A DNA stretch of 64,000 nt from Burkholderiaceae bacterium (GCA_023150375.1 JAKLLA010000004.1:186001-250000); one strand, 5' to 3'. Shown: positions 1 to 64,000, counted from the stretch's first letter. Made by a program: numbers and translations. The notes: a model not told the origin generated them from the sequence alone.

Positions 1-2
1 CT

Positions 3-878
3 GTGCTGCCGCTGGCCGCTGCTGCGGCCGGTGCGGCGTCGGCTGCCGAGGCGCCACCGGGCACGCTGGGACGCATCGCCGCCACGGGCACGATCAACCT
101 GGGCCACCGCGAATCGTCGGTGCCCTTCTCCTACTACGACGCCAACCGCCAGGTGGTGGGCTATTCGCACGAGCTGATGCTGCGCGTGGTCGAGGCGGTG
201 AAGGCCGAGCTGAAGCTGCCGGCGCTGACCCTGCGGCTGGTGCCGGTGACCTCGCAGAACCGCATTCCGCTGGTGCAGAACGGCACCGTCGACCTGGAGT
301 GCGGCTCCACGTCGCACACCGCCGAGCGGGCCCGGCAGGTGGCCTTCTCGACCTCCTTCTTCGTCGTCACCACCCGGCTGCTGGTGCCGCGCGACGGTCC
401 GGTGAAGGACTTCCCCGACCTGGCGGGCCGGCGCGTCGTGGTCACCGCCGGCACCACCTCCGAGCGGCTGCTGCGTACCTACGGCGAAGCGCGCGGCAAG
501 CGCATCCAGGTGGTCACCGCGCGTGACCATGGCGAGGCCTTCCGTGTGCTCGAGGACGGCCAGGTCGATGCCTTCATGCTCGACGACGCCCTGCTGCACG
601 GCGAGCGCGCCAAGGCCCGCGAGCCGCAGCGCTGGGTGGTCACCGGCACGCCGATGTCCACCGAGGTCTACGGCTGCATGATGCGATCGGGCGATGCGGC
701 CTTCAAGGCCGTCGTCGACCGCGCCATCACGCGCGCGCTCACCTCCGGCGAGGCCCGGCGCATCTACACCCGCTGGTTCCAGCGGCCCATTCCGCCGCGG
801 GGGCTGAACCTCGAATTCGCGCCTTCCGAGGCGCTGCTGACCCTGTTCCGCCGGCCCGACGACCGGCCGCTGCCCTGA
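3..878 (+). CDS. Amino-acid ABC transporter substrate-binding protein (GltI-like); true start probably upstream of the window
   Basis: SBP_bac_3-like sequence (INLGHRESSVPFSYYD..., VTSQNRIPLVQNGTVDLECGSTSHT); close paralog of the next ORF. Confidence 0.85.
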   Translation: MLPLAAAAAGAASAAEAPPGTLGRIAATGTINLGHRESSVPFSYYDANRQVVGYSHELMLRVVEAVKAELKLPALTLRLVPVTSQNRIPLVQNGTVDLECGSTSHTAERARQVAFSTSFFVVTTRLLVPRDGPVKDFPDLAGRRVVVTAGTTSERLLRTYGEARGKRIQVVTARDHGEAFRVLEDGQVDAFMLDDALLHGERAKAREPQRWVVTGTPMSTEVYGCMMRSGDAAFKAVVDRAITRALTSGEARRIYTRWFQRPIPPRGLNLEFAPSEALLTLFRRPDDRPLP

Positions 879-940
879 GGGGCCGAGCGCGCCGCAACCC
901 GGGCCATTCCTTCCCTCCCTGCCACCCTGATGGAGTCGCG

Positions 941-1855
941 ATGAACCCCTGCAAGTTTTCCCCGACCGCCCGTGCCGTGCTCGCCGCGGTTGCCCTGACC
1001 GCCCTGACCGGCGTGGCCCAGGCCGACACGCTCAAGAAGATCAAGGACTCCGGTTCGATCTCGCTGGGCGTGCGCGAGTCCTCCGGCCTGTCCTTCACGC
1101 TGGGCAACGGCAAGTTCGTGGGCTTTCACACCGAGATGGCCGAGCGCGTGATCGCCGACCTGCAGAAGCAGCTCGGCCTGTCCAAGCTGGAGATCAAGTA
1201 CCAGCCGGTGACCTCGCAGAACCGCATTCCGCTGGTGCAGAACGGTACGGTCGACCTCGAGTGCGGCTCGACCACCAACAACGCCACGCGCCAGAAGGAC
1301 GTGGCCTTCGCGGTGACCACCTACGTCGAGGAAGTGCGCATGGCGGTCAAGGCTGCCTCCGGCATCACCTCGATCGGCCAGCTCGCGGGCAAGAAGGTGG
1401 CCACCACCACCGGCACGACCTCGGTGCAGCACCTGCGCAAGCACGAGCGTGCCAACGGCATGAACTTCGAAGAGGTCTACGGCAAGGACCACGCCGACAG
1501 CTTCCTGCTGCTCGAGTCCGGCCGTGCCGACGCCTTCGTGATGGACGGCTCGATCCTGGCGGCCAACATCGCCAAGTCGAAGAACCCGGCCGATTTCAAG
1601 ATCGTCGGCGAGGTGCTGAGCGTCGAGCCGATCGCCTGCATGCTGCGCAAGGACGACGTCGCCTTCAAGAAGGCGGTGGACAGCAGCATCCAGGGCCTGA
1701 TCAAGAACGGCGAGCTGGCCAAGCTGTACGACAAGTGGTTCATGCAGCCCATCCCGCCGGCCAACACCCGCATCGGCCTGCCGCTGTCGGAGGCCACCAA
1801 GGCCGCCTGGGCCAACCCCAACGACAAGCCGATGGAAGACTACGCGAAGAAGTGA
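941..1855 (+). CDS. gltI: Glutamate/aspartate-type ABC transporter substrate-binding protein
   Basis: Signal peptide plus SBP_bac_3 motifs; followed by two permeases and an ATPase in one direction. Confidence 0.9.
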   Translation: MNPCKFSPTARAVLAAVALTALTGVAQADTLKKIKDSGSISLGVRESSGLSFTLGNGKFVGFHTEMAERVIADLQKQLGLSKLEIKYQPVTSQNRIPLVQNGTVDLECGSTTNNATRQKDVAFAVTTYVEEVRMAVKAASGITSIGQLAGKKVATTTGTTSVQHLRKHERANGMNFEEVYGKDHADSFLLLESGRADAFVMDGSILAANIAKSKNPADFKIVGEVLSVEPIACMLRKDDVAFKKAVDSSIQGLIKNGELAKLYDKWFMQPIPPANTRIGLPLSEATKAAWANPNDKPMEDYAKK

Positions 1856-1935
1856 TCGCGCGTTGACGTCCGGCGGGGCGCGGTGGCATCGGCCGCCGCG
1901 CCCCGGGTATTTCGAAGACCCGAGGAGGAGGCCGC

Positions 1936-2679
1936 GTGGCAACTTGGGATTGGCAGGTGTTCTGCAAGGACACCCTCGAGGGTGAGGTCGTGACGGGCTG
2001 CTTCGGCAGCGGCGGCGACATCACCTACCTGGACTGGATGCTCTCGGCCTGGGGCTGGACGCTGTCGGTGGCGCTGCTGGCGCTGGCGGTGGCGCTGGTG
2101 GTCGGCTCGCTGATGGGCATCCTGCGCACCACGCCGAACAAGTGGCTGGTGGGCATCGGCAATGCGTGGACGGAGCTGTTCCGCAACATCCCGCTGCTGG
2201 TGCAGATCTTCCTCTGGTACCACGTCGTGCCGGCGCTGGTGCCGGCCCTCAAGGATGTGCCCTCCTTCCTCCTGGTGGTGCTGGGCCTGGGCTTCTTCAC
2301 CTCGGCGCGCATCGCCGAGCAGGTACGCGCGGGCATCGAGAGCCTGCCGCGCGGACAGCGCTACGCCGGCCTGGCCCTGGGCCTGACGCTGGCGCAGACC
2401 TACCGCTACGTGCTGCTGCCGCGGGCCTTCCGCATCGTGATCCCGCCGCTGACCAGCGAGAGCATGAACATCATCAAGAACTCGTCGGTGGCCTTCGCGG
2501 TGAGCATCGCCGAGCTGACGCAGTTCGCGATGCAGGCGCAGGAAGAGACCTCGCGCGGCATCGAGATCTACCTGGCGGTCACCGGCCTGTATTTCGTTTC
2601 GGCCTTCACGGTCAACCGCATCGCGCACTTCATCGAGCAGCGCGTGCAGGTGCCGGGCATGCTGGGGAGCGGGAAATGA
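1936..2679 (+). CDS. gltJ: Amino-acid ABC transporter permease (GltJ-like)
   Basis: HisM-type permease (ELFRNIPLLVQIFLWY, EQVRAGIESLPRGQRYAGLALGLT). Confidence 0.9.
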   Translation: MATWDWQVFCKDTLEGEVVTGCFGSGGDITYLDWMLSAWGWTLSVALLALAVALVVGSLMGILRTTPNKWLVGIGNAWTELFRNIPLLVQIFLWYHVVPALVPALKDVPSFLLVVLGLGFFTSARIAEQVRAGIESLPRGQRYAGLALGLTLAQTYRYVLLPRAFRIVIPPLTSESMNIIKNSSVAFAVSIAELTQFAMQAQEETSRGIEIYLAVTGLYFVSAFTVNRIAHFIEQRVQVPGMLGSGK

Positions 2680-3341
2680 CACTCGACTTTTCGTTCCTCA
2701 CCGGGCAGGTCCTGGTCGACTTCGTCGCCAAGGGGCTGCTGTTCTCGATCCAGCTGACGCTGGTGGCCATGGTCGGCGGCATCGCGCTGGGCACCGTGCT
2801 CGCGCTGATGCGCCTGTCGGGCAAGAAATGGCTGGAAGTGCCCGCCGCGGCCTATGTCAACCTGCTGCGCTCGGTGCCGCTGGTGATGGTGATCCTGTGG
2901 TTCTTCCTGCTCATCCCGCTGCTCACCGGCCGGCCGATGGGCGCGGAGCTGTCGGCCATCATCACCTTCACGGTGTTCGAGGCGGCCTACTACTCCGAGA
3001 TCATGCGCGCGGGCATCCAGAGCGTGCCCAAGGGCCAGGTGCATGCCGGCTACGCGGTGGGCATGACCTACGGGCAGACCATGCAGCTGATCGTGCTGCC
3101 GCAGGCCTTCCGCAACATGCTGCCGGTGCTGCTGACGCAGACCATCATCCTGTTCCAGGACACCTCGCTGGTCTATGCCATCGGCGCCTACGACCTGCTC
3201 AAGGGTTTCGAGGTCGCGGGCAAGAACTTCAACCGGCCCATGGAGACCTACCTGGTCGCCGCGGTCGTGTACTTCGTCATCTGCTTCTCGCTGTCGATGC
3301 TGGTGCGTCGTCTGCAGAAACGCATTGCCATCATTCGATAA
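2676..3341 (+). CDS. gltK: Amino-acid ABC transporter permease (GltK-like)
   Basis: ATGA overlap with upstream permease; [40 protein letters not shown]. Confidence 0.9.
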
Positions 3342-3351
3342 GGAGCCTGCC

Positions 3352-4086
3352 GTGATCGAGATCAAGAACGTCAGCAAGTGGTACGGCAGCTTCCAGGTTC
3401 TGACCGACTGCACGACCACGATCCAGAAGGGCGAGGTGGTGGTGGTCTGCGGCCCGTCGGGTTCGGGCAAGTCCACGCTGATCAAGACCGTCAACGCGCT
3501 GGAGCCCTTCCAGAAGGGCGACATCATCGTCAACGGCACCAGCATCGCCGACCCCAAGACCGACCTGCCCAAGCTGCGCAGCCACGTCGGCATGGTGTTC
3601 CAGCACTTCGAGCTGTTCCCGCACCTGAGCGTGACCGAGAACCTCACGCTCGCGCAGATCAAGGTGCTGGGCCGCAACAAGGACGATGCCCTCCAGCGCG
3701 GCCTGAAGATGCTCGACCGCGTCGGCCTGATGGCGCACAAGGACAAGTTCCCCGGCCAGCTCTCGGGCGGTCAGCAGCAGCGCGTGGCCATCGCCCGGGC
3801 GCTGAGCATGGACCCGATCGTGATGCTCTTCGACGAGCCCACCTCCGCGCTCGACCCCGAGATGGTCGGCGAGGTGCTCGACGTGATGGTGCAGCTGGCC
3901 AACGAGGGCATGACGATGATGTGCGTCACCCACGAGATGGGCTTCGCCAAGAAGGTCAGCCACCGCGTGATCTTCATGGACGCCGGCAAGATCGTCGAGG
4001 ACTGCAGCAAGGCCGAGTTCTTCGGCAACCCGGATGCCCGTTCGCCGCGCGCGAAGGACTTCCTGTCCAAGATCCTGCAGCACTGA
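3352..4086 (+). CDS. gltL: Amino-acid ABC transporter ATP-binding protein (GltL-like), GTG start
   Basis: Walker [10 protein letters not shown], signature [15 protein letters not shown], Walker [13 protein letters not shown]. Confidence 0.92.
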
Positions 4087-4116
4087 TTTCCCACCCCCGT
4101 TGCGGCTGACGCCGCT

Positions 4117-4168
4117 CCCCCTCGAGGGGGCGCCACCGGTGGACCGGCAAAGCCGGATCCACGGTGGC
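4117..4168. repeat. Intergenic palindrome plus long hairpin (REP-like candidate)
   Basis: Perfect 14-bp palindrome CCCCCTCGAGGGGG at 4117-4130, then GCCACCGGTGGACCGGC-AAA-GCCGGATCCACGGTGGC stem with two bulges. Confidence 0.6.
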
Positions 4169-4216
4169 TGCTGGCCAAGGGCGGCCCCGATCGGGCTTCG
4201 ATGGGACAATCCAGGC

Positions 4217-5254
4217 ATGTCCTCCGATGCCTTGACCCTCACCCGCCCCGACGACTGGCACCTGCACGTGCGCGACGGCGCCGCGATGGCCGCCGTCGTG
4301 CCGCACACCGCGCGCCAGTTCGGCCGCGCGATCATCATGCCCAACCTGCGCCCGCCGGTGACCACCGCGGCGCAGGCGCTCGATTACCGTGCGCGTATCC
4401 AGGCCACCGTGCCGGCGGGCGTGGACTTCCAGCCGCTGATGGTGCTGTACCTGACCGACAACACCCCGCCCGAGGAAGTGGCGCGGGCCCGTGCGGCGGG
4501 TGTGGTGGCCTTCAAGCTCTACCCGGCGGGCGCCACCACCAACAGCGATGCGGGCGTCACCGACATCCGCAAGTGCTACGCGACGCTGGAGGCCATGCAG
4601 CGCGAGGGCCTGCTGCTGCTGGTGCACGGCGAGGTGACCGACCCGGCGGTGGACGTGTTCGACCGCGAGGCGGTGTACATCGACCAGGTGCTGATCCCGC
4701 TGCGCCGCGATTTCCCGGGCCTGAAGATCGTCTTCGAGCACATCACCACGAAGGAGGCGGCCGAGTACGTGGCGGCCGCCGACGCGCTGACCGGCGCGAC
4801 GATCACCGCGCACCACCTGCTCTACAACCGCAACGCCATCTTCACCGGTGGCCTGCGCCCGCACTACTACTGCCTGCCGGTGCTCAAGCGCGAGCTGCAC
4901 CGCGAGGCGCTGGTGAAGGCGGCCACCTCCGGCTCGCCGAAGTTCTTCCTCGGCACCGACAGCGCGCCGCACCCGGCGCACCTGAAGGAGCACGCCGCCG
5001 CCTGCGCCGGCTGCTACACCGCGCTGCACGCGATGGAGCTGTACGCCCAGGCCTTCGACCGGGCCGGGGCGCTGGACAGGCTGGAGGGCTTCGCGTCCTT
5101 CTACGGTGCCGACTTCTACGGACTGCCGCGCAACGCCGGCACGATCACGCTGAAGCGCGAGGCCTGGACGCTGCCCGAGTCGCTGGCCTTCGGAGACGCG
5201 CAGCTCAAGCCGCTGGGCGCGGGCGAGACGCTGGACTGGCGCTTCGTCGGCTGA
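4217..5254 (+). CDS. pyrC: Dihydroorotase
   Basis: LTRPDDWHLHVRDG, IIMPNLRPPVTT, FKLYPAGATTNSDAGV, LGTDSAPH motifs. Confidence 0.95.
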   Translation: MSSDALTLTRPDDWHLHVRDGAAMAAVVPHTARQFGRAIIMPNLRPPVTTAAQALDYRARIQATVPAGVDFQPLMVLYLTDNTPPEEVARARAAGVVAFKLYPAGATTNSDAGVTDIRKCYATLEAMQREGLLLLVHGEVTDPAVDVFDREAVYIDQVLIPLRRDFPGLKIVFEHITTKEAAEYVAAADALTGATITAHHLLYNRNAIFTGGLRPHYYCLPVLKRELHREALVKAATSGSPKFFLGTDSAPHPAHLKEHAAACAGCYTALHAMELYAQAFDRAGALDRLEGFASFYGADFYGLPRNAGTITLKREAWTLPESLAFGDAQLKPLGAGETLDWRFVG

Positions 5255-5264
5255 CCCTTCTGTC

Positions 5265-5284
5265 CCTGCCTGCCTGCCTGCCTG
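5265..5284. repeat. Tetranucleotide repeat (CCTG)x5
   Basis: Read directly: cctgcctgcctgcctgcctg downstream of the pyrC stop. Confidence 0.9.
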
Positions 5285-5331
5285 CGGCGCGGGCGCGGGT
5301 CCCGCGGTGGCACCGCGTTGCCGTGGCGGTC

Positions 5332-5826
5332 TCAGGCCGCGGGCAGGCGCGCGAGCAGCCCGGCCAGCGCGTGCCGGGTCGCGGCCGCGCGCACCGCGGC
5401 GCGGTCGCCGTCGAAGCGGCAGTGTTCGGTTTCCACCCGGCCGTCGGGAAGGCGCCAGCCGAACCAGACCGTGCCCACCGGCTTGGCCGGGCTGCCGCCG
5501 TCCGGGCCGGCGATGCCGGTGACCGACAGCGCCAGCGCGGTGCCGGCGCGCTCGGCGGCGCCGGCGGCCATCGCCCGGGCCACCGATTCGCTGACCGCGC
5601 CGTGACGGGCGATCGCCGCGGCCTCCACGCCGAGCAGTTCGGTCTTGGCGGCATTGCTGTAGGTGACGAAGCCGCGGTCGAACCAGTCGCTCGAGCCGGC
5701 CAGGTCGGTGCAGGCTGCGGCGATGCCGCCGCCGGTGCAGCTTTCTGCACAGGCCAGTCGCCAGCCGTCGCGGCGCAGCCGGTCGGCCAGTTCGATCACC
5801 AGGTCGGCGGTATGTCGGGTGGGCAT
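5332..5826 (-). CDS. pncC: CinA C-terminal family nicotinamide-nucleotide amidase
   Basis: LACAESCTGGGIAAACTDLAGSSDWFDRGFVTYSNAAKTELLGV. Confidence 0.92.
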   Translation of the reverse strand: MPTRHTADLVIELADRLRRDGWRLACAESCTGGGIAAACTDLAGSSDWFDRGFVTYSNAAKTELLGVEAAAIARHGAVSESVARAMAAGAAERAGTALALSVTGIAGPDGGSPAKPVGTVWFGWRLPDGRVETEHCRFDGDRAAVRAAATRHALAGLLARLPAA

Positions 5827-5852
5827 GGCAGGTTCCTCCGGGACGTCGTGGA

Positions 5853-6440
5853 TCAGGTGCCGGCGCGCCAGACGGCCACGAACAGGGCGATCGAGAACAG
5901 GGTGCAGCCGGCAGCGACCAGGTCGTCGAACAGGATGCCGAAGCCGCCGCGCCAGCCGCCGCCCTTGAAGTGGCGATCGGCCCAGCGCACAGGGCCCGGC
6001 TTGGCGGCGTCGAAGTAGCGGAACAGCGCGAAGGCCACCAGCTGTCCCCAGAAGCCGCCCAGCGGGCCGAGCAGCCAGAGCACGCCCCAGAAGGCCAGGA
6101 TCTCGTCCCAGACGATCGCGCCGGGGTCGTCCAGCCCGGCGTGGCGGGCGGTGGTGGTGCAGGCCCACCAGCCGATCCCGAAGCCCAGCACCAGCATCAG
6201 CCCCCAGCCGGCGGGTCCGGCGGCCTGCTGGACCCAGCGGTCCAGCAGCACGAAGCTGGCCCAGCCCCACAGCGTGCCCAGGGTGCCGGGCGCGCGCGGA
6301 CTCAGCCCGCTGCCGAAGCCCAGGGCGATCCAGTGCGCCGGGTGGCGTCGCATGAAGGCGGCGTCGAGCCGGCGCGGTGGCGCCGCGGCGGGGCGGGCCT
6401 CGAGGTCGGTCACCTCGTCGGGGGGCGGAGAGGGCGACAT
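5853..6440 (-). CDS. pgpA: Phosphatidylglycerophosphatase A
   Basis: GFGSGLSPRAPGTLGTLWG...VWDEILAFW...FDAAKPGPVRWADRHFKGG. Confidence 0.92.
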   Translation of the reverse strand: MSPSPPPDEVTDLEARPAAAPPRRLDAAFMRRHPAHWIALGFGSGLSPRAPGTLGTLWGWASFVLLDRWVQQAAGPAGWGLMLVLGFGIGWWACTTTARHAGLDDPGAIVWDEILAFWGVLWLLGPLGGFWGQLVAFALFRYFDAAKPGPVRWADRHFKGGGWRGGFGILFDDLVAAGCTLFSIALFVAVWRAGT

Positions 6441-6460
6441 GGGGGGCGTGGTCAGCGGGC

Positions 6461-7483
6461 TCAGGCGCGGAAATGATCGAAGGCCTGGCCCTCGAAGGCG
6501 ATCGGCCGGCCCGCGGCGTCGCACAGGCGCAGCCCCGGGGCGGAATCGATGCGGCCGATGCGGCGCAGTGCCACGCCGCTGCGCTGCCCGGCGCGTTCGA
6601 CCAGGCCGCGCGCGGCGCAGGGCGCGGTGAAGAGCAGCTCGTAGTCGTCGCCGCCGGTGAGCAGGCAGCGCAGCTGCCAGTCGTCGGTCTGGGCCGCCAG
6701 CACGGCGCTGCGGGGCAGGGTGTCGACCTGCAGGGTGGCGCCGAGCGCGTCGACGCCGTCGCCCGCGGTGCCGCCGTCGCGCTGCGCCAGCGCGGCGCCG
6801 GAGCGGCGCAGCACATGGCGCAGGTCGCCGAGCAGGCCGTCGGAGAGGTCGATGGCCGCGCTCGCCACGCCGCGCAGCATCAGACCCAGCGCGACCCGCG
6901 GCTGCGGCAGCTCCATCGCCCGGCGCACCTGCTCGAAGGCTTCGCCGGGCAGGGCCAGGGTGCCGCGGAAGACTTCCAGCGCAAGCCGGGCGTCGCCCAG
7001 GCCGCCGCCCACCGGATGGCTGACCCAGATCTCGTCACCCGGCCGGGCGCCGCTGCGCAGCAGGGCCGCGCCCGGCGGCACTTCGCCGAAGACCGTGATG
7101 CACAGGCTCAGCGGCCCGGCGGTGGTGTCGCCGCCCACCAGGTCGAGGTCGTGGGCGTCGGCCAGGGCGTGCAGGCCGGCGGCCAGGCCGGCCAGGAAGT
7201 CGGCGTCGACCCGCGGCATCGACAGCGCCAGCGTGTAGGCCAGCGGCCGGGCGCCGCAGGCGGCGAGGTCCGAGAGGTTCACCGCCAGCGCCTTGTGGCC
7301 CAGGCGCTGCGGCGCCACGGTGGACAGAAAGTGCCGGCCCTCGACCAGCAGGTCGCAGGAAACCGCCAGCTGCTGGCCGGGGGCGGGCGCCAGCAGGGCA
7401 CAGTCGTCGCCGATGCCCAGCGGGCTGCGCCGCACCGGGCGCCGGAAGAAACGGTCGATGAGGTCGAATTCGCCGAGGGGCAT
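6461..7483 (-). CDS. thiL: Thiamine-phosphate kinase
   Basis: GEFDLIDRFF...GIGDDCALL...VNLSDLAACGARP...VSHPVGGGLGDARL. Confidence 0.93.
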   Translation of the reverse strand: MPLGEFDLIDRFFRRPVRRSPLGIGDDCALLAPAPGQQLAVSCDLLVEGRHFLSTVAPQRLGHKALAVNLSDLAACGARPLAYTLALSMPRVDADFLAGLAAGLHALADAHDLDLVGGDTTAGPLSLCITVFGEVPPGAALLRSGARPGDEIWVSHPVGGGLGDARLALEVFRGTLALPGEAFEQVRRAMELPQPRVALGLMLRGVASAAIDLSDGLLGDLRHVLRRSGAALAQRDGGTAGDGVDALGATLQVDTLPRSAVLAAQTDDWQLRCLLTGGDDYELLFTAPCAARGLVERAGQRSGVALRRIGRIDSAPGLRLCDAAGRPIAFEGQAFDHFRA

Positions 7484-7580
7484 CGCTGCAGGCGCCGCTG
7501 TGGCGCCGAGCGGGCGCCGGGGTCGATACGGAAGGGGGCTCGATTATCGAGGGGCGGTGCGCGGGCAGCGCCCGGGCCTC

Positions 7581-8231
7581 TCAGCCGAGCCCGGCGTCGC
7601 GCAGCGCATTGGCCAGCTCGACCGCGGAGCGCACGTTCATCTTGTCGAACACCCGGGCGCGGTGCACCTCCACCGTGCGCACGCTGATGTCCAGGCTGTC
7701 GGCGATCTGCTTGTTGGCACGGCCCTGCACCACCAGGCGCATGACTTCCTGTTCCCGCTCGGTCAGCTCGCCGAGCAGGCGGTGCAGCCGGGCGCGCTCG
7801 CCGGCCTCGGCCTGCGCGGCCGCACTGCGCGCCAGGGCCTCCTGGATACGGTCGACCAGGCCGTTGTCGGAGAAGGGCTTCTCGACGAAGTCGAAGGCGC
7901 CACGCTTGACCGCCGCCACCGCGGTGGCCACGTCGGCATGGCCGGTCAGGAAGATCACCTGCGCCGGGCCGACCCAGCCGCGCTCGAGCAGGCGCTCGAA
8001 CAGCGCCATGCCGCTCATGCCGGGCATGCGCATGTCCAGCAGCAGGCAGCAGGGGCCGTCGTCCAGGCGCAGCTGGCCGGCTTCGAGGCGGCTCCAGAAG
8101 GCGTCGGCGCTGGGATGGGGCTCGGGCAGCAGGCGGCGCGAGCGCAGCAGCCAGGCCAGCGCGTCACGCACCACTTCCTCGTCGTCCACCAGGTGGACGG
8201 TGCCGGGGGTCGAGGTGACACGGGAGCTCAT
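7581..8231 (-). CDS. FixJ/NarL-type response regulator
   Basis: Receiver domain (VDDEEVVRDAL...LLDMRMPGMSG...KPF) plus LuxR HTH (LTEREQEVMRLVVQGRANKQIADSLDISVRTVEVHR). Confidence 0.92.
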   Translation of the reverse strand: MSSRVTSTPGTVHLVDDEEVVRDALAWLLRSRRLLPEPHPSADAFWSRLEAGQLRLDDGPCCLLLDMRMPGMSGMALFERLLERGWVGPAQVIFLTGHADVATAVAAVKRGAFDFVEKPFSDNGLVDRIQEALARSAAAQAEAGERARLHRLLGELTEREQEVMRLVVQGRANKQIADSLDISVRTVEVHRARVFDKMNVRSAVELANALRDAGLG

Positions 8232-8409
8232 GGGGCGCAGTCGGAGGAGGGAGTGTTCCGGCCGGCATCCGCGGTGCGGACCCGGCCGGCCGCAGCCGTG
8301 ATTGTGCGGGCTGCGCCGCGGCCCCGGCAGCCGGAGTGCCCCGGGGTTGCGGGACGGCCCCGGCCGGCCGCTGCCGGTCTCGATCCGCTGCGGTCGGCCC
8401 CGACCTGCT

Positions 8410-10494
8410 TCAACCGGCTGGGCCGGGTCGCGCCGGCAGGGCGGCGGCCGGCAGTGTGAAGCGGAACTGCGTGCCATGCGCCGCCCCGGGCGCATCGCTC
8501 CAGGCCAGGCTGGTGAAGTCCAGGCTGCCGCCGTGCTGCTCGATCACGGTGCGGCACATGGCCAGACCCATGCCCATGCCCTCCGGCTTGGTGGTGAAGA
8601 AGGGGGTGAAGAGCTGCCCGCCCACCTCGGCCGGAATGCCCAGGCCCCGGTCGATCACCCGCCACTCGATCCAGCGGCCGTCGAGGGCTCGCACCTGCAG
8701 GGCCAGCACGCGCTCGGCCGGGGCGATGCGCTCGTCCTCCATGGCCTGGATGCCGTTGCGCGCCAGGTTGAGCAGCACCTGCTCGACCATCGTGCGGTCG
8801 CAGCTGACGCGCGGCACCGGCTGGGCCAGGTCGATCTCGACGCGGCAGTGGATGCGCCGCGCGGCCAGGCGGATCAGCGGCAGCACGGCCTCGATCAGCG
8901 CGTCGGCGCGTACCGGCTCGCGCAGCCGGTCGCGCCGGCGCACGAACTGGTGCACGCTGCGGATCACCCGGCCGGCGCGCTCGGCCTGCTCGGCGATGCG
9001 CTCCATCGCCTGGCGCAGCATCTGCTGGGTGGGCCGGTCGGCCGGCGGATCGGTCGCGTCGGCGGGCAGCAGGTTCAGCGAGCCGCTGGCGTAGCTGGCG
9101 ATCGCCGCCAGCGGCTGGTTCAGCTCGTGGCTGAGCAGGGTGGCCATCTCGCCCATCGTGGCCAGGCGGGCGGCGGCCTGCAGCTTCTCCTGCTGCTGGC
9201 GCGACAGCTCCTCGATGCGGCGCTGCGGTCCCAGGTCGAGCACCGAGCTCATCCAGCCCTGGTGGCGCCCGCGCCCGTCCACCAGCGGCGCCTCGAAGAT
9301 CAGCACCGGGAAGCGTTCGCCGCCGCGGCGCATGAACACCGTCTCGTGGCCCTCGCGCGGCGGGCTGGCGCCGGCCATGCGCTCGGCCTGGCGGCGGCCA
9401 TACTCGCCGGCCATTTCGGGGGGCCAGTAGGGCGGGGTGTCGGCCGCGCGCAGTTCCTCGGCGCTGAAGCCCACCATGCGGCAGAAGGCGGCGTTCACAT
9501 GGGTGATGCGGCCGTCCAGGTCGCGCGCGCGCAGCCCGGTCACCAGCGAGTCCTCCATCGCCTTGCGCACCGCCAGGGCCTCGGCCAGGCGCTGCTCGGC
9601 GGCCGAGCGGCGGCGCACGTCGTAGCCCAGCAGGGTCACCACGCCGGCCAGCGCCACGCCCAGGGCGATGACCAGTGCGGCCGACAGGTTGGGGATCCAG
9701 CGGGCCTGCCGGGCGGTGCTCTCCAGCCGCAGCGGCAGCAGCAGGCCGGCCAGATCCACCAGCCGCTCGGCGCGGTACACGCCGGCGCCGCGCCGCGCGC
9801 CGGCGCGCGCCAGGCGGGTGCCGTCGGCCTCCACCAGCAGCACCTCGTACTCGCGCAGCGTGGCCGGCGGCAGGGCCTGCTCGAGCAGGTCGCGCAGGGC
9901 GATGGTGCCGATCATCGCGCCGTCGTGGCGGCCCTCCAGGCGGCTGGGCAGGCAGAGGTCGACCACCTCCTGCCCCAGCCCGCCGGTGGTCGGCACGAAG
10001 TAGCTGCGCGAGAACGCCGGCGCGGAGTAGCGCAGCGCGGTGGCGCAGGCGGTCTGGGCGTCCAGGCTCATCTGCTGGCGCGGAATGGTGCCGAACTGGC
10101 CCGGGTGGGAGGGCGAGGTCACCGCGCCGCGCAGCCGGAAGTCGGCGTCGCGCACCTCGATGCGCATCAGCTCGCGGTACTGCTGCAGCAGTGGCGTGGC
10201 GGCCTGGCTCCAGCCCGGGCTGCCGGGGGCCGCCCAGAGCAGCTGCTGCAGGGCCTGCATCTGCTCGGTCAGGCGCTGGCGCACGTCGGCCGCGGCCACG
10301 GCGGCAGCGTCCTCGGTGGATTCCTGCACCCGCACATGCTCGAGCTGCCAGGTCAGCCAGAGCAGGGCGACCTGCACGGCCACCAGCAGCGCGACCAGGG
10401 CCGACCACAGCAGCAGCCGTCGCCCTCGTCGCGGCGACGTCGGCGGCGCACCCGACAGCGGCGGTGTCGGCGGAGGGGGGGCAGGCGGGGCCAT
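8410..10494 (-). CDS. PAS-containing membrane sensor histidine kinase (FixL/DctB-like)
   Basis: N-terminal TM, PAS (HVNAAFCRMVGFSAEELR), H-box LLSHELNQPLAAIASYASG, HATPase motifs. Confidence 0.9.
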   Translation of the reverse strand: MAPPAPPPPTPPLSGAPPTSPRRGRRLLLWSALVALLVAVQVALLWLTWQLEHVRVQESTEDAAAVAAADVRQRLTEQMQALQQLLWAAPGSPGWSQAATPLLQQYRELMRIEVRDADFRLRGAVTSPSHPGQFGTIPRQQMSLDAQTACATALRYSAPAFSRSYFVPTTGGLGQEVVDLCLPSRLEGRHDGAMIGTIALRDLLEQALPPATLREYEVLLVEADGTRLARAGARRGAGVYRAERLVDLAGLLLPLRLESTARQARWIPNLSAALVIALGVALAGVVTLLGYDVRRRSAAEQRLAEALAVRKAMEDSLVTGLRARDLDGRITHVNAAFCRMVGFSAEELRAADTPPYWPPEMAGEYGRRQAERMAGASPPREGHETVFMRRGGERFPVLIFEAPLVDGRGRHQGWMSSVLDLGPQRRIEELSRQQQEKLQAAARLATMGEMATLLSHELNQPLAAIASYASGSLNLLPADATDPPADRPTQQMLRQAMERIAEQAERAGRVIRSVHQFVRRRDRLREPVRADALIEAVLPLIRLAARRIHCRVEIDLAQPVPRVSCDRTMVEQVLLNLARNGIQAMEDERIAPAERVLALQVRALDGRWIEWRVIDRGLGIPAEVGGQLFTPFFTTKPEGMGMGLAMCRTVIEQHGGSLDFTSLAWSDAPGAAHGTQFRFTLPAAALPARPGPAG

Positions 10495-10679
10495 GGGCGC
10501 AGTATCGGCCGCGCCGTGCCGGCGCTCCCGTACGCACAAACGCGCATCGCCGCGCCGGCAGGCCTCTGCCATGCTGTGGGCGCATCAGGTCATGCGGCAG
10601 TCTGCAGGAGCGTGGACGGCCGGGTGCGGGCCTGGTCCCTAGAATCCGGCTCCCCCGTCTTCCACCCCCTGCTGCCACC

Positions 10680-12974
<2,295 letters not shown>

Positions 12975-13178
12975 AGGCCGGTAGGCGCCGGTTTCGGGGC
13001 GTCGGCAGCCGGGCGGACCGCTCGGCGGCGCACAGCGGCGCGCCAGGACGGGTCACGAGGCAGTGAGTCTTTGCTCACATGCCGGTGTAACCCTGCGCGA
13101 TCGCCCGAATTTGCAGCGCAGCCTTGAGATCTGAAGGGCGATTCGCTACCATCTCGGCTTCGGCATACAGGAAAACCC

Positions 13179-13628
13179 GTGGCATCTGAGCAGCGGTCGG
13201 CCAAGGTCCATCGCGGGGTCGCCCAGGGCAGTCGCGGGCTGACCTCCTTCTGGTTCGTCTGTGTCCTCGCGCTGATCTTGTTCGGCGTCGGGGGGGCTCG
13301 CCTGGCGCAGGCCCGTCAGGCGACTGGCGAAGTGCAGGACGTCGTGGCGCTGGCCGCGCTGCCCGTGCAGGCCCAGGACACCTATCGACTCATCCTGGCT
13401 GGCGGACCCTTCCCCTACCCGAGAAAGGACGGCTCGGTGTTCGGGAACCGCGAGCGACTGCTGCCGCGTCATCCGCGTGGCTACTACTTGGAATATACCG
13501 TCCCGACACCAGGTTCCCGGAACCGGGGGGCACGGCGCATCGTCTGCGGCGGCAAGGTGCCCACTTCACCGGAAGCCTGTTACTACACACAGGATCACTA
13601 CGCGAGCTTCCGCCGCATCGTGCAGTGA
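13179..13628 (+). CDS. Secreted or membrane-anchored guanyl-specific ribonuclease (RNase Sa/barnase-like)
   Basis: GYYLEYTVPTPGSRNRGARRIVCGG...YYTQDHYASFRRIV matches the RNase Sa/barnase catalytic Glu/Arg/His pattern; N-terminal hydrophobic segment FWFVCVLALILFGVGGARLAQA. Confidence 0.88.
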   Translation: MASEQRSAKVHRGVAQGSRGLTSFWFVCVLALILFGVGGARLAQARQATGEVQDVVALAALPVQAQDTYRLILAGGPFPYPRKDGSVFGNRERLLPRHPRGYYLEYTVPTPGSRNRGARRIVCGGKVPTSPEACYYTQDHYASFRRIVQ

Positions 13629-13666
13629 GATCGAAGAGGATCGAGAGAGACCCGCTAGGGACCATC

Positions 13667-14062
13667 ATGATTTTGCAGAACGTGCGACCGAACATCGTGC
13701 AAGCCATCCGCGCCTTCCGCGTGGAGGACCTGATGTCGGCGGCCCAGGAGATGGGCTATCACTTCCTGTACGCGAACCTGTCGCAGGCACAGTCCAAGCA
13801 GGACGTGCTCGAGGCGATCGCGCAGGCCTTCCTGTTCCCGAGTCACTTCGGCAAGAACATGGATGCCCTGTACGACTGCCTGACCGACATGGTGCACAAG
13901 TCCGGGACGCAGCAGGGCTTCATCGTCGTGCTCGAGCAGCTGCCGGACAGTCCGCGCTTCGACCGGGAGCTGCGCGAGCAGCTGCTCGACGTGTTCCGTG
14001 ACGCTGCGGACTTCTGGGGGGAACGCAAGATACCCTTCAGATGCTTCTATTCTTTTCAGTAG
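13667..14062 (+). CDS. Barstar family ribonuclease inhibitor
   Basis: FLFPSHFGKNMDALYDCLTDM corresponds to the barstar YGENLDALWDCLTGW region. Confidence 0.9.
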   Translation: MILQNVRPNIVQAIRAFRVEDLMSAAQEMGYHFLYANLSQAQSKQDVLEAIAQAFLFPSHFGKNMDALYDCLTDMVHKSGTQQGFIVVLEQLPDSPRFDRELREQLLDVFRDAADFWGERKIPFRCFYSFQ

Positions 14063-14282
14063 CCCGCTCCCAGGAACTTGGGCATGGAGAGCGGGCGGAT
14101 GGAGCCCACATCGAGCCGGCGCCGGTCAAGCCGCCGCCGAAGCCGAGCAAGAACGCCGCGCCGAGCTTTGCGCCGCACATGCCGGTGATGAGCAGCGCCT
14201 TCGACACCGCGGCGCTGGCCGCCGCAGCCTGACGGTCGAGCGGCGTTCACCGGCGGGCGCGGATCCCGCGCCTTGCACTTCG

Positions 14283-14307
14283 AAGCCCGCCGCGTGCGGG
14301 CTTTGCT
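14283..14307. terminator. Rho-independent terminator candidate between barstar and ksgA
   Basis: AAGCCCGC-CGCGT-GCGGGCTT perfect stem followed by TGCTT; convergent gene ends. Confidence 0.6.
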
Positions 14308-14366
14308 TCGTCTGCAGGTCCGCGACGGTGGCCGGGTGGGGCGGCTGCGGCATTCCGGCCGGGCCG

Positions 14367-15134
14367 TCAGCCCGCGCTCAGCTGCTGGGCCAGCGCGACG
14401 TACTCGGCCACCGGCACCTCCTCGGCGCGGCGCTGCAGGTCGAAGTCCTGCGCCTGGCCGCGTGCCTCCAGCCAGCGACCGAGGCTGTGGCGCAGCAGCT
14501 TGCGCCGCTGCGAGAAGGCGCTGGCCACCAGCTCGCTCAGCAGCCCCGCGTCGAGCCGGGGCGGCTGCGCCAGCGGGGTCATGCGCACGATGGCCGAATC
14601 CACCTGCGGCGGCGGCTCGAAGGCCTCGGGCGGCACGTCCAGCAGGTCCTCGACGTCGTAGCGCCACTGCAGCATCACCGACAGCCGGCCGTAGTCCCGG
14701 CTGCCGGGCGCGGCCGCGATGCGGCGCACCACCTCCTTCTGCAGCATGAAGTGCTGGTCCTCCACCGCATCGACATGTCCGAGCAGGTGGAACAGGATCG
14801 GGCTGGAGATGTTGTAGGGCAGGTTGCCGATCACGCGCAGCCGCGCGCCCTTCTCGGCGGCCAGGCGGGTGAAGTCCACCGTCAGCACGTCGGCCTCGAT
14901 CACCTCCAGCTCGGCGCGCCGGCGCAGCCGGGCGGCCAGGTCGCGATCGAGCTCGATGACGGTGAGCCGGCCGCAGCGGGCCACCACCGGGTCGGTCATC
15001 GCTCCCAGACCGGGGCCGATCTCCACCAGCGGCTGGCCCGGCCGGGGGTCGATGCAGCGCACGATGTCGTCGATGACGGCGCTGTCGGTGAGGAAGTGCT
15101 GGCCGAAGCGCTTGCGCGGCTGGTGTGTTTTCAA
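14367..15134 (-). CDS. rsmA: 16S rRNA dimethyladenosine transferase, probable TTG start
   Basis: [24 protein letters not shown]...[13 protein letters not shown]...[15 protein letters not shown]. Confidence 0.95.
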
Positions 15135-15166
15135 GGGCAGGGGATCCGGGGTCCGGGATGCGGGGT

Positions 15167-16540
15167 TCAGGGGCCGGGCGGGTCGCGCAGCTCGACGTAG
15201 GCACGTGCGCGGACCTCGCGGGCCCACTCCTGGTAGGCCTCCTCGTACTTGGCCTCGCGCAGGGCGTTGCGGGCGGCCTCGCGCTGTTCGCGTATGCCGA
15301 GATCGACGTTGCGCCGCTCCAGCAGCTGGATCAGGTGCACACCGAAGCGCGACACCAGCGGCTCGGAGATCGCTCCGGCCGGCAGCGCCAGCAGCGCCTG
15401 CTCGAACTCGGGCACGAACTGACCCGGTCCGGCCCAGCCCAGTTCGCCGCCGTTGGACGCGCTGCCGTCCTCGGAGTGCTGGCGGGCCAGGTCTTCGAAG
15501 CGGGCCCGGCGCGCCTCGATCTGCCGCTTGAAGTCGGCCAGCCGGGCGATCGCCGCATCCTGGGTGAGGCGCGGGCCGGGACGCAGCAGGATGTGGCGGG
15601 CGCGGTGCTGCACCACCGAGAGGTTGGCCTCCTTGCGCTGCAGCAGCTTGAGCACGTGGAAGCCAGCGCCCGATCGCAGCACCTGCGGCGCCACCTCGCC
15701 AGGACGCAGCGGCGTCACCGCCTCGACGAAAAGATCGGGCAGGCGGTCGGAGCGGCGCAGGCCGAGGGCACCGCCGTTCTCCTTCGAACCGTCCGAGACC
15801 TCGCGCACCAGCGTGGCGAAGTCTTCGCCGGCCTTGAGTCGCTGCAGCACCTGCACCGCGCGCAGCCGGCGCTCGGCCGTCTCGGCCGCGCCGGCGTTCT
15901 CCGGCAGCGCCACCAGCACCTGCGCGATGTCGAACTCGGTGGACAGGCCGGCCTTGGCGCGTTGCGCGGCCAGCCAGTTCTCGATGTCGCTGTCGGTGAT
16001 GCGGATGCGCGCCTGCACGTCGCGTTCGCGCACCCGGTCGAGCAGCATCTGGTCGCGCAGGTTGTCGCGGAAACGCAGGTAGTCGTAGCCCTCGGCGCGC
16101 AGGCGCTCGCGCAGTTGCGGCACGCTGAGCTGGTTCTGTGCCGCCACCGCAGCGACGGCGCGGTCCAGCTCGACGTCCTCGATGCGTGACACCGTCTCGC
16201 GGGCGTGGCTGAGCTGGGCGCGGTCGTCGATCAGCAGGTCCAGCGTTTCCTGCAGCAGCCGCTCGCGCGGCGGCGGGGTGACCCCGGCGCGCTGCATCTC
16301 GCGCTCCACCTGTGCGGCGCGTTGCAGTACCTCGCCGTTGGTCACCAGTTCCCGGTTCACCACCGCGACGATGTGGTCGCCCGCGCGTCGCGGGCTGTTC
16401 GCGGCTGCACCGGCCTGCGCCTGCGCCAGGCTGGGCCAGGGGGCCAGCACGCCCAGCAGCAGGGCACAGCAGCTCGCCCGGAGGGCAAGGCGCCGGCGAG
16501 GGCGCAGCGGGCGGGGCAGGGCAGTGGGCAGGTCGGTCAT
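15167..16540 (-). CDS. surA: Periplasmic peptidyl-prolyl isomerase SurA
   Basis: [20 protein letters not shown]; two parvulin repeats; ksgA-surA-lptD order. Confidence 0.95.
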
Positions 16541-16589
16541 GAAGGGCAGGCGCAGGAACGGCGGCGGAAGCGGCGAAAGGCCAGGCAGG

Positions 16590-19028
16590 TCAGCGGCCGG
16601 CAGAACCTGCGGCCTCGGACCCGTCGCGCTCGCGCAGCAGACGGTAACCGGGAATATTGTCCTTCAACACCGACAGCGGGTTGCTGCCCAGGGCCAGGCG
16701 CGACAGGCCGACCAGTTCGAGCTGCAGCATCAGCCGGCTGGTGGCCGCGTCGGCGCCGGTGGAGCGGCGCTCGGCCACGATGCGGCCGATCCAGCACCCG
16801 GCGTCGTACTCGAAGCCGGCCAGCGCGCCGCTGATGCGCCGATCGCGCTTGCTGTACTCGATGCGCCCGACGGTGTAGAGCCGGCCCGCGCAGGTCTGGC
16901 GGGACAGGTCGGGCCGGCTGCCCGCGGCCGGTGCGCTCGCCCAGGGCGCGTCCGGGCCGCTCAGCGGCCACTGCCAGCCCAGCGCGTACTGCTCGCTCGC
17001 GTTGCGCTGGAAGGTGTAGCTGGCGTGCAGGGTGCGCCAGGGGCCGGGCGAATAGCCCACCTGGGCGGTGGAGCGCGAGGTGCGGTCGATCTCCGGGTTG
17101 TACTGGATCGTGCCGGCCAGCGACCAGCGCCGGATCGCGTTGGTCGAGCCCAGCAGCAGCAGGTCCGACAGGCGCCGCGTGAGCGGCTGGCCGTCGGCGG
17201 TGATGCGCTGATCGCGCAGCAGGTAGCGTTGTGCCACGCCGAGGCGGGCCAGTTCGACCCCGGAGGCCGCCTCGATGAACCGGGTGGTCACGCCGGCCGT
17301 GACGGAGCGCGCATCGGCCACCCGGTCGATGCCGGAGAAGGCGCTTTCGTGGAACACCGTGATGGCGTTGAAGTCGAGCGCCGCGCTGTCGAAGTTGGGC
17401 AGCGCGGCCTGGTCGCGCCAGGGGGTTTCGACGAACAGCAGGCGCGGTTCGAGCGTCTGTGTCAGCGCCTGTCCGAACAGCGTCACCGGCCGGTCGAAGG
17501 TCCAGCTGCTGTCCAGGCTCAGCGTCGGGATGAAGCGCGCCGCGCTGCGCCGGCCGTCGCTCATCGGCCGGTCGAGGTCGTAGGCGGCGGCGTTGAAGCG
17601 CAGCCGCGGCGTGAGCTGCCAGCCGCCTTCGCCCAGCGGCCAGGCCAGTGTGCCCAGCAGGTGGGCGCGCTGACCGTTCACGAAGCCCGGGTCGGGATGC
17701 TGGAAGCGGTTGTATTCGGCCTGCAGGGACCAGTCCAGCGCGCCGCCCAGACCGCTCCAGCGCAGACCCAGCTGGGGCAGGCGGCGGTAGGGTGCATCGA
17801 AGTGGTCGCCGCGGTCGCGGCTTTGCAGCACCTGCCAGGACTGCAGGCCGGCATAGGCCCACTGCTCGATGTCCCCGCCCGGGCCCAGCCGCAGCACGCG
17901 GCGCTGCTGCAGCAGACCCTGCGAACCCAGCAGGCGCGGCGTCAGGTTGGTGGCGCCACGCAGGTCGTCGTTCCAGTAGTCGTCGTCGGACACGCGCAGC
18001 AGGTGGCCCTGGTAGTCGATCGTGTCCGTCGCGTCGCCCCGGTGGTCCCAGCGCAGCGCCCAGCGGGCGCGCCGGGCCAGCTGGTCGGCCGGCAGCCAGG
18101 CCAGGCGGGTCTCGCCGCCGAAGCGCGGCTGCAGGTAGCGGAACTCGCTGTCCAGTCCGGCGCCGCGCTTGAGCGACAGGGTCGGGGTGAGCGTGGCATC
18201 GTACTGCGGCGCGATGTTCCAGTAGTAGGGCACCGCCAGCACCAGGCCGCTGGTGGTCGACAGGTCGACGCTGGGCGGCAGCCAGCCCGACTTGCGCGCG
18301 TCGGTGACCGGAAAGCTCAGCACCGGCAGCGCCAGGATCGGCACCTCCTGGAAGCGCAGCACCGCACCCTCGGCGATGCCCTCGTTGGCGGCGAAATCCA
18401 GCCGCAGCCGGTCGGCCGTCAGCACCCAGGGAGGGGTCTCGTCGTCGCCGACCTTGCAGCTGCTGTAGCTCAGGCCCAGCACGCGGGCCCGGTCGGGGCC
18501 GTCGAAGTCGATGCGCTCGGCCCGCCCGCCCGCATCGGTGAGGGCAAAGTGGTAGCGCGGGCGCAGCACATGGCCGGTCAGGCGCCGCGTGTCGATGTCC
18601 AGCTCGCTGCCGGCGAAGCGGTCCTCGCCGCGCAGCAGCTGCACGTCGCCCTGCGCGCGCAGGCGCTCGTCCTCCAGGCCGTAGGTCAGCGTCTGGGCCT
18701 GCATCGCCAGGTTGCCACGCTGCACCCGGACCTGCCCGCTGGCGCGCAGGGTCGTGCCGATGCGGCCTTCGACCCGGTCGGCCTCGAAGGTCAGGCGCAG
18801 CAGGTCGTCGGCACTGCGGGGCTCCAGCTGCAGGCCGGCGGCCGGCGGCTGCCAGCCGGCGGGGCGGCAGCTGGCTGCGGCGGTCACCTTCGGGTCTGCC
18901 GGTGGACCTGCCGACTGGACAGCACCTGCGGTCGGGCCCCAGGACTGCGGCAGCACCGCCTGGGCCGCCGCCGGCGGGCCGAAACCCAGCGCGATGGCCG
19001 CGGCCAGCGGGCGCAGCCGGACCCACAT
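16590..19028 (-). CDS. lptD: LPS-assembly protein LptD
   Basis: OstA/LptD features (LTFEADRVEGRIGTTLRASGQVRVQRGNLAMQAQTLTYGLEDERLRAQGDV); genomic context. Confidence 0.93.
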   Translation of the reverse strand: MWVRLRPLAAAIALGFGPPAAAQAVLPQSWGPTAGAVQSAGPPADPKVTAAASCRPAGWQPPAAGLQLEPRSADDLLRLTFEADRVEGRIGTTLRASGQVRVQRGNLAMQAQTLTYGLEDERLRAQGDVQLLRGEDRFAGSELDIDTRRLTGHVLRPRYHFALTDAGGRAERIDFDGPDRARVLGLSYSSCKVGDDETPPWVLTADRLRLDFAANEGIAEGAVLRFQEVPILALPVLSFPVTDARKSGWLPPSVDLSTTSGLVLAVPYYWNIAPQYDATLTPTLSLKRGAGLDSEFRYLQPRFGGETRLAWLPADQLARRARWALRWDHRGDATDTIDYQGHLLRVSDDDYWNDDLRGATNLTPRLLGSQGLLQQRRVLRLGPGGDIEQWAYAGLQSWQVLQSRDRGDHFDAPYRRLPQLGLRWSGLGGALDWSLQAEYNRFQHPDPGFVNGQRAHLLGTLAWPLGEGGWQLTPRLRFNAAAYDLDRPMSDGRRSAARFIPTLSLDSSWTFDRPVTLFGQALTQTLEPRLLFVETPWRDQAALPNFDSAALDFNAITVFHESAFSGIDRVADARSVTAGVTTRFIEAASGVELARLGVAQRYLLRDQRITADGQPLTRRLSDLLLLGSTNAIRRWSLAGTIQYNPEIDRTSRSTAQVGYSPGPWRTLHASYTFQRNASEQYALGWQWPLSGPDAPWASAPAAGSRPDLSRQTCAGRLYTVGRIEYSKRDRRISGALAGFEYDAGCWIGRIVAERRSTGADAATSRLMLQLELVGLSRLALGSNPLSVLKDNIPGYRLLRERDGSEAAGSAGR

Positions 19029-19291
19029 GCCGACGGCTCCGGCCGCAGCCCAGGGGGCAACGCCGCGACGGCGGTCGACGCTTGCGAGGAGGATCGGGGC
19101 AGCAGCAGGCAAGGCAGCAGGGACGAACGGGCGTACGGGCAGGAAGCGGCGGCCGGCCAGGCGGTGCCGGACCCTCGCCCGCACCCCGCGGCCCGACCGG
19201 GGGCCGGTGGCTCGCTCGCTAGAATCGATCGATTATTTCATGCGGGGCCCCGTCGGCCGGCCGGGCCGGCGTGCCACGCCGCCTTCCCTCC

Positions 19292-20407
19292 ATGTCGAAC
19301 ACCTCCCCGAGCACTGCCGCCGGCAGCCCTGCCGCTGCTCCCGCCGTCACCTGGGCCGACCCGGCCCGCCAGACCGCCTTCGAGGCCTGGCTGCAGGGCC
19401 TGGCCGGGCCCGAAGGGCTCGACCCGGCCACGCTGCGCCCGGCCAGTGCGGACGCGAGCTTTCGCCGCTACTTCCGCCTCGACAGCCCGGGTGCGGACGC
19501 CCCCACCCGCATCGTGATGGATGCGCCGCCCGCGCAGGAGGATTGCCGCCCCTTCGTGCAGGTCGCCAGCCTGCTCGGGCGCGGCGGCCTGAACGCCCCG
19601 CAGGTGCGGGCCTGGGACGAGGCGCAGGGCTTCATGCTGCTCGGCGACCTGGGCGATCGCACCTACCTGGCCGAACTGCAGTCGCTGGACCTGGCCAGCC
19701 CCGACGGCCTGCGCCGCGCCGACGGGCTGTACCGCGACGCCATCGACGCGCTGGTCCGACTGCAGGGCCTCGACGCGCAGGGCGGTCTGCCCGCCTACGA
19801 CCGCGAGCGGATGCAGCGCGAGATGGCGCTGTTTCCCGACTGGTACATCGCCCGGCACCACCGCGTCGAGCTCGACGAGCGCGAGCGCAGCGGCCTCGAG
19901 CGCTGCCTGGAGCGCATCCTGGACGTCTGCACCGCCCAGCCGGTGGCGCTGGTGCACCGCGATTTCCACAGCCGCAACCTGATGCTGCCCACCGCCGGGG
20001 CGCAGGGCCCGGGCATCCTGGACTTCCAGGATGCGGTGATCGGCCCGGTCACCTACGACCTGGTGTCGCTGCTGCGCGACGCCTACATCGAGTGGGACGA
20101 GTCCATCCAGATCGACTGGGCCGCGCGCTACTGGGAGCGCGCGCGCAAGGCCGGTGTGCCGGTTCAGCCGGATTTCGGCAGCTTCTGGCGCGACTTCGAG
20201 TGGATGGGCCTGCAGCGCCACCTGAAGGTGCTGGGCATCTTCGCGCGCCTGTACCACCGCGACGGCAAGGACGGCTACCTGGCCGACCTGCCGCGCGTGT
20301 GGCGCTACGCCCACCATGTGGCGATGCGCTACTCGGTGCTCACGCCGCTGGCGCGCCTGCTGGAGAAGCTCGAGAACGTGCAGGCCCGCGACGGCTTCAC
20401 CTTCTGA
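19292..20407 (+). CDS. amgK: Aminoglycoside-phosphotransferase-family sugar kinase, AmgK-like
   Basis: ADASFRRYFRLD, LVHRDFHSRNLML, GILDFQDAVIGPVTYDLVSLLRDAYIEW; divergent from lptD. Confidence 0.82.
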   Translation: MSNTSPSTAAGSPAAAPAVTWADPARQTAFEAWLQGLAGPEGLDPATLRPASADASFRRYFRLDSPGADAPTRIVMDAPPAQEDCRPFVQVASLLGRGGLNAPQVRAWDEAQGFMLLGDLGDRTYLAELQSLDLASPDGLRRADGLYRDAIDALVRLQGLDAQGGLPAYDRERMQREMALFPDWYIARHHRVELDERERSGLERCLERILDVCTAQPVALVHRDFHSRNLMLPTAGAQGPGILDFQDAVIGPVTYDLVSLLRDAYIEWDESIQIDWAARYWERARKAGVPVQPDFGSFWRDFEWMGLQRHLKVLGIFARLYHRDGKDGYLADLPRVWRYAHHVAMRYSVLTPLARLLEKLENVQARDGFTF

Positions 20408-20510
20408 TGTCACCCCGCTCCCACGCGCACTGCGTTTGCGGCCTCCCGAGGGGGCGGTCGGTCCCTTCGGAACGGCCGTGCGGGACCGGCGTGCGCTTCG
20501 ACCTGCGCGC

Positions 20511-21692
20511 ATGCTGACGACGTGGCGGGACTTCCGGCGCGATCTGTCGCTGTCGGCGGTGGTGGCCGGCTTCGTCGCGGTGCTGGTGGGCTACACCAGC
20601 TCGGTGGTCATCATCTTCCAGGCCGCGCAGGCGCTGGGGGCGACCTCCGGGCAGCTCACCTCCTGGCTCTGGGCGCTGGGCATCGGCATGGGCGTGAGCA
20701 GCGCCGGGCTGAGCCTGTGGTACCGCCAGCCGGTGCTCACCGCCTGGTCCACGCCCGGTGCGGCGCTGCTGGTCACCGCCGGGGCCGGGGTGACGATGGC
20801 CGAGGGCATCGGCGCCTTCCTCGTCTGCGCGTTGCTGATCCTGCTCGCGGGGGCGACCCGCGCCTTCGAGCGGGTGATGGACCGCATCCCCCAGCCGATC
20901 GCCGCCGCCCTGCTGGCGGGGGTGCTGACCCGCTTCGCGCTGGACGCCTTCGCCGCGCTGCGCAGCGACTTCGTGCTGGTGGCCGGCATGCTGGCGGTGT
21001 ACCTGCTGGGCCGGCGCCTCTGGCCGCGTTACGCCGTACCGGTGCTGCTGCTGGCCGGCCTGGCACTGGCCGCGGCCCAGGGTCAGCTGCGCCCGGAGGC
21101 GCTGCAGTGGCATGCGGCCGTGCCGCTGTGGACGACGCCCGAGTTCAGTCTGCGCGCGCTGGTGGGCGTGGCGCTGCCGCTGTTCGTCGTCACCATGGCC
21201 TCGCAGAACCTGCCGGGGGTGGCGGCGCAGCGTGCGGCCGGCTACGACACCCCGGTCTCGCCGGTGATCGCCGCCACCGGTGCGCTGAACCTGCTGCTGG
21301 CGCCCTTCGGTGGCTACGCCTACAACCTGGCGGCCATCACCGCGGCGATCTGCATGGGCCGCGAGGCCCATGAGGACCCGGCGCGACGCTGGACCGCCGC
21401 GGTCATGGCCGGGCTGTTCTATCTGGCCATGGGCCTGGCCGGTGGCGCGGTGGTCGGACTGATCGCCGCCTTCCCGAAGGCGATGGTGCTGGCGCTGGCG
21501 GGCCTGGCGCTGCTGGGCAGCATCGGTGGTGGCCTGGCCGGCGCGCTGGAGTCGCCGAAGTGGCGCGAGAGCGCGCTGATCACCTTCCTCGTTACCCTCA
21601 GCGGCGTGACCCTGGCCGGCATCGGCTCGGCCTTCTGGGGCGTGCTGGCCGGCGCGCTGGCTGCCACTGTGCAACACTGGCGCCGCCGCTGA
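20511..21692 (+). CDS. benE: BenE-type benzoate/H+ symporter
   Basis: VAVLVGYTSSVVIIFQAAQALGAT...YRQPVLTAWSTPGAALL. Confidence 0.88.
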   Translation: MLTTWRDFRRDLSLSAVVAGFVAVLVGYTSSVVIIFQAAQALGATSGQLTSWLWALGIGMGVSSAGLSLWYRQPVLTAWSTPGAALLVTAGAGVTMAEGIGAFLVCALLILLAGATRAFERVMDRIPQPIAAALLAGVLTRFALDAFAALRSDFVLVAGMLAVYLLGRRLWPRYAVPVLLLAGLALAAAQGQLRPEALQWHAAVPLWTTPEFSLRALVGVALPLFVVTMASQNLPGVAAQRAAGYDTPVSPVIAATGALNLLLAPFGGYAYNLAAITAAICMGREAHEDPARRWTAAVMAGLFYLAMGLAGGAVVGLIAAFPKAMVLALAGLALLGSIGGGLAGALESPKWRESALITFLVTLSGVTLAGIGSAFWGVLAGALAATVQHWRRR

Positions 21693-21739
21693 CCCCTGCG
21701 GGCCCCTCGCCGTGGCCCGCCGATCCTGCCGGAGTCTTC

Positions 21740-22705
21740 ATGGACCTGCTCTTCGTTGCCGACCCGATCGAGACCTTCAAGATCTACAAGGACTCCACCT
21801 TCGCGATGATGCGCGCCGCCGCGCGCCTCGGGCACCGCCTGCAGGTCTGCGAGCCGCAGGACCTGGTCTGGAAGCACGGCGCGCGGGTGGTGGCCCGGCG
21901 CGCGCGCACCCTGGTGCTCACCGGGGTGGAGGGCCACGACGAGGCGCCCTGGTACGAGGTGGTGGCCGAGCAGGAGCTGGCGCTGGCCGACGCCGGCGCG
22001 GTGCTGATGCGCAAGGACCCACCCTTCGACAGCGAGTACGTCTACGCCACCCACCTGCTGCAGCAGGCCGAGCGCGAGGGCGCGCGGGTGTTCAACCGGC
22101 CGCAGGCGCTGCGCGACCACCCGGAGAAGCTGGCGATCCTGGAGTTCCCGCAGTTCACCGCGCCCACGCTGGTCACGCGCGATGCGGATGCGATCCGGGC
22201 CTTCCATGCCGAGCAGGGCGACATCATCCTCAAGCCGCTGGACGGCATGGGCGGCATGGGCATCTTCCGTGTCGGGCCGGACGGGCTGAACCTGGGCTCG
22301 ATCATCGAGACGCTCAACCACCACGGCGCCACCACCGTGATGGCGCAGCGCTACCTGCCCGAGATCGTGCAGGGCGACAAGCGCATCCTGCTGATCGGCG
22401 GCGAACCGGTGCCCTACAGTCTGGCGCGCATCCCGCAGGGCAGCGAGATCCGCGGCAACCTGGCGGCCGGTGGCAAGGGGGTGGCGCAGCCGCTGTCGGA
22501 GCGCGACCGCGCGATTGCCGAGGCGCTGGGCCCCGTGCTGGCCGCGCGCGGCCTGCTGCTGGTGGGGCTGGACGTGATCGGCGACTGCCTCACCGAGATC
22601 AACGTCACCAGCCCGACCTGCTTCCAGGAAATCGCCGACCAGACCGGCTTCGATGTGGCCGGGCGCTTCGTCCAGGCCCTGGAGGCGGCGCTCGCCCCGG
22701 TCTGA
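21740..22705 (+). CDS. gshB: Glutathione synthetase
   Basis: LFVADPIETFKIYKDSTFAMMRAA...LMRKDPPFDSEYVYATHLL...KPLDGMGGMGIFR. Confidence 0.95.
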   Translation: MDLLFVADPIETFKIYKDSTFAMMRAAARLGHRLQVCEPQDLVWKHGARVVARRARTLVLTGVEGHDEAPWYEVVAEQELALADAGAVLMRKDPPFDSEYVYATHLLQQAEREGARVFNRPQALRDHPEKLAILEFPQFTAPTLVTRDADAIRAFHAEQGDIILKPLDGMGGMGIFRVGPDGLNLGSIIETLNHHGATTVMAQRYLPEIVQGDKRILLIGGEPVPYSLARIPQGSEIRGNLAAGGKGVAQPLSERDRAIAEALGPVLAARGLLLVGLDVIGDCLTEINVTSPTCFQEIADQTGFDVAGRFVQALEAALAPV

Positions 22706-22734
22706 GCGCGCCCGACCGGGCTTGATCCCTCAGG

Positions 22735-22757
22735 ACCGCGGCCGGTCGGGCCGCGGT
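22735..22757. terminator. Hairpin between convergent genes
   Basis: ACCGCGGCC-GGTCG-GGCCGCGGT, 9-bp perfect stem, no U-tract. Confidence 0.4.
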
Positions 22758-22762
22758 GCCCC

Positions 22763-23047
22763 TCAGGACGGCAGTGCCAGGGCCAGTCTGCCCCAGCTCG
22801 AGCAGGGGGCCGCCTCGTCGGCGACCTGGTCGACCACCTCGACCAGACCCTTGTCGAGCAGCTCGTTCACCACCGCCAGCAGCCACTGCGGGTCGTGCTC
22901 GGGGTCGGTCAGCCGTGCCAGCGGGGTGTAGCCGGTCAGCCGCATCAGGACTCGCTCGTGCGAGGCTGGCAGCACCCCGGTCCCCCAGGCCAGGGCCTGG
23001 CCCGCGGCACTGCGACGCACGATATGGTTCAGCGCGATCGAAGTCAT
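22763..23047 (-). CDS. Small conserved-looking protein of unknown function (94 aa)
   Basis: Intact ORF divergent from the plcP-like gene; no family recognised. Confidence 0.55.
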   Translation of the reverse strand: MTSIALNHIVRRSAAGQALAWGTGVLPASHERVLMRLTGYTPLARLTDPEHDPQWLLAVVNELLDKGLVEVVDQVADEAAPCSSWGRLALALPS

Positions 23048-23150
23048 CGGGTTGTTCCTCTTGTAACAATCGGCCGGATTGTGGCACCGCCGCGGGGCTC
23101 CGGCACGGGTCGAGGCTGCCGCGCGACGATGTCCGATCTTGGCGCGAAGG

Positions 23151-23179
23151 CTTTCATCGTGCTGTCACAAAACGTGTGA
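23151..23179 (+). promoter_or_regulatory. Pho-box-like array upstream of the plcP-like gene (distal)
   Basis: CTTTCAT-CGTG-CTGTCAC-AAAA-CGTGTGA, exact 11-bp periodicity. Confidence 0.65.
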
Positions 23180-23211
23180 GCGCCGGTCTGGCGGCCTGGC
23201 CTGCCACATCG

Positions 23212-23240
23212 CCGTCATGCCGACTTCAACGTGCCGTCAC
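23212..23240 (+). promoter_or_regulatory. Pho-box-like array upstream of the plcP-like gene (proximal)
   Basis: CCGTCAT-GCCG-ACTTCAA-CGTG-CCGTCAC, exact 11-bp periodicity. Confidence 0.55.
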
Positions 23241-23263
23241 GGGCGCGCGCCAGCATGCCCGGC

Positions 23264-24256
23264 ATGAACAGCGCCACTCCGACCGAGCTCGGCCGCCTGG
23301 TGGCGGCCACGATCGCCCGCGAGGCGGAGGCGGCCCCGCTCGCCCGCCGTCCCCCGGTGTCCGTCACGGACGAAGGCCAGCGCCGCGAGCGCCTGCGCAG
23401 CGTCTTCATCTCCGACCTGCACCTGGGCACGCCTGGCTGCCAGGCCGAGGCGCTGCTGGACTTCCTGCGCTGCGTCGAATGCGAGCAGCTCTACCTGGTG
23501 GGCGACATCATCGACGGCTGGCAGCTGCGCCGCCGCTGGTTCTGGCCGCAGTCGCACAACGACGTGGTGCAGAAGATCCTGCGCAAGGCCCGCAAGGGCA
23601 CCCGGGTGATCTACGTGCCGGGCAACCACGACGAGTTTGCCCGTCGCTACGTGCAGCACAGCTTCGGCGGCGTCGAGGTGGTGGAGGACTGCGTGCACGT
23701 CACCGCCGACGGGCGCCGCCTGTGGGTGATGCACGGTGACCTGTTCGACGGCGTGGTGCAGTGCGCGCGCTGGCTGGCGCACCTGGGCGACCACCTCTAC
23801 GAGTTCTCGCTCGAGCTCAACCGCCACCTCAACTCGCTGCGCGCCCGCCTCGGTCTGCCGTACTGGTCGCTGTCGCGCTACCTCAAGCTCAAGGTCAAGC
23901 GTGCGGTGAGCTTCATCAGCGACTTCGAGCTGGCCGTGGCCCGCGAGGCCCGCCGCCGCGGTGTCGACGGCGTGGTCTGCGGCCACATCCACCACGCCGA
24001 ACTGCGCGACATCGACGGCCTGCTCTACGCCAACGACGGCGACTGGGTCGAGAGCCTGACCGCCCTGGTCGAGCACCCCGACGGCCGCCTGGAGATCGTC
24101 GACTGGGGCGCCCGCATGCGCCAGGCGCAGGATGCACAGCTGGCTCTGCCGGAGGCGGCCGGGACCGACCTGCAGGGCCTGCCGGGCATGACGGCGCCGG
24201 CGCCTGCCTGCGCGGTGCGGCGCGAGGCCGTGGATTCCCTGGGCGGCCCGACATGA
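23264..24256 (+). CDS. PlcP-type metallophosphoesterase (commonly annotated LpxH-like UDP-2,3-diacylglucosamine diphosphatase)
   Basis: FISDLHLGTPGCQAEALLDFLR...YLVGDIIDGWQLRRRWFWPQSHNDVVQKILRKARKGTRVIYVPGNHDEFAR...VCGHIHHAELRDI...NDGDWVESLTALVEH, matching remembered Sinorhizobium PlcP-type proteins. Confidence 0.82.
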   Translation: MNSATPTELGRLVAATIAREAEAAPLARRPPVSVTDEGQRRERLRSVFISDLHLGTPGCQAEALLDFLRCVECEQLYLVGDIIDGWQLRRRWFWPQSHNDVVQKILRKARKGTRVIYVPGNHDEFARRYVQHSFGGVEVVEDCVHVTADGRRLWVMHGDLFDGVVQCARWLAHLGDHLYEFSLELNRHLNSLRARLGLPYWSLSRYLKLKVKRAVSFISDFELAVAREARRRGVDGVVCGHIHHAELRDIDGLLYANDGDWVESLTALVEHPDGRLEIVDWGARMRQAQDAQLALPEAAGTDLQGLPGMTAPAPACAVRREAVDSLGGPT

Positions 24257-24948
24257 GCCGTTCCGCTCCCGCTCCCGTACCCGCCGGCTCGGTCGTGCTC
24301 TGCGGCCCCTGGCAACGCCCCGCCGTGCCGCCCGCGCGGCCCTCCCACTGGCTCGAATGGCTCGAGCAGCTCTTTCTCACCCGGGGCAAGCGGCGCTGCA
24401 TGCCCGAGGACAAGGTGGACCTGCTGTCGCATTCGCTGCAGTGCGCCCAGCTGGCCGAGTGGGCCCATGCCGATGCGGAACTGGTCGCGGCCGCCTTCCT
24501 GCACGACGTCGGGCACCTGCTGCCGGCCGTCGAGGCCGCGTCGCCGCGTGAAGGCCACGAGCGGCGCGCGCTGCCCTGGCTGACGCCGCATTTCGGCGAG
24601 GCCGTGACCGAGCCGATGCGCCTGCACGTGCAGGCCAAGCGCTACCTGGTGGGCTTCGACCGGCGCTACCTCGACGCCCTGTCGCCGGCCGCCCTGCACG
24701 GCCTGTCCCGCCAGGGGGGGCCGATGAGCTCGCAGGAGCTGCGCCGCTTCGAGCGGGAAGCCTTCGCGCCGGAGGCCATCCGGCTGCGCGTCTGGGACGA
24801 TCTGGCGCAGCACCCGGGCAAGGCCACGCCGCCGCTGGCGCATTACCTGGGGCTGCTGGAGCAGCTGATGGGGGCGCCGCGCCCGCGGGCCGCCGAGGCG
24901 GCGCCGGACGAGCCGCGGCGCTTCGCGGCCTTTCGGGCCGCCTGCTGA
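24253..24948 (+). CDS. HD-domain protein of the phosphonate-operon-associated (PhnZ/TIGR03276-like) family
   Basis: ATGA overlap with upstream gene; DLLSHSLQCAQLAEWAHADAELVAAAFLHDVGHLL...VTEPMRLHVQAKRYLVGFDRRYLDALSPAALHGLSRQGGPMS. Confidence 0.78.
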   Translation: MSRSAPAPVPAGSVVLCGPWQRPAVPPARPSHWLEWLEQLFLTRGKRRCMPEDKVDLLSHSLQCAQLAEWAHADAELVAAAFLHDVGHLLPAVEAASPREGHERRALPWLTPHFGEAVTEPMRLHVQAKRYLVGFDRRYLDALSPAALHGLSRQGGPMSSQELRRFEREAFAPEAIRLRVWDDLAQHPGKATPPLAHYLGLLEQLMGAPRPRAAEAAPDEPRRFAAFRAAC

Positions 24949-25048
24949 ACCGCCTGGCGAGAGGTCGGCCTCACAGGCTGCCGGGTGGGGCAGTGCCGCC
25001 TCGGGTCCGCATCGAGGTGGTGCGGGCTGCAGGGGGCTGCGCGCAGGC

Positions 25049-26104
25049 TCAGTCGGCGACCTGCCCCGCGGGCGACCCCGGGTCCGGCCTCGGGCCGTCC
25101 GGCGACGTGCGGCTCGACGCCTCCCACTGTGTCCACCACTGCGCAAAGCGCTGCAGGCCCTCGTGCAGCGGCGTGGCCTCCCAGGGGCCGATGGCCTCGA
25201 TCAGGCGCGCCGGATCGGCGCAGGTCAGCGCCACGTCACCGGGCGGCATGTCGGCCAGCTCGATGCGGGCAGGCTGCTGCAGCGCCCGTTCCAGTTCGCG
25301 CACGAAGTCCAGCACGCGCACCGGCCTGTGGTGGCCGACGTTCAGCACCTCGGCCGCAATGCCGCCCGCGCCGACCGGGCCCGGGCCGCGCGCGACCAGC
25401 CGCGTGATCGCGTCGGTCACATCGCCGATCCAGGTGAAGTCGCGCAGCAGCTGACCCTGGCCATACAGCTGCAGCGTCTGGCCGCGCCGGATGCGCTCGG
25501 TGAAGGTCCAGCAGGCCATGTCCGGCCGTCCCCAGGGGCCGTAGACGGTGAAGAAGCGCAGGCCGGTGACAGGCAGGCCGTGCACCGCCGCCGTGGCATG
25601 CGCCATCGCCTCGTTGGCCTGTTTGGTGGCGGCGTAGAAGGACGCCGGGCGGTCGCTGCGGTCGTCCTCCCGGAAGCCGCGCGCCAGCGACTGGGCCTCA
25701 CGCTGACCGTAGACGCTCGAGGAGCTGGCGTACAGCAGATGCGCCACGCCGTGGCGGCGCGAGGCCTCCAGGATGCTGGCGAAGCCCAGCAGGTTCGCCC
25801 GCACGTAGGCCATCGGCGCGTGCAGCGAGTGGCGCACGCCGGCCTGTGCGGCCAGATGCAGCACGACCTCGAAGCGCTGGCGGGCGAACCAGGCGTCCAG
25901 GTCCGCCACCGCGCAGATGTCGCGCACCTCGACGGCCACGCCCAGCGGGTCGAGCAGATGCCGCACGCGCGCGTGCTTGAGCGCCGGCGAGTAGTACGCA
26001 TCGAAGTTGTCGCAGCCCACCACCCGGTGCCCTGCTCGCGCCAGTGCTGCAGCCGCGTGTGCGCCGATGAAGCCGGCTGCGCCGGTGACGAGGATGGACG
26101 CCAT
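25049..26104 (-). CDS. NAD-dependent epimerase, UDP-glucuronate 4-epimerase-like
   Basis: ILVTGAAGFIGAHAA, HLAAQAGVRHSL, SSSSVYG, YAATKQANE, RFFTVYGPWGRPDMA, LLRDFTWIGDVTDAI. Confidence 0.88.
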   Translation of the reverse strand: MASILVTGAAGFIGAHAAAALARAGHRVVGCDNFDAYYSPALKHARVRHLLDPLGVAVEVRDICAVADLDAWFARQRFEVVLHLAAQAGVRHSLHAPMAYVRANLLGFASILEASRRHGVAHLLYASSSSVYGQREAQSLARGFREDDRSDRPASFYAATKQANEAMAHATAAVHGLPVTGLRFFTVYGPWGRPDMACWTFTERIRRGQTLQLYGQGQLLRDFTWIGDVTDAITRLVARGPGPVGAGGIAAEVLNVGHHRPVRVLDFVRELERALQQPARIELADMPPGDVALTCADPARLIEAIGPWEATPLHEGLQRFAQWWTQWEASSRTSPDGPRPDPGSPAGQVAD

Positions 26105-26148
26105 CGCGTGATGATATGTGCAGGAATCGACGGTTCGAGAGGGCGCCC

Positions 26149-26166
26149 ATGTCGGCGCTGTGACGT
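26149..26166 (-). promoter_or_regulatory. Weak Pho-box-like pair upstream of the epimerase
   Basis: Minus strand ACGTCAC-AGCG-CCGACAT, 11-bp spacing. Confidence 0.25.
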
Positions 26167-26236
26167 TGCGGCGCGTCGACACCCGGGCGGCAGCCGTCAC
26201 CGGCCTGCCTCGGAAGGATCCGAGCATCGGCTCTCC

Positions 26237-26515
26237 ATGAGCCTGCTCCTGTCCGCCTTGCGACCCGGCGCGCCGACCTTTCGGTGGCCCGCGCGGCAGG
26301 CTGGCCTCGTCCGGCTGGGGGTCCTGTTGGGACTGCTGGGGTTGCTGTCCCTGGCGGCCAGGCTGGAGCGGACCTCCACAGGCACCGCGCCGCGCTGGGA
26401 GGTGCTGTACGACCAGCGCGGCCTGATGCTGCTGCGCTGGCACGCTGCGGCAGCGTCTTCGGGCACCACCGGCATGGCCGGCCGGGCGGCACGTACCGCC
26501 CCGGCTGCGCTGTGA
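26237..26515 (+). CDS. Small predicted membrane protein (unknown)
   Basis: One hydrophobic segment LVRLGVLLGLLGLLSLAA; upstream of the PAP2 gene in the same direction. Confidence 0.45.
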   Translation: MSLLLSALRPGAPTFRWPARQAGLVRLGVLLGLLGLLSLAARLERTSTGTAPRWEVLYDQRGLMLLRWHAAAASSGTTGMAGRAARTAPAAL

Positions 26516-26585
26516 GTGGCCGGCCGTGGCCTCGATTCCCGGGCCGGACCGGTTCCGTCCTGCCCGAACCCCAAGGAGAGCGCGC

Positions 26586-27389
26586 TTGTTGAGTTCCCGC
26601 AGCCTTTCGTGGTCGAACCTGCTGCCCGGCGGGCCCGCCGACGCGCCCGCCTGGCGGCCGGCCTTCCTGCGGCGTCAGCGGGTGCGACTGGCCTGGCTGG
26701 CCGCGGCCTCGCTGGCGTTGCTGGTGTTCCGGGGCTGGCCGGAACTGGATGTCGTCGTCACCGGGTGGTTCTATCGTCCCCAGACCTGGCCGGCGTTTCC
26801 GGTGGGCGAATGGGCGCCGGTGCAGCTCGTCTATCAGGCCGTGCCCTGGCTCGGACGCCTGGCCCTGCTGCTGTGCCTGCTGGCCTGCCTGCTGCCGCGC
26901 CGTCGGGCGGCTGCGGGGCTGGCGCTGCGCTGGCATCGGCGCGCCTTCGCCCTGCTGCTGGTGCTGCTGCTCGGCCTGGGTGCCCTGGTCAACGGCGTTT
27001 TCAAGGAAGGCATCGGCCGACCGAGACCGCACACGGTGCAGGACTTCGGCGGACCGCACCCCTTCCAGCCGGTGGGCTGGGCGGCTCGGGGCTGCGAGGG
27101 CAACTGTTCCTTCGTCAGCGGTCATGCGGCGACCGGCTTCCTGCTGATGGCTTGCGGGCTGGTCGGCGGCCCCGCCACCCGCCGACGCTGGGCCTGGACC
27201 GGCGCGCTGGCCGGCGCTTCGATCGGTGCCGGACGCGTGGTGCAGGGCGGCCATTTCCTGAGCGACAGCGTCTTCGCCGGCCTGGCGATGGGGGCTGTCT
27301 GCCTGCTGCTGCGGGCCGTCTGGGTGCGGCTGCGCGGCTGGCGGCTGCGGCGTACGCGTCTGCCGCAGCCGCTTCAATGCGCCATGTGA
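26586..27389 (+). CDS. PAP2-family membrane phosphatase, probable TTG start
   Basis: KEGIGRPRPHTVQDF...CSFVSGHAATGF...GAGRVVQGGHFLSD; AAGGAG SD at 26573-26578. Confidence 0.88.
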   Translation: MLSSRSLSWSNLLPGGPADAPAWRPAFLRRQRVRLAWLAAASLALLVFRGWPELDVVVTGWFYRPQTWPAFPVGEWAPVQLVYQAVPWLGRLALLLCLLACLLPRRRAAAGLALRWHRRAFALLLVLLLGLGALVNGVFKEGIGRPRPHTVQDFGGPHPFQPVGWAARGCEGNCSFVSGHAATGFLLMACGLVGGPATRRRWAWTGALAGASIGAGRVVQGGHFLSDSVFAGLAMGAVCLLLRAVWVRLRGWRLRRTRLPQPLQCAM

Positions 27390-28129
27390 ACTTCTGCCTC
27401 GGCCGGAATGGCGGCGAGGCGGTGGTCGCAGAGCAGCAGCAGCACCGGGCGTGGCCCGACCGGCGCCTGAGCCGCCCGCTCGCGCATGCGCCAGAAGTGG
27501 CGCGACAGGCCGTCCACCGCCATGCGGGTCTCGCGGCAACGGCCCGGCTGGCCGATGCGCAGGCGCGGGCGCAGCTCCAGGTCACCGGGCTCCCGCTTCG
27601 GCGGCGGCGGGTCGACGAGCAGGCCGGGGACCTCGATCAGCAGCGTCAGCGGTGTCGCCGCCTGGCTGCGAAGGTGGGGGCGCTGGCGCCGCCCGAGGGT
27701 CTGCCACAGCGCAGCGTCTGCCTGCGCCGCCGGTACCCAGCCGATCACCGCCTCGTCCGGCGTGGCCACGCAGCGGGCGGCCGTGTGCGTCGACAGCCAG
27801 GCCTGCAAGGGCGGGCGCCGCTGCCCCGGACCCAGCCAGACCGCTTCAGGCCGGTCCCGCAGCTGCCCGAGCACGGCCAGGGCGGCCGCGGCCGGCATCG
27901 GCCTGTCGTCGGCGGTCTCGAGGCCGGCCAGTTCGACCACCCGGCCGGGATGGGTCAGGGCCTCCAGCAGGGCCAGGAAGGTCTGCCGGGCAGGGTCGTC
28001 CTGGCCGACGTCCTCGGACACCATGCCGCCCGGGGGCGGCACCGGGAAGCGCCGCAGCGGTTCGACGATCGGCGCCGGGGCGGCGGTGGCCGTCGCCTGC
28101 GGGACGGGGAGGGGATGCGGTGCGTTCAT
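27374..28129 (-). CDS. PhnH-like protein (C-P lyase core component family), orphan
   Basis: RQTFLALLEALTHPGRVVELAGL...TPDEAVIGWV...TPLTLLIEVPGL...RPVLLLLCDHRLAAIPAEAEV aligns by eye with E. coli PhnH. Confidence 0.72.
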   Translation of the reverse strand: MNAPHPLPVPQATATAAPAPIVEPLRRFPVPPPGGMVSEDVGQDDPARQTFLALLEALTHPGRVVELAGLETADDRPMPAAAALAVLGQLRDRPEAVWLGPGQRRPPLQAWLSTHTAARCVATPDEAVIGWVPAAQADAALWQTLGRRQRPHLRSQAATPLTLLIEVPGLLVDPPPPKREPGDLELRPRLRIGQPGRCRETRMAVDGLSRHFWRMRERAAQAPVGPRPVLLLLCDHRLAAIPAEAEVHMAH

Positions 28130-28193
28130 CGATGGCTCCGGAACCGGGCGGCGCGTGCGGGTCGCAGGTGCCGCCGCCCTCGGTGAATCGTCG

Positions 28194-28823
28194 TCAGCCG
28201 GCCCCGTCGGCTGCCGGGGGCAGTTCCAGCCGGCGACCGTGGCGTGCGTAGCTGAGCTTCTCGAGGAAGCCCCGGCCGCTGCGCCCGGCGCGCTGCCGGG
28301 CGGCCTTCGGGCGGGGTGACAGGGCCAGCTTGTCGGCACCGGCCTGCCGGGCCACTTCGCTGGCCTGGGCGATCAGGCGCCGCGCGATGCCGAGGTGGTG
28401 TGCCTGCGGCCGCACGAGCAGATCGTCCGCCCAGCCCGCGCGGCCGCCGCCGGTCAGCAGCGGCAGCAGGTACAGCGTCAGCGCCCCGAGCAGTTCGCCG
28501 TCGCGCTCGGCCAGCCAGAGCTGTCCGCCGGCGGCCTCGAGATCCGCCCAGCGGCGCGGCAGGTCCAGGGTCGCTTCGTCCCGGGCGTCGCCCAGGCCGC
28601 AGTCCTGCTGCAGTGCGCGCCAGGCGGCCAGGTCGGCGGCGTGGGCCCGACGCAACTGCACGGCACCCGGCGACCGGGTGGCCGAGCGGGCCGCCGGTTC
28701 CAGCCTGCGCACCGCCTCCAGCGCCCGCTGCGGCGTGAGGGCGCCGAGCAGGCCGGCCGCGGCGCGCGCGGTGGCCGCGCCGAGGGAGAGCCGTTTCGGA
28801 CCGGGAGGGCGAGGCGGTGTCAT
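28194..28823 (-). CDS. GNAT-family N-acetyltransferase
   Basis: LRRAHAADLAAWRAL...LWLAERDGELLGALTLYLLPL...WADDLLVRPQAHHLGIARRLIAQASEVARQAGADKLALS. Confidence 0.85.
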   Translation of the reverse strand: MTPPRPPGPKRLSLGAATARAAAGLLGALTPQRALEAVRRLEPAARSATRSPGAVQLRRAHAADLAAWRALQQDCGLGDARDEATLDLPRRWADLEAAGGQLWLAERDGELLGALTLYLLPLLTGGGRAGWADDLLVRPQAHHLGIARRLIAQASEVARQAGADKLALSPRPKAARQRAGRSGRGFLEKLSYARHGRRLELPPAADGAG

Positions 28824-28963
28824 GGCGGGGGGTCCTGGGGCAGTTCCGGTCGGCGTCGCAGGCGGGGGGGCGCGACGCCGGCGCGTGAGACGGTGCGAAG
28901 CTGTGGCGGCGAGGCCCGCGTGCGCTGCCGGAACCTGCCCAGGTGCGAGCCTCGCAGCCCGTC

Positions 28964-28992
28964 TTGACACCGGTGTGAAAGGGCTGCGACAG
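28964..28992 (-). promoter_or_regulatory. Pho-box-like array upstream of GNAT-phnH
   Basis: Minus strand CTGTCGC-AGCC-CTTTCAC-ACCG-GTGTCAA, exact 11-bp periodicity. Confidence 0.6.
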
Positions 28993-29027
28993 GCCCGCGG
29001 GGGCGTTGCGGCCGCTGCCCGCCTGCC

Positions 29028-29054
29028 GAGCGGCCTGTCGAGCGGCCTGTCGAG
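29028..29054. repeat. 12-bp tandem repeat GAGCGGCCTGTC x2 plus partial third copy
   Basis: 29028-29039 and 29040-29051 identical; GAG at 29052-29054 begins a third unit. Confidence 0.85.
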
Positions 29055-29092
29055 CGGTGACCTGCCGCTCGCCTGTCACCGGCAGGTCACCG
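29055..29092. repeat. 13-bp perfect inverted repeat, 12-nt loop
   Basis: CGGTGACCTGCCG (29055-29067) / CGGCAGGTCACCG (29080-29092). Confidence 0.9.
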
Positions 29093-29112
29093 GCCTGTCG
29101 GCAGGCTGTCGC
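29073..29112 (+). promoter_or_regulatory. Four-unit Pho-box-like array upstream of the LplT-like gene
   Basis: CTGTCAC-CGGC-AGGTCAC-CGGC-CTGTCGG-CAGG-CTGTCGC, exact 11-bp periodicity, 40 bp before ATG. Confidence 0.65.
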
Positions 29113-29152
29113 GGCCGGCGTCGGACACTGCCGCGCTGCCCGCCCGTTCCCC

Positions 29153-30409
29153 ATGCCGCCCGGTTTCCACCTGCTGATCGCCGCCCAGTTCGCCTCTGCG
29201 CTGGCCGACAACGCCCTGCTGATCGTCGCCATTGCCCTGCTGGCGCAGCAGGGCCTGCCGGCCTGGCTGGCGCCGCTGCTGAAGTTCGGCTTCATCCTCT
29301 CCTATGTACTGCTGGCCCCCTTCGTCGGGCCGCTGGCCGATGCCTTCGCGAAGGCGCGGCTGATGGCGGTCATGAACGGCGTGAAGGTCCTGGGCGTGAT
29401 CGGCCTGCTGCTCGGCTGGCATCCGGTGGCGGCCTTCACGCTGGTCGGCCTGGGCGCCGCCGCCTATGCGCCGGCGAAGTACGGCCTGCTCACCGAACTG
29501 GTGCCGCCGCATCGACTGGTGCTGGCCAATGGCTGGCTGGAGGTGTCGGTGGTCTGCGCCGCCCTGTTCGGGACCGTGCTCGGCGGCGCCCTGGTCAGCC
29601 CGGCGCTGCTGGAACGGGGCGGGCAATGGGCCCTGCTCTGGCCGTCGGTGGCGGCCGAGACGGGCCCTCTGGGCCTGTCCTGCGTGCTGCTGCTGGGGGT
29701 CTATGCCGCGGCGGCGCTGCTCAATGTCGGCGTGCCCGACAGCGGCGCGCGCTACCCGGCGTCGAACTTTCATCCGCTGGCCCTGCTGCGCGATTTCCGC
29801 CTCGCCAACCGAACGCTCTGGCGCGACCGGGAGGGCGGCCTGTCGCTGGCGGTGACGACGATCTTCTGGGGTGTGGGCGCCACGCTGCAGTTCGCCGTGC
29901 TGCGCTGGGCGGCCGAGCGGCTGCAGCTGCCGCTGGACCGGGCGGCCTACCTGCAGGCCGCCGTCGCGGTGGGCGTGATCGCCGGTGCGACCCTGGCCGC
30001 GCGGCGTGTGCCGCTCGGGCGTGCGCTGCGCATGCTGCCGGCGGGCGTGCTGCTCGGGCTGCTGATCGCCTGGGTGGCCCTGCTCGGCGAGCCGCACTGG
30101 GCGCTGCCGGGCCTGGTGGCGGTGGGCGCGACCGGCGGACTGCTGGTGGTGCCGCTCAACGCGCTGCTGCAGCACCGCGGCTGCACCCTGCTCAGCGCCG
30201 GCCGGTCGATCGCGGTGCAGGGCTTCAACGAGAACGCCAGCGTGCTCGGCATGCTCGCGGTCTATGCCCTGCTGCTGCGCCTCGAGGTGCCGATCGTGCC
30301 GTTGATGGTCGCCTTCGGCCTGTCGATCGCCGTGGCGCTGGGCGGGATGACCTGGCGGCAGCGCCGCCTGCCGGGCGCGGTGGCGTGGCCGCAGCCGCCG
30401 GGATCCTGA
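29153..30409 (+). CDS. lplT: MFS lysophospholipid transporter LplT-like
   Basis: FHLLIAAQFASALADNALLIVAIALL...KFGFILSYVLLAPFVGPLADAF...MAVMNGVKVLG. Confidence 0.85.
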   Translation: MPPGFHLLIAAQFASALADNALLIVAIALLAQQGLPAWLAPLLKFGFILSYVLLAPFVGPLADAFAKARLMAVMNGVKVLGVIGLLLGWHPVAAFTLVGLGAAAYAPAKYGLLTELVPPHRLVLANGWLEVSVVCAALFGTVLGGALVSPALLERGGQWALLWPSVAAETGPLGLSCVLLLGVYAAAALLNVGVPDSGARYPASNFHPLALLRDFRLANRTLWRDREGGLSLAVTTIFWGVGATLQFAVLRWAAERLQLPLDRAAYLQAAVAVGVIAGATLAARRVPLGRALRMLPAGVLLGLLIAWVALLGEPHWALPGLVAVGATGGLLVVPLNALLQHRGCTLLSAGRSIAVQGFNENASVLGMLAVYALLLRLEVPIVPLMVAFGLSIAVALGGMTWRQRRLPGAVAWPQPPGS

Positions 30410-30418
30410 CGCGTCCGA

Positions 30419-31696
30419 TCAGTGCGGCAGGGGCGGTGCCACCGGTGCGCCGGCGGCATGGGCCGCGGCGATGCCGTGACCGGCCTGCGGCGTCGTCCGG
30501 CCGCGCGCTTCCACGCGCTGGCGCAGCAGCGACTCGAAGCGCTCGACCACCCGCTCCCAGCCCTGGTCGAGCATCGAGGCGCGGGCCTGCCGGCCCAGGG
30601 CGCGGCGTCGGGCGGGGTCGTCGAGCAGTTCGCCGAGCAGCCGGGTGAAGTCCGCCGCATCGCCGGGCGCGGCCAGCAGGCCGTTCTCGCCGTGGCGCAC
30701 CAGCTCGGCGGCGGCGGCGTGGTCGTAGGCCAGCAGGGCCAGGCCGCTGGCCAGCGCCTCGGGGGTGACGTTGCCGTAGGTCTCGGTCAGGCTGGGAAAG
30801 GCGAACAGGTCGGCCGAGGCATAGTGCGCGGCCAGATCGTCGCCGTGGCGCGGCCCGGCGAAGATGGCGTTCGGGCAGCGTGCCTGCAGCGCCGCGCGCT
30901 GCGGCCCGTCGCCCACCAGCAGCAGGCGCGCGCGCGGGTGGCGTGCCTGCAGGGCCTCGCAGGCCTGCACCAGGGTCAGCAGGTTCTTCTCCGGGGCCAG
31001 CCGGCCCACGCAGAGCAGCACCGGGTCCTGCGGGGCGACGCCCCAGCATGCGCGCAGGGCCTCGCTGCGGCACTCGGGGTGAAAGCGTGCGGTGTCCACG
31101 CCACGCGCCACCACGTCGAGCCGCTCGAAGCCCTGCCCGGCCAGCTCGCGGCGCAGCGCCTCGGTGGGCACCAGGGTCAGGTCGCAGCGGCGGTGAAAGG
31201 CCCGCAGCCAGGCCAGTACGAGGCCCTGCGACCAGCCGAACCGGTAGTGGCGGCTGTAGGCGTGGAAGTTGGTGCGGAAGTCCGAGGTCACCGGCAGGCC
31301 CAGCCGATGCGCGGCCTGTACCGCCGCCCAGCCCAGCGGCCCCTCGGTGGCCACATGCACCAGGTCCGGCCGGCGGTGCCGCCACAGCTGCTGCAGGCGC
31401 GCCGGCCGGGCCCAGCCCATGCGCAGGTCGGGATAGAGCGGCAGGGGGCTGCCGGCGCAGACCTCGAGATGGATCGCCGGATCGTGCTGCGCCAGCGCCG
31501 CACGCTCGCGCTGGCCCTGGTGCGGGCGCAGCAGCGTCACGCGGTGGCCGCGCTGCACCAGCCCCTGCACGAAGCGGGCGGCCGACAGCGACACGCCGTT
31601 GACCTCGGGCGGCCAGGTCTCGGTGACGTAGGCGATGCGCAGCGCCGGCGGTGCGGCCGGCGTCGGGACGGTCGGGGCAGTCGAGGCAAGGGCCAT
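30419..31696 (-). CDS. GT4-family glycosyltransferase (MgtA/Agt-like, candidate glycolipid synthase)
   Basis: RIAYVTETWPPEVNGVSLSAARFVQGL...LVHVATEGPLGWAA...LLCVGRLAPEKNLLTLVQA...FPSLTETYGNVTPEALASG. Confidence 0.85.
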   Translation of the reverse strand: MALASTAPTVPTPAAPPALRIAYVTETWPPEVNGVSLSAARFVQGLVQRGHRVTLLRPHQGQRERAALAQHDPAIHLEVCAGSPLPLYPDLRMGWARPARLQQLWRHRRPDLVHVATEGPLGWAAVQAAHRLGLPVTSDFRTNFHAYSRHYRFGWSQGLVLAWLRAFHRRCDLTLVPTEALRRELAGQGFERLDVVARGVDTARFHPECRSEALRACWGVAPQDPVLLCVGRLAPEKNLLTLVQACEALQARHPRARLLLVGDGPQRAALQARCPNAIFAGPRHGDDLAAHYASADLFAFPSLTETYGNVTPEALASGLALLAYDHAAAAELVRHGENGLLAAPGDAADFTRLLGELLDDPARRRALGRQARASMLDQGWERVVERFESLLRQRVEARGRTTPQAGHGIAAAHAAGAPVAPPLPH

Positions 31697-31718
31697 GCGG
31701 CCATGCTGGGCGGACCCG

Positions 31719-31747
31719 GCAACAGCGCGATGACAGCGCCGTGTCGG
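31719..31747 (-). promoter_or_regulatory. Pho-box-like array upstream of the glycosyltransferase
   Basis: Minus strand CCGACAC-GGCG-CTGTCAT-CGCG-CTGTTGC, exact 11-bp periodicity. Confidence 0.6.
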
Positions 31748-31760
31748 ACCTGACACGGCG

Positions 31761-31802
31761 TGGTCACAGCCGATTCATGCGGCCTCGTCACGCTCCCGTC
31801 AC
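31761..31802 (+). promoter_or_regulatory. Two Pho-box-like pairs upstream of the 31860 ORF
   Basis: TGGTCAC-AGCC-GATTCAT and TCGTCAC-GCTC-CCGTCAC, each 11-bp spaced. Confidence 0.45.
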
Positions 31803-31859
31803 GGCCCGCGCGCAGGCGCTGCGGCGGGCTGCCCTCCCTTTCCACATCCGAGGTCGAAC

Positions 31860-32468
31860 GTGTCCGGACTCCTGCAAACCCTTGCCACCCAACGCTGGGA
31901 CGACCACCGCTACTACCACCAGAGCCGTGTCAACCAGACCCTGCACCTGATCAGTGCCTGCTCCTTCCTGGTGGCCTACGTGCTGCTTTTCGTCGATCCG
32001 GCGATGGCCGCGATCGTCGGCTGGTGCGTGTCGATGGTGACGCGCCAGTCGGGCCATTTCTTCTTCGAGCCGCGCGGCTTCGATCAGGTCAACCAGGTGA
32101 CCGACGAGTACAAGGAGGCCGTCAAGGTCGGCTACAACATGCGCCGCAAGACGCTGCTGCTGGCGGTGTGGGCGGCCATTCCGCTGGTGCTGTGGCTGCA
32201 GCCGGCGCTGTTCGGGCTGATCGAGCCGGCGCAGGGCGTCGACGGCTGGCTGCACGATGTGGGCATCGCCTGGCTGGCGCTGGCGGTCACCGGCATCGCC
32301 TTGCGCGTGCTGCAGCTGTCGCTGCAGGGTCGCCTTTCCGACGGCCTGATCTGGGCGCTGAAGATCCTCACCGATCCCTTCCACGACATCCGCCTGTACT
32401 GGAAGTCGCCGCTGGCGCTGCTGCGCGGCGAGTGGATCGACCCGATGCCGCATGTGCGGCCGCACTGA
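31860..32468 (+). CDS. Membrane protein of unknown function, possibly distantly Mpo1/DUF962-like (uncertain); GTG start
   Basis: YYHQSRVNQTLHLISACSFLVAYVLLF...RQSGHFFFEPRGFDQVNQVTDEYKEAVKVGYNMRRK. Confidence 0.65.
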   Translation: MSGLLQTLATQRWDDHRYYHQSRVNQTLHLISACSFLVAYVLLFVDPAMAAIVGWCVSMVTRQSGHFFFEPRGFDQVNQVTDEYKEAVKVGYNMRRKTLLLAVWAAIPLVLWLQPALFGLIEPAQGVDGWLHDVGIAWLALAVTGIALRVLQLSLQGRLSDGLIWALKILTDPFHDIRLYWKSPLALLRGEWIDPMPHVRPH

Positions 32469-32517
32469 GCGATGCGCCGCACGCCCGGGCCGGGCCGCGG
32501 CCCGGCCCGGGGCGCGC

Positions 32518-34170
32518 TCAGAAGCGGGCGCGGATCAGTTCGCGCAGCAGGCCGCGGCGGATCGTGCGGTGGGTCATGCCCGGCGGCTGCCACCACCAGC
32601 CGTCGGCCTGCATCGCCCGGGCTGCGGCGACGAAGCGCTCGCACACCGCCTCGAAGGCCGCGTCGTCGTGGTTCAGGCTGAAGATCATCCGCCCGCTGCC
32701 CACCCAGCTCAGCCACAGCCCCTGCGCGCGCAGGTAGAACTGGAACATCCAGTGGTAGCGCGAGGGCTGGGTGTACAGCACGGTCCAGATGGTCGACAGG
32801 TTGGCCACCTGCACCGGCAGCCCCTCGGCCTGCAGGCGGCGGTTCAGCGCCTCGGCGCGGGCGTTCCAGCGCGCCTCCAGCCCGTCGTACAGGGCCTGCA
32901 CCGCGGGCGTCTGCAGGCGTTCGAGGAAGGCCTGCATCGCCCCCATCACGTAGGGGTGCGAATTGAAGGTGCCGCGCGCGAAGCAGATGTCGGCCGGGCG
33001 CGCCTCGCGCCAGCGCCGCATCAGGTCGCGCCGTCCGCAGACCACGCCCACCGGCAGGCCACCGCCGAGCGTCTTGCCGTAGGTCACCAGGTCGGCCTGC
33101 ACGCCGAAGTATTCCTGCGCACCGCCCGGGGCCAGCCGGAAGCCGACGAAGACCTCGTCGAAGATCAGCACGATGCCACGCTCGCTGCACACCGCGCGCA
33201 GGCGCTGCAGCCAGTCGGCATAGGCGGCGCGGTCGAAGCCGGCGCGGCGGCTGCCGTCGACCAGGCCGGAGTCGCCCGGCGCCGCGCTGTTCGGGTGCAG
33301 CGCCTGCAGCGGGTTGACCAGCACGCAGGCAATGTCGTCGCGCTGGCGCAGCACCTTCAGGCTGCGCTCGCTCATGTCCTGCAGGGTGTAGGTCTCGCGC
33401 GGGGGCAGCGGGTTGCCGGGGCCGGGCTGCACATCCTCCCACCAGCCGTGGTAGGCGCCGCAGAAGCGCACCAGGTACTTGCGGCGGGTGTGGTAGCGCG
33501 CCAGGCGCACCGCCTGCATCACGGCCTCGGTGCCGGACATGTGGAAGCTCACCTCGTCGAGCCCCGAGATCGCCTTCAGCCGCTCGGCGTTGGACAGCAC
33601 CGCCGGGTGGTAGGCGCCCAGCACCGGCCCGAGGGCCGCGGCGCGCGCGGCCCCCTCGGCGATGCAGACCTTGTAGAAGTCGTGGCCGAACAGGTTCACG
33701 CCGTACGAGCCTGCCAGGTCGAAGAAGCGGTTGCCGTCCAGGTCTTCCAGCTGCAGCCCCGAGCTGGCCTGCAGGAAGTTGCCCAGGGGCAGCCGTTCGC
33801 GCAGGTAGGGGCTGAACGGGAAGGGCACGCGGTAGCGGCCGGTGAACTGCAGGTCCGAGAGATGCTCGCGCGCCCGCGCGGTCATCTGCGCGCTGCGCGG
33901 CCAGCGCTCGGCGAAGGTCTGCGCCAGCCGCTCGAAGCCGGCGCGCCGCTGTGCGGCCACGTCTTCCGGCGCGTCGTCGGCGCAGAAGAAGCGTGCCTCG
34001 TCGTAGGCGTAGCCCGGCAGCAGCCGGGCCACCCGCTGCGCCATGCGCGAGTGCCCGGCCAGCGAGCGATGCTTGGCCCGCGACAGGGCGATGCGCCGCT
34101 GCAGGCGCGGCAGCCCGGTCGCAGCCAGCAGCGCGAGCGGGAGGGCGGAGAGAGAAGTCGTCGTATCCAT
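32518..34170 (-). CDS. Class III PLP aminotransferase (glutamate-1-semialdehyde aminomutase-like) with N-terminal extension
   Basis: DLDGNRFFDLAGSYGVNLFGHDF...FHMSGTEAVMQAVRLAR...RFCGAYHGWWED...IFDEVFVGFR...VTYGKTLGGGLPVGVV. Confidence 0.88.
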   Translation of the reverse strand: MDTTTSLSALPLALLAATGLPRLQRRIALSRAKHRSLAGHSRMAQRVARLLPGYAYDEARFFCADDAPEDVAAQRRAGFERLAQTFAERWPRSAQMTARAREHLSDLQFTGRYRVPFPFSPYLRERLPLGNFLQASSGLQLEDLDGNRFFDLAGSYGVNLFGHDFYKVCIAEGAARAAALGPVLGAYHPAVLSNAERLKAISGLDEVSFHMSGTEAVMQAVRLARYHTRRKYLVRFCGAYHGWWEDVQPGPGNPLPPRETYTLQDMSERSLKVLRQRDDIACVLVNPLQALHPNSAAPGDSGLVDGSRRAGFDRAAYADWLQRLRAVCSERGIVLIFDEVFVGFRLAPGGAQEYFGVQADLVTYGKTLGGGLPVGVVCGRRDLMRRWREARPADICFARGTFNSHPYVMGAMQAFLERLQTPAVQALYDGLEARWNARAEALNRRLQAEGLPVQVANLSTIWTVLYTQPSRYHWMFQFYLRAQGLWLSWVGSGRMIFSLNHDDAAFEAVCERFVAAARAMQADGWWWQPPGMTHRTIRRGLLRELIRARF

Positions 34171-34200
34171 GGATCCCAGCCAGAACGGATCCCCCTGTGT

Positions 34201-34229
34201 AGCCACCGCGATTGACATGCCGATGAAAA
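34201..34229 (-). promoter_or_regulatory. Pho-box-like array upstream of the aminotransferase, overlapping the psd start
   Basis: Minus strand TTTTCAT-CGGC-ATGTCAA-TCGC-GGTGGCT. Confidence 0.4.
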
Positions 34230-35140
34230 CCCACGTCCTGCCCACCCCGCGCCGCCTGCGCGACCGCCTGCTGCTGCAGGAGGACCTGAACTTCCTGCTC
34301 ACCAACCGGGTGCCGCGCATCGCGCTGACCCGCCTGATGGGCTGGTACAGCGGCATCCGCAGCCCGGGGCTGACGGCGCTGTCGATCCGCATCTGGCGGC
34401 TGTTCACCGACCTGGACCTCTCCGAGGCCGAGCCGCGCCGCTATGCCAGCCTGCAGGAATGCTTCACCCGTGCGCTGCGCCCCGGCGCGCGCTGCATCGA
34501 CCCGCGCCCCGACGTGCTGGCCAGCCCCTGCGACGGCATCGTCGGCGCCTGCGGCCGGGTGCGCGACGGCCAGCTCTTCCAGGCCAAGGGCTTCCCGTAC
34601 CGGCTCGAGGACCTGTTCGGGCCGAGCCAGGACAGCTCGGCCTTCCGCGACGGCTGCTACGTCACGCTGCGCCTGACCTCGTCGATGTACCACCGCTTCC
34701 ACGCCCCGGCGGACGCGACGCTGCAGCATGTCACCTACCTCAGCGGCGACACCTGGAACGTCAACCCGATCGCGCTGAAGCGCGTCGAGCGGCTGTTCTG
34801 CCGCAACGAGCGCGCGGTGCTGAACCTGCGCCTGGCGGCAGGCGGCCAGCCGCTGGCGCTGGTGCCGGTGGCGGCCATCCTGGTGGCCAGCCTGCGCCTG
34901 CACGCGCTGGACCTGCTGCTGCACCTGCGCTGGCGCGGGCCGAACGAGATCCCGGCCGACGTGCCGCTGGCCAAGGGCGAGGAACTCGGCTGGTTCCAGC
35001 ACGGCTCGACGATCATCGTCTTCGCCCCGCCGGGCTTCACCTTCTGCGAGGGCATCGTCGAGGGCGCGCGCATCCGCATGGGTCAGGCGCTGCTGCGCAT
35101 GCCGTCACCGCCGCCGGAGCGGCCGCTGGCCCCGGGCTGA
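34217..35140 (+). CDS. Phosphatidylserine decarboxylase family protein
   Basis: LASPCDGIVGACG, MYHRFHAPADATL, self-cleavage-type HGSTIIVF near C-terminus. Confidence 0.87.
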   Translation: MPMKTHVLPTPRRLRDRLLLQEDLNFLLTNRVPRIALTRLMGWYSGIRSPGLTALSIRIWRLFTDLDLSEAEPRRYASLQECFTRALRPGARCIDPRPDVLASPCDGIVGACGRVRDGQLFQAKGFPYRLEDLFGPSQDSSAFRDGCYVTLRLTSSMYHRFHAPADATLQHVTYLSGDTWNVNPIALKRVERLFCRNERAVLNLRLAAGGQPLALVPVAAILVASLRLHALDLLLHLRWRGPNEIPADVPLAKGEELGWFQHGSTIIVFAPPGFTFCEGIVEGARIRMGQALLRMPSPPPERPLAPG

Positions 35141-35252
35141 CACCGCCCGGGTCGGCGCTCTTGCGGGCCGGCCAGCCCGCCGCCATCATCGCGCAGGCGT
35201 TGTCGGCCGGCCCTTCCCGGGCGGCGCGAGACGGCCGGACCCGGAGCCCCCG

Positions 35253-38186
35253 ATGCAGCCTCGACCCGCCCCCACGCGCTTGCCTGTCCTTTCCGCCCAC
35301 CCCGCCCACCCCGCCGACCCGGCGTCGGGCGGCCTGCTGCCCCGCCTGCCCGGACTGCCCGGACTGCCCGGACTGCCCGGACTGCCCGGACTGCCCGGCC
35401 TGCCCGGCCTGCGCGCGGCGGTGCGGCGCATCCTCGGCGCGCTGTGCGCCGCCGGGGTGGGCGCGGTGTCTGCCCAGACCGCCCCGCAGACCCTGCCGGC
35501 CGCCGCGCCGGCGGTGGGCCCGCGGGCGGCCGAGGCGCTGCAGCGCTTCCGCTTCGACCACACGCCCAGCGTGCTCGACAAGGCGGTGCGCCCGCGCCAC
35601 TACCGGCTCACGCTCGACCTGGATCCGGCGCGCGAAGACTTCGAGGGCGAGGTGACCCTCACCCTCGCGCTGCGCCAGGCCCGTGCGCAGCTCGAGCTGC
35701 ATGCGCACGAGCTGCTGCCGCAGGACGCCTGGCTGCACGGCCCGCGGGGCCGGCGGGCCCTGGAGGTGCAGCCCGATGCGGCGCGCCAGACCTGGCGCCT
35801 GCGCCTGCGCGACGGGGCGGCGCTGCCGGCGGGCACGCAGCGGGTCACGCTGCGCTACCGCGGGGTGGTGCATGCGCAGGGTCGCGGGCTCTACCACGCC
35901 ACGCTGCCGGGCAGTGCGCCGCCGCAGCGCATGCTGGCCACCCAGCTGCAGGCCATCCACGCGCGCACCCTCTTTCCCGGCTTCGACGAGCCGGTGTTCC
36001 GCGCCCCCTTCGAGCTCACGCTGCGCACGCCGGCCGGGCTGGAGGCGCTGTCGAACATGCCGCGGCGGCGCCTGGTCACGCTGGCCGACGGCCGCCTGGC
36101 GCATCACTTCCCGCCCACGCCGGCGATGCCCAGCTACCTGGTGGCCGTCGCGGTGGGGCGCTGGGACGTGCTCGAGGGCCGGGCCGCCGGGGTGCCGCTG
36201 CGCATCCTGACCGCGCCGGGCAAGCGCGAGCAGGCCCGCTACGCGATGCAGGTCACCGAGCAGCTGCTGCCCGACTTCTCGCACTGGTTCGGCCAGCCCT
36301 ACGCCCTGCCGCGGCTCGACCAGCTCGCGGTGCCGGGCACCCGGCGCGGCGCGATGGAGGACTGGGGGCTGATCTCCTACGCCGAGAACCTGCTGCTCTA
36401 CGACCCGGCGCGCAGCAGCCCGCACACCCGGCGCTGGATCTTCAACCTGGTCGCGCACGAGGTGGCGCACCAGTGGTTCGGCAACCTGGTCACCGCAGCC
36501 TCCTGGAGCGAGATCTGGCTCAACGAGGCCTTCGCCACCTGGATCGCCGCCAAGGTCACCGACCGCCACAACCCGGACTGGCAGGTGCGGCTGAACGACC
36601 GCCTGGAAATCGACGCATCGATGGCCACCGATGCCACCGACGCGACGCGCGCCATCCGCTCCGGCCCGGTGAGCGAGCAGCGGGTCTGGGACGTCTTCGA
36701 CGACATCACCTACACCAAGGGCGGCGCGGTGCTGGGCATGCTCGAGCAGTGGCTGGGCGAGGAGCGCTTCCGGCGCGGCCTGGCCGCCTACCTGCGCGAG
36801 CGCCGCCTGTCCAATGCCACCGCCGGCGATCTCTGGTTCCACATCGGCCGTGCCGCCGGCCAGGATGTGGCGGCCGTGGCGCGCAGCTGGACCGACCAGC
36901 GCGGCTTTCCGCTCGTGGGCGTCGAGAGCCGCTGCGAGGGCGGATCCACCGAGGTGACGCTGACGCAGCAGCGCTTCCTGCCCGACGGTGTGCCGGTGAC
37001 GGCGGGTACGGCAGCGGGTCCGGCCGGCGACGCCGCGGCGCCCCCGCCGCCGCTCTGGCGCATCCCCGTGCAGCTGGCGCAGGGCGAGGCCTTGCACCGC
37101 CACCTGCTCGACGGCGCGCAGGCCCGGCTGCGCCTGCCCGGCTGCGGCGAGCTGCCGATCGTCGCCAATGCCGGCGGGGTGGGCTACTACCGCGTGGCCT
37201 ACGCCCCGGCGCAGCGCGCGGCGCTGCTGCAGCGCCTGCCCACCCTGGCGCCGGCCGACCGGCTGGTGCTGCTCACCGACACGGCCGCGCTGGTCCAGGC
37301 CGGGCGCGTGCCGGCCCGGGAGCTGGTCGAGGCGCTGGGGCGGGTGCCGCAGGCCGAGGGGCCCGGCCGCGCCGCGCTCTGGCGGCTGCTGCTCGAGCGC
37401 TTCACCGCGCTGGACCAGGCGCTGGCCGGCCTGCCCGCCCAGGCGGCGCTGCGCGGCGCGGCCGGGCGCCTCGTCGGCGCGGAGCTGCAGCGCCTGGGCT
37501 GGCAGCCGCGCCCCGGCGAGGACGCCGAGACCGAGGCCCTGCGCGGCGATCTGATCCGCCGCCTGGCCCAGCTCGGCGATGCGGCCACCATCGCCCAGGC
37601 GCGCGACCGGCTGGCGCGTGCCCAGCCGGCCGACGGCGCGGCCGCCGAGCCGCTGCCGGCCTCGCTGCGCGATGCGCTGATCCGCGCGGCCGGTGCCGGC
37701 GCCGGGGCCGAGGAGCAGCGCGACCTGCGCCGACGCCTGCAGCAGGCCGGCGGCGAGGAGGAGCGCTGGACCCTGGCCGGCGCGCTGGTGCTGGGCCGCA
37801 GCGCCGACGAGGCGCGCGAGCTGCTCGACTGGGCGCTGCAGGCCGGCCTGCCCCCCAACGTGGCCACGGCGCTGCCGCGCATGCTCGCCGGCCGCGCCGG
37901 CCAGGTCGAGGCCGCCTATGCGCAGGTGCGTGCGAACTGGGCGGCCTGGTCGGCGCTGGCCGGGCCGCAGGGCCGGCGCTACCTGCTGCCGGGCATGGCC
38001 GAGCACGCCGTGGGCCGCGACTGGGCCCAGCGGGTGCGCGACGATCAGGTGCAGCTGCTCGGTCCCGACGAGGCCGCGCCCGCCGGCCCCGCCGCACGCG
38101 CGGCCGCGCAGATCCTGGCGCGCACGGCCCTGCGCGAGCGCGAGGGCGACTCCCTGGCCGCCGCCTTCGAGCGCCTGGCGCGCTGA
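35253..38186 (+). CDS. M1-family zinc aminopeptidase with N-terminal LPG repeat ahead of a signal-peptide-like segment
   Basis: GAMEDWG (36351-36369 region), HEVAHQWFGNLVT...NEAFATW; GGAG SD before ATG 35253; alternative in-frame GTG at 35421. Confidence 0.92.
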   Translation: MQPRPAPTRLPVLSAHPAHPADPASGGLLPRLPGLPGLPGLPGLPGLPGLPGLRAAVRRILGALCAAGVGAVSAQTAPQTLPAAAPAVGPRAAEALQRFRFDHTPSVLDKAVRPRHYRLTLDLDPAREDFEGEVTLTLALRQARAQLELHAHELLPQDAWLHGPRGRRALEVQPDAARQTWRLRLRDGAALPAGTQRVTLRYRGVVHAQGRGLYHATLPGSAPPQRMLATQLQAIHARTLFPGFDEPVFRAPFELTLRTPAGLEALSNMPRRRLVTLADGRLAHHFPPTPAMPSYLVAVAVGRWDVLEGRAAGVPLRILTAPGKREQARYAMQVTEQLLPDFSHWFGQPYALPRLDQLAVPGTRRGAMEDWGLISYAENLLLYDPARSSPHTRRWIFNLVAHEVAHQWFGNLVTAASWSEIWLNEAFATWIAAKVTDRHNPDWQVRLNDRLEIDASMATDATDATRAIRSGPVSEQRVWDVFDDITYTKGGAVLGMLEQWLGEERFRRGLAAYLRERRLSNATAGDLWFHIGRAAGQDVAAVARSWTDQRGFPLVGVESRCEGGSTEVTLTQQRFLPDGVPVTAGTAAGPAGDAAAPPPPLWRIPVQLAQGEALHRHLLDGAQARLRLPGCGELPIVANAGGVGYYRVAYAPAQRAALLQRLPTLAPADRLVLLTDTAALVQAGRVPARELVEALGRVPQAEGPGRAALWRLLLERFTALDQALAGLPAQAALRGAAGRLVGAELQRLGWQPRPGEDAETEALRGDLIRRLAQLGDAATIAQARDRLARAQPADGAAAEPLPASLRDALIRAAGAGAGAEEQRDLRRRLQQAGGEEERWTLAGALVLGRSADEARELLDWALQAGLPPNVATALPRMLAGRAGQVEAAYAQVRANWAAWSALAGPQGRRYLLPGMAEHAVGRDWAQRVRDDQVQLLGPDEAAPAGPAARAAAQILARTALREREGDSLAAAFERLAR
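35345..35411. repeat. 9-bp tandem repeat (CTGCCCGGA/C units)
   Basis: Read directly; encodes LPGLPGLPGLPGLPGLPGLPGL. Confidence 0.9.
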
Positions 38187-38217
38187 GCGCGGCGCCCTGA
38201 CCGGCCGCCGGTCTGCC

Positions 38218-39141
38218 TCAGTACACCTCGGGCACGTACATCTCCGCCGGCACCGGCTGGCGGATGTATTCGGCGTGGCGCACCCGCTCGGGCAGCACCA
38301 CCGGCTCGCGCGGGACGTCGTGGTAGTCGAACTGCCCGAGCAGGTGGTGGATGCAGTTCAGCCGGGCGCGCTTCTTGTCCACCGCCTGCACCACCCACCA
38401 GGGCGCCTCGGGGATGTGGGTGCGCTCGAGCATGGCCTCCTTGGCCTTGGTGTAGTCCTCCCAGCGGCGCCGGCTTTCCAGGTCCATCGGGCTCAGCTTC
38501 CACTGCTTGAGCGGGTCGTGGATGCGGCTGAGGAAGCGCAGGTGCTGCTCCTCGTCGGTGATCGAGAACCAGTACTTGATCAGCCGGATGCCCGAGCGCA
38601 CCAGCATGCGCTCGAACTCGGGCACCGAGCGGAAGAACTCCTCGACGTCGTCCTCGCTGCAGAAGCCCATCACCCGCTCGACGCCGGCGCGGTTGTACCA
38701 GCTGCGGTCGAACAGCACCATCTCGCCGGCGGCGGGCAGGTGCGGCACGTAGCGCTGGAAGTACCACTGCGTGCGCTCGCGGCTGTTGGGCGCGGGGAGC
38801 GCGACGGTGCGGCACACGCGCGGGTTCAGCCGCTGGGTGATGCGCTTGATCGCGCCGCCCTTGCCGGCGGCATCGCGCCCCTCGAACAAAATCACCACCT
38901 TCTGCCCGGTGTGGGCCACCCAGTCCTGCAGCTCCACCAGCTCGCCCTGCAGGCGGAACAGCTCGCGGAAGTAGCGCAGCCGGGCCTCGCGCACCTCGTC
39001 GCCGCGCACGGCGTCGTCGCCGGCCAGCACGTCCTCGGCGGTGCGGTCCTCGATCTCGAGTTCGAGTTCCTCGTCGTAGCCGTCGATCAGGTCGGCGCGC
39101 AGGCGGCGCAGCAGCTCGTCGGGGTCTTGGCGGTCGTCCAT
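38218..39141 (-). CDS. ppk2: Polyphosphate kinase 2 family protein
   Basis: VVILFEGRDAAGKGGAIKRI...LFDRSWYNRAGVERVMGFC; start could be 39150. Confidence 0.93.
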   Translation of the reverse strand: MDDRQDPDELLRRLRADLIDGYDEELELEIEDRTAEDVLAGDDAVRGDEVREARLRYFRELFRLQGELVELQDWVAHTGQKVVILFEGRDAAGKGGAIKRITQRLNPRVCRTVALPAPNSRERTQWYFQRYVPHLPAAGEMVLFDRSWYNRAGVERVMGFCSEDDVEEFFRSVPEFERMLVRSGIRLIKYWFSITDEEQHLRFLSRIHDPLKQWKLSPMDLESRRRWEDYTKAKEAMLERTHIPEAPWWVVQAVDKKRARLNCIHHLLGQFDYHDVPREPVVLPERVRHAEYIRQPVPAEMYVPEVY

Positions 39142-39188
39142 GGTGTGCATCGCCCAGGCGGGCGGCCGGGAAGGAAGGCCTACAGCTT

Positions 39189-39217
39189 CCATGACGTTCG
39201 TGTCCGTTCGATGACAA
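39189..39217 (-). promoter_or_regulatory. Weak Pho-box-like array upstream of ppk2
   Basis: Minus strand TTGTCAT-CGAA-CGGACAC-GAAC-GTCATGG. Confidence 0.3.
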
Positions 39218-39263
39218 CTCCGCGTGCGCAATCCCCGGTCGCGCCGCCGCATCGCCGCGGACT

Positions 39264-40898
39264 TCAGCGTCGGGCCCGCGGCGGTTCGACCTCGGCCAGC
39301 GTCTGCAAGGCCTGCTGCACCGACGCGCGCCCCGCCTCGAGGCGGGCGGCCAGCCAGCCCAGCGCGAACCAGGCGGCCGGCTGGGCCGGCAGCAGGGCTT
39401 GGTAGTGCGTGCGCGCGACGAACAGGTCGTTGAGCTCGCCCATGCGGTCCTGCAGCAGCGCCAGCCGCGCCAGGTAGCGCGCGCTGCCGCGTCGGCGCAG
39501 CAGGGGGGCGAAGAACTCCACCGCGTAGCGCTGCCGCTTCACGCGCTTGCGCAGCGCGTGCACCGCCGGCTCCTCCAGCGTGTCGAAGTCCCGGGCTTCG
39601 GCCACGATGCGGGCGTGCCAGCGCGCCAGCCGGCGCTCGGCCCGACGGGGCAGGGGCACGGCCGGTGCGGGCGGCTGTTCCGGATCCGGGGCCGCAGGCC
39701 ACGATGCCCTGTCCGCGGCGGCGGCGGGGAGCGACGGCGGTTCGGTGCCGGCCGACGCGGCCGTTGCCGCGGGCGCGTCGGGCAACGCTTCCTGCGCCTG
39801 GGCGGGTGTCGTCGCGGCCGGCGTCGCCTCGACGGGCAGGCGGTCGCGCCAGCCCATCCAGAGGCGCAGGGCGCGCTGCGCCTCGTCGCGGCGCAGCACG
39901 GCCTGCGGGTCGGCCACGGTCGCCGTCGGCGCGGCCTGCACCGGCGGTGCACCGACCCGCGCCAGTTCGGCGGTCACGCCGCTGTCCAGCACGTCGGCAT
40001 CGCGGCAGGCGCCCAGGGCGGCGAACAGCGCCTTCAGCCCGTCCAGGTCGTCCTCGGCCGGCTGCGGCGCCCAGCCCTCGAAGCAGCGCAGCGCGCTGCG
40101 CAGGCGGCGGATGCCCACGCGCAGCTGGTGCACATGTTCGGCGCGCAGGCCGGGGTCGCCCTGGAGCACGCCGACGGCATTGCGGGCGATCTGGTCGACG
40201 CACTCGTCGATCGCCGCGGACATCGCCTGCGGCGCCCCAGCCGGTGCGGCATAGGCGGGCAGGCGCGCCTTGCGCAGCGGCGGATGCGGCTGGCCGAGCG
40301 ACAGCCCGGCGCCCCGTTCGGCCAGATCGCGCGGCTCGAGCTGCAGCCCGAAACGCTCGCTCCAGCGCTGTGCCAGCGCCTCCAGCGCCTCGGGCGGTCC
40401 GGCGAGTCGCCGCAGGCCGAGTTCGCACACCGGCAGGCGCGCGCCGGGCGCGATCAGATGGCCGCGGTCGAAGCACACCTCGATCAGCGCGCCGCGGCTG
40501 CGCAGCCTGCGCCTGCTGCGCCGAAGCTCGCAGCGGTAGCGCTCGGCCACCGCCACGCCGTCCGCCTCGGCGCGGCGCAGCAGGGCGAGCAGGCGCTCGC
40601 CCAGGGCGCTGCCGGCATGCAGCAGGGCGTCGGGCCGCTCCGAGGGGGCCAGCACCTCATGTTCGAGGCGGCCTGGGTCGCCGCCCCGGGCATCGACCCG
40701 ACGCAGCCGCTGGATCCAGCGCCGCCCTTCCTGCCGCTGGCACCAGACCAGCCCGACCCGGGCGAGCCGCCGGTCGGCGGTGTCCAGGTAGACGCTCGAG
40801 ATCGACCCCTGCTCCGGCGCACTGCGCCCGCGAACGGCCTTCGCCAGTTCGGCCTCGAGGTCTTGGGCGGTGGCCGCGGGTACCAGGAATCTGAGCAT
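39264..40898 (-). CDS. CYTH and CHAD domain protein
   Basis: N-terminal CYTH-like (ISSVYLDTADRRLARVGLVWCQR); C-terminal CHAD (VHQLRVGIRRLRSALRCF, VHALRKRVKRQRYAVEFF). Confidence 0.87.
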   Translation of the reverse strand: MLRFLVPAATAQDLEAELAKAVRGRSAPEQGSISSVYLDTADRRLARVGLVWCQRQEGRRWIQRLRRVDARGGDPGRLEHEVLAPSERPDALLHAGSALGERLLALLRRAEADGVAVAERYRCELRRSRRRLRSRGALIEVCFDRGHLIAPGARLPVCELGLRRLAGPPEALEALAQRWSERFGLQLEPRDLAERGAGLSLGQPHPPLRKARLPAYAAPAGAPQAMSAAIDECVDQIARNAVGVLQGDPGLRAEHVHQLRVGIRRLRSALRCFEGWAPQPAEDDLDGLKALFAALGACRDADVLDSGVTAELARVGAPPVQAAPTATVADPQAVLRRDEAQRALRLWMGWRDRLPVEATPAATTPAQAQEALPDAPAATAASAGTEPPSLPAAAADRASWPAAPDPEQPPAPAVPLPRRAERRLARWHARIVAEARDFDTLEEPAVHALRKRVKRQRYAVEFFAPLLRRRGSARYLARLALLQDRMGELNDLFVARTHYQALLPAQPAAWFALGWLAARLEAGRASVQQALQTLAEVEPPRARR

Positions 40899-41041
40899 CG
40901 GCGAAAGAGGGGGCGGGCATCCGCACGCACCCGATGTGCCGCGGTGCCTGATGCTAGCGATTCGGGCGCCGAGATCGATGACAGGACTCCCGGTGTGCGG
41001 CCTGTCGCCTCTGCGTGCCGGCACGTCGAGGGGGGCTGACG

Positions 41042-41070
41042 CCTTCACGCCGCTGTCATGCTGGCCGTCT
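41042..41070 (+). promoter_or_regulatory. Pho-box-like array upstream of the phytase-like lipoprotein
   Basis: CCTTCAC-GCCG-CTGTCAT-GCTG-GCCGTCT, 11-bp spacing. Confidence 0.4.
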
Positions 41071-41110
41071 AGCTTTGCGGGCTCCCCTACGAACCTCGAG
41101 GATCCCGGAC

Positions 41111-43453
41111 ATGACCCCCTTCCCCCTGCGTCGGACCGCATCGGCCCTGGCCGTGTCGCTGCTGCTGACCCTGGCCGCCTGTGGCGGCGGTGACGACGAC
41201 GACAAGGACAGCGGCGCGCAGCCGTCGGTGCCCGATGCGACGATGCACTTCAACCGGGTGTCCACCTTCACCATCTGTGCCCAGGTCGGGTCGTCCTGCG
41301 AGTCCGACACCCCGGTCAACGCGGAAATCGTCGCCGCCAGCAGCGACGGCATGACGCTGATCTACACCAGCGGGCTGAGCAAGCAGATCGGGTTCGTGGA
41401 CATCACCGACCCGTCGGCGCCGGTGGGCCTGGGCTCACTGACGCTGGACGGCGAGCCGACCTCGGTGGCCGTGGTGGGCGCGCATGCCCTGGTGGCGGTG
41501 AACACCTCGCCCTCCTTCGTGGCGCCGGCGGGCAAGCTGGTGGTGGTGAACATCGCCAGCCGCAGCGTGGTGGCCGAACTGGACCTGGGCGGCCAGCCGG
41601 ACTCGGTGGCGGTGAGCAAGGACGGCCGCTATGCCGCCATCGCGATCGAGAACGAACGTGACGAAGACGTGAACGATGGTGCCATCCCCCAGCTGCCTGC
41701 CGGTCGTCTCGCGATCGTCGATCTGGTCGGTGCGCCCACGGCCTGGACGCGCCGCGATGTCGACCTCGGCGGTTTGGCCACCCTCTACGGCAGCGATCCG
41801 GAGCCGGAGTACGTCTCGATCAACGAGGACAACATCGCCGTCGTCACGCTGCAGGAGAACAACCACATCGCCCTGATCGACCTGGCCACCGGCGCGGTCA
41901 CCGGCCACTTCTCCGCCGGCAGCGTCACGCTCGAAGGGGTGGACCTCACCGACGAGCGCCCCAATCTGATCCAGTTCACCCAGACCCAGACCGACCGCCT
42001 GCGCGAGCCCGACGGTGTCACCTGGATCTCGAAGACGCAGTTCGCCACCGCCAACGAAGGTGACCTGGCCGGCGGCAGCCGCGGCTTCACCGTGTTCGAC
42101 CGCTCCGGCAGCGTGGCCTGGGATTCGGGCATGGACCTGGAATACCGCCTGGCCCGCATCGGCCACACCAACGACCGCCGCAATGACGCCAAGGGCAACG
42201 AGCCGGAGAACGTCGCCTTCGGCCGCTTCGGCAGCACCGACTACCTCTTCGTCGCCTCCGAGCGCTCCAGCGTGGTGGCCGTCTACGACATGAGCCGGCC
42301 GACCGCACCGGCCTACAAGCAGGCCCTGCCTGGGGCCCTCAGCCCCGAGGGGCTGCTGACCCTGCCGTCGCGGGGCCTGATGGTCTCCGCCAGCGAGGTG
42401 GACGACCGCGGCCTGCCCGCCCGTGCCGCGCTCAACCTGTACCGCTACGAGAAGGCGGCGCCGGCCTACCCGACGATCGAGTCGGCCGACCGCAGCGACG
42501 GCAAGCCCATCCCCTGGGGCGCGCTGTCGGGCCTGGTGGCCGCGCCCAGCGGCAACACGGTGTATGCGGTGGATGACAGCTTCTACCGCGCCAACCGCAT
42601 CTTCACGGTCGATGTGGGCGTGACCCCGGCGGTGATCCGCAGCGAGCTGCGCATCACCGATGCCAACGACGTGCTGAAGAACTTCGGCGCCACCCTGCCG
42701 GCCGCGCGCGACCCCCAGGCCTTCGACCAGACCGACGTGGCGGCGATGATCAACGCCGACAGGACGGTCAACCTGGATCCGGAGGGCATCTCGCTGGCCA
42801 GTGCCGGCGGCTTCTGGATCGCCTCCGAAGGGGCTGGCTCCAAGACCGCCTACGAGACCGGCCGCAACATCAGCTCGGCCAACCTGCTGCTGCGGGTCTC
42901 GGCCACCGGCGTGATCGAGGAGGTGATCGCTCTGCCCGACGCGGTGAACGCGCTGCAGACGCGCTACGGCTTTGAAGGCGTGGCCGAGTCCGACGGCAAG
43001 CTGGTGGTGGCGATGCAGCGCCCCTGGCTGGGCGAGACGATGCCGCGCATCGCCGTCTACGACCTGACCGCCCGCACCTGGCAGTTTCACTTCTACCCGC
43101 TGGATCCGGCCACCTCGCCCAACGGCGGCTGGGTGGGGCTGTCGGAGATCACCGCGTTGGGCAGCAACCGCTTCCTGGTGGTCGAGCGCGACAACCAGAA
43201 CGGCCCGGATGCGCGCATCAAGCGCCTGTACCGCATCGACCTGAGCGGTGCGGCCGACGGCGCCACGCTGCGCAAGACCCTGGTGCGTGACCTGATGCCT
43301 GACCTGCGCGCCACCCGCGGCCCGGTGCTCGAGAAGATCGAGGGCCTGGCGGTGCTGGCCAGCGGCGAGGCGCTGTTCGTCACCGACAACGACGGCGTCA
43401 ACGACAGCAGCGGCGAGACGCAGCTGGTGCGCCTGGGCCGCATCCTGAACTGA
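41111..43453 (+). CDS. Lipoprotein with N-terminal beta-propeller-like and C-terminal esterase/phytase-like domains
   Basis: Lipobox LTLAAC; propeller-like repeats (TSVAVVGAHALVAV, DSVAVSKDGRYAAIAI); C-terminal LDPEGISLASAGGFWIASEG...YGFEGVAESDGKLVVAMQ. Confidence 0.75.
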   Translation: MTPFPLRRTASALAVSLLLTLAACGGGDDDDKDSGAQPSVPDATMHFNRVSTFTICAQVGSSCESDTPVNAEIVAASSDGMTLIYTSGLSKQIGFVDITDPSAPVGLGSLTLDGEPTSVAVVGAHALVAVNTSPSFVAPAGKLVVVNIASRSVVAELDLGGQPDSVAVSKDGRYAAIAIENERDEDVNDGAIPQLPAGRLAIVDLVGAPTAWTRRDVDLGGLATLYGSDPEPEYVSINEDNIAVVTLQENNHIALIDLATGAVTGHFSAGSVTLEGVDLTDERPNLIQFTQTQTDRLREPDGVTWISKTQFATANEGDLAGGSRGFTVFDRSGSVAWDSGMDLEYRLARIGHTNDRRNDAKGNEPENVAFGRFGSTDYLFVASERSSVVAVYDMSRPTAPAYKQALPGALSPEGLLTLPSRGLMVSASEVDDRGLPARAALNLYRYEKAAPAYPTIESADRSDGKPIPWGALSGLVAAPSGNTVYAVDDSFYRANRIFTVDVGVTPAVIRSELRITDANDVLKNFGATLPAARDPQAFDQTDVAAMINADRTVNLDPEGISLASAGGFWIASEGAGSKTAYETGRNISSANLLLRVSATGVIEEVIALPDAVNALQTRYGFEGVAESDGKLVVAMQRPWLGETMPRIAVYDLTARTWQFHFYPLDPATSPNGGWVGLSEITALGSNRFLVVERDNQNGPDARIKRLYRIDLSGAADGATLRKTLVRDLMPDLRATRGPVLEKIEGLAVLASGEALFVTDNDGVNDSSGETQLVRLGRILN

Positions 43454-43641
43454 GCGACCAGCTCCGTGCCCGCCACGCCCGGCCACGCGCCCGGGCGTGG
43501 CCTCGGGCCAGGCCTGGAGGGGTCGCCACGATGCTGTCATCGAGACCTCCTACCGTGGCAGTGCGGCCCGGCCCGATGTCGGGCCGCCGGATGGCCGGGC
43601 GCCGATGTGTCCCGGCGCCTTCCCTTCCGAGCCGTACCGCC

Positions 43642-45513
43642 ATGTCCGCTGCCCCTGCCACCCCCGGCGCCGATGCCTGGGACCTGCCTGCCTGCCGTGC
43701 GCTGATCGACGAGCTGGCCGCCCTGCGCCTGGACATGCTGCAGCGCGAGGCCGATCTGGCCGCTCGGCGTGTGGGCGTCTGCGACGCCTATGCGGCCAGC
43801 GCGCGCAACTTCGCGCACTACCTGGCCCTGCGCCAGGACGATCGCCGTGACCTGCAGGACCGGCTGGCGGCGCTGGGTGTGTCGTCGCTGGGGCGCAGCG
43901 AGCCGGACGTGCTGGCCAACCTGCACAAGGTGCTCGGGCTGTTGCATCGCCTGGTGGGTCAGCCCTGGGAGGACCGCTCGGCCGAGGAGCCGATCGGCCT
44001 GCACGGCAGTGCCCGCCTGCTCGAGGCGCACGGCCGCGCGCTGCTGGGCGAGCCGCCGGCCGGCCGCGCGGTGCGCATCATGGTGACGCTGCCGTCCGAG
44101 GCGGCGAGCGACGACGGCGCGCTGATCCGCCGCCTCGTCGACGCCGGCATGGACATCGCGCGCATCAACTGTGCCCACGACGAGGCGCCGGCCTGGCAGG
44201 CGATGGCCCGCCAGGTGCGCGAGGCGGCGGCCGCGGCCGGGCGGCCGGTGCGCATCCTGATGGACCTGGCCGGGCCGAAGCTGCGCACCGGCCCGATCGC
44301 CCCCGGCCCGGCCGTGCTGAAGCTGCAGCCCGAGCGGGACGTCTGCGGGCGGGTGCTGCGGCCGGTGGCGATCGGCCTGCGGCCCTTCGGCCAGGCCAAC
44401 CCGATGCCGCAGGCGGATGCCCATCTGCAGGTCGACGCGGCCTGGCTCGCCCAGCTGCAGGTCGGTGACGAGCTGCGGCTGACCGATGCCCGCGACGCCC
44501 AGCGCAGCCTGCAGGTGGTGGCGCGTCGCGACGGCGGCGTGCTGCTGCACGCCGGCCAGACCCTCTACCTGGTGCCCGAGCTGCAGCTGCAGCGCCGCCA
44601 TGCCCTGGCCGGCCCGGCCGCGACGCGGCTGCAGGGCATCCCCTGCCGCAGCGGGCAGCTCTTCCTGCGCCCGGGCGACCGGCTGCGCCTGACGCGCGGG
44701 GGCATCGCCGCCCCGCTGGGCCGCGACGAGGTCGACCCGGCGCAGCCCTCCGATCTGTCGATCGCCTGCACCCTGCCGGAGGTCTTCACCCAGGTGCGCG
44801 CCGGCGAGCGCATCCTCTTCGACGACGGCCGCATCGAAGGCCGCATCGCCCGTGCCGGCGCCGAGGGCTTCGAGGTCGAGATCACCCGCACCCGCCCGGG
44901 CGGCACGGCGCTGGCGGCCGACAAGGGCATCAACCTGCCCGACAGCGCGCTGGACCTGCCGGCGCTGACCGCCAAGGACCGCTCCGACCTGGCCACGGTG
45001 GTGCAGTGCGCCGACCTGGTGGGCCTGTCCTTCGTGCAGCGCGCCGCCGATGTGCAGGCGCTGCGCGAGCAGCTGCAGGCGCTGGGCGCGGGCTCGCTCG
45101 GCCTGCTGCTGAAGATCGAGACCCGCCGCGCTTTCGAGCAGCTGCCCGAGCTGATCTTCGCCGCCATGGCCAGCGAGGGCGCGGGGCTGATGATCGCGCG
45201 CGGCGACCTGGCCGTGGAGTGCGGCTACGAACGCCTGGCCGAGGTGCAGGAGGAGATCCTCTGGGCCGCCGAGGCCGCGCACATGCCGGTGGTCTGGGCC
45301 ACGCAGGTCCTCGAGACGCTGGCCAAGACCGGCCAGCCCTCGCGCGCCGAGGTCACCGACGCGGCCATGGGCGAGCGCGCCGAGTGCGTGATGCTCAACA
45401 AGGGCCCGTACATCGTCGAGGCGATGCACACGCTGGACGACATCCTGCGCCGCATGCAGGGCCACCAGGCCAAGAAGCGCTCGCTGCTGCGCGCGCTGCG
45501 GGCCTGGGCGTGA
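43642..45513 (+). CDS. Atypical pyruvate kinase-like protein with long N-terminal extension
   Basis: LVDAGMDIARINCAHD, ILMDLAGPKLRTG, LLKIETRRAFEQL, MIARGDLAVECG, ATQVLETLAKTGQPSRAEVTDAA. Confidence 0.82.
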   Translation: MSAAPATPGADAWDLPACRALIDELAALRLDMLQREADLAARRVGVCDAYAASARNFAHYLALRQDDRRDLQDRLAALGVSSLGRSEPDVLANLHKVLGLLHRLVGQPWEDRSAEEPIGLHGSARLLEAHGRALLGEPPAGRAVRIMVTLPSEAASDDGALIRRLVDAGMDIARINCAHDEAPAWQAMARQVREAAAAAGRPVRILMDLAGPKLRTGPIAPGPAVLKLQPERDVCGRVLRPVAIGLRPFGQANPMPQADAHLQVDAAWLAQLQVGDELRLTDARDAQRSLQVVARRDGGVLLHAGQTLYLVPELQLQRRHALAGPAATRLQGIPCRSGQLFLRPGDRLRLTRGGIAAPLGRDEVDPAQPSDLSIACTLPEVFTQVRAGERILFDDGRIEGRIARAGAEGFEVEITRTRPGGTALAADKGINLPDSALDLPALTAKDRSDLATVVQCADLVGLSFVQRAADVQALREQLQALGAGSLGLLLKIETRRAFEQLPELIFAAMASEGAGLMIARGDLAVECGYERLAEVQEEILWAAEAAHMPVVWATQVLETLAKTGQPSRAEVTDAAMGERAECVMLNKGPYIVEAMHTLDDILRRMQGHQAKKRSLLRALRAWA

Positions 45514-45596
45514 GCCCAGCGTCTCGCCGCAGCCGCCGGGGGGCCGGCTTTGCGCCTACGATGGCGCACCGACCCTGCCGCCCGACCTCGACCTGA

Positions 45597-46658
45597 ATGA
45601 GTGACGTTCCCGACGCGCCCCTGTCCACCGACGCCGCCGCCAACCCTGCCCAGGCGCTGCCCTACGGCAGCGACGAGAACGGCCTGATCTGCGGCTACCA
45701 CCATCTGCCCGGACAGGCGGCCACCGCGCTGGCCAGCGCCGATGCGGCGCTGCCGCACCTGCGCGAGCCCGGCGGCGGCTTCGTCTGGCTGCACATGAAC
45801 GTCGGCCATGTCGCGGCCGAGGGCTGGCTGCGCCGCCATGCCGGGCTGACCGACAACTTCTACGAGGCGCTGCACCAGGGCTCGCGCTCCACCCGCATCG
45901 AACGCGACGAGGACAGCCTCTTCGCGGTGATCAACGACGTCACCTTCGACTTCACCTTCGATGCCGGCGATGTCGCCACGCTCTGGGTCGCGGTGCGTCC
46001 CGGCCTGGTGGTGACGGCGCGGCGCCACCCGCTGCGCTCGGTCGACCGGCTGCGCCTGGCGGTGCGGCGCGGCGACCGGCTCGATTCCAGCGTCGCGCTG
46101 CTCGACCACCTGCTGGGCGACCAGGCCGACGAGCTGCAGCGCATCGTGCGCCAGGCCACCGACCGCGTCGACGACATCGAGGATGCGGTGCTGGCCGGGC
46201 ATCACCGCAGCCATACCACCGAGCTGGCGCAGCTGCGCCGGCTGATGGTGCGCCTGCAGCGCCTGCTGGCCCCCGAGCCGAGTGCGCTGCAGCGCACCCT
46301 GTCGAAGCCGCCGGCCTGGATCGGCGCCGAGGACATCGCCCACCTGCACCGCGCCAGCGAGGAGTTCGCGCTGGTGCTGCGCGACATCGGCGCACTGCAG
46401 GAGCGCATCAAGCTCATGCAGGACGAGGCCTCCGCCCGCGTGGCCGAGGAGAACAACCGCAGCCTGTTCATGCTGACCATGGTGACGGTGCTGGCCCTGC
46501 CGATCAACCTCACCGCCGGCCTGTTCGGCATGAACGTCGGCGGCATTCCCTGGGGCGAGCATCCGGCGGGCTTCTGGATCCTGCTGCTGTGGGTGGGCTC
46601 GCTCACCGGCCTGATCGCCGCGATCGCCTGGCGGCGCATGCGGCCGGCGGGCGAATGA
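45597..46658 (+). CDS. zntB: CorA/ZntB-family metal transporter
   Basis: C-terminal two-TM region with GLFGMNVGGIPW; long cytoplasmic helical domain. Confidence 0.87.
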   Translation: MSDVPDAPLSTDAAANPAQALPYGSDENGLICGYHHLPGQAATALASADAALPHLREPGGGFVWLHMNVGHVAAEGWLRRHAGLTDNFYEALHQGSRSTRIERDEDSLFAVINDVTFDFTFDAGDVATLWVAVRPGLVVTARRHPLRSVDRLRLAVRRGDRLDSSVALLDHLLGDQADELQRIVRQATDRVDDIEDAVLAGHHRSHTTELAQLRRLMVRLQRLLAPEPSALQRTLSKPPAWIGAEDIAHLHRASEEFALVLRDIGALQERIKLMQDEASARVAEENNRSLFMLTMVTVLALPINLTAGLFGMNVGGIPWGEHPAGFWILLLWVGSLTGLIAAIAWRRMRPAGE

Positions 46659-46727
46659 AGAGGTGCCACCCGCCGGGACGATCGCTGCGACTGGCCCCAG
46701 CCCGCCCGGCGTGCCAGACTGTGGGCC

Positions 46728-47087
46728 ATGCCCGCCGCCTGCCACGCCGCTCCCCCGGTCCGCCCCCCGGCCCGTCCTGCGCGCCGGCGCCGCCTGCCGG
46801 CCCTGCTGGCGGCTCTGCTGCTCTCGGGCTGCGTGGTGGTGCCGCGCAGCGTGCCGGTCTACGACGCCGACTGCCAGATCACCCACCGGCAGTGGGTGCT
46901 GGACGTGCAGCAGATCGGCAGCTTCGCCGGCTGTCACAACGAAGGCTGCATCGGCGTCCTGGTGGCGCTGGGCGCGGTGGCCTCGGTGTCGGCGGTGATC
47001 TCCGGCTCGGTGGTGGTGGTCGGCAACGTCGTCTACTGGTTCGAGAAGCGCAGCCAGTGCCGCGAGTCGCCGCGCCCGCCACGCTGA
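46728..47087 (+). CDS. Small predicted lipoprotein, unknown function
   Basis: Signal peptide and lipobox LLLSGC; hydrophobic C-terminal segment. Confidence 0.65.
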   Translation: MPAACHAAPPVRPPARPARRRRLPALLAALLLSGCVVVPRSVPVYDADCQITHRQWVLDVQQIGSFAGCHNEGCIGVLVALGAVASVSAVISGSVVVVGNVVYWFEKRSQCRESPRPPR

Positions 47088-47106
47088 GCGGCTGAGCGGC
47101 TGAGCG
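47083..47106. repeat. 8-bp tandem repeat GCTGAGCG x3 at the lipoprotein stop codon
   Basis: Read directly. Confidence 0.85.
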
Positions 47107-47125
47107 GCCGGGGGCTCGGCGCGCC

Positions 47126-48526
47126 TCAGCGGCTCGCGTTGCCGTCCACCAGCCGCAGTGCCGTGCCCGGCCCGCCCTGCTGGCGCTTGTGGCGGTACAT
47201 CTGGGCGTCGGCCTGTGCCAGCATGGCTTCGGGGCTGCGGGCGTGGTCCGGATACAGCGCGATGCCCACCGAGCAGCCGATGCGCAGGCAGCAGCTGCCG
47301 GCGTTGATGGGCATCGCGATGGCCTTGGTGATCTTGGCCAGGATGCGCTCGAGCGTCTCGTCGGGCGGTGCCGCCGGGATCAGCACTGCGAACTCGTCGC
47401 CGCCCAGCCGGGCCACCACGTCGTCGGCGCGCAGGCAGCGGCGCATGCGCTGTGCGGCGGTCTTGAGCGCCAGGTCGCCCACGGCGTGGCCGTGCAGGTC
47501 GTTGATCTGCTTGAAGCGGTCCAGGTCGACGTAGAGGATGGCCACGCGCTCGTCGTGCCGCTCGGCCTCGGCGACGGCGGCCTGCAGCCGCTCGGTGAAG
47601 CGCTCGCGGTTGGCCAGGCCGGTGAGCGCGTCGTGGTTGGCGCGCCACTCGTTGCGCCGCGCGTGCTCGCGCAGCTCGGTGATGTCGGTGAGCGTGCCGA
47701 TGTAGCCGCCCTGCAGCCGGTCGCCGTCGGCCATCGGTCCGGCCTCCAGGCGCAGCCAGGTGCAGGCGCCCGGGCGACCCAGACAGATTTCCTCGGCAAA
47801 GCGCACCCGCGCGCTGCAGGCCGCGCTCCAGCGCGGGCTCAGGCGCACGATGTCGTCCGGCGGCAGCATGCTCAGCCAGTGCCGGCCCAGCTGGGCGGCC
47901 AGATCCACGCCCAGCATCTGGCCGCCACGCTCGTTGCAGTAGCTCAGCAGGCCTTGCGCGTCGGTCTCGAACAGGCCCACCGGGGCCAGCCGCGCCATCT
48001 CGCGAAAGCGCAGCGACTGGCGCCCCAGCTCCTGCTGCGCCTCGGTGAGGCGCTGCAGTTCGCCGCGCAGCTGGCGTGCCTGCTCCTTGAGCAGGCGCTC
48101 GCGCCGGGCGATCTCGCTCATGTCGCGCACCTGCAGCACGCACTGGCGGCGGCCGTCCGGCCCCAGCGCGGCGATCACGTCCACGGCGTGGCGCATGCGC
48201 TCCTCGCCGCGCTCGCCGGGGGCATGCAAGGGCAGCGGGGTCGGGTGAAAGGCATGCGACAGCCGCATCGAATGGCCGAACTCGAGGCACTCGCGCACCG
48301 CGTACACCAGCCGCGGGTCGATGCGGCCGGCCCAGAGTTCGTCCAGGCGGTGGCCGCTCAGGGCCGTCGGCCCGCGCAGGCGCTCGCGCAGCCAGCGGTT
48401 GGCTCGGACGATCGCCGCGTCGCGGTCGAGCAGCAGCACGCCCACGTCCAGGGTATCGACCAGGTCGTGGGGCACGGCGGCCGAGACCGCGGCCGCGCCG
48501 TCCTCGGAACGACGCACGCGGATCAT
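47126..48526 (-). CDS. PAS-GGDEF diguanylate cyclase
   Basis: PAS-like N-terminus; VARLGGDEFAVLIPA, ILYVDLDRFKQINDLHGHAVGD. Confidence 0.92.
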   Translation of the reverse strand: MIRVRRSEDGAAAVSAAVPHDLVDTLDVGVLLLDRDAAIVRANRWLRERLRGPTALSGHRLDELWAGRIDPRLVYAVRECLEFGHSMRLSHAFHPTPLPLHAPGERGEERMRHAVDVIAALGPDGRRQCVLQVRDMSEIARRERLLKEQARQLRGELQRLTEAQQELGRQSLRFREMARLAPVGLFETDAQGLLSYCNERGGQMLGVDLAAQLGRHWLSMLPPDDIVRLSPRWSAACSARVRFAEEICLGRPGACTWLRLEAGPMADGDRLQGGYIGTLTDITELREHARRNEWRANHDALTGLANRERFTERLQAAVAEAERHDERVAILYVDLDRFKQINDLHGHAVGDLALKTAAQRMRRCLRADDVVARLGGDEFAVLIPAAPPDETLERILAKITKAIAMPINAGSCCLRIGCSVGIALYPDHARSPEAMLAQADAQMYRHKRQQGGPGTALRLVDGNASR

Positions 48527-49155
48527 GCCGGCTCCAGCTCGAAGAAGTGGCGGATGCGCTCGATGCCGGTCTCGAGGGCCGGCAGCTCCATCAGGAAGAG
48601 CACATAGCCGCCGATGCGCTGGCTCATCATGTTCATGCCGATGCGCGCCATCAGCACCAGCTCGCCGCCCGGAGGCTCGGCGAAGAGCTCCTGCGGCTCG
48701 GCGCTGCGCACGCCGGGCAGGGTGCCGATCATCTCGGTGTCGAAGATCTGCGCCAGGCTGTTCATGCAGCTGTTGATGATGATGTTGCCCACCTCGGCCA
48801 GCGCGTCCTGCTCGAGCTCGCTGATCTGCTCGGCCGCGGGCGAGCTGTCGCCCAGCATGCGGCGCACGATCTCGAGGCTGCCGTGCTCGGGGAAGATCAG
48901 CATCGCCTCGGTGCACAGGCCGCCCTGCGGCCGGTCGAAGCGCTGCGCGATGCTGCACAGCTTGGCCGAGCTGCCCTCGCGCGGCAGGCCCTGCAGGCGG
49001 TCGACCAGCTCGGTGCGGGGCAGCAGCTCCACCTCCGGCACCGTCATCAGGATTTCCTCGTGCACGATCTCCGCGAAGGAGGCCGCCGCCTCGCCCAGCG
49101 CGAGGTTGAAGGCCTCCGCCAGCGCGTCCCGGCAGTCCTCGTCGAGCCGGATCAC
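48523..49155 (-). CDS. CheC-like chemotaxis phosphatase
   Basis: ELEQDALAEVGNIIINSCMNSLAQIF motif. Confidence 0.85.
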   Translation of the reverse strand: MIRLDEDCRDALAEAFNLALGEAAASFAEIVHEEILMTVPEVELLPRTELVDRLQGLPREGSSAKLCSIAQRFDRPQGGLCTEAMLIFPEHGSLEIVRRMLGDSSPAAEQISELEQDALAEVGNIIINSCMNSLAQIFDTEMIGTLPGVRSAEPQELFAEPPGGELVLMARIGMNMMSQRIGGYVLFLMELPALETGIERIRHFFELEPA

Positions 49156-49544
49156 GCCGCCGACTCCGCCTCGTGCGCGGGCAGCAGCGCGAGGATGGCG
49201 TCGATCACCTCGCCCTTGACCGGCTTGCGCATCAGCGGAATGCCCAGCGCCTCGGCCTTGGCCAGGGTGGCGGACTGGACGTTGGCGGTGAGCAGGGCAA
49301 CGCGGGTCTCGGGCCGCTCGCCGAGGATCTGGGCGGCCGCCTCGATGCCCGTGATGCCAGGCATGTTGACGTCCAGGATCACCAGCGCGGGCTCGTGCAC
49401 GCGGGCCTGGGCGATCGCCTCCGGGCCGTCGCCGGCCTCGATCAGCCGCAGCTCGGGGCGGCGGTTGCGGATCAGGCCGCAGGCGATGTTGCGTGAGATG
49501 CGGCTGTCGTCGACCACCAGGACGGTGGCGGGCGTGGGGGTCAT
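49152..49544 (-). CDS. CheY-like single-domain response regulator
   Basis: VLVVDDSRISRNIA...LVILDVNMPGITGIE...MRKPVKGEVI. Confidence 0.92.
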   Translation of the reverse strand: MTPTPATVLVVDDSRISRNIACGLIRNRRPELRLIEAGDGPEAIAQARVHEPALVILDVNMPGITGIEAAAQILGERPETRVALLTANVQSATLAKAEALGIPLMRKPVKGEVIDAILALLPAHEAESAA

Positions 49545-49630
49545 CGGGGTCTCCGGGGTGGTTTGCCCACAGTATCCGGAGACCCGAATCGATAGAAACC
49601 GCAAATTGGGCGGGGATCCGCCCCCAGACG

Positions 49631-50194
49631 TCAGAAGTTGACGCCGATCTTCGCGCCCCAGGTCAGCGGGTCGAGGCGGGCGCCGTCGCGCTTGTTGGTG
49701 AGGTGGTAGCGCACGTCGATGCCGGTGTAGAGCGGGCCGGCCCGGTAGTTCGCGCCGGCGGCCGCGCCGATGCCGGTGAAGGTGCGGTCACCCGCGTCGC
49801 TGTCGAACTGGAACACGCCCAGGCTGGGGCCCACGCCCATCGACAGGCCCGGGGCGCCCTGCACCGGCGCGGTGTAGCGCGGCGAGAGCTCCCAGTTCGT
49901 GCCCTGCACGCCGCCCTTGTTCGAGCGCGAGAAGTTCACGTGCGTGCGGATGCGCTGGTCGGGCGACTGGATCAGCCCGCAGTTCATGTTCAGGTCGATG
50001 CCCCAGGCGTTCGTGTCGCCGCCCTTGTCGGGCATGACGCGGTTGCCGGTGAAGGCGATGCTGACCTCCGGCTTGAAGCCGGGGTTGTTCAGGCCGGGCA
50101 GGAACTGCCAGCCGGAGGACTGGGCCTGGGCGGCACCGGCGGCGCCGAGGGTGGCCAGGACGATCAGAGCGGGACGGATCTTCTGCAGGTTCAT
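49631..50194 (-). CDS. Predicted outer-membrane beta-barrel-type protein
   Basis: Signal peptide ending AQAQ; alternating pattern, C-terminal F. Confidence 0.6.
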   Translation of the reverse strand: MNLQKIRPALIVLATLGAAGAAQAQSSGWQFLPGLNNPGFKPEVSIAFTGNRVMPDKGGDTNAWGIDLNMNCGLIQSPDQRIRTHVNFSRSNKGGVQGTNWELSPRYTAPVQGAPGLSMGVGPSLGVFQFDSDAGDRTFTGIGAAAGANYRAGPLYTGIDVRYHLTNKRDGARLDPLTWGAKIGVNF

Positions 50195-50375
50195 GGACTT
50201 TCCTGTGTCGGAGTGAAATCGCCCGCGGCAGCGGCCGGCCCCGTGCGGGCCCGCGACGGCCGCGAGAGGGTGGACTCTAGGCGACTCGGCGGCTCGCGCC
50301 TGTAACCGTGGTCACACAGCGCGTTTCGAGTCGTGCACGGGGCCGGGCGTTCCCGGACCGGGCCGCCGCAGCACG

Positions 50376-51230
50376 TCAGGCCATGTAGCCAGTGCGCAAC
50401 GCCCGCGCCCACTCGGGCTGGCCGCGCTGTTCGGCCCGCCGGGCCATCGGCTCGGCGTCGTAGGGCAGCGCGATCAGCTCGGCCTGCCAGTGGCCCTGCG
50501 GGCGGCGCTCGGCGATGGCGTAGCGGGCGTCCGGCGCCCCGGTTTCCACCCAGTGCAGGCAGGGGTGGTCGTCGTCGTAGGCCGGCAGCCCGACGCTGCC
50601 GGGGTTGACGATCAGCACGCCGCCGGGGCCGCGCATCGCCCTCGGCAGATGGGTGTGGCCGCAGGCCACCAGCCGGGCGCGGCAGGGGCCGAGCCGCTCG
50701 GCCACCTCGGCCGCGCTGGCCGGGCGCAGGCCGGCGGCAGGCCGGCCCCCGCGCAGCGGCGCGCAGCCCGGTGGCGGCGGCTCCACGGTCTCGAGGAAGT
50801 AGGCCAGGTCGTCACGCGGCGTGCCATGGCAGAGCAGCACCTCGCCGCCCAGCAGCTCGAGCGTGCCCGGCAGGCCGGCCATCCAGGCGCGCTCGGCCTC
50901 GCCCAGCTCGGCGGCCGCATGGGCGTCGCTGGCGCTCCACTGCCCGGGGCCCTGGGTGAGCAGCTGGCGCTCGTGGTTGCCCGCCAGCGTCGGCCAGTCC
51001 TGCGCCATCAGCAGCGCGGCGGTCTCGCGCGCGCACAGCGGGCCCGACAGGCTGTCGCCCAGGTTGACGATCGCATCCACGCCGCGCCGCTGCACATCGG
51101 CCAGCACCGCCTGCAGGGCGTCCAGATTGCCGTGGATGTCCGACAGCAGGGCGAGCCGGAAGGGGCGGTCGCCGGGCGGCTCGTGCAGGGCCGCGGCGGC
51201 GGGGCGGGGCAGGCGGCGATGGGGCGGCAT
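50376..51230 (-). CDS. Metallophosphoesterase (YfcE/DUF2851-like calcineurin fold)
   Basis: LALLSDIHGNLDALQAVL, VNLGDSLSGP, GNHERQLL, CGHTHLPRAM, VNPGSVGLP. Confidence 0.88.
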   Translation of the reverse strand: MPPHRRLPRPAAAALHEPPGDRPFRLALLSDIHGNLDALQAVLADVQRRGVDAIVNLGDSLSGPLCARETAALLMAQDWPTLAGNHERQLLTQGPGQWSASDAHAAAELGEAERAWMAGLPGTLELLGGEVLLCHGTPRDDLAYFLETVEPPPPGCAPLRGGRPAAGLRPASAAEVAERLGPCRARLVACGHTHLPRAMRGPGGVLIVNPGSVGLPAYDDDHPCLHWVETGAPDARYAIAERRPQGHWQAELIALPYDAEPMARRAEQRGQPEWARALRTGYMA

Positions 51231-51234
51231 CCGG

Positions 51235-51396
51235 CTACTTTGCGTCCAGCAGGGCCGAGATGTCCAGCAGGACGGGTGCGTGGTCGACCCGCAGGGCGGG
51301 CGTTTCGGTCTCGGCGCGCGTCGGCGGTGCAAGGGCCAGCAGCGTGGCGGCCAGCAGCAGCGGCGCGAAGTGATGGGGTTCGAAGGGAGGAAGCAT
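51235..51396 (-). CDS. Short secreted peptide candidate (53 aa)
   Basis: Signal-peptide-like FAPLLLAATLLALAPPTRAETE; ORF abuts the metallophosphoesterase. Confidence 0.4.
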   Translation of the reverse strand: MLPPFEPHHFAPLLLAATLLALAPPTRAETETPALRVDHAPVLLDISALLDAK

Positions 51397-51467
51397 GGCG
51401 GAGCCTGCGGCGTCGCAAGAGGGGGCTCGGGTCGGCGAGCAGACACGGCGCACTCTAGGCGGCGCGG

Positions 51468-51485
51468 GTGACGCGGTCGTGACCC
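51468..51485 (-). promoter_or_regulatory. Pho-box-like pair facing the 51396 ORF
   Basis: Minus strand GGGTCAC-GACC-GCGTCAC, 11-bp spacing. Confidence 0.35.
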
Positions 51486-51500
51486 GTCGGCGGGTGGCGG

Positions 51501-51518
51501 CTGTCACGGCACGATCAT
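51501..51518 (+). promoter_or_regulatory. Pho-box-like pair upstream of phoD
   Basis: CTGTCAC-GGCA-CGATCAT, 11-bp spacing. Confidence 0.5.
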
Positions 51519-51607
51519 GTGCAAGCGCGAGCATGCGGCACGTCCCGGTGCCGGCCGTCCGAGCAGGCGGCCCGCCTCCATTTCCTCCGCCGATCGAGAC
51601 CCCTCCC

Positions 51608-53404
51608 ATGACCCACGATGCTGCTGCGAACGACCTGCCGGCCGGCCCGGATGCCGAGCGTGCCCTGCTGCGGGGCAACCCCCTGCCCGAGGGCGCGGCC
51701 GACGCCTCGCGGCGCGGCTTCGTGCGCGGGCTGGCACTCGGCGGTCTGGCGCTGGGCGCGCTGGGGCTGGCGGGTTGCGGTGGCTCGGACGACGACGACG
51801 ACACCCCGGCCGTGCAGTACCTGCATGGCGTGGCCAGCGGCGACCCGCTGGCCGACCGGATCATTCTGTGGACCCGTCTGAGCACGACCGCCGCCGCCGT
51901 GACGGTGCGCTGGGAGGTGGCGCGCGACGCGGCCTTCACCGCCCTGGCCGCCAGCGGCCGGACCACCACCGACGCCTCGCGCGACTGGACCGTCAAGGTC
52001 GACGCCACCGGCCTGCAACCCGGCACCCGCTACTGGTATCGCTTTGCGGTGGGCACACAGCGCTCCCCGGTGGGTCGCACCCGCACCCTGCCCGGTGCTG
52101 CGGTGGCCCAGGTGAAGCTGGCGGTGTTCTCCTGCTCCAACTACCCGGCCGGATACTTCCACGTCTATGCCGAGGCCGCCCAGCGCGACGACCTCGACGC
52201 CACGCTCCACCTGGGCGACTACCTCTACGAGTACCCCCGCGGCGGCTACGCCAGTGGCCAGGCGGCTGCCCTGGGGCGCGAGGTGCTGCCCGCCACCGAG
52301 CTGTCGACGCTGGCCGACTACCGCAGCCGCTACGCCCAGTACCGCAGCGACGCCGACCTGCAGGCCCTGCATGCGGCCGCGCCGATGATCGCGGTGTGGG
52401 ACGACCACGAAATCGCCAACGACACCTGGAAGGGCGGCGCCGAGAACCACACCGAAGGCAGCGGCACCGGTGGCGAAGGCAGCTTCGCCGAACGCCGCGC
52501 CGCCGCGGTGCAGGCCTGGCACGAGTGGCTGCCGGTGCGCAGCGGCGCAGACCTGCTGAGCATCTACCGCAGCTTCTCCTTCGGCAACCTGCTGGCGCTG
52601 CACATGCTGGACACCCGCGTGCTCGCACGCGACCGGCAGCTGGACTACGCCGACTACACCACCGCCACCGGGCTGGATGCGGCCGGCTTCACCGCCGCCC
52701 TGTCCGACCCCGGCCGACAGCTGCTGGGCAGCACCCAGACCGCCTGGCTGACGGCGCAGATGAGCGCCTCCACCGCCACCTGGCAGGTGCTCGGCCAGCA
52801 GGTGCTGATGGGCCGCATGAACATCCCCGCGCCGATCCTGTTCGAGGCGCTGAACCCCGGCAGCGGCGTGAGCGTCGGCACCTACAGCGCCCTCTATGCC
52901 CGGTCCCTGACGGACCCCGGCTCGCTCACCGCCGCCGAACAGGCCCTCCTGGCCCAGCCGGCCATCCCCTACAACCTGGACGCCTGGGACGGCTACCCCG
53001 TGGCGCGCGAAACCGTGCTGGGCACCGCCCGGGCGCTGGACAAGAACCTGGTCGTGCTGGCCGGCGACACCCACAACGCCTGGGCCAGCGACCTGCGCGA
53101 TGCTGCCGGGCGCAGCGTCGGCGTCGAGTTCGCCACGCCCTCGGTGAGCTCGCCGGGCTTCGAGGCCATCCTGACCGGCGAGGAGCCGGCCACGCTGGCC
53201 GCCGGCCTGACGCAGCTCATCGAGCCGCTGGTCTACTGCGACACCTCGCGGCGCGGCTACCTGCTGATCACCGCCAGCGCCACCGAATGCCGGGCCGACT
53301 GGGTCTTCGTCGACTCGGTGCTGCGCAGGACCTATGCGGCCGTCAGCGGCCAGTCGCTGCGCGTGCTGCCCGGCGCGGCCAACCGGCGCATCGTGCCGGT
53401 GTGA
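51608..53404 (+). CDS. phoD: PhoD-family alkaline phosphatase (Tat-type lipoprotein signal)
   Basis: SRRGFVRGLALGGLALGALGLAGC; HGVASGDPLADRIILWTR; LGDYLYEYPRGGY; WDDHEIANDTWKGGAENH; GDTHNAWASDL. Confidence 0.93.
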   Translation: MTHDAAANDLPAGPDAERALLRGNPLPEGAADASRRGFVRGLALGGLALGALGLAGCGGSDDDDDTPAVQYLHGVASGDPLADRIILWTRLSTTAAAVTVRWEVARDAAFTALAASGRTTTDASRDWTVKVDATGLQPGTRYWYRFAVGTQRSPVGRTRTLPGAAVAQVKLAVFSCSNYPAGYFHVYAEAAQRDDLDATLHLGDYLYEYPRGGYASGQAAALGREVLPATELSTLADYRSRYAQYRSDADLQALHAAAPMIAVWDDHEIANDTWKGGAENHTEGSGTGGEGSFAERRAAAVQAWHEWLPVRSGADLLSIYRSFSFGNLLALHMLDTRVLARDRQLDYADYTTATGLDAAGFTAALSDPGRQLLGSTQTAWLTAQMSASTATWQVLGQQVLMGRMNIPAPILFEALNPGSGVSVGTYSALYARSLTDPGSLTAAEQALLAQPAIPYNLDAWDGYPVARETVLGTARALDKNLVVLAGDTHNAWASDLRDAAGRSVGVEFATPSVSSPGFEAILTGEEPATLAAGLTQLIEPLVYCDTSRRGYLLITASATECRADWVFVDSVLRRTYAAVSGQSLRVLPGAANRRIVPV

Positions 53405-53582
53405 CTCCGGCCCCGACGATCCAGCTTCCCAGGCTGGCTCTGCCTGACGGGGGGATGTCGCGCCGGCCGCCTCGGCTCGGACCGGCAGGCCAGGCGAGGG
53501 GCCGCAGCGCCGTCTTTCGGTGCGGCCCGAGGGGGCCCACCGCATCTGTGCGACGATGCCGCCCGCACTGCCGCGCCACCCC

Positions 53583-54359
53583 ATGCTCACCGACCTTTCC
53601 GCCTGGACCCTGCTGATCGTCGCCGCCTTCGGCGCCGGCGTGCTCAACGCCATCGCGGGGGGCGGCAGCTTCCTGACCTTTCCGGCGCTGGTGGCCACCG
53701 GCGTGCCGCCGATCGCCGCCAATGCCACCAGCGCGGTGGCGGTGAGCCCGGGCTACCTGGGCAGCACGCTGGGCTTCCGGGCCGAGCTGGCGGCGCTGCC
53801 GCGCGCGCTGCTGCGCATCGAGGGCGCGCTCTGCGCGGTCGGCGGCGTGGCCGGGGCGCTGCTGCTGCTGGTCACGCCGGCCCGGCTGTTCTCGGCCCTG
53901 GTGCCCTGGCTGCTGCTCTTCGCCACCGCGGTGTTCGCCTTCGGCCCCCGGCTGCTGGCGGCGCTGCGCCGCAGCGCGGGGGGCACGGCCGAGGGCGCGG
54001 CGCCGGCCTCGGCCGGCCTGCGCCGGGTCGGCCTGTTCGTGGTCGCGGTGTACGGCGGCTACTTCAACGGCGGCCTGGGCATCCTGCTGATGGCGCTCTA
54101 CACCCTGGCCGGCGAGGCGCGCATCCACACCGCCAATGCGCTGAAGAACTTCAACTCGCTGGTGCTCTCGCTGCTCAGCGTGGCCGCCTTCGCCTGGGCC
54201 GGGGCGGTGCTCTGGCCGCAGGCCCTGGCGATGGCCGCCAGCGCCACGGTCGGAGGCTTTGCCGGTGCGCGCCTGGCGCGGCGCCTGCCCGCCGCGGCGG
54301 TGCGCGCGGTGGTGATCGGCACCGGCCTGGTCATGAGCGGGCTGTTCTTCCTGCGCTGA
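53583..54359 (+). CDS. TauE/SafE (TSUP) membrane transporter
   Basis: AGVLNAIAGGGSFLTFPALVATGVPPIAANATSAVAVSPGYLGS. Confidence 0.9.
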   Translation: MLTDLSAWTLLIVAAFGAGVLNAIAGGGSFLTFPALVATGVPPIAANATSAVAVSPGYLGSTLGFRAELAALPRALLRIEGALCAVGGVAGALLLLVTPARLFSALVPWLLLFATAVFAFGPRLLAALRRSAGGTAEGAAPASAGLRRVGLFVVAVYGGYFNGGLGILLMALYTLAGEARIHTANALKNFNSLVLSLLSVAAFAWAGAVLWPQALAMAASATVGGFAGARLARRLPAAAVRAVVIGTGLVMSGLFFLR

Positions 54360-54592
54360 GAGCCTGCGGACGACTCCGGCCGGCCCGCGGACCCGGCCCC
54401 GGTCGCGGCGCCGACACCACACCGCTTCCGGGGGATCGCGGCCGGCCGCCGTGACGGATGGCCTTGTGCGCCCGGCACCGCCGCGCGCCTCCCCGAATCG
54501 CGTGGTCTGCGGCGGGCCCGCCGCTTCGCACAATCCGCCCCGATCCACCGGGTGCGAGCCCGGCGGGTCCACACCACAGACAGGGAGGACCG

Positions 54593-55576
54593 ATGAACGT
54601 CAGGGCAGGGCAACCACCGGTGCGGCGCATGAGGGGCGCGCTGCAGGCCGCCGCAAGTGCGGCTGCACTGGTCGCCCTGACCCCGGCCGCGGCCGGGGCC
54701 ACGACGGCAGCGCCAGGCGGCGCCGGGGCCTTCGAGGTGGCGGCCGTGCCTGCCGACCCGGCGCAGTGCGATCCGGGCACGCTGGATGCCGCGCAGCGCC
54801 ACCGGGTCCTGGAGGCGCTCAATACGATCCGCCGCCGCCATGGCCTGGGCGAGGTGCGCTGGGACAGCGGTGAGGCCGGCGCGGTGATGCAGGCTGCGCT
54901 GATGTTCGCGGCCAACGGCGCGCTCTCCCACCGGCCCGCCGCCCACTGGGCCTGCTACAGCGCGCTGGGCGCGCGCGGCGCGGCGATCAGCAACATCCAC
55001 CTCTGGCGCGGCAGCCCGGGTGCGGCGCCGCCGTCGGTCGAGCAGGTGCTGGCCAGCTTCCTGCACGAGGCCCATGCGCCGCAGGCCACCGAGCTGGGGC
55101 ACCGGCGCTGGCTGCTCGACCCCTTCCTGAAGCGCGTGGCTTTCGGTCGCGTCGGCGGCTGGGTGAACGGCGCCTGGCAGGAGGGCTTTGCGCTCAGCGT
55201 GGTGGCCGACGGCGACGAGGGCCCGGCGGTGGCCGCGGCCGACCACTGGGCCTGGCCGCAGGGCGAGCCGCCGGCCTGGGAGTTTCACCCGCAGGCCTGG
55301 CTGTCGTTCTCGGCCATCGTCGACCGGCAGCAGCGCGCCGCCAATGCCGCGGTGGATTACCGCGGCGTGCGGGTGAGCGTGCGCCGCGCCGACGGCCGCG
55401 CCCTGCCGCTGGGCCGGCTGGCCTGGGACCACCAGCACTTCGGCCTGCCCAACCACCTGCGCTTCCAGGTGGCCGGCGCCATCGAGCCCGAGGTGGAGCA
55501 CCTGGTGCGCGTCGAGGGCGTGCGCGTGGCCGGTCAGCCGCGCGACTTCGAGTACCGCTTCCGCCTGCGCCGCTGA
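54593..55576 (+). CDS. CAP (SCP/PR1)-domain secreted protein
   Basis: EALNTIRRRHGLGEVRWD...AALMFAANGALSHRP...ELGHRRWLLDP. Confidence 0.83.
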   Translation: MNVRAGQPPVRRMRGALQAAASAAALVALTPAAAGATTAAPGGAGAFEVAAVPADPAQCDPGTLDAAQRHRVLEALNTIRRRHGLGEVRWDSGEAGAVMQAALMFAANGALSHRPAAHWACYSALGARGAAISNIHLWRGSPGAAPPSVEQVLASFLHEAHAPQATELGHRRWLLDPFLKRVAFGRVGGWVNGAWQEGFALSVVADGDEGPAVAAADHWAWPQGEPPAWEFHPQAWLSFSAIVDRQQRAANAAVDYRGVRVSVRRADGRALPLGRLAWDHQHFGLPNHLRFQVAGAIEPEVEHLVRVEGVRVAGQPRDFEYRFRLRR

Positions 55577-55607
55577 CCAGGCGCCTGTCGGGCCCGGGCC
55601 GGTCGGA

Positions 55608-58600
55608 TCAGGCCGTCGCCGTGCCGCTGCGCCAGGCCTGCCGCAGCGCCTGCCAGCGCGGCCGCACCCGGGCCAGGTGCTGCGCCTTGACGTGGCCATA
55701 GCCGCGGATCTCCTCGGGCAGCCGGGCGATCTCGACGGCCTGCGCCAGCCGCTCGGCCGACAGGCCGGCCAGCAGCTCCTCGACCGTGGCGCGGTACTCG
55801 GCGATCAGCGCGCGCTCGGTCTGCCGCTCCGGGTTGCGGCCGAAGGGGTCGAGCGCGCTGCCGCGCAGGAACTTCGCCTTCGCCAGCCAGGGCAGCAGCC
55901 GGTTCAGCCAGGGGCCCCAGGCGCGCTTGACCAGGTGGCCCTGGGCGTCGCGCTTCGCGAAGGCCGGCGGGGCCAGGTGGTGCACCACCTTGAAGTCGCC
56001 CTCGAACATCTCCGCCAGCCGCTGGTGGAAGGCCGCATCGCTGTGCAGCCGGGCCACCTCGTACTCGTCCTTGTAGGCCATCAGCTTGAAGAGGTAGCGC
56101 GCCACCGCCTCGCTGAGCTTCAACTGCGCCGGGGCCGCTCCCGCGGCGCCGGCCAGCACGCGCTGCTCGGCCTCGCGCACCTTCTGCACGAAGTCGCGGT
56201 ACTGCGCGGCGTAGGCGGCGTCCTGGTAGCCGGTGAGGAATTCGACGCGCCGGCCGATCAGCTCGTCCAGCGAGGGCCGCTTGACGATCTGGATCACCTG
56301 CTGCGCGCCGAACAGCGACTGCACGCCGGCCAGGTCGTGCGCGCAGCGCCGGCCCCATTCGAAGGCCGCGCGGTTCTTCTCGACCTGCACGCCGTTGAGT
56401 TCGATGGCGCGCAGCAGTGCGGCCCGGCTCAGCGGGATGCGCCCGCGCTGCCAGGCGTAGCCCAGCATCAGCGGGTTGGTGTAGATCGAGTCGCCCAGCA
56501 GCTGCAGCGCCACCTGCTCGGCGTCGAAGGCGCCCAGCTGCTCCCAGCCCACCGCCTGCTGCAGCGCCGCCTCGCAGGATTCGCCGGGGAACTGCCAGTC
56601 CGGGTTGCCCACGAAGGCCGCGGTGGGCGTGCGGTGCGAGTTCAGCGCGACGAAGGTGCGCCCGGGCCGCATCACCTGCAGCGTGGCGGCGCCGGCGGCG
56701 ACGATGGCGTCGCAGGCGATCACCAGGTCGGCCTTGGCGGTGTCCACCTTGGTGCTGTGGATGGCGTCGGGCCGGTTGGCGATCTGCACATGGCTCCAGG
56801 TGGCGCCGCCCTTCTGCGCCAGGCCGGCGCTGTCCTGCGTGACCACGCCCTTGCCTTCCAGGTGCGCGGCCATGCCCAGCAGCTGGCCGATGGTGATCAC
56901 GCCGGTGCCGCCGACGCCGGCCACCACGATGCCCCAGGGCGCCTCGGCCACCGGCAGCACCGGCTCGGGCAGCGCCGGCAGGCCGGCCAGGTCGGCCTTC
57001 GGCTCGGTCTTCTTCCTGCGCAGCTGGCCGCCCTCGACCGTCACGAAGCTCGGGCAGAAGCCCTTCACGCAGGAGAAGTCCTTGTTGCAGCTGCTCTGGT
57101 TGATGCGGCGCTTGCGGCCGAACTCGGTCTCCACCGGCTCGACGCTCAGGCAGTTGCTCTGCACGCTGCAGTCGCCGCAGCCCTCGCAGACCGCCTCGTT
57201 GATGACGGTGCGCACCGCCGGGTCGACCATCTTGCCGCGCTTGCGGCGGCGGCGCTTCTCGGTGGCGCAGGTCTGGTCGTAGATCAGGATGGTGCAGCCG
57301 GGGATCTCGCGCAGCTCGCGCTGCACCGCGTCCAGCTCGTCGCGGTGCCGCACGGTGACGCCGGGTGCGAGTCCGACCGGCGCAGCGTACTTGCCCGGCT
57401 CGTCGGTGACCACGACGATCTGCTTCGCCCCCTCGGCCTCCAGCTCGCGGGTCATCTGCGGCACGGTGAGGATGCCGTCCACCGGCTGGCCGCCGGTCAT
57501 CGCCACCGCATCGTTGTAGAGGATCTTGTAGGTGATGTTCACCCCGGCGGCGATGCTCTGGCGCACCGCCAGCAGGCCGGAGTGGTAATAGGTGCCGTCG
57601 CCCAGGTTGGCGAACATGTGGGGGCGCTTCGTGAACGGCGCCTGGCCCACCCAGGGCACGCCCTCGCCGCCCATCTGCGTGAAGCCCACCGTGCTGCGGC
57701 CCATCCACACGCTCATGAAGTGGCAGCCGATGCCGGCCATCGCGAGCGACCCCTCGGGCACCCGGGTGCTGGTGTTGTGCGGGCAGCCGCTGCAGAACCA
57801 GGGCTTGCGCTCCAGCGCGCCGCTGGTGGGGCTCCAGCTGCCGCCGCCCTTCAGGTCGCGCCCGGCCAGCACCGCCAGGCCCTGGTCCATGCGCGCGGCC
57901 ACCTCGGGCGGCACGCCCAGCTTCTTCAGTCGCCGGGCCAGCGCCTGGGCGATCAGCGCGGGCGTCAGGTCGGCGGTGGCGCGCAGCAGGGTGTTGCCGC
58001 TGGGGTTGGGCTGGCTCCACTCGCCGCCGGTGAAGTCGCCCTCGGGCTCGTCGAACTTGCCCAGCACGTTGGGCCGCACGTCCGGGCGCCAGTTGTACAG
58101 CTCCTCCTTGAGCTGGTACTCGATGATCTGGCGCTTCTCCTCCACCACCAGGATCTCGGTCAGCCCCTCGGCGAACTCGCGCGTGATGGTGGCCTCCAGC
58201 GGCCAGACCACGCCGACCTTGTGCAGCCGGATGCCCAGGGCGCGGCAGGTGTCGTCGTCCAGCCCCAGGTCCACCAGTGCCTGGCGGGTGTCGTTGAAGG
58301 CCTTGCCGCTGGCGATGATGCCGAAGCGGTCGTTCGGCCCGGCGATGACGTTGCGGTTGAGCCGGTTGGCACGCACATAGGCCAGCGCGGCGTACCACTT
58401 GTAGTCCATCAGCCGGGCCTCCTGCGGCAGCGCGGCGTCCGGCCAGCGGATGTGCACGCCGCCCGGGGGCATCTCGAAGTCCTCGGGCAGGAGGATCTTG
58501 ACCCGCTCCGGGTCCACCTCCACGCTGGCGGCCGACTCCACCACCTCCTGGATGGTCTTCATGCCGGTCCACACGCCGGCGAAGCGGCTCATCGCGAAGG

Positions 58601-59189
58601 CGTGCAGGCCCAGGTCCAGGATCTCCTGCACGCTGCTGGGGAAGAACACCGGCAGCCCGCAGGCCTTGAAGATGTGGTCGCTCTGGTGCGCCGCGGTGCT
58701 GCTCTTGGCCACATGGTCGTCGCCGGCCACGGCGATCACCCCGCCGTGCGGCGCGGTGCCGGCCATGTTGGCGTGCTTGAACACGTCCGAGCAGCGGTCC
58801 ACGCCCGGCCCCTTGCCGTACCAGATGCCGAAGACGCCGTCGTACTTCTGGTTCGCGGGGTCGAACGCCAGCTGCTGCGTGCCCCAGACCGCCGTGGCGG
58901 CCAGCTCCTCGTTCACGCCGGGCTGGAAGACCACGTGGTGCTGCGCCAGATGCTTCTTCGCCTGCCACAGCGCCTGGTCGTAGCCGCCCAGCGGGCTGCC
59001 GCGGTAGCCGCTGACGAAGCCGGCGGTGTTCAGGCCGACCAGGGCGTCGCGCTGGCGCTGCAGCATCGGCAGGCGCACGAGGGCCTGCACGCCGCTCATG
59101 AAGGCGCGGCCGGCCTCCTGGGTGTACTTGTCGTCCAGCGTCACGGCCTCGAGGGCGCGGCGCACGGCATCGGGCAGGGGTGCATTCAT
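55608..59189 (-). CDS. Indolepyruvate:ferredoxin oxidoreductase, fused alpha/gamma-type
   Basis: FVSGYRGSPLGGYDQALW...CEGCGDCSVQSNCLSVEPVETEFGRKRRINQSSCNKDFSCVKGFCPSFV...GGTGVITIGQLLGMAAHLEGKGV. Confidence 0.95.
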   Translation of the reverse strand: MNAPLPDAVRRALEAVTLDDKYTQEAGRAFMSGVQALVRLPMLQRQRDALVGLNTAGFVSGYRGSPLGGYDQALWQAKKHLAQHHVVFQPGVNEELAATAVWGTQQLAFDPANQKYDGVFGIWYGKGPGVDRCSDVFKHANMAGTAPHGGVIAVAGDDHVAKSSTAAHQSDHIFKACGLPVFFPSSVQEILDLGLHAFAMSRFAGVWTGMKTIQEVVESAASVEVDPERVKILLPEDFEMPPGGVHIRWPDAALPQEARLMDYKWYAALAYVRANRLNRNVIAGPNDRFGIIASGKAFNDTRQALVDLGLDDDTCRALGIRLHKVGVVWPLEATITREFAEGLTEILVVEEKRQIIEYQLKEELYNWRPDVRPNVLGKFDEPEGDFTGGEWSQPNPSGNTLLRATADLTPALIAQALARRLKKLGVPPEVAARMDQGLAVLAGRDLKGGGSWSPTSGALERKPWFCSGCPHNTSTRVPEGSLAMAGIGCHFMSVWMGRSTVGFTQMGGEGVPWVGQAPFTKRPHMFANLGDGTYYHSGLLAVRQSIAAGVNITYKILYNDAVAMTGGQPVDGILTVPQMTRELEAEGAKQIVVVTDEPGKYAAPVGLAPGVTVRHRDELDAVQRELREIPGCTILIYDQTCATEKRRRRKRGKMVDPAVRTVINEAVCEGCGDCSVQSNCLSVEPVETEFGRKRRINQSSCNKDFSCVKGFCPSFVTVEGGQLRRKKTEPKADLAGLPALPEPVLPVAEAPWGIVVAGVGGTGVITIGQLLGMAAHLEGKGVVTQDSAGLAQKGGATWSHVQIANRPDAIHSTKVDTAKADLVIACDAIVAAGAATLQVMRPGRTFVALNSHRTPTAAFVGNPDWQFPGESCEAALQQAVGWEQLGAFDAEQVALQLLGDSIYTNPLMLGYAWQRGRIPLSRAALLRAIELNGVQVEKNRAAFEWGRRCAHDLAGVQSLFGAQQVIQIVKRPSLDELIGRRVEFLTGYQDAAYAAQYRDFVQKVREAEQRVLAGAAGAAPAQLKLSEAVARYLFKLMAYKDEYEVARLHSDAAFHQRLAEMFEGDFKVVHHLAPPAFAKRDAQGHLVKRAWGPWLNRLLPWLAKAKFLRGSALDPFGRNPERQTERALIAEYRATVEELLAGLSAERLAQAVEIARLPEEIRGYGHVKAQHLARVRPRWQALRQAWRSGTATA

Positions 59190-59347
59190 GGTGGCGGTCC
59201 TCCGACGGTGGAGCCCCGGGCCTCGTGAGCCCCGGGCGATGGCCTGCAGTGTAGGCAGCCTGCGCCGCGAGGTGTTTTCCATCGTTGCCCTGTGGCGCAT
59301 ACTTTGGGCAATCGGAAGAACGTTCTTGCCGATCTGGAGAAACATCC

Positions 59348-59908
59348 ATGCCGGAAGATCGCCTCCTAGGGAAAACCACAGGGTCCACCGACGAGGCCGC
59401 GGCCGCCCCCGGCCCGGCCGCGCTGGACCGCTACGACATCGCCATCCTCGGCGAGCTGCAGCGCGACGCCCGGCTGTCCAACGCCGAGCTGGCGCAGCGC
59501 ATCGGGCTGTCGGCCGCGCCGACCTGGCGGCGCGTCAAGTGGCTCGAGGAGCAGGGCTACATCACCGGCTACCGCGCCGAGATCGACCGCCGGCGCATCG
59601 GCCTGGGCGTGCTGGCCTTCGTGCGGGTGGACGCCGACCGCAACAACGCCGATGCCACCCAGGCCCTGGAGGCGGCGATCCGCGCCATGCCCGAGGTGGT
59701 GGCCTGCCACTACATCAGCGGGGCCGGCACCTTCGAGCTGCAGGTGCTGGCCACCGACCTCGATGCCTATTCGCGCTGGGCCATGGAGCGGCTGTTCCGC
59801 CTGCCGCACGTGAAGGACGTGCACACCAGCTTCTCGCTCGGCGAGGTCAAGGCCGGCGCCGAGCTGCCGCTGGGCCATCTGCGTGCACGCGCCCTGCCGC
59901 GCAGCTGA
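59348..59908 (+). CDS. Lrp/AsnC-family transcriptional regulator
   Basis: LDRYDIAILGELQRDARLSNAELAQRIGLSAAPTWRRVKWLEEQGYI. Confidence 0.93.
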   Translation: MPEDRLLGKTTGSTDEAAAAPGPAALDRYDIAILGELQRDARLSNAELAQRIGLSAAPTWRRVKWLEEQGYITGYRAEIDRRRIGLGVLAFVRVDADRNNADATQALEAAIRAMPEVVACHYISGAGTFELQVLATDLDAYSRWAMERLFRLPHVKDVHTSFSLGEVKAGAELPLGHLRARALPRS

Positions 59909-60068
59909 GGCCGGGGGAGCGACGCCTTCTCCGGCGCGATTTCGCGCGTTCTTCGCCCGGCCTGTCGCCTGGAGCGCACGGCCGGGAACCCATTTGCGGG
60001 GAGGACGGGCCGCCTCGTCTGTATCTCGTTGTGTCAACCCGTTGCCGGTCCTTACACTGGGCCGGATC

Positions 60069-61184
60069 GTGAACAACTCCGCAGTTTCCTGGTGGGTGCG
60101 CTGTCTCGGCCCCACGCCCGAACGACGCCGTCGCGTGCGCCATGGCCTGCTGGTGCTGGGCTTGCAGGGCCTGTTCGGACTCTGGCTGCTGGCGGCGGCG
60201 ACCCTGGGGGCGATGCCGACGCCGGCGGCCTGGGCGCTGGCCGCGCTGTGCCTCGGCGGTGCCGCGCTCTTCCTGGCGCTGATCCGCAGCGGCTGGAGCG
60301 AGCGGCACTGCCCGGACGATCCGGCCCTCACCCTGGCGCACAGCGCCTTCGGGCTGGTCTGTGCCGCGCTGGCCACACCCTTCACCACGGCGCTGCCGGG
60401 TGCCACGCTGGCGGTGGCGCTGCTGGCGGTGGTGTGGGGCGCCTTCAAGCTCGATGCGCGTCGCGCGCGCTGGCTGGTCGGCTGGGCTTTCGTGCTGCTG
60501 GCAGCCGGGCAGCTCTGGCCGGGTGCCCCACCCGCGCCGACGCTGGCCGCTCCGCAGCGCGCTGTGCTGCTGCTGACGCTGGCCGCCCTGGTGGCCCTGG
60601 CCCTGGCGGTGCTGCTGGGCCATCTCAATGGGCTGCGCGAGCGCCTCGAGGTCCAGCATGTCGAGCTGACCGAGGCCCTCGAGCGCATCCGCCGTCTGGC
60701 CACCCACGACGAACTCACCGGGCTGCCGAACCGCCGTGCGCTGCTGCAGGCCCTGCAGGCGGCCGCCACGCGCCAGACCCGCCTGCGCGGGCCGGTGGCG
60801 CTGGTGATGATCGACCTGGACCACTTCAAGGCCATCAACGACCGCTGGGGCCACCGGGCCGGCGACACCGTGCTGCGCGGCTTCGCCGAGCGCGCCCAGG
60901 CCACGCTGCGCGGCATCGACACCCTGGGCCGCTGGGGCGGCGAGGAGTTCCTGCTGCTGCTGCCCGACACCACGCTGGCGCAGGCACAGGCCTGCGTCGA
61001 GCGGCTGCGCGAGCACCTGCAGCGCACGCCGCTGGACGAGGTGGCCGACGGGCTGATACTGGGCTTTTCGGCCGGCGTCACCGCCGTGCAGGGCCCCGCC
61101 GACCTGGATGCCGCCATCGAGCGTGCCGACCGCGCCATGTACCGGGCCAAGGCCGACGGACGCGGGCGCAGCGAAGTCGAGTGA
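60069..61184 (+). CDS. Membrane-bound GGDEF diguanylate cyclase (GTG start)
   Basis: TM segments then RLATHDELTGLPNRRAL...GRWGGEEFLLLLPDT. Confidence 0.9.
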   Translation: MNNSAVSWWVRCLGPTPERRRRVRHGLLVLGLQGLFGLWLLAAATLGAMPTPAAWALAALCLGGAALFLALIRSGWSERHCPDDPALTLAHSAFGLVCAALATPFTTALPGATLAVALLAVVWGAFKLDARRARWLVGWAFVLLAAGQLWPGAPPAPTLAAPQRAVLLLTLAALVALALAVLLGHLNGLRERLEVQHVELTEALERIRRLATHDELTGLPNRRALLQALQAAATRQTRLRGPVALVMIDLDHFKAINDRWGHRAGDTVLRGFAERAQATLRGIDTLGRWGGEEFLLLLPDTTLAQAQACVERLREHLQRTPLDEVADGLILGFSAGVTAVQGPADLDAAIERADRAMYRAKADGRGRSEVE

Positions 61185-61205
61185 GAACCCGCCCGATCGC
61201 CCCGC

Positions 61206-61802
61206 TCAGCGTGGATCGTCCCCCGCGCGCCAGACCGCGTAGGGGTTGACCGGCGTGCCGGGCCAGCGCCATCCGCCCGGGTCGACCCGGTAGATCGCGA
61301 AGTGCAGGTGCGGCGCGCTGGCCGGCGCGTTGCCGCTGCTGCCCACCGTGCCGATGGGGTCGCCCCGCGCCAGCGTCTGCCCCACCGCCAGCCCCGGCGC
61401 GTAGCGGTCCAGGTGGGCGTAGTAGTAGATGTAGCGCCCGCTCGGGTCGGCCTGGTAGAGCGTGATGCCGCCGGCCCGGTTGGCGTTCATGCGCAGCACC
61501 CGGCCGTCCTCCACGGCCCGCACCGGTGTGCCGCGCGGCGCCATGATGTCGATGGCCAGGTGCAGGCGCGGCCCGCGCCGTGCCGTGAAGCTGTCGCGCA
61601 GCTGTGCCGCGCGCACCCCTTCCACCGGGATCGACAGGTCGCGCAGGCGCAGCTCGGCGATGTCCGCGGCGGGGCCGGCGTCGCCGGCCGGCGGCTCGGC
61701 CGGGGGCTTCGACGCGCAGCCTGCCAGCACAACGGCGCCCAGGGCCAGCAGCGCCGCCAGGCCGCGGCGGCGGCCCCTGGCGCCGCGGTTCAGCGCGGCC
61801 AC
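61206..61802 (-). CDS. M23-family peptidase lipoprotein (probable GTG start)
   Basis: Lipobox VVLAGC; HLAIDIMAPRGTPVRAVEDGRV...GSSGNAPASAPHLHFAIYR. Confidence 0.87.
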   Translation of the reverse strand: MAALNRGARGRRRGLAALLALGAVVLAGCASKPPAEPPAGDAGPAADIAELRLRDLSIPVEGVRAAQLRDSFTARRGPRLHLAIDIMAPRGTPVRAVEDGRVLRMNANRAGGITLYQADPSGRYIYYYAHLDRYAPGLAVGQTLARGDPIGTVGSSGNAPASAPHLHFAIYRVDPGGWRWPGTPVNPYAVWRAGDDPR

Positions 61803-63124
61803 AGCACCCACAGCCGCAGCGGCTGCTTGGTGCGGCCGGCGCGGTCCTCGATGCCCTCGCCCCAGCCCCAGAACAGGTCGGCGCGCACCGCCCCGACGAT
61901 GGCGCTGCCGGTGTCCTGCGCCACCACCAGGCGCTGCAGCGGGCGTGCCGGCGGCGGGTTGGGCTGCCAGGCCTGCGGCTCGGTGCTGGCCAGCCAGACG
62001 GGCGTGCCGTAGGGAATGCTCTCGCGGTCCACTGCGATCGATCGGCCCGGCGTCAGCGGCACGCCCTGCGCGCCCAGCGCACCGATGGCCGGATCGGCCA
62101 GCGGCTCCTCGCGGAAGAAGACGTAGCGCGGGTTCACCGCCAGCATTTCGCGCACGCGCTGCGGGTTGGCGCGCGCCCAGGCCCGGATGGCCGGCCAGCT
62201 GGCCTGCTCGAGCGTCATCGCGCCCTGCTCGACCAGCCAGCGTCCCACCGACTGGTAGGGCTGGTCGTTGTGCCCGGCAAAGGCGATGCGCACCATGCGG
62301 CGTGTGCCGTCGGGCTCGTTCACGGTCAGCCGTCCGGAGCCCTGGATGTGCAGCATCAGCGCATCCATCGGGTCGGCCAGCCAGGCGATCTCGCGCCCGG
62401 CCAGCGCCGCCTGCGCGGCCGGCAGGCTGTCGATCTGCGCCCGGGTGTACCAGGGGCGGCGCTGCGCCAGGTCGGCCGGCAGGGCGTGCAGCGGCACCGC
62501 GAAGCGCTCGCTGCGCTGCCGGGAGGCCTCCAGCAGGGGTTCGAAGTAGCCGGTGAGCAGCCCCTCGGCCTGCCCCTGCGGGTTCTCCACCCGCCAGGGC
62601 TGCAGGCGCTCCTGCAGGAACTCGCGCAGCTGGGCCTCCTCGGCGCCCCCGCCCAGCGCGATCGCGGCGCGGCAGGTCGGCGCCCAGGTCGCGGCCACCT
62701 GGGCACTCGGGAAGCTGCCGCCGGCCGCGGCAGCGCCGTTCGCACCGCCGTTGCCGTTGCCCGGTGCGCGCAGCAGGCGCAGTTGGCGCTCGCAGCTGCG
62801 CAGCAGGGCCTCCCAGGCCGAGGCCAGCCGGTCCTGCGGCCAGCCGGGCAGCTCGCTCCAGTCGGTCTTCACCCAGCGTCCGCGCCCGGTGGCGCGCAGC
62901 GCATCGGCCGTCGGCAGCGGCGGGGCCGGCGCCACCACGGGCGGCGCCGGGGCCGTCTCGGCCGGGGGCGGCGGCGAGGTCGGGCGCGGCGCCCGGCTGG
63001 CGCAGCCGACCAGGCCGGTCAGGACGACCAGCGCCGCGATGCCCGCTCGCCAGGTCGGGCGAAGCGGCAGGTGGAGGCGGCGCAGGGAGGGACGGGTCGA
63101 GGGCACGGGTGGCAGCGGGAGCAA
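61790..63124 (-). CDS. mltA: Membrane-bound lytic murein transglycosylase A
   Basis: GLLTGYFEPLLEASR...MLHIQGSGRL...VAQDTGSAIVGAVRADLFWGWG. Confidence 0.93.
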   Translation of the reverse strand: MLPLPPVPSTRPSLRRLHLPLRPTWRAGIAALVVLTGLVGCASRAPRPTSPPPPAETAPAPPVVAPAPPLPTADALRATGRGRWVKTDWSELPGWPQDRLASAWEALLRSCERQLRLLRAPGNGNGGANGAAAAGGSFPSAQVAATWAPTCRAAIALGGGAEEAQLREFLQERLQPWRVENPQGQAEGLLTGYFEPLLEASRQRSERFAVPLHALPADLAQRRPWYTRAQIDSLPAAQAALAGREIAWLADPMDALMLHIQGSGRLTVNEPDGTRRMVRIAFAGHNDQPYQSVGRWLVEQGAMTLEQASWPAIRAWARANPQRVREMLAVNPRYVFFREEPLADPAIGALGAQGVPLTPGRSIAVDRESIPYGTPVWLASTEPQAWQPNPPPARPLQRLVVAQDTGSAIVGAVRADLFWGWGEGIEDRAGRTKQPLRLWVLWPR

Positions 63125-63296
63125 GGCAGGAGGAGAGGAAAGGGTGCTGCGGCGCCATCGACGCAGCCGTCGGCGCCGCGCAGCGGCGGCGCGATCATCG
63201 CTCGAGCCGGCCCCGCGCGGGGCGGCAGGGGCTCGTCGCGGGGCCGGTGTGCGCGACTTTGCGCCCGCTGCCCAAATGCGGCGACCTGCCTGCCCG

Positions 63297-64000
63297 TCAC
63301 GCCGGCGGGCGGAAGAAGGCCAGCGGCGCCTGGCGCAGCCGGCGCCGCAGCGCGGCGGCGATGCGGTCGCGCTCGTGCACGCGGATGCCGCGCGAGCGCA
63401 GCGCCACCCGCAGCGCCAGCCAGAAGCTCACCGCCAGGTTCAGCGCGCCGGTCACCGGAATGGCCGCCAGCGCCCACCAGAACAGCGGCTCGCGCAGCAC
63501 CTCGAGGCCCATCGCACCGGCGGCCGCGGCGATCTGGCCGGTCGACAGCGTGACGTGGCGCACCTCCAGCGGCAGGCCGAAGAACGCCGCCAGCACCGGC
63601 ACCACGCCCAGCATCAGCCCCAGCGAGGTGTTGGCCGCCAGCCCCGAGATGTTGGCGCGCCACCAGCGCGACCAGCGCTGCGCCCGCGGGGCGCCCAGGA
63701 TGCGCACGAAGCCCGGGTTCCAGGCGATCGCGCTGTCGAGCCGGTGGTAGACGAACCAGTTCTCCACCCAGCCCGCGATCAGGCTGGAGGCGAACAGCAG
63801 CACGCCGGTGAAGGCGGCGAAGGCCGCGGTGGGGCCCAGCAGCGTGAGCTTCTCGAGCGCATGCCGGCCCGTCTCGGCGCTCACCAGCGGCGCACCGGCC
63901 AGGCCCCAGACGGCCAGCTGGATCGCCAGTACCACCGGCGCCACCACCGCCAGGTTGCCGACGATGCCGGCGAACTGCGAGCGGATCAGGTGCACCACCT
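63297..64000 (-). CDS. 'Site-specific recombinase' (Gcr/PF10136-type) membrane protein, truncated at window edge
   Basis: Multi-TM C-terminal region HLIRSQFAGIVGNL...ANTSLGLMLGVVPVLAAFFGLPLEVRHVTLS. Confidence 0.75.
   Translation of the reverse strand, partial: VVHLIRSQFAGIVGNLAVVAPVVLAIQLAVWGLAGAPLVSAETGRHALEKLTLLGPTAAFAAFTGVLLFASSLIAGWVENWFVYHRLDSAIAWNPGFVRILGAPRAQRWSRWWRANISGLAANTSLGLMLGVVPVLAAFFGLPLEVRHVTLSTGQIAAAAGAMGLEVLREPLFWWALAAIPVTGALNLAVSFWLALRVALRSRGIRVHERDRIAAALRRRLRQAPLAFFRPPA

Follow-up and report, generated by a model that had tools for sequence, protein, structure and literature searches.

The locus examined here raises two questions: whether a group of genes at positions 23151 to 34229 of a 64,000-nucleotide stretch of Burkholderiaceae DNA (the window) forms a lipid-remodelling island controlled by phosphate, and what the phosphonate-type genes inside it contribute. 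The genome is 4.63 Mb in size with 73% GC. Between 22.8 and 38.2 kb the genes lie in the order orf94 (-), PlcP (+), PhnZ-like HD protein (+), epimerase (-), PAP2 (+), PhnH (-), GNAT (-), LplT (+), GT4 (-), Mpo1-like (+), the aminotransferase AT3 (-), Psd (+) and PepN (+). All genes named in the initial annotation are present, and Pfam and NCBIfam place them in the families it gave. It lacked the Mpo1-like gene (31860-32468) between GT4 and AT3, the deep conservation of the AT3-Psd-Mpo1 core, and the extension of the Pho island to ~46 kb. Based on Pfam, this continuation (38218..46658) carries PPK2 (-), CHAD (-), phytase-like (+), pyruvate-kinase-like (+) and CorA (+) genes, with Pho boxes found by the pstS-trained matrix described below at 39200 (-), 41042 (+) and 43523 (+).

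Phosphate control was evaluated with a half-site matrix trained on the pstS upstream regions of 30 genomes, about half of which yielded a usable pair. The organism's own pstS was included, and the window sequences were kept out of the training to avoid circularity. Half-site pairs were scored at 11-bp spacing, and 340 kb of stretches elsewhere in the same genome, scaled to 11.4 kb, served as background. Between 23.0 and 34.4 kb, 16 pairs reach at least 11 bits against 0.77 expected, 7 reach at least 14 bits (0.17 expected) and 4 reach at least 16 bits (0.07 expected). An assumed E. coli-like matrix, later replaced by the pstS-trained one, had given 8 pairs above 14 bits in the 64 kb window against 1.2 in first-order Markov sequence. 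The arrays of 11-bp-spaced Pho boxes described upstream of these genes in the initial annotation are thus borne out, far exceeding both the same-genome DNA and the Markov sequence. All pairs but one are located at a gene start or within ~170 bases of one; the exceptional pair, at 25222, is inside the epimerase gene.

The array before PlcP (23151..23240, +) consists of a pair at 23151 and four heptamers at 23201, 23212, 23223 and 23234, with scores of 19.3, 15.3, 12.7 and 11.3 bits. LplT is preceded by a box of 16.7 bits (29073..29090, +) and the epimerase by one of 13.4 bits (26149..26166, -). Boxes before GNAT-PhnH (28964..28992, -) score 14.0 and 12.0 bits, those before GT4 (31719..31747, -) 12.1 and 15.6 bits, and those before the Mpo1-like gene (31750..31802, +) 12.5, 11.2 and 16.2 bits. 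The box between AT3 and Psd (34212..34229, -) had been taken as weak on the aminotransferase side; its 18.0 bits are exceeded by only one other box in the window.

The cluster and its boxes are conserved in other genomes. Searching genome contigs with AT3 yielded at least 569 related stretches, of which the best 80 were read, and synteny was counted in 73 contigs of at least 9 kb from other genomes. AT3, the Mpo1-like gene and GT4 occur together in 73/73, Psd in 71/73, LplT in 38/73 and PlcP in 33/73. A pair of at least 12 bits within 300 bases upstream was found in these 73 contigs with the orthologous cluster for the Mpo1-like gene in 63/73, GT4 in 60/71, AT3 in 48/73, Psd in 46/72, LplT in 22/37 and PlcP in 13/32 promoters; these counts are not all independent, because adjacent divergent genes share an upstream region. 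Per gene, 41-86% of the relatives' loci bear a box, compared to 3.1% of windows drawn at random and 1.1% of those lying within core genes. The conserved gene order and boxes support the proposal of a Pho-controlled lipid-remodelling island. AT3, Psd and the Mpo1-like gene are also all present in 11/11 further, more distant proteobacterial loci. Six of these are GC-rich and belong to other proteobacterial classes; a PmtA-like methyltransferase adjoins the core in all six, and an Agt-type glycosyltransferase in four of them. Among 61 relatives, AT3 is found in 16 and PlcP in 46, so PlcP remodelling can do without the core.

The PlcP-like metallophosphoesterase (23264..24256, +; Pfam Metallophos) is a predicted phospholipase C. 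Its calcineurin-like metal motifs (D-x-H, GD, GNHD and GHxH) are intact and the LpxH model scores far under its cut-off. It is linked to a Pho-boxed glycosyltransferase in the window and lies near the core in the 33 contigs counted above. This glycosyltransferase, GT4 (30419..31696, -; Pfam GT4), has lipid glycosyltransferase models among its best matches and is a predicted diacylglycerol hexuronosyl/hexosyl transferase. It is only ~32% identical to the relatives' Agt-type enzymes, which makes its sugar a guess. UDP-glucose dehydrogenase adjoins the cluster in 14/73 contigs, which suggests UDP-GlcA as the sugar donor. LplT (29153..30409, +) scores above the equivalog cut-off for the lysophospholipid transporter (NF008397, 475.9 bits, cut-off 297).

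PlcP and Agt produce MGDG or GADG under phosphate stress in P. aeruginosa, marine heterotrophs and Methylosinus (PMC8528852, PMC4796936, PMC9239053), and the P. aeruginosa study among these also reported a further, unassigned glycolipid without a known glycosyltransferase. As in the PlcP-Agt systems of Sinorhizobium, Phaeobacter, SAR11, P. aeruginosa (PA3219/PA3218/PA0842) and Methylosinus, the island has a Pho-boxed PlcP and a GT4 predicted to convert diacylglycerol (DAG) to a phosphorus-free glycolipid. The conserved clusters and Pho boxes strongly support a Pho-controlled remodelling centred on PlcP. The island differs from these systems in the added AT3, second Psd and Mpo1-like core, LplT, epimerase and PAP2, in a GT4 outside the relatives' Agt-type clade, and in genes spread across several divergent transcription units.

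Two further genes resemble those of lipid A hexuronosyl/aminoarabinosyl modification (ArnC/ArnT, or RgtE/RgtD with LpxF). The NAD-dependent sugar epimerase (25049..26104, -; Pfam Epimerase; best PDB match 5u4q, 275 bits) is probably of the UDP-glucuronate-epimerase type. The PAP2 phosphatase (26589..27389, +; Pfam PAP2) is LpxF-like, with 92.5 bits to the LpxF lipid A 4'-phosphatase equivalog NF045633, whose cut-off is 400. Sister genomes share more with the lipid A systems: in relatives, the epimerase, two PAP2 genes, an ArnC-like GT2 and an ArnT-like GT83 are grouped together, with Pho boxes. In contrast, a search of the island's own genome found no ArnT-like transferase (GT83), a weak negative.

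The phosphonate-type genes are an HD protein, PhnH and GNAT. The PhnZ/TmpB-family HD diiron oxygenase-like protein (24253..24948, +; TIGR03276 171.5 bits, cut-off 214.6; PDB matches TmpB/PhnZ) has a gene start that overlaps the plcP stop by 4 bases. It keeps the PhnZ/TmpB metal ligands and the substrate-lysine motif HVxAKRYL, and may still be active since these catalytic residues are retained. The orphan PhnH-like protein (27374..28129, -; Pfam PhnH 57.8 bits, cut-off 25; NCBIfam 48.3 bits, cut-off 91.5) is present as a single copy in the genome. The GNAT acetyltransferase (28194..28823, -; Pfam Acetyltransf_1) scores 29.7 bits with the PhnO-type model (cut-off 142). Elsewhere in the genome there is a strong phosphonate-type binding protein with no Pho box near it.

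With one PhnH-like and one PhnZ-like gene under upstream Pho boxes, the island recalls the C-P lyase (phnGHIJKLM) and PhnY/PhnZ pathways, but its scores fall under the NCBIfam cut-offs. The genome has no PhnJ, the C-P lyase catalytic subunit, in a search that used E. coli and 6 relatives as positive controls, and a search of the genome for the PhyH family found no PhnY-type partner. PhnH scores 58 bits here against 160-211 bits in six relatives with PhnJ; given this score and the absence of PhnJ, we rejected an active role for PhnH in C-P lyase. In the sister genome G002, a single contig holds in ~35 kb PlcP, phnG-phnH-phnI-phnJ and, next to phn transporter genes, the HD gene, along with PAP2, ArnT-like and ArnC-like transferases, the epimerase, LplT, GT4, the Mpo1-like gene, AT3 and Psd. 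Next to it the window looks condensed, as though such an island had been stripped of the C-P lyase core and both transferases. PhnH is probably a remnant of the phosphonate operon, given the lack of PhnJ, the PhnY-type search result, its divergence, and the phnGHIJ genes in the same island of the sister genome; GNAT and the HD protein are perhaps left over from it or re-used. The proposal that phosphonate genes form a working extension of the lipid module is not supported, and we have downgraded the phosphonate label to probable remnants.

The part of the island without an obvious precedent is the core of AT3, Psd and the Mpo1-like gene. AT3 (32518..34170, -; Pfam Aminotran_3) is a class-III PLP aminotransferase with an invariant PLP lysine, Lys360, and an N-terminal hydrophobic helix conserved in its orthologues. 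It is most similar (76%) to proteins of Pelomonas and Piscinibacter, and generally to those of Burkholderiales, which makes a host from this order most likely, rather than an alphaproteobacterium. The aminotransferase (AMT) domain of mycosubtilin synthase, MycA, transfers an amino group to a beta-ketoacyl-ACP. This domain is the closest solved relative of AT3 both in sequence (profile score of 210 bits versus 155 for the next family) and in fold (6kfm, TM 0.82 on target), which by analogy suggests an acyl or lipid substrate. Unlike the AMT domain, to which it is ~26-28% identical, AT3 is free-standing and carries the hydrophobic helix. The island Psd (34217..35140, +; TIGR00163 156 bits, cut-off 112) is a phosphatidylserine decarboxylase-type protein with the GST self-processing site kept and a predicted substrate. 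It is the second Psd of the genome, next to a housekeeping copy. In the tree, a long, fully supported branch splits island from housekeeping Psds, with one distant row uncertainly placed; the island Psd, in its separate clade, is 32-36% identical to most of the relatives' housekeeping copies and differs from known phosphatidylserine decarboxylases also in its upstream Pho boxes. The Mpo1-like membrane protein (31860..32468, +; PF06127 22.4 bits, cut-off 24) might be an iron dioxygenase that works on acyl chains. Its His, Gln and GHxxxE residues are invariant, and 19/23 orthologues match PF06127 at E<=0.01. No description of the AT3/Psd/Mpo1 combination was found in the open-access papers searched, and it appears to be a conserved, Pho-controlled core that this literature does not describe.

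A bolder reading, which we hold to be less likely than not, is that AT3, the island Psd and the Mpo1-like protein together make up a dedicated pathway under Pho control whose product is an undescribed aminolipid free of phosphorus. Membrane-anchored AT3 would equip an acyl or glycolipid precursor with an amino-acid-like group, which the Psd paralogue would decarboxylate to an amine; in the clusters of other proteobacterial classes, the PmtA-like enzyme would methylate this amine. Such a route would mirror, without phosphorus, the one from PS via PE to PC. A more conventional possibility, which we do not favor but take seriously, is that AT3 and Psd serve ordinary head-group metabolism, with Psd supplying PE for PlcP and AT3 degrading the released amines. 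The retained pyruvoyl processing site of Psd fits this explanation, as does the phosphoethanolamine that PlcP would free from PE; however, the island Psd belongs to a separate, widely conserved clade, the AT3 N-terminus is membrane-anchor-like, and the nearest relative of AT3 with a solved structure works on acyl-ACP. Part of the island could also be a lipid A phosphate-replacement module, in which the LpxF-like PAP2 removes a phosphate and hexuronic acid derived from the epimerase replaces it. The Pho-boxed grouping of these genes with ArnC-like and ArnT-like transferases in relatives speaks for such a module, but it seems unlikely here in view of a PAP2 far under the LpxF cut-off and, as a weak negative, the failure to find an ArnT-like transferase in this genome.

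We consider it improbable that the locus is an integrated lipid-plus-phosphonate system, with PhnH, GNAT and the HD oxygenase breaking down phosphonate head groups, e.g., of phosphonolipids released by PlcP. The preserved ligands and HVxAKRYL motif of the HD protein, its 4-base overlap with plcP, the boxes upstream of GNAT-PhnH and the phn genes within the G002 island would be expected from such a system. They are set against a genome without PhnJ in which no PhyH-family PhnY was found and a PhnH of 58 rather than 160-211 bits. In addition, the PhnH-like genes of relatives show a central deletion, and same-genus genomes carry beside PlcP, without PhnJ, a shortened PhnH-like gene for which dN/dS is 0.59 versus 0.19 for PlcP (one genome pair, short gene). 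That the Pho-like arrays are due to chance or are sites of another regulator is hardly credible: some pairs are weak, at 11-12 bits, but the excess over the same genome is ~20-fold with a matrix trained on pstS, and box placement is conserved across the 73 contigs.

Taken together, the island is likely a PhoB-controlled system for envelope lipid remodelling in a Burkholderiales bacterium, with an AT3-Psd-Mpo1 aminolipid core and phosphonate remnants. The enzymatic steps that we infer from its genes would proceed as follows. At low phosphate, PhoB would bind the 11-bp-spaced boxes and turn the genes on together. PlcP would cleave phospholipids to DAG and a phosphorylated head group, and GT4 would glycosylate DAG, most likely with a hexuronic acid provided via the UDP-GlcA-type epimerase, to give a phosphorus-free glycolipid; these first steps are modelled on the established PlcP-Agt pathway (PMC4796936, PMC8528852, PMC9239053). 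LplT would bring lysolipids back for repair, while PAP2 would dephosphorylate lipid A or a different lipid phosphate. In addition to the glycolipid, the core of membrane-anchored AT3, island Psd and Mpo1-like protein would most likely make or tailor an aminolipid free of phosphorus. PhnH, perhaps with GNAT and the HD protein, would be left over or re-used from the phosphonate operon kept in the sister genome's island.

The frame of the island is of an already known type; the new part is the AT3-Psd-Mpo1 core, whose product appears to be undescribed. With such an island, a bacterium of soil or water could replace phosphorus-containing membrane lipids by phosphorus-free ones. Relatives of AT3 occur in hundreds of contigs, the proteobacterial stretches counted above. 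Should the core indeed produce an aminolipid without phosphorus, this would mean one more lipid class and a phosphate-stress marker for soils and fresh water, and lipidomics would gain a definite set of genes to knock out.

The Pho island, the cluster of predicted PhoB-controlled lipid-remodelling genes, runs on downstream in the window (38218-46658), with genes for PPK2, CHAD, a phytase-like esterase, a pyruvate-kinase-like protein and CorA, and with predicted Pho boxes at 39200 (-), 41042 (+) and 43523 (+). Near PlcP lies a small conserved orf of 94 aa (window 22763-23047), for which Pfam gave no match. It is found again in relatives adjoining PlcP or ppx/ppk, often with Pho boxes close by.

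In L033:10592-11128, L034:10502-11038 and L037:10171-10677, a PhnH-like gene of reduced length lies divergently to plcP, with Pho boxes. These genomes are without PhnJ, the catalytic subunit of C-P lyase; the gene is possibly a PhnH that is re-used or decaying. A sister genome has a contiguous Pho mega-island (L230 and L231 = G002:C31:30000-69000; L035), in which ppx/ppk and phnGHIJ stand together with lipid A-type transferases and with the lipid core of class-III aminotransferase, second phosphatidylserine decarboxylase-type protein and Mpo1-like protein.

The cluster typical of Burkholderiales also occurs in MAG records (L129, L152, L167, L176, L177, L186) titled Bordetella parapertussis, Klebsiella pneumoniae, Chitinophaga pinensis or Akkermansia muciniphila, titles that look misassigned. 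In GC-rich genomes from other proteobacterial classes (L246-L251), the core lies beside a PmtA-like methyltransferase, often accompanied by an Agt-type glycosyltransferase, in clusters with Pho boxes.
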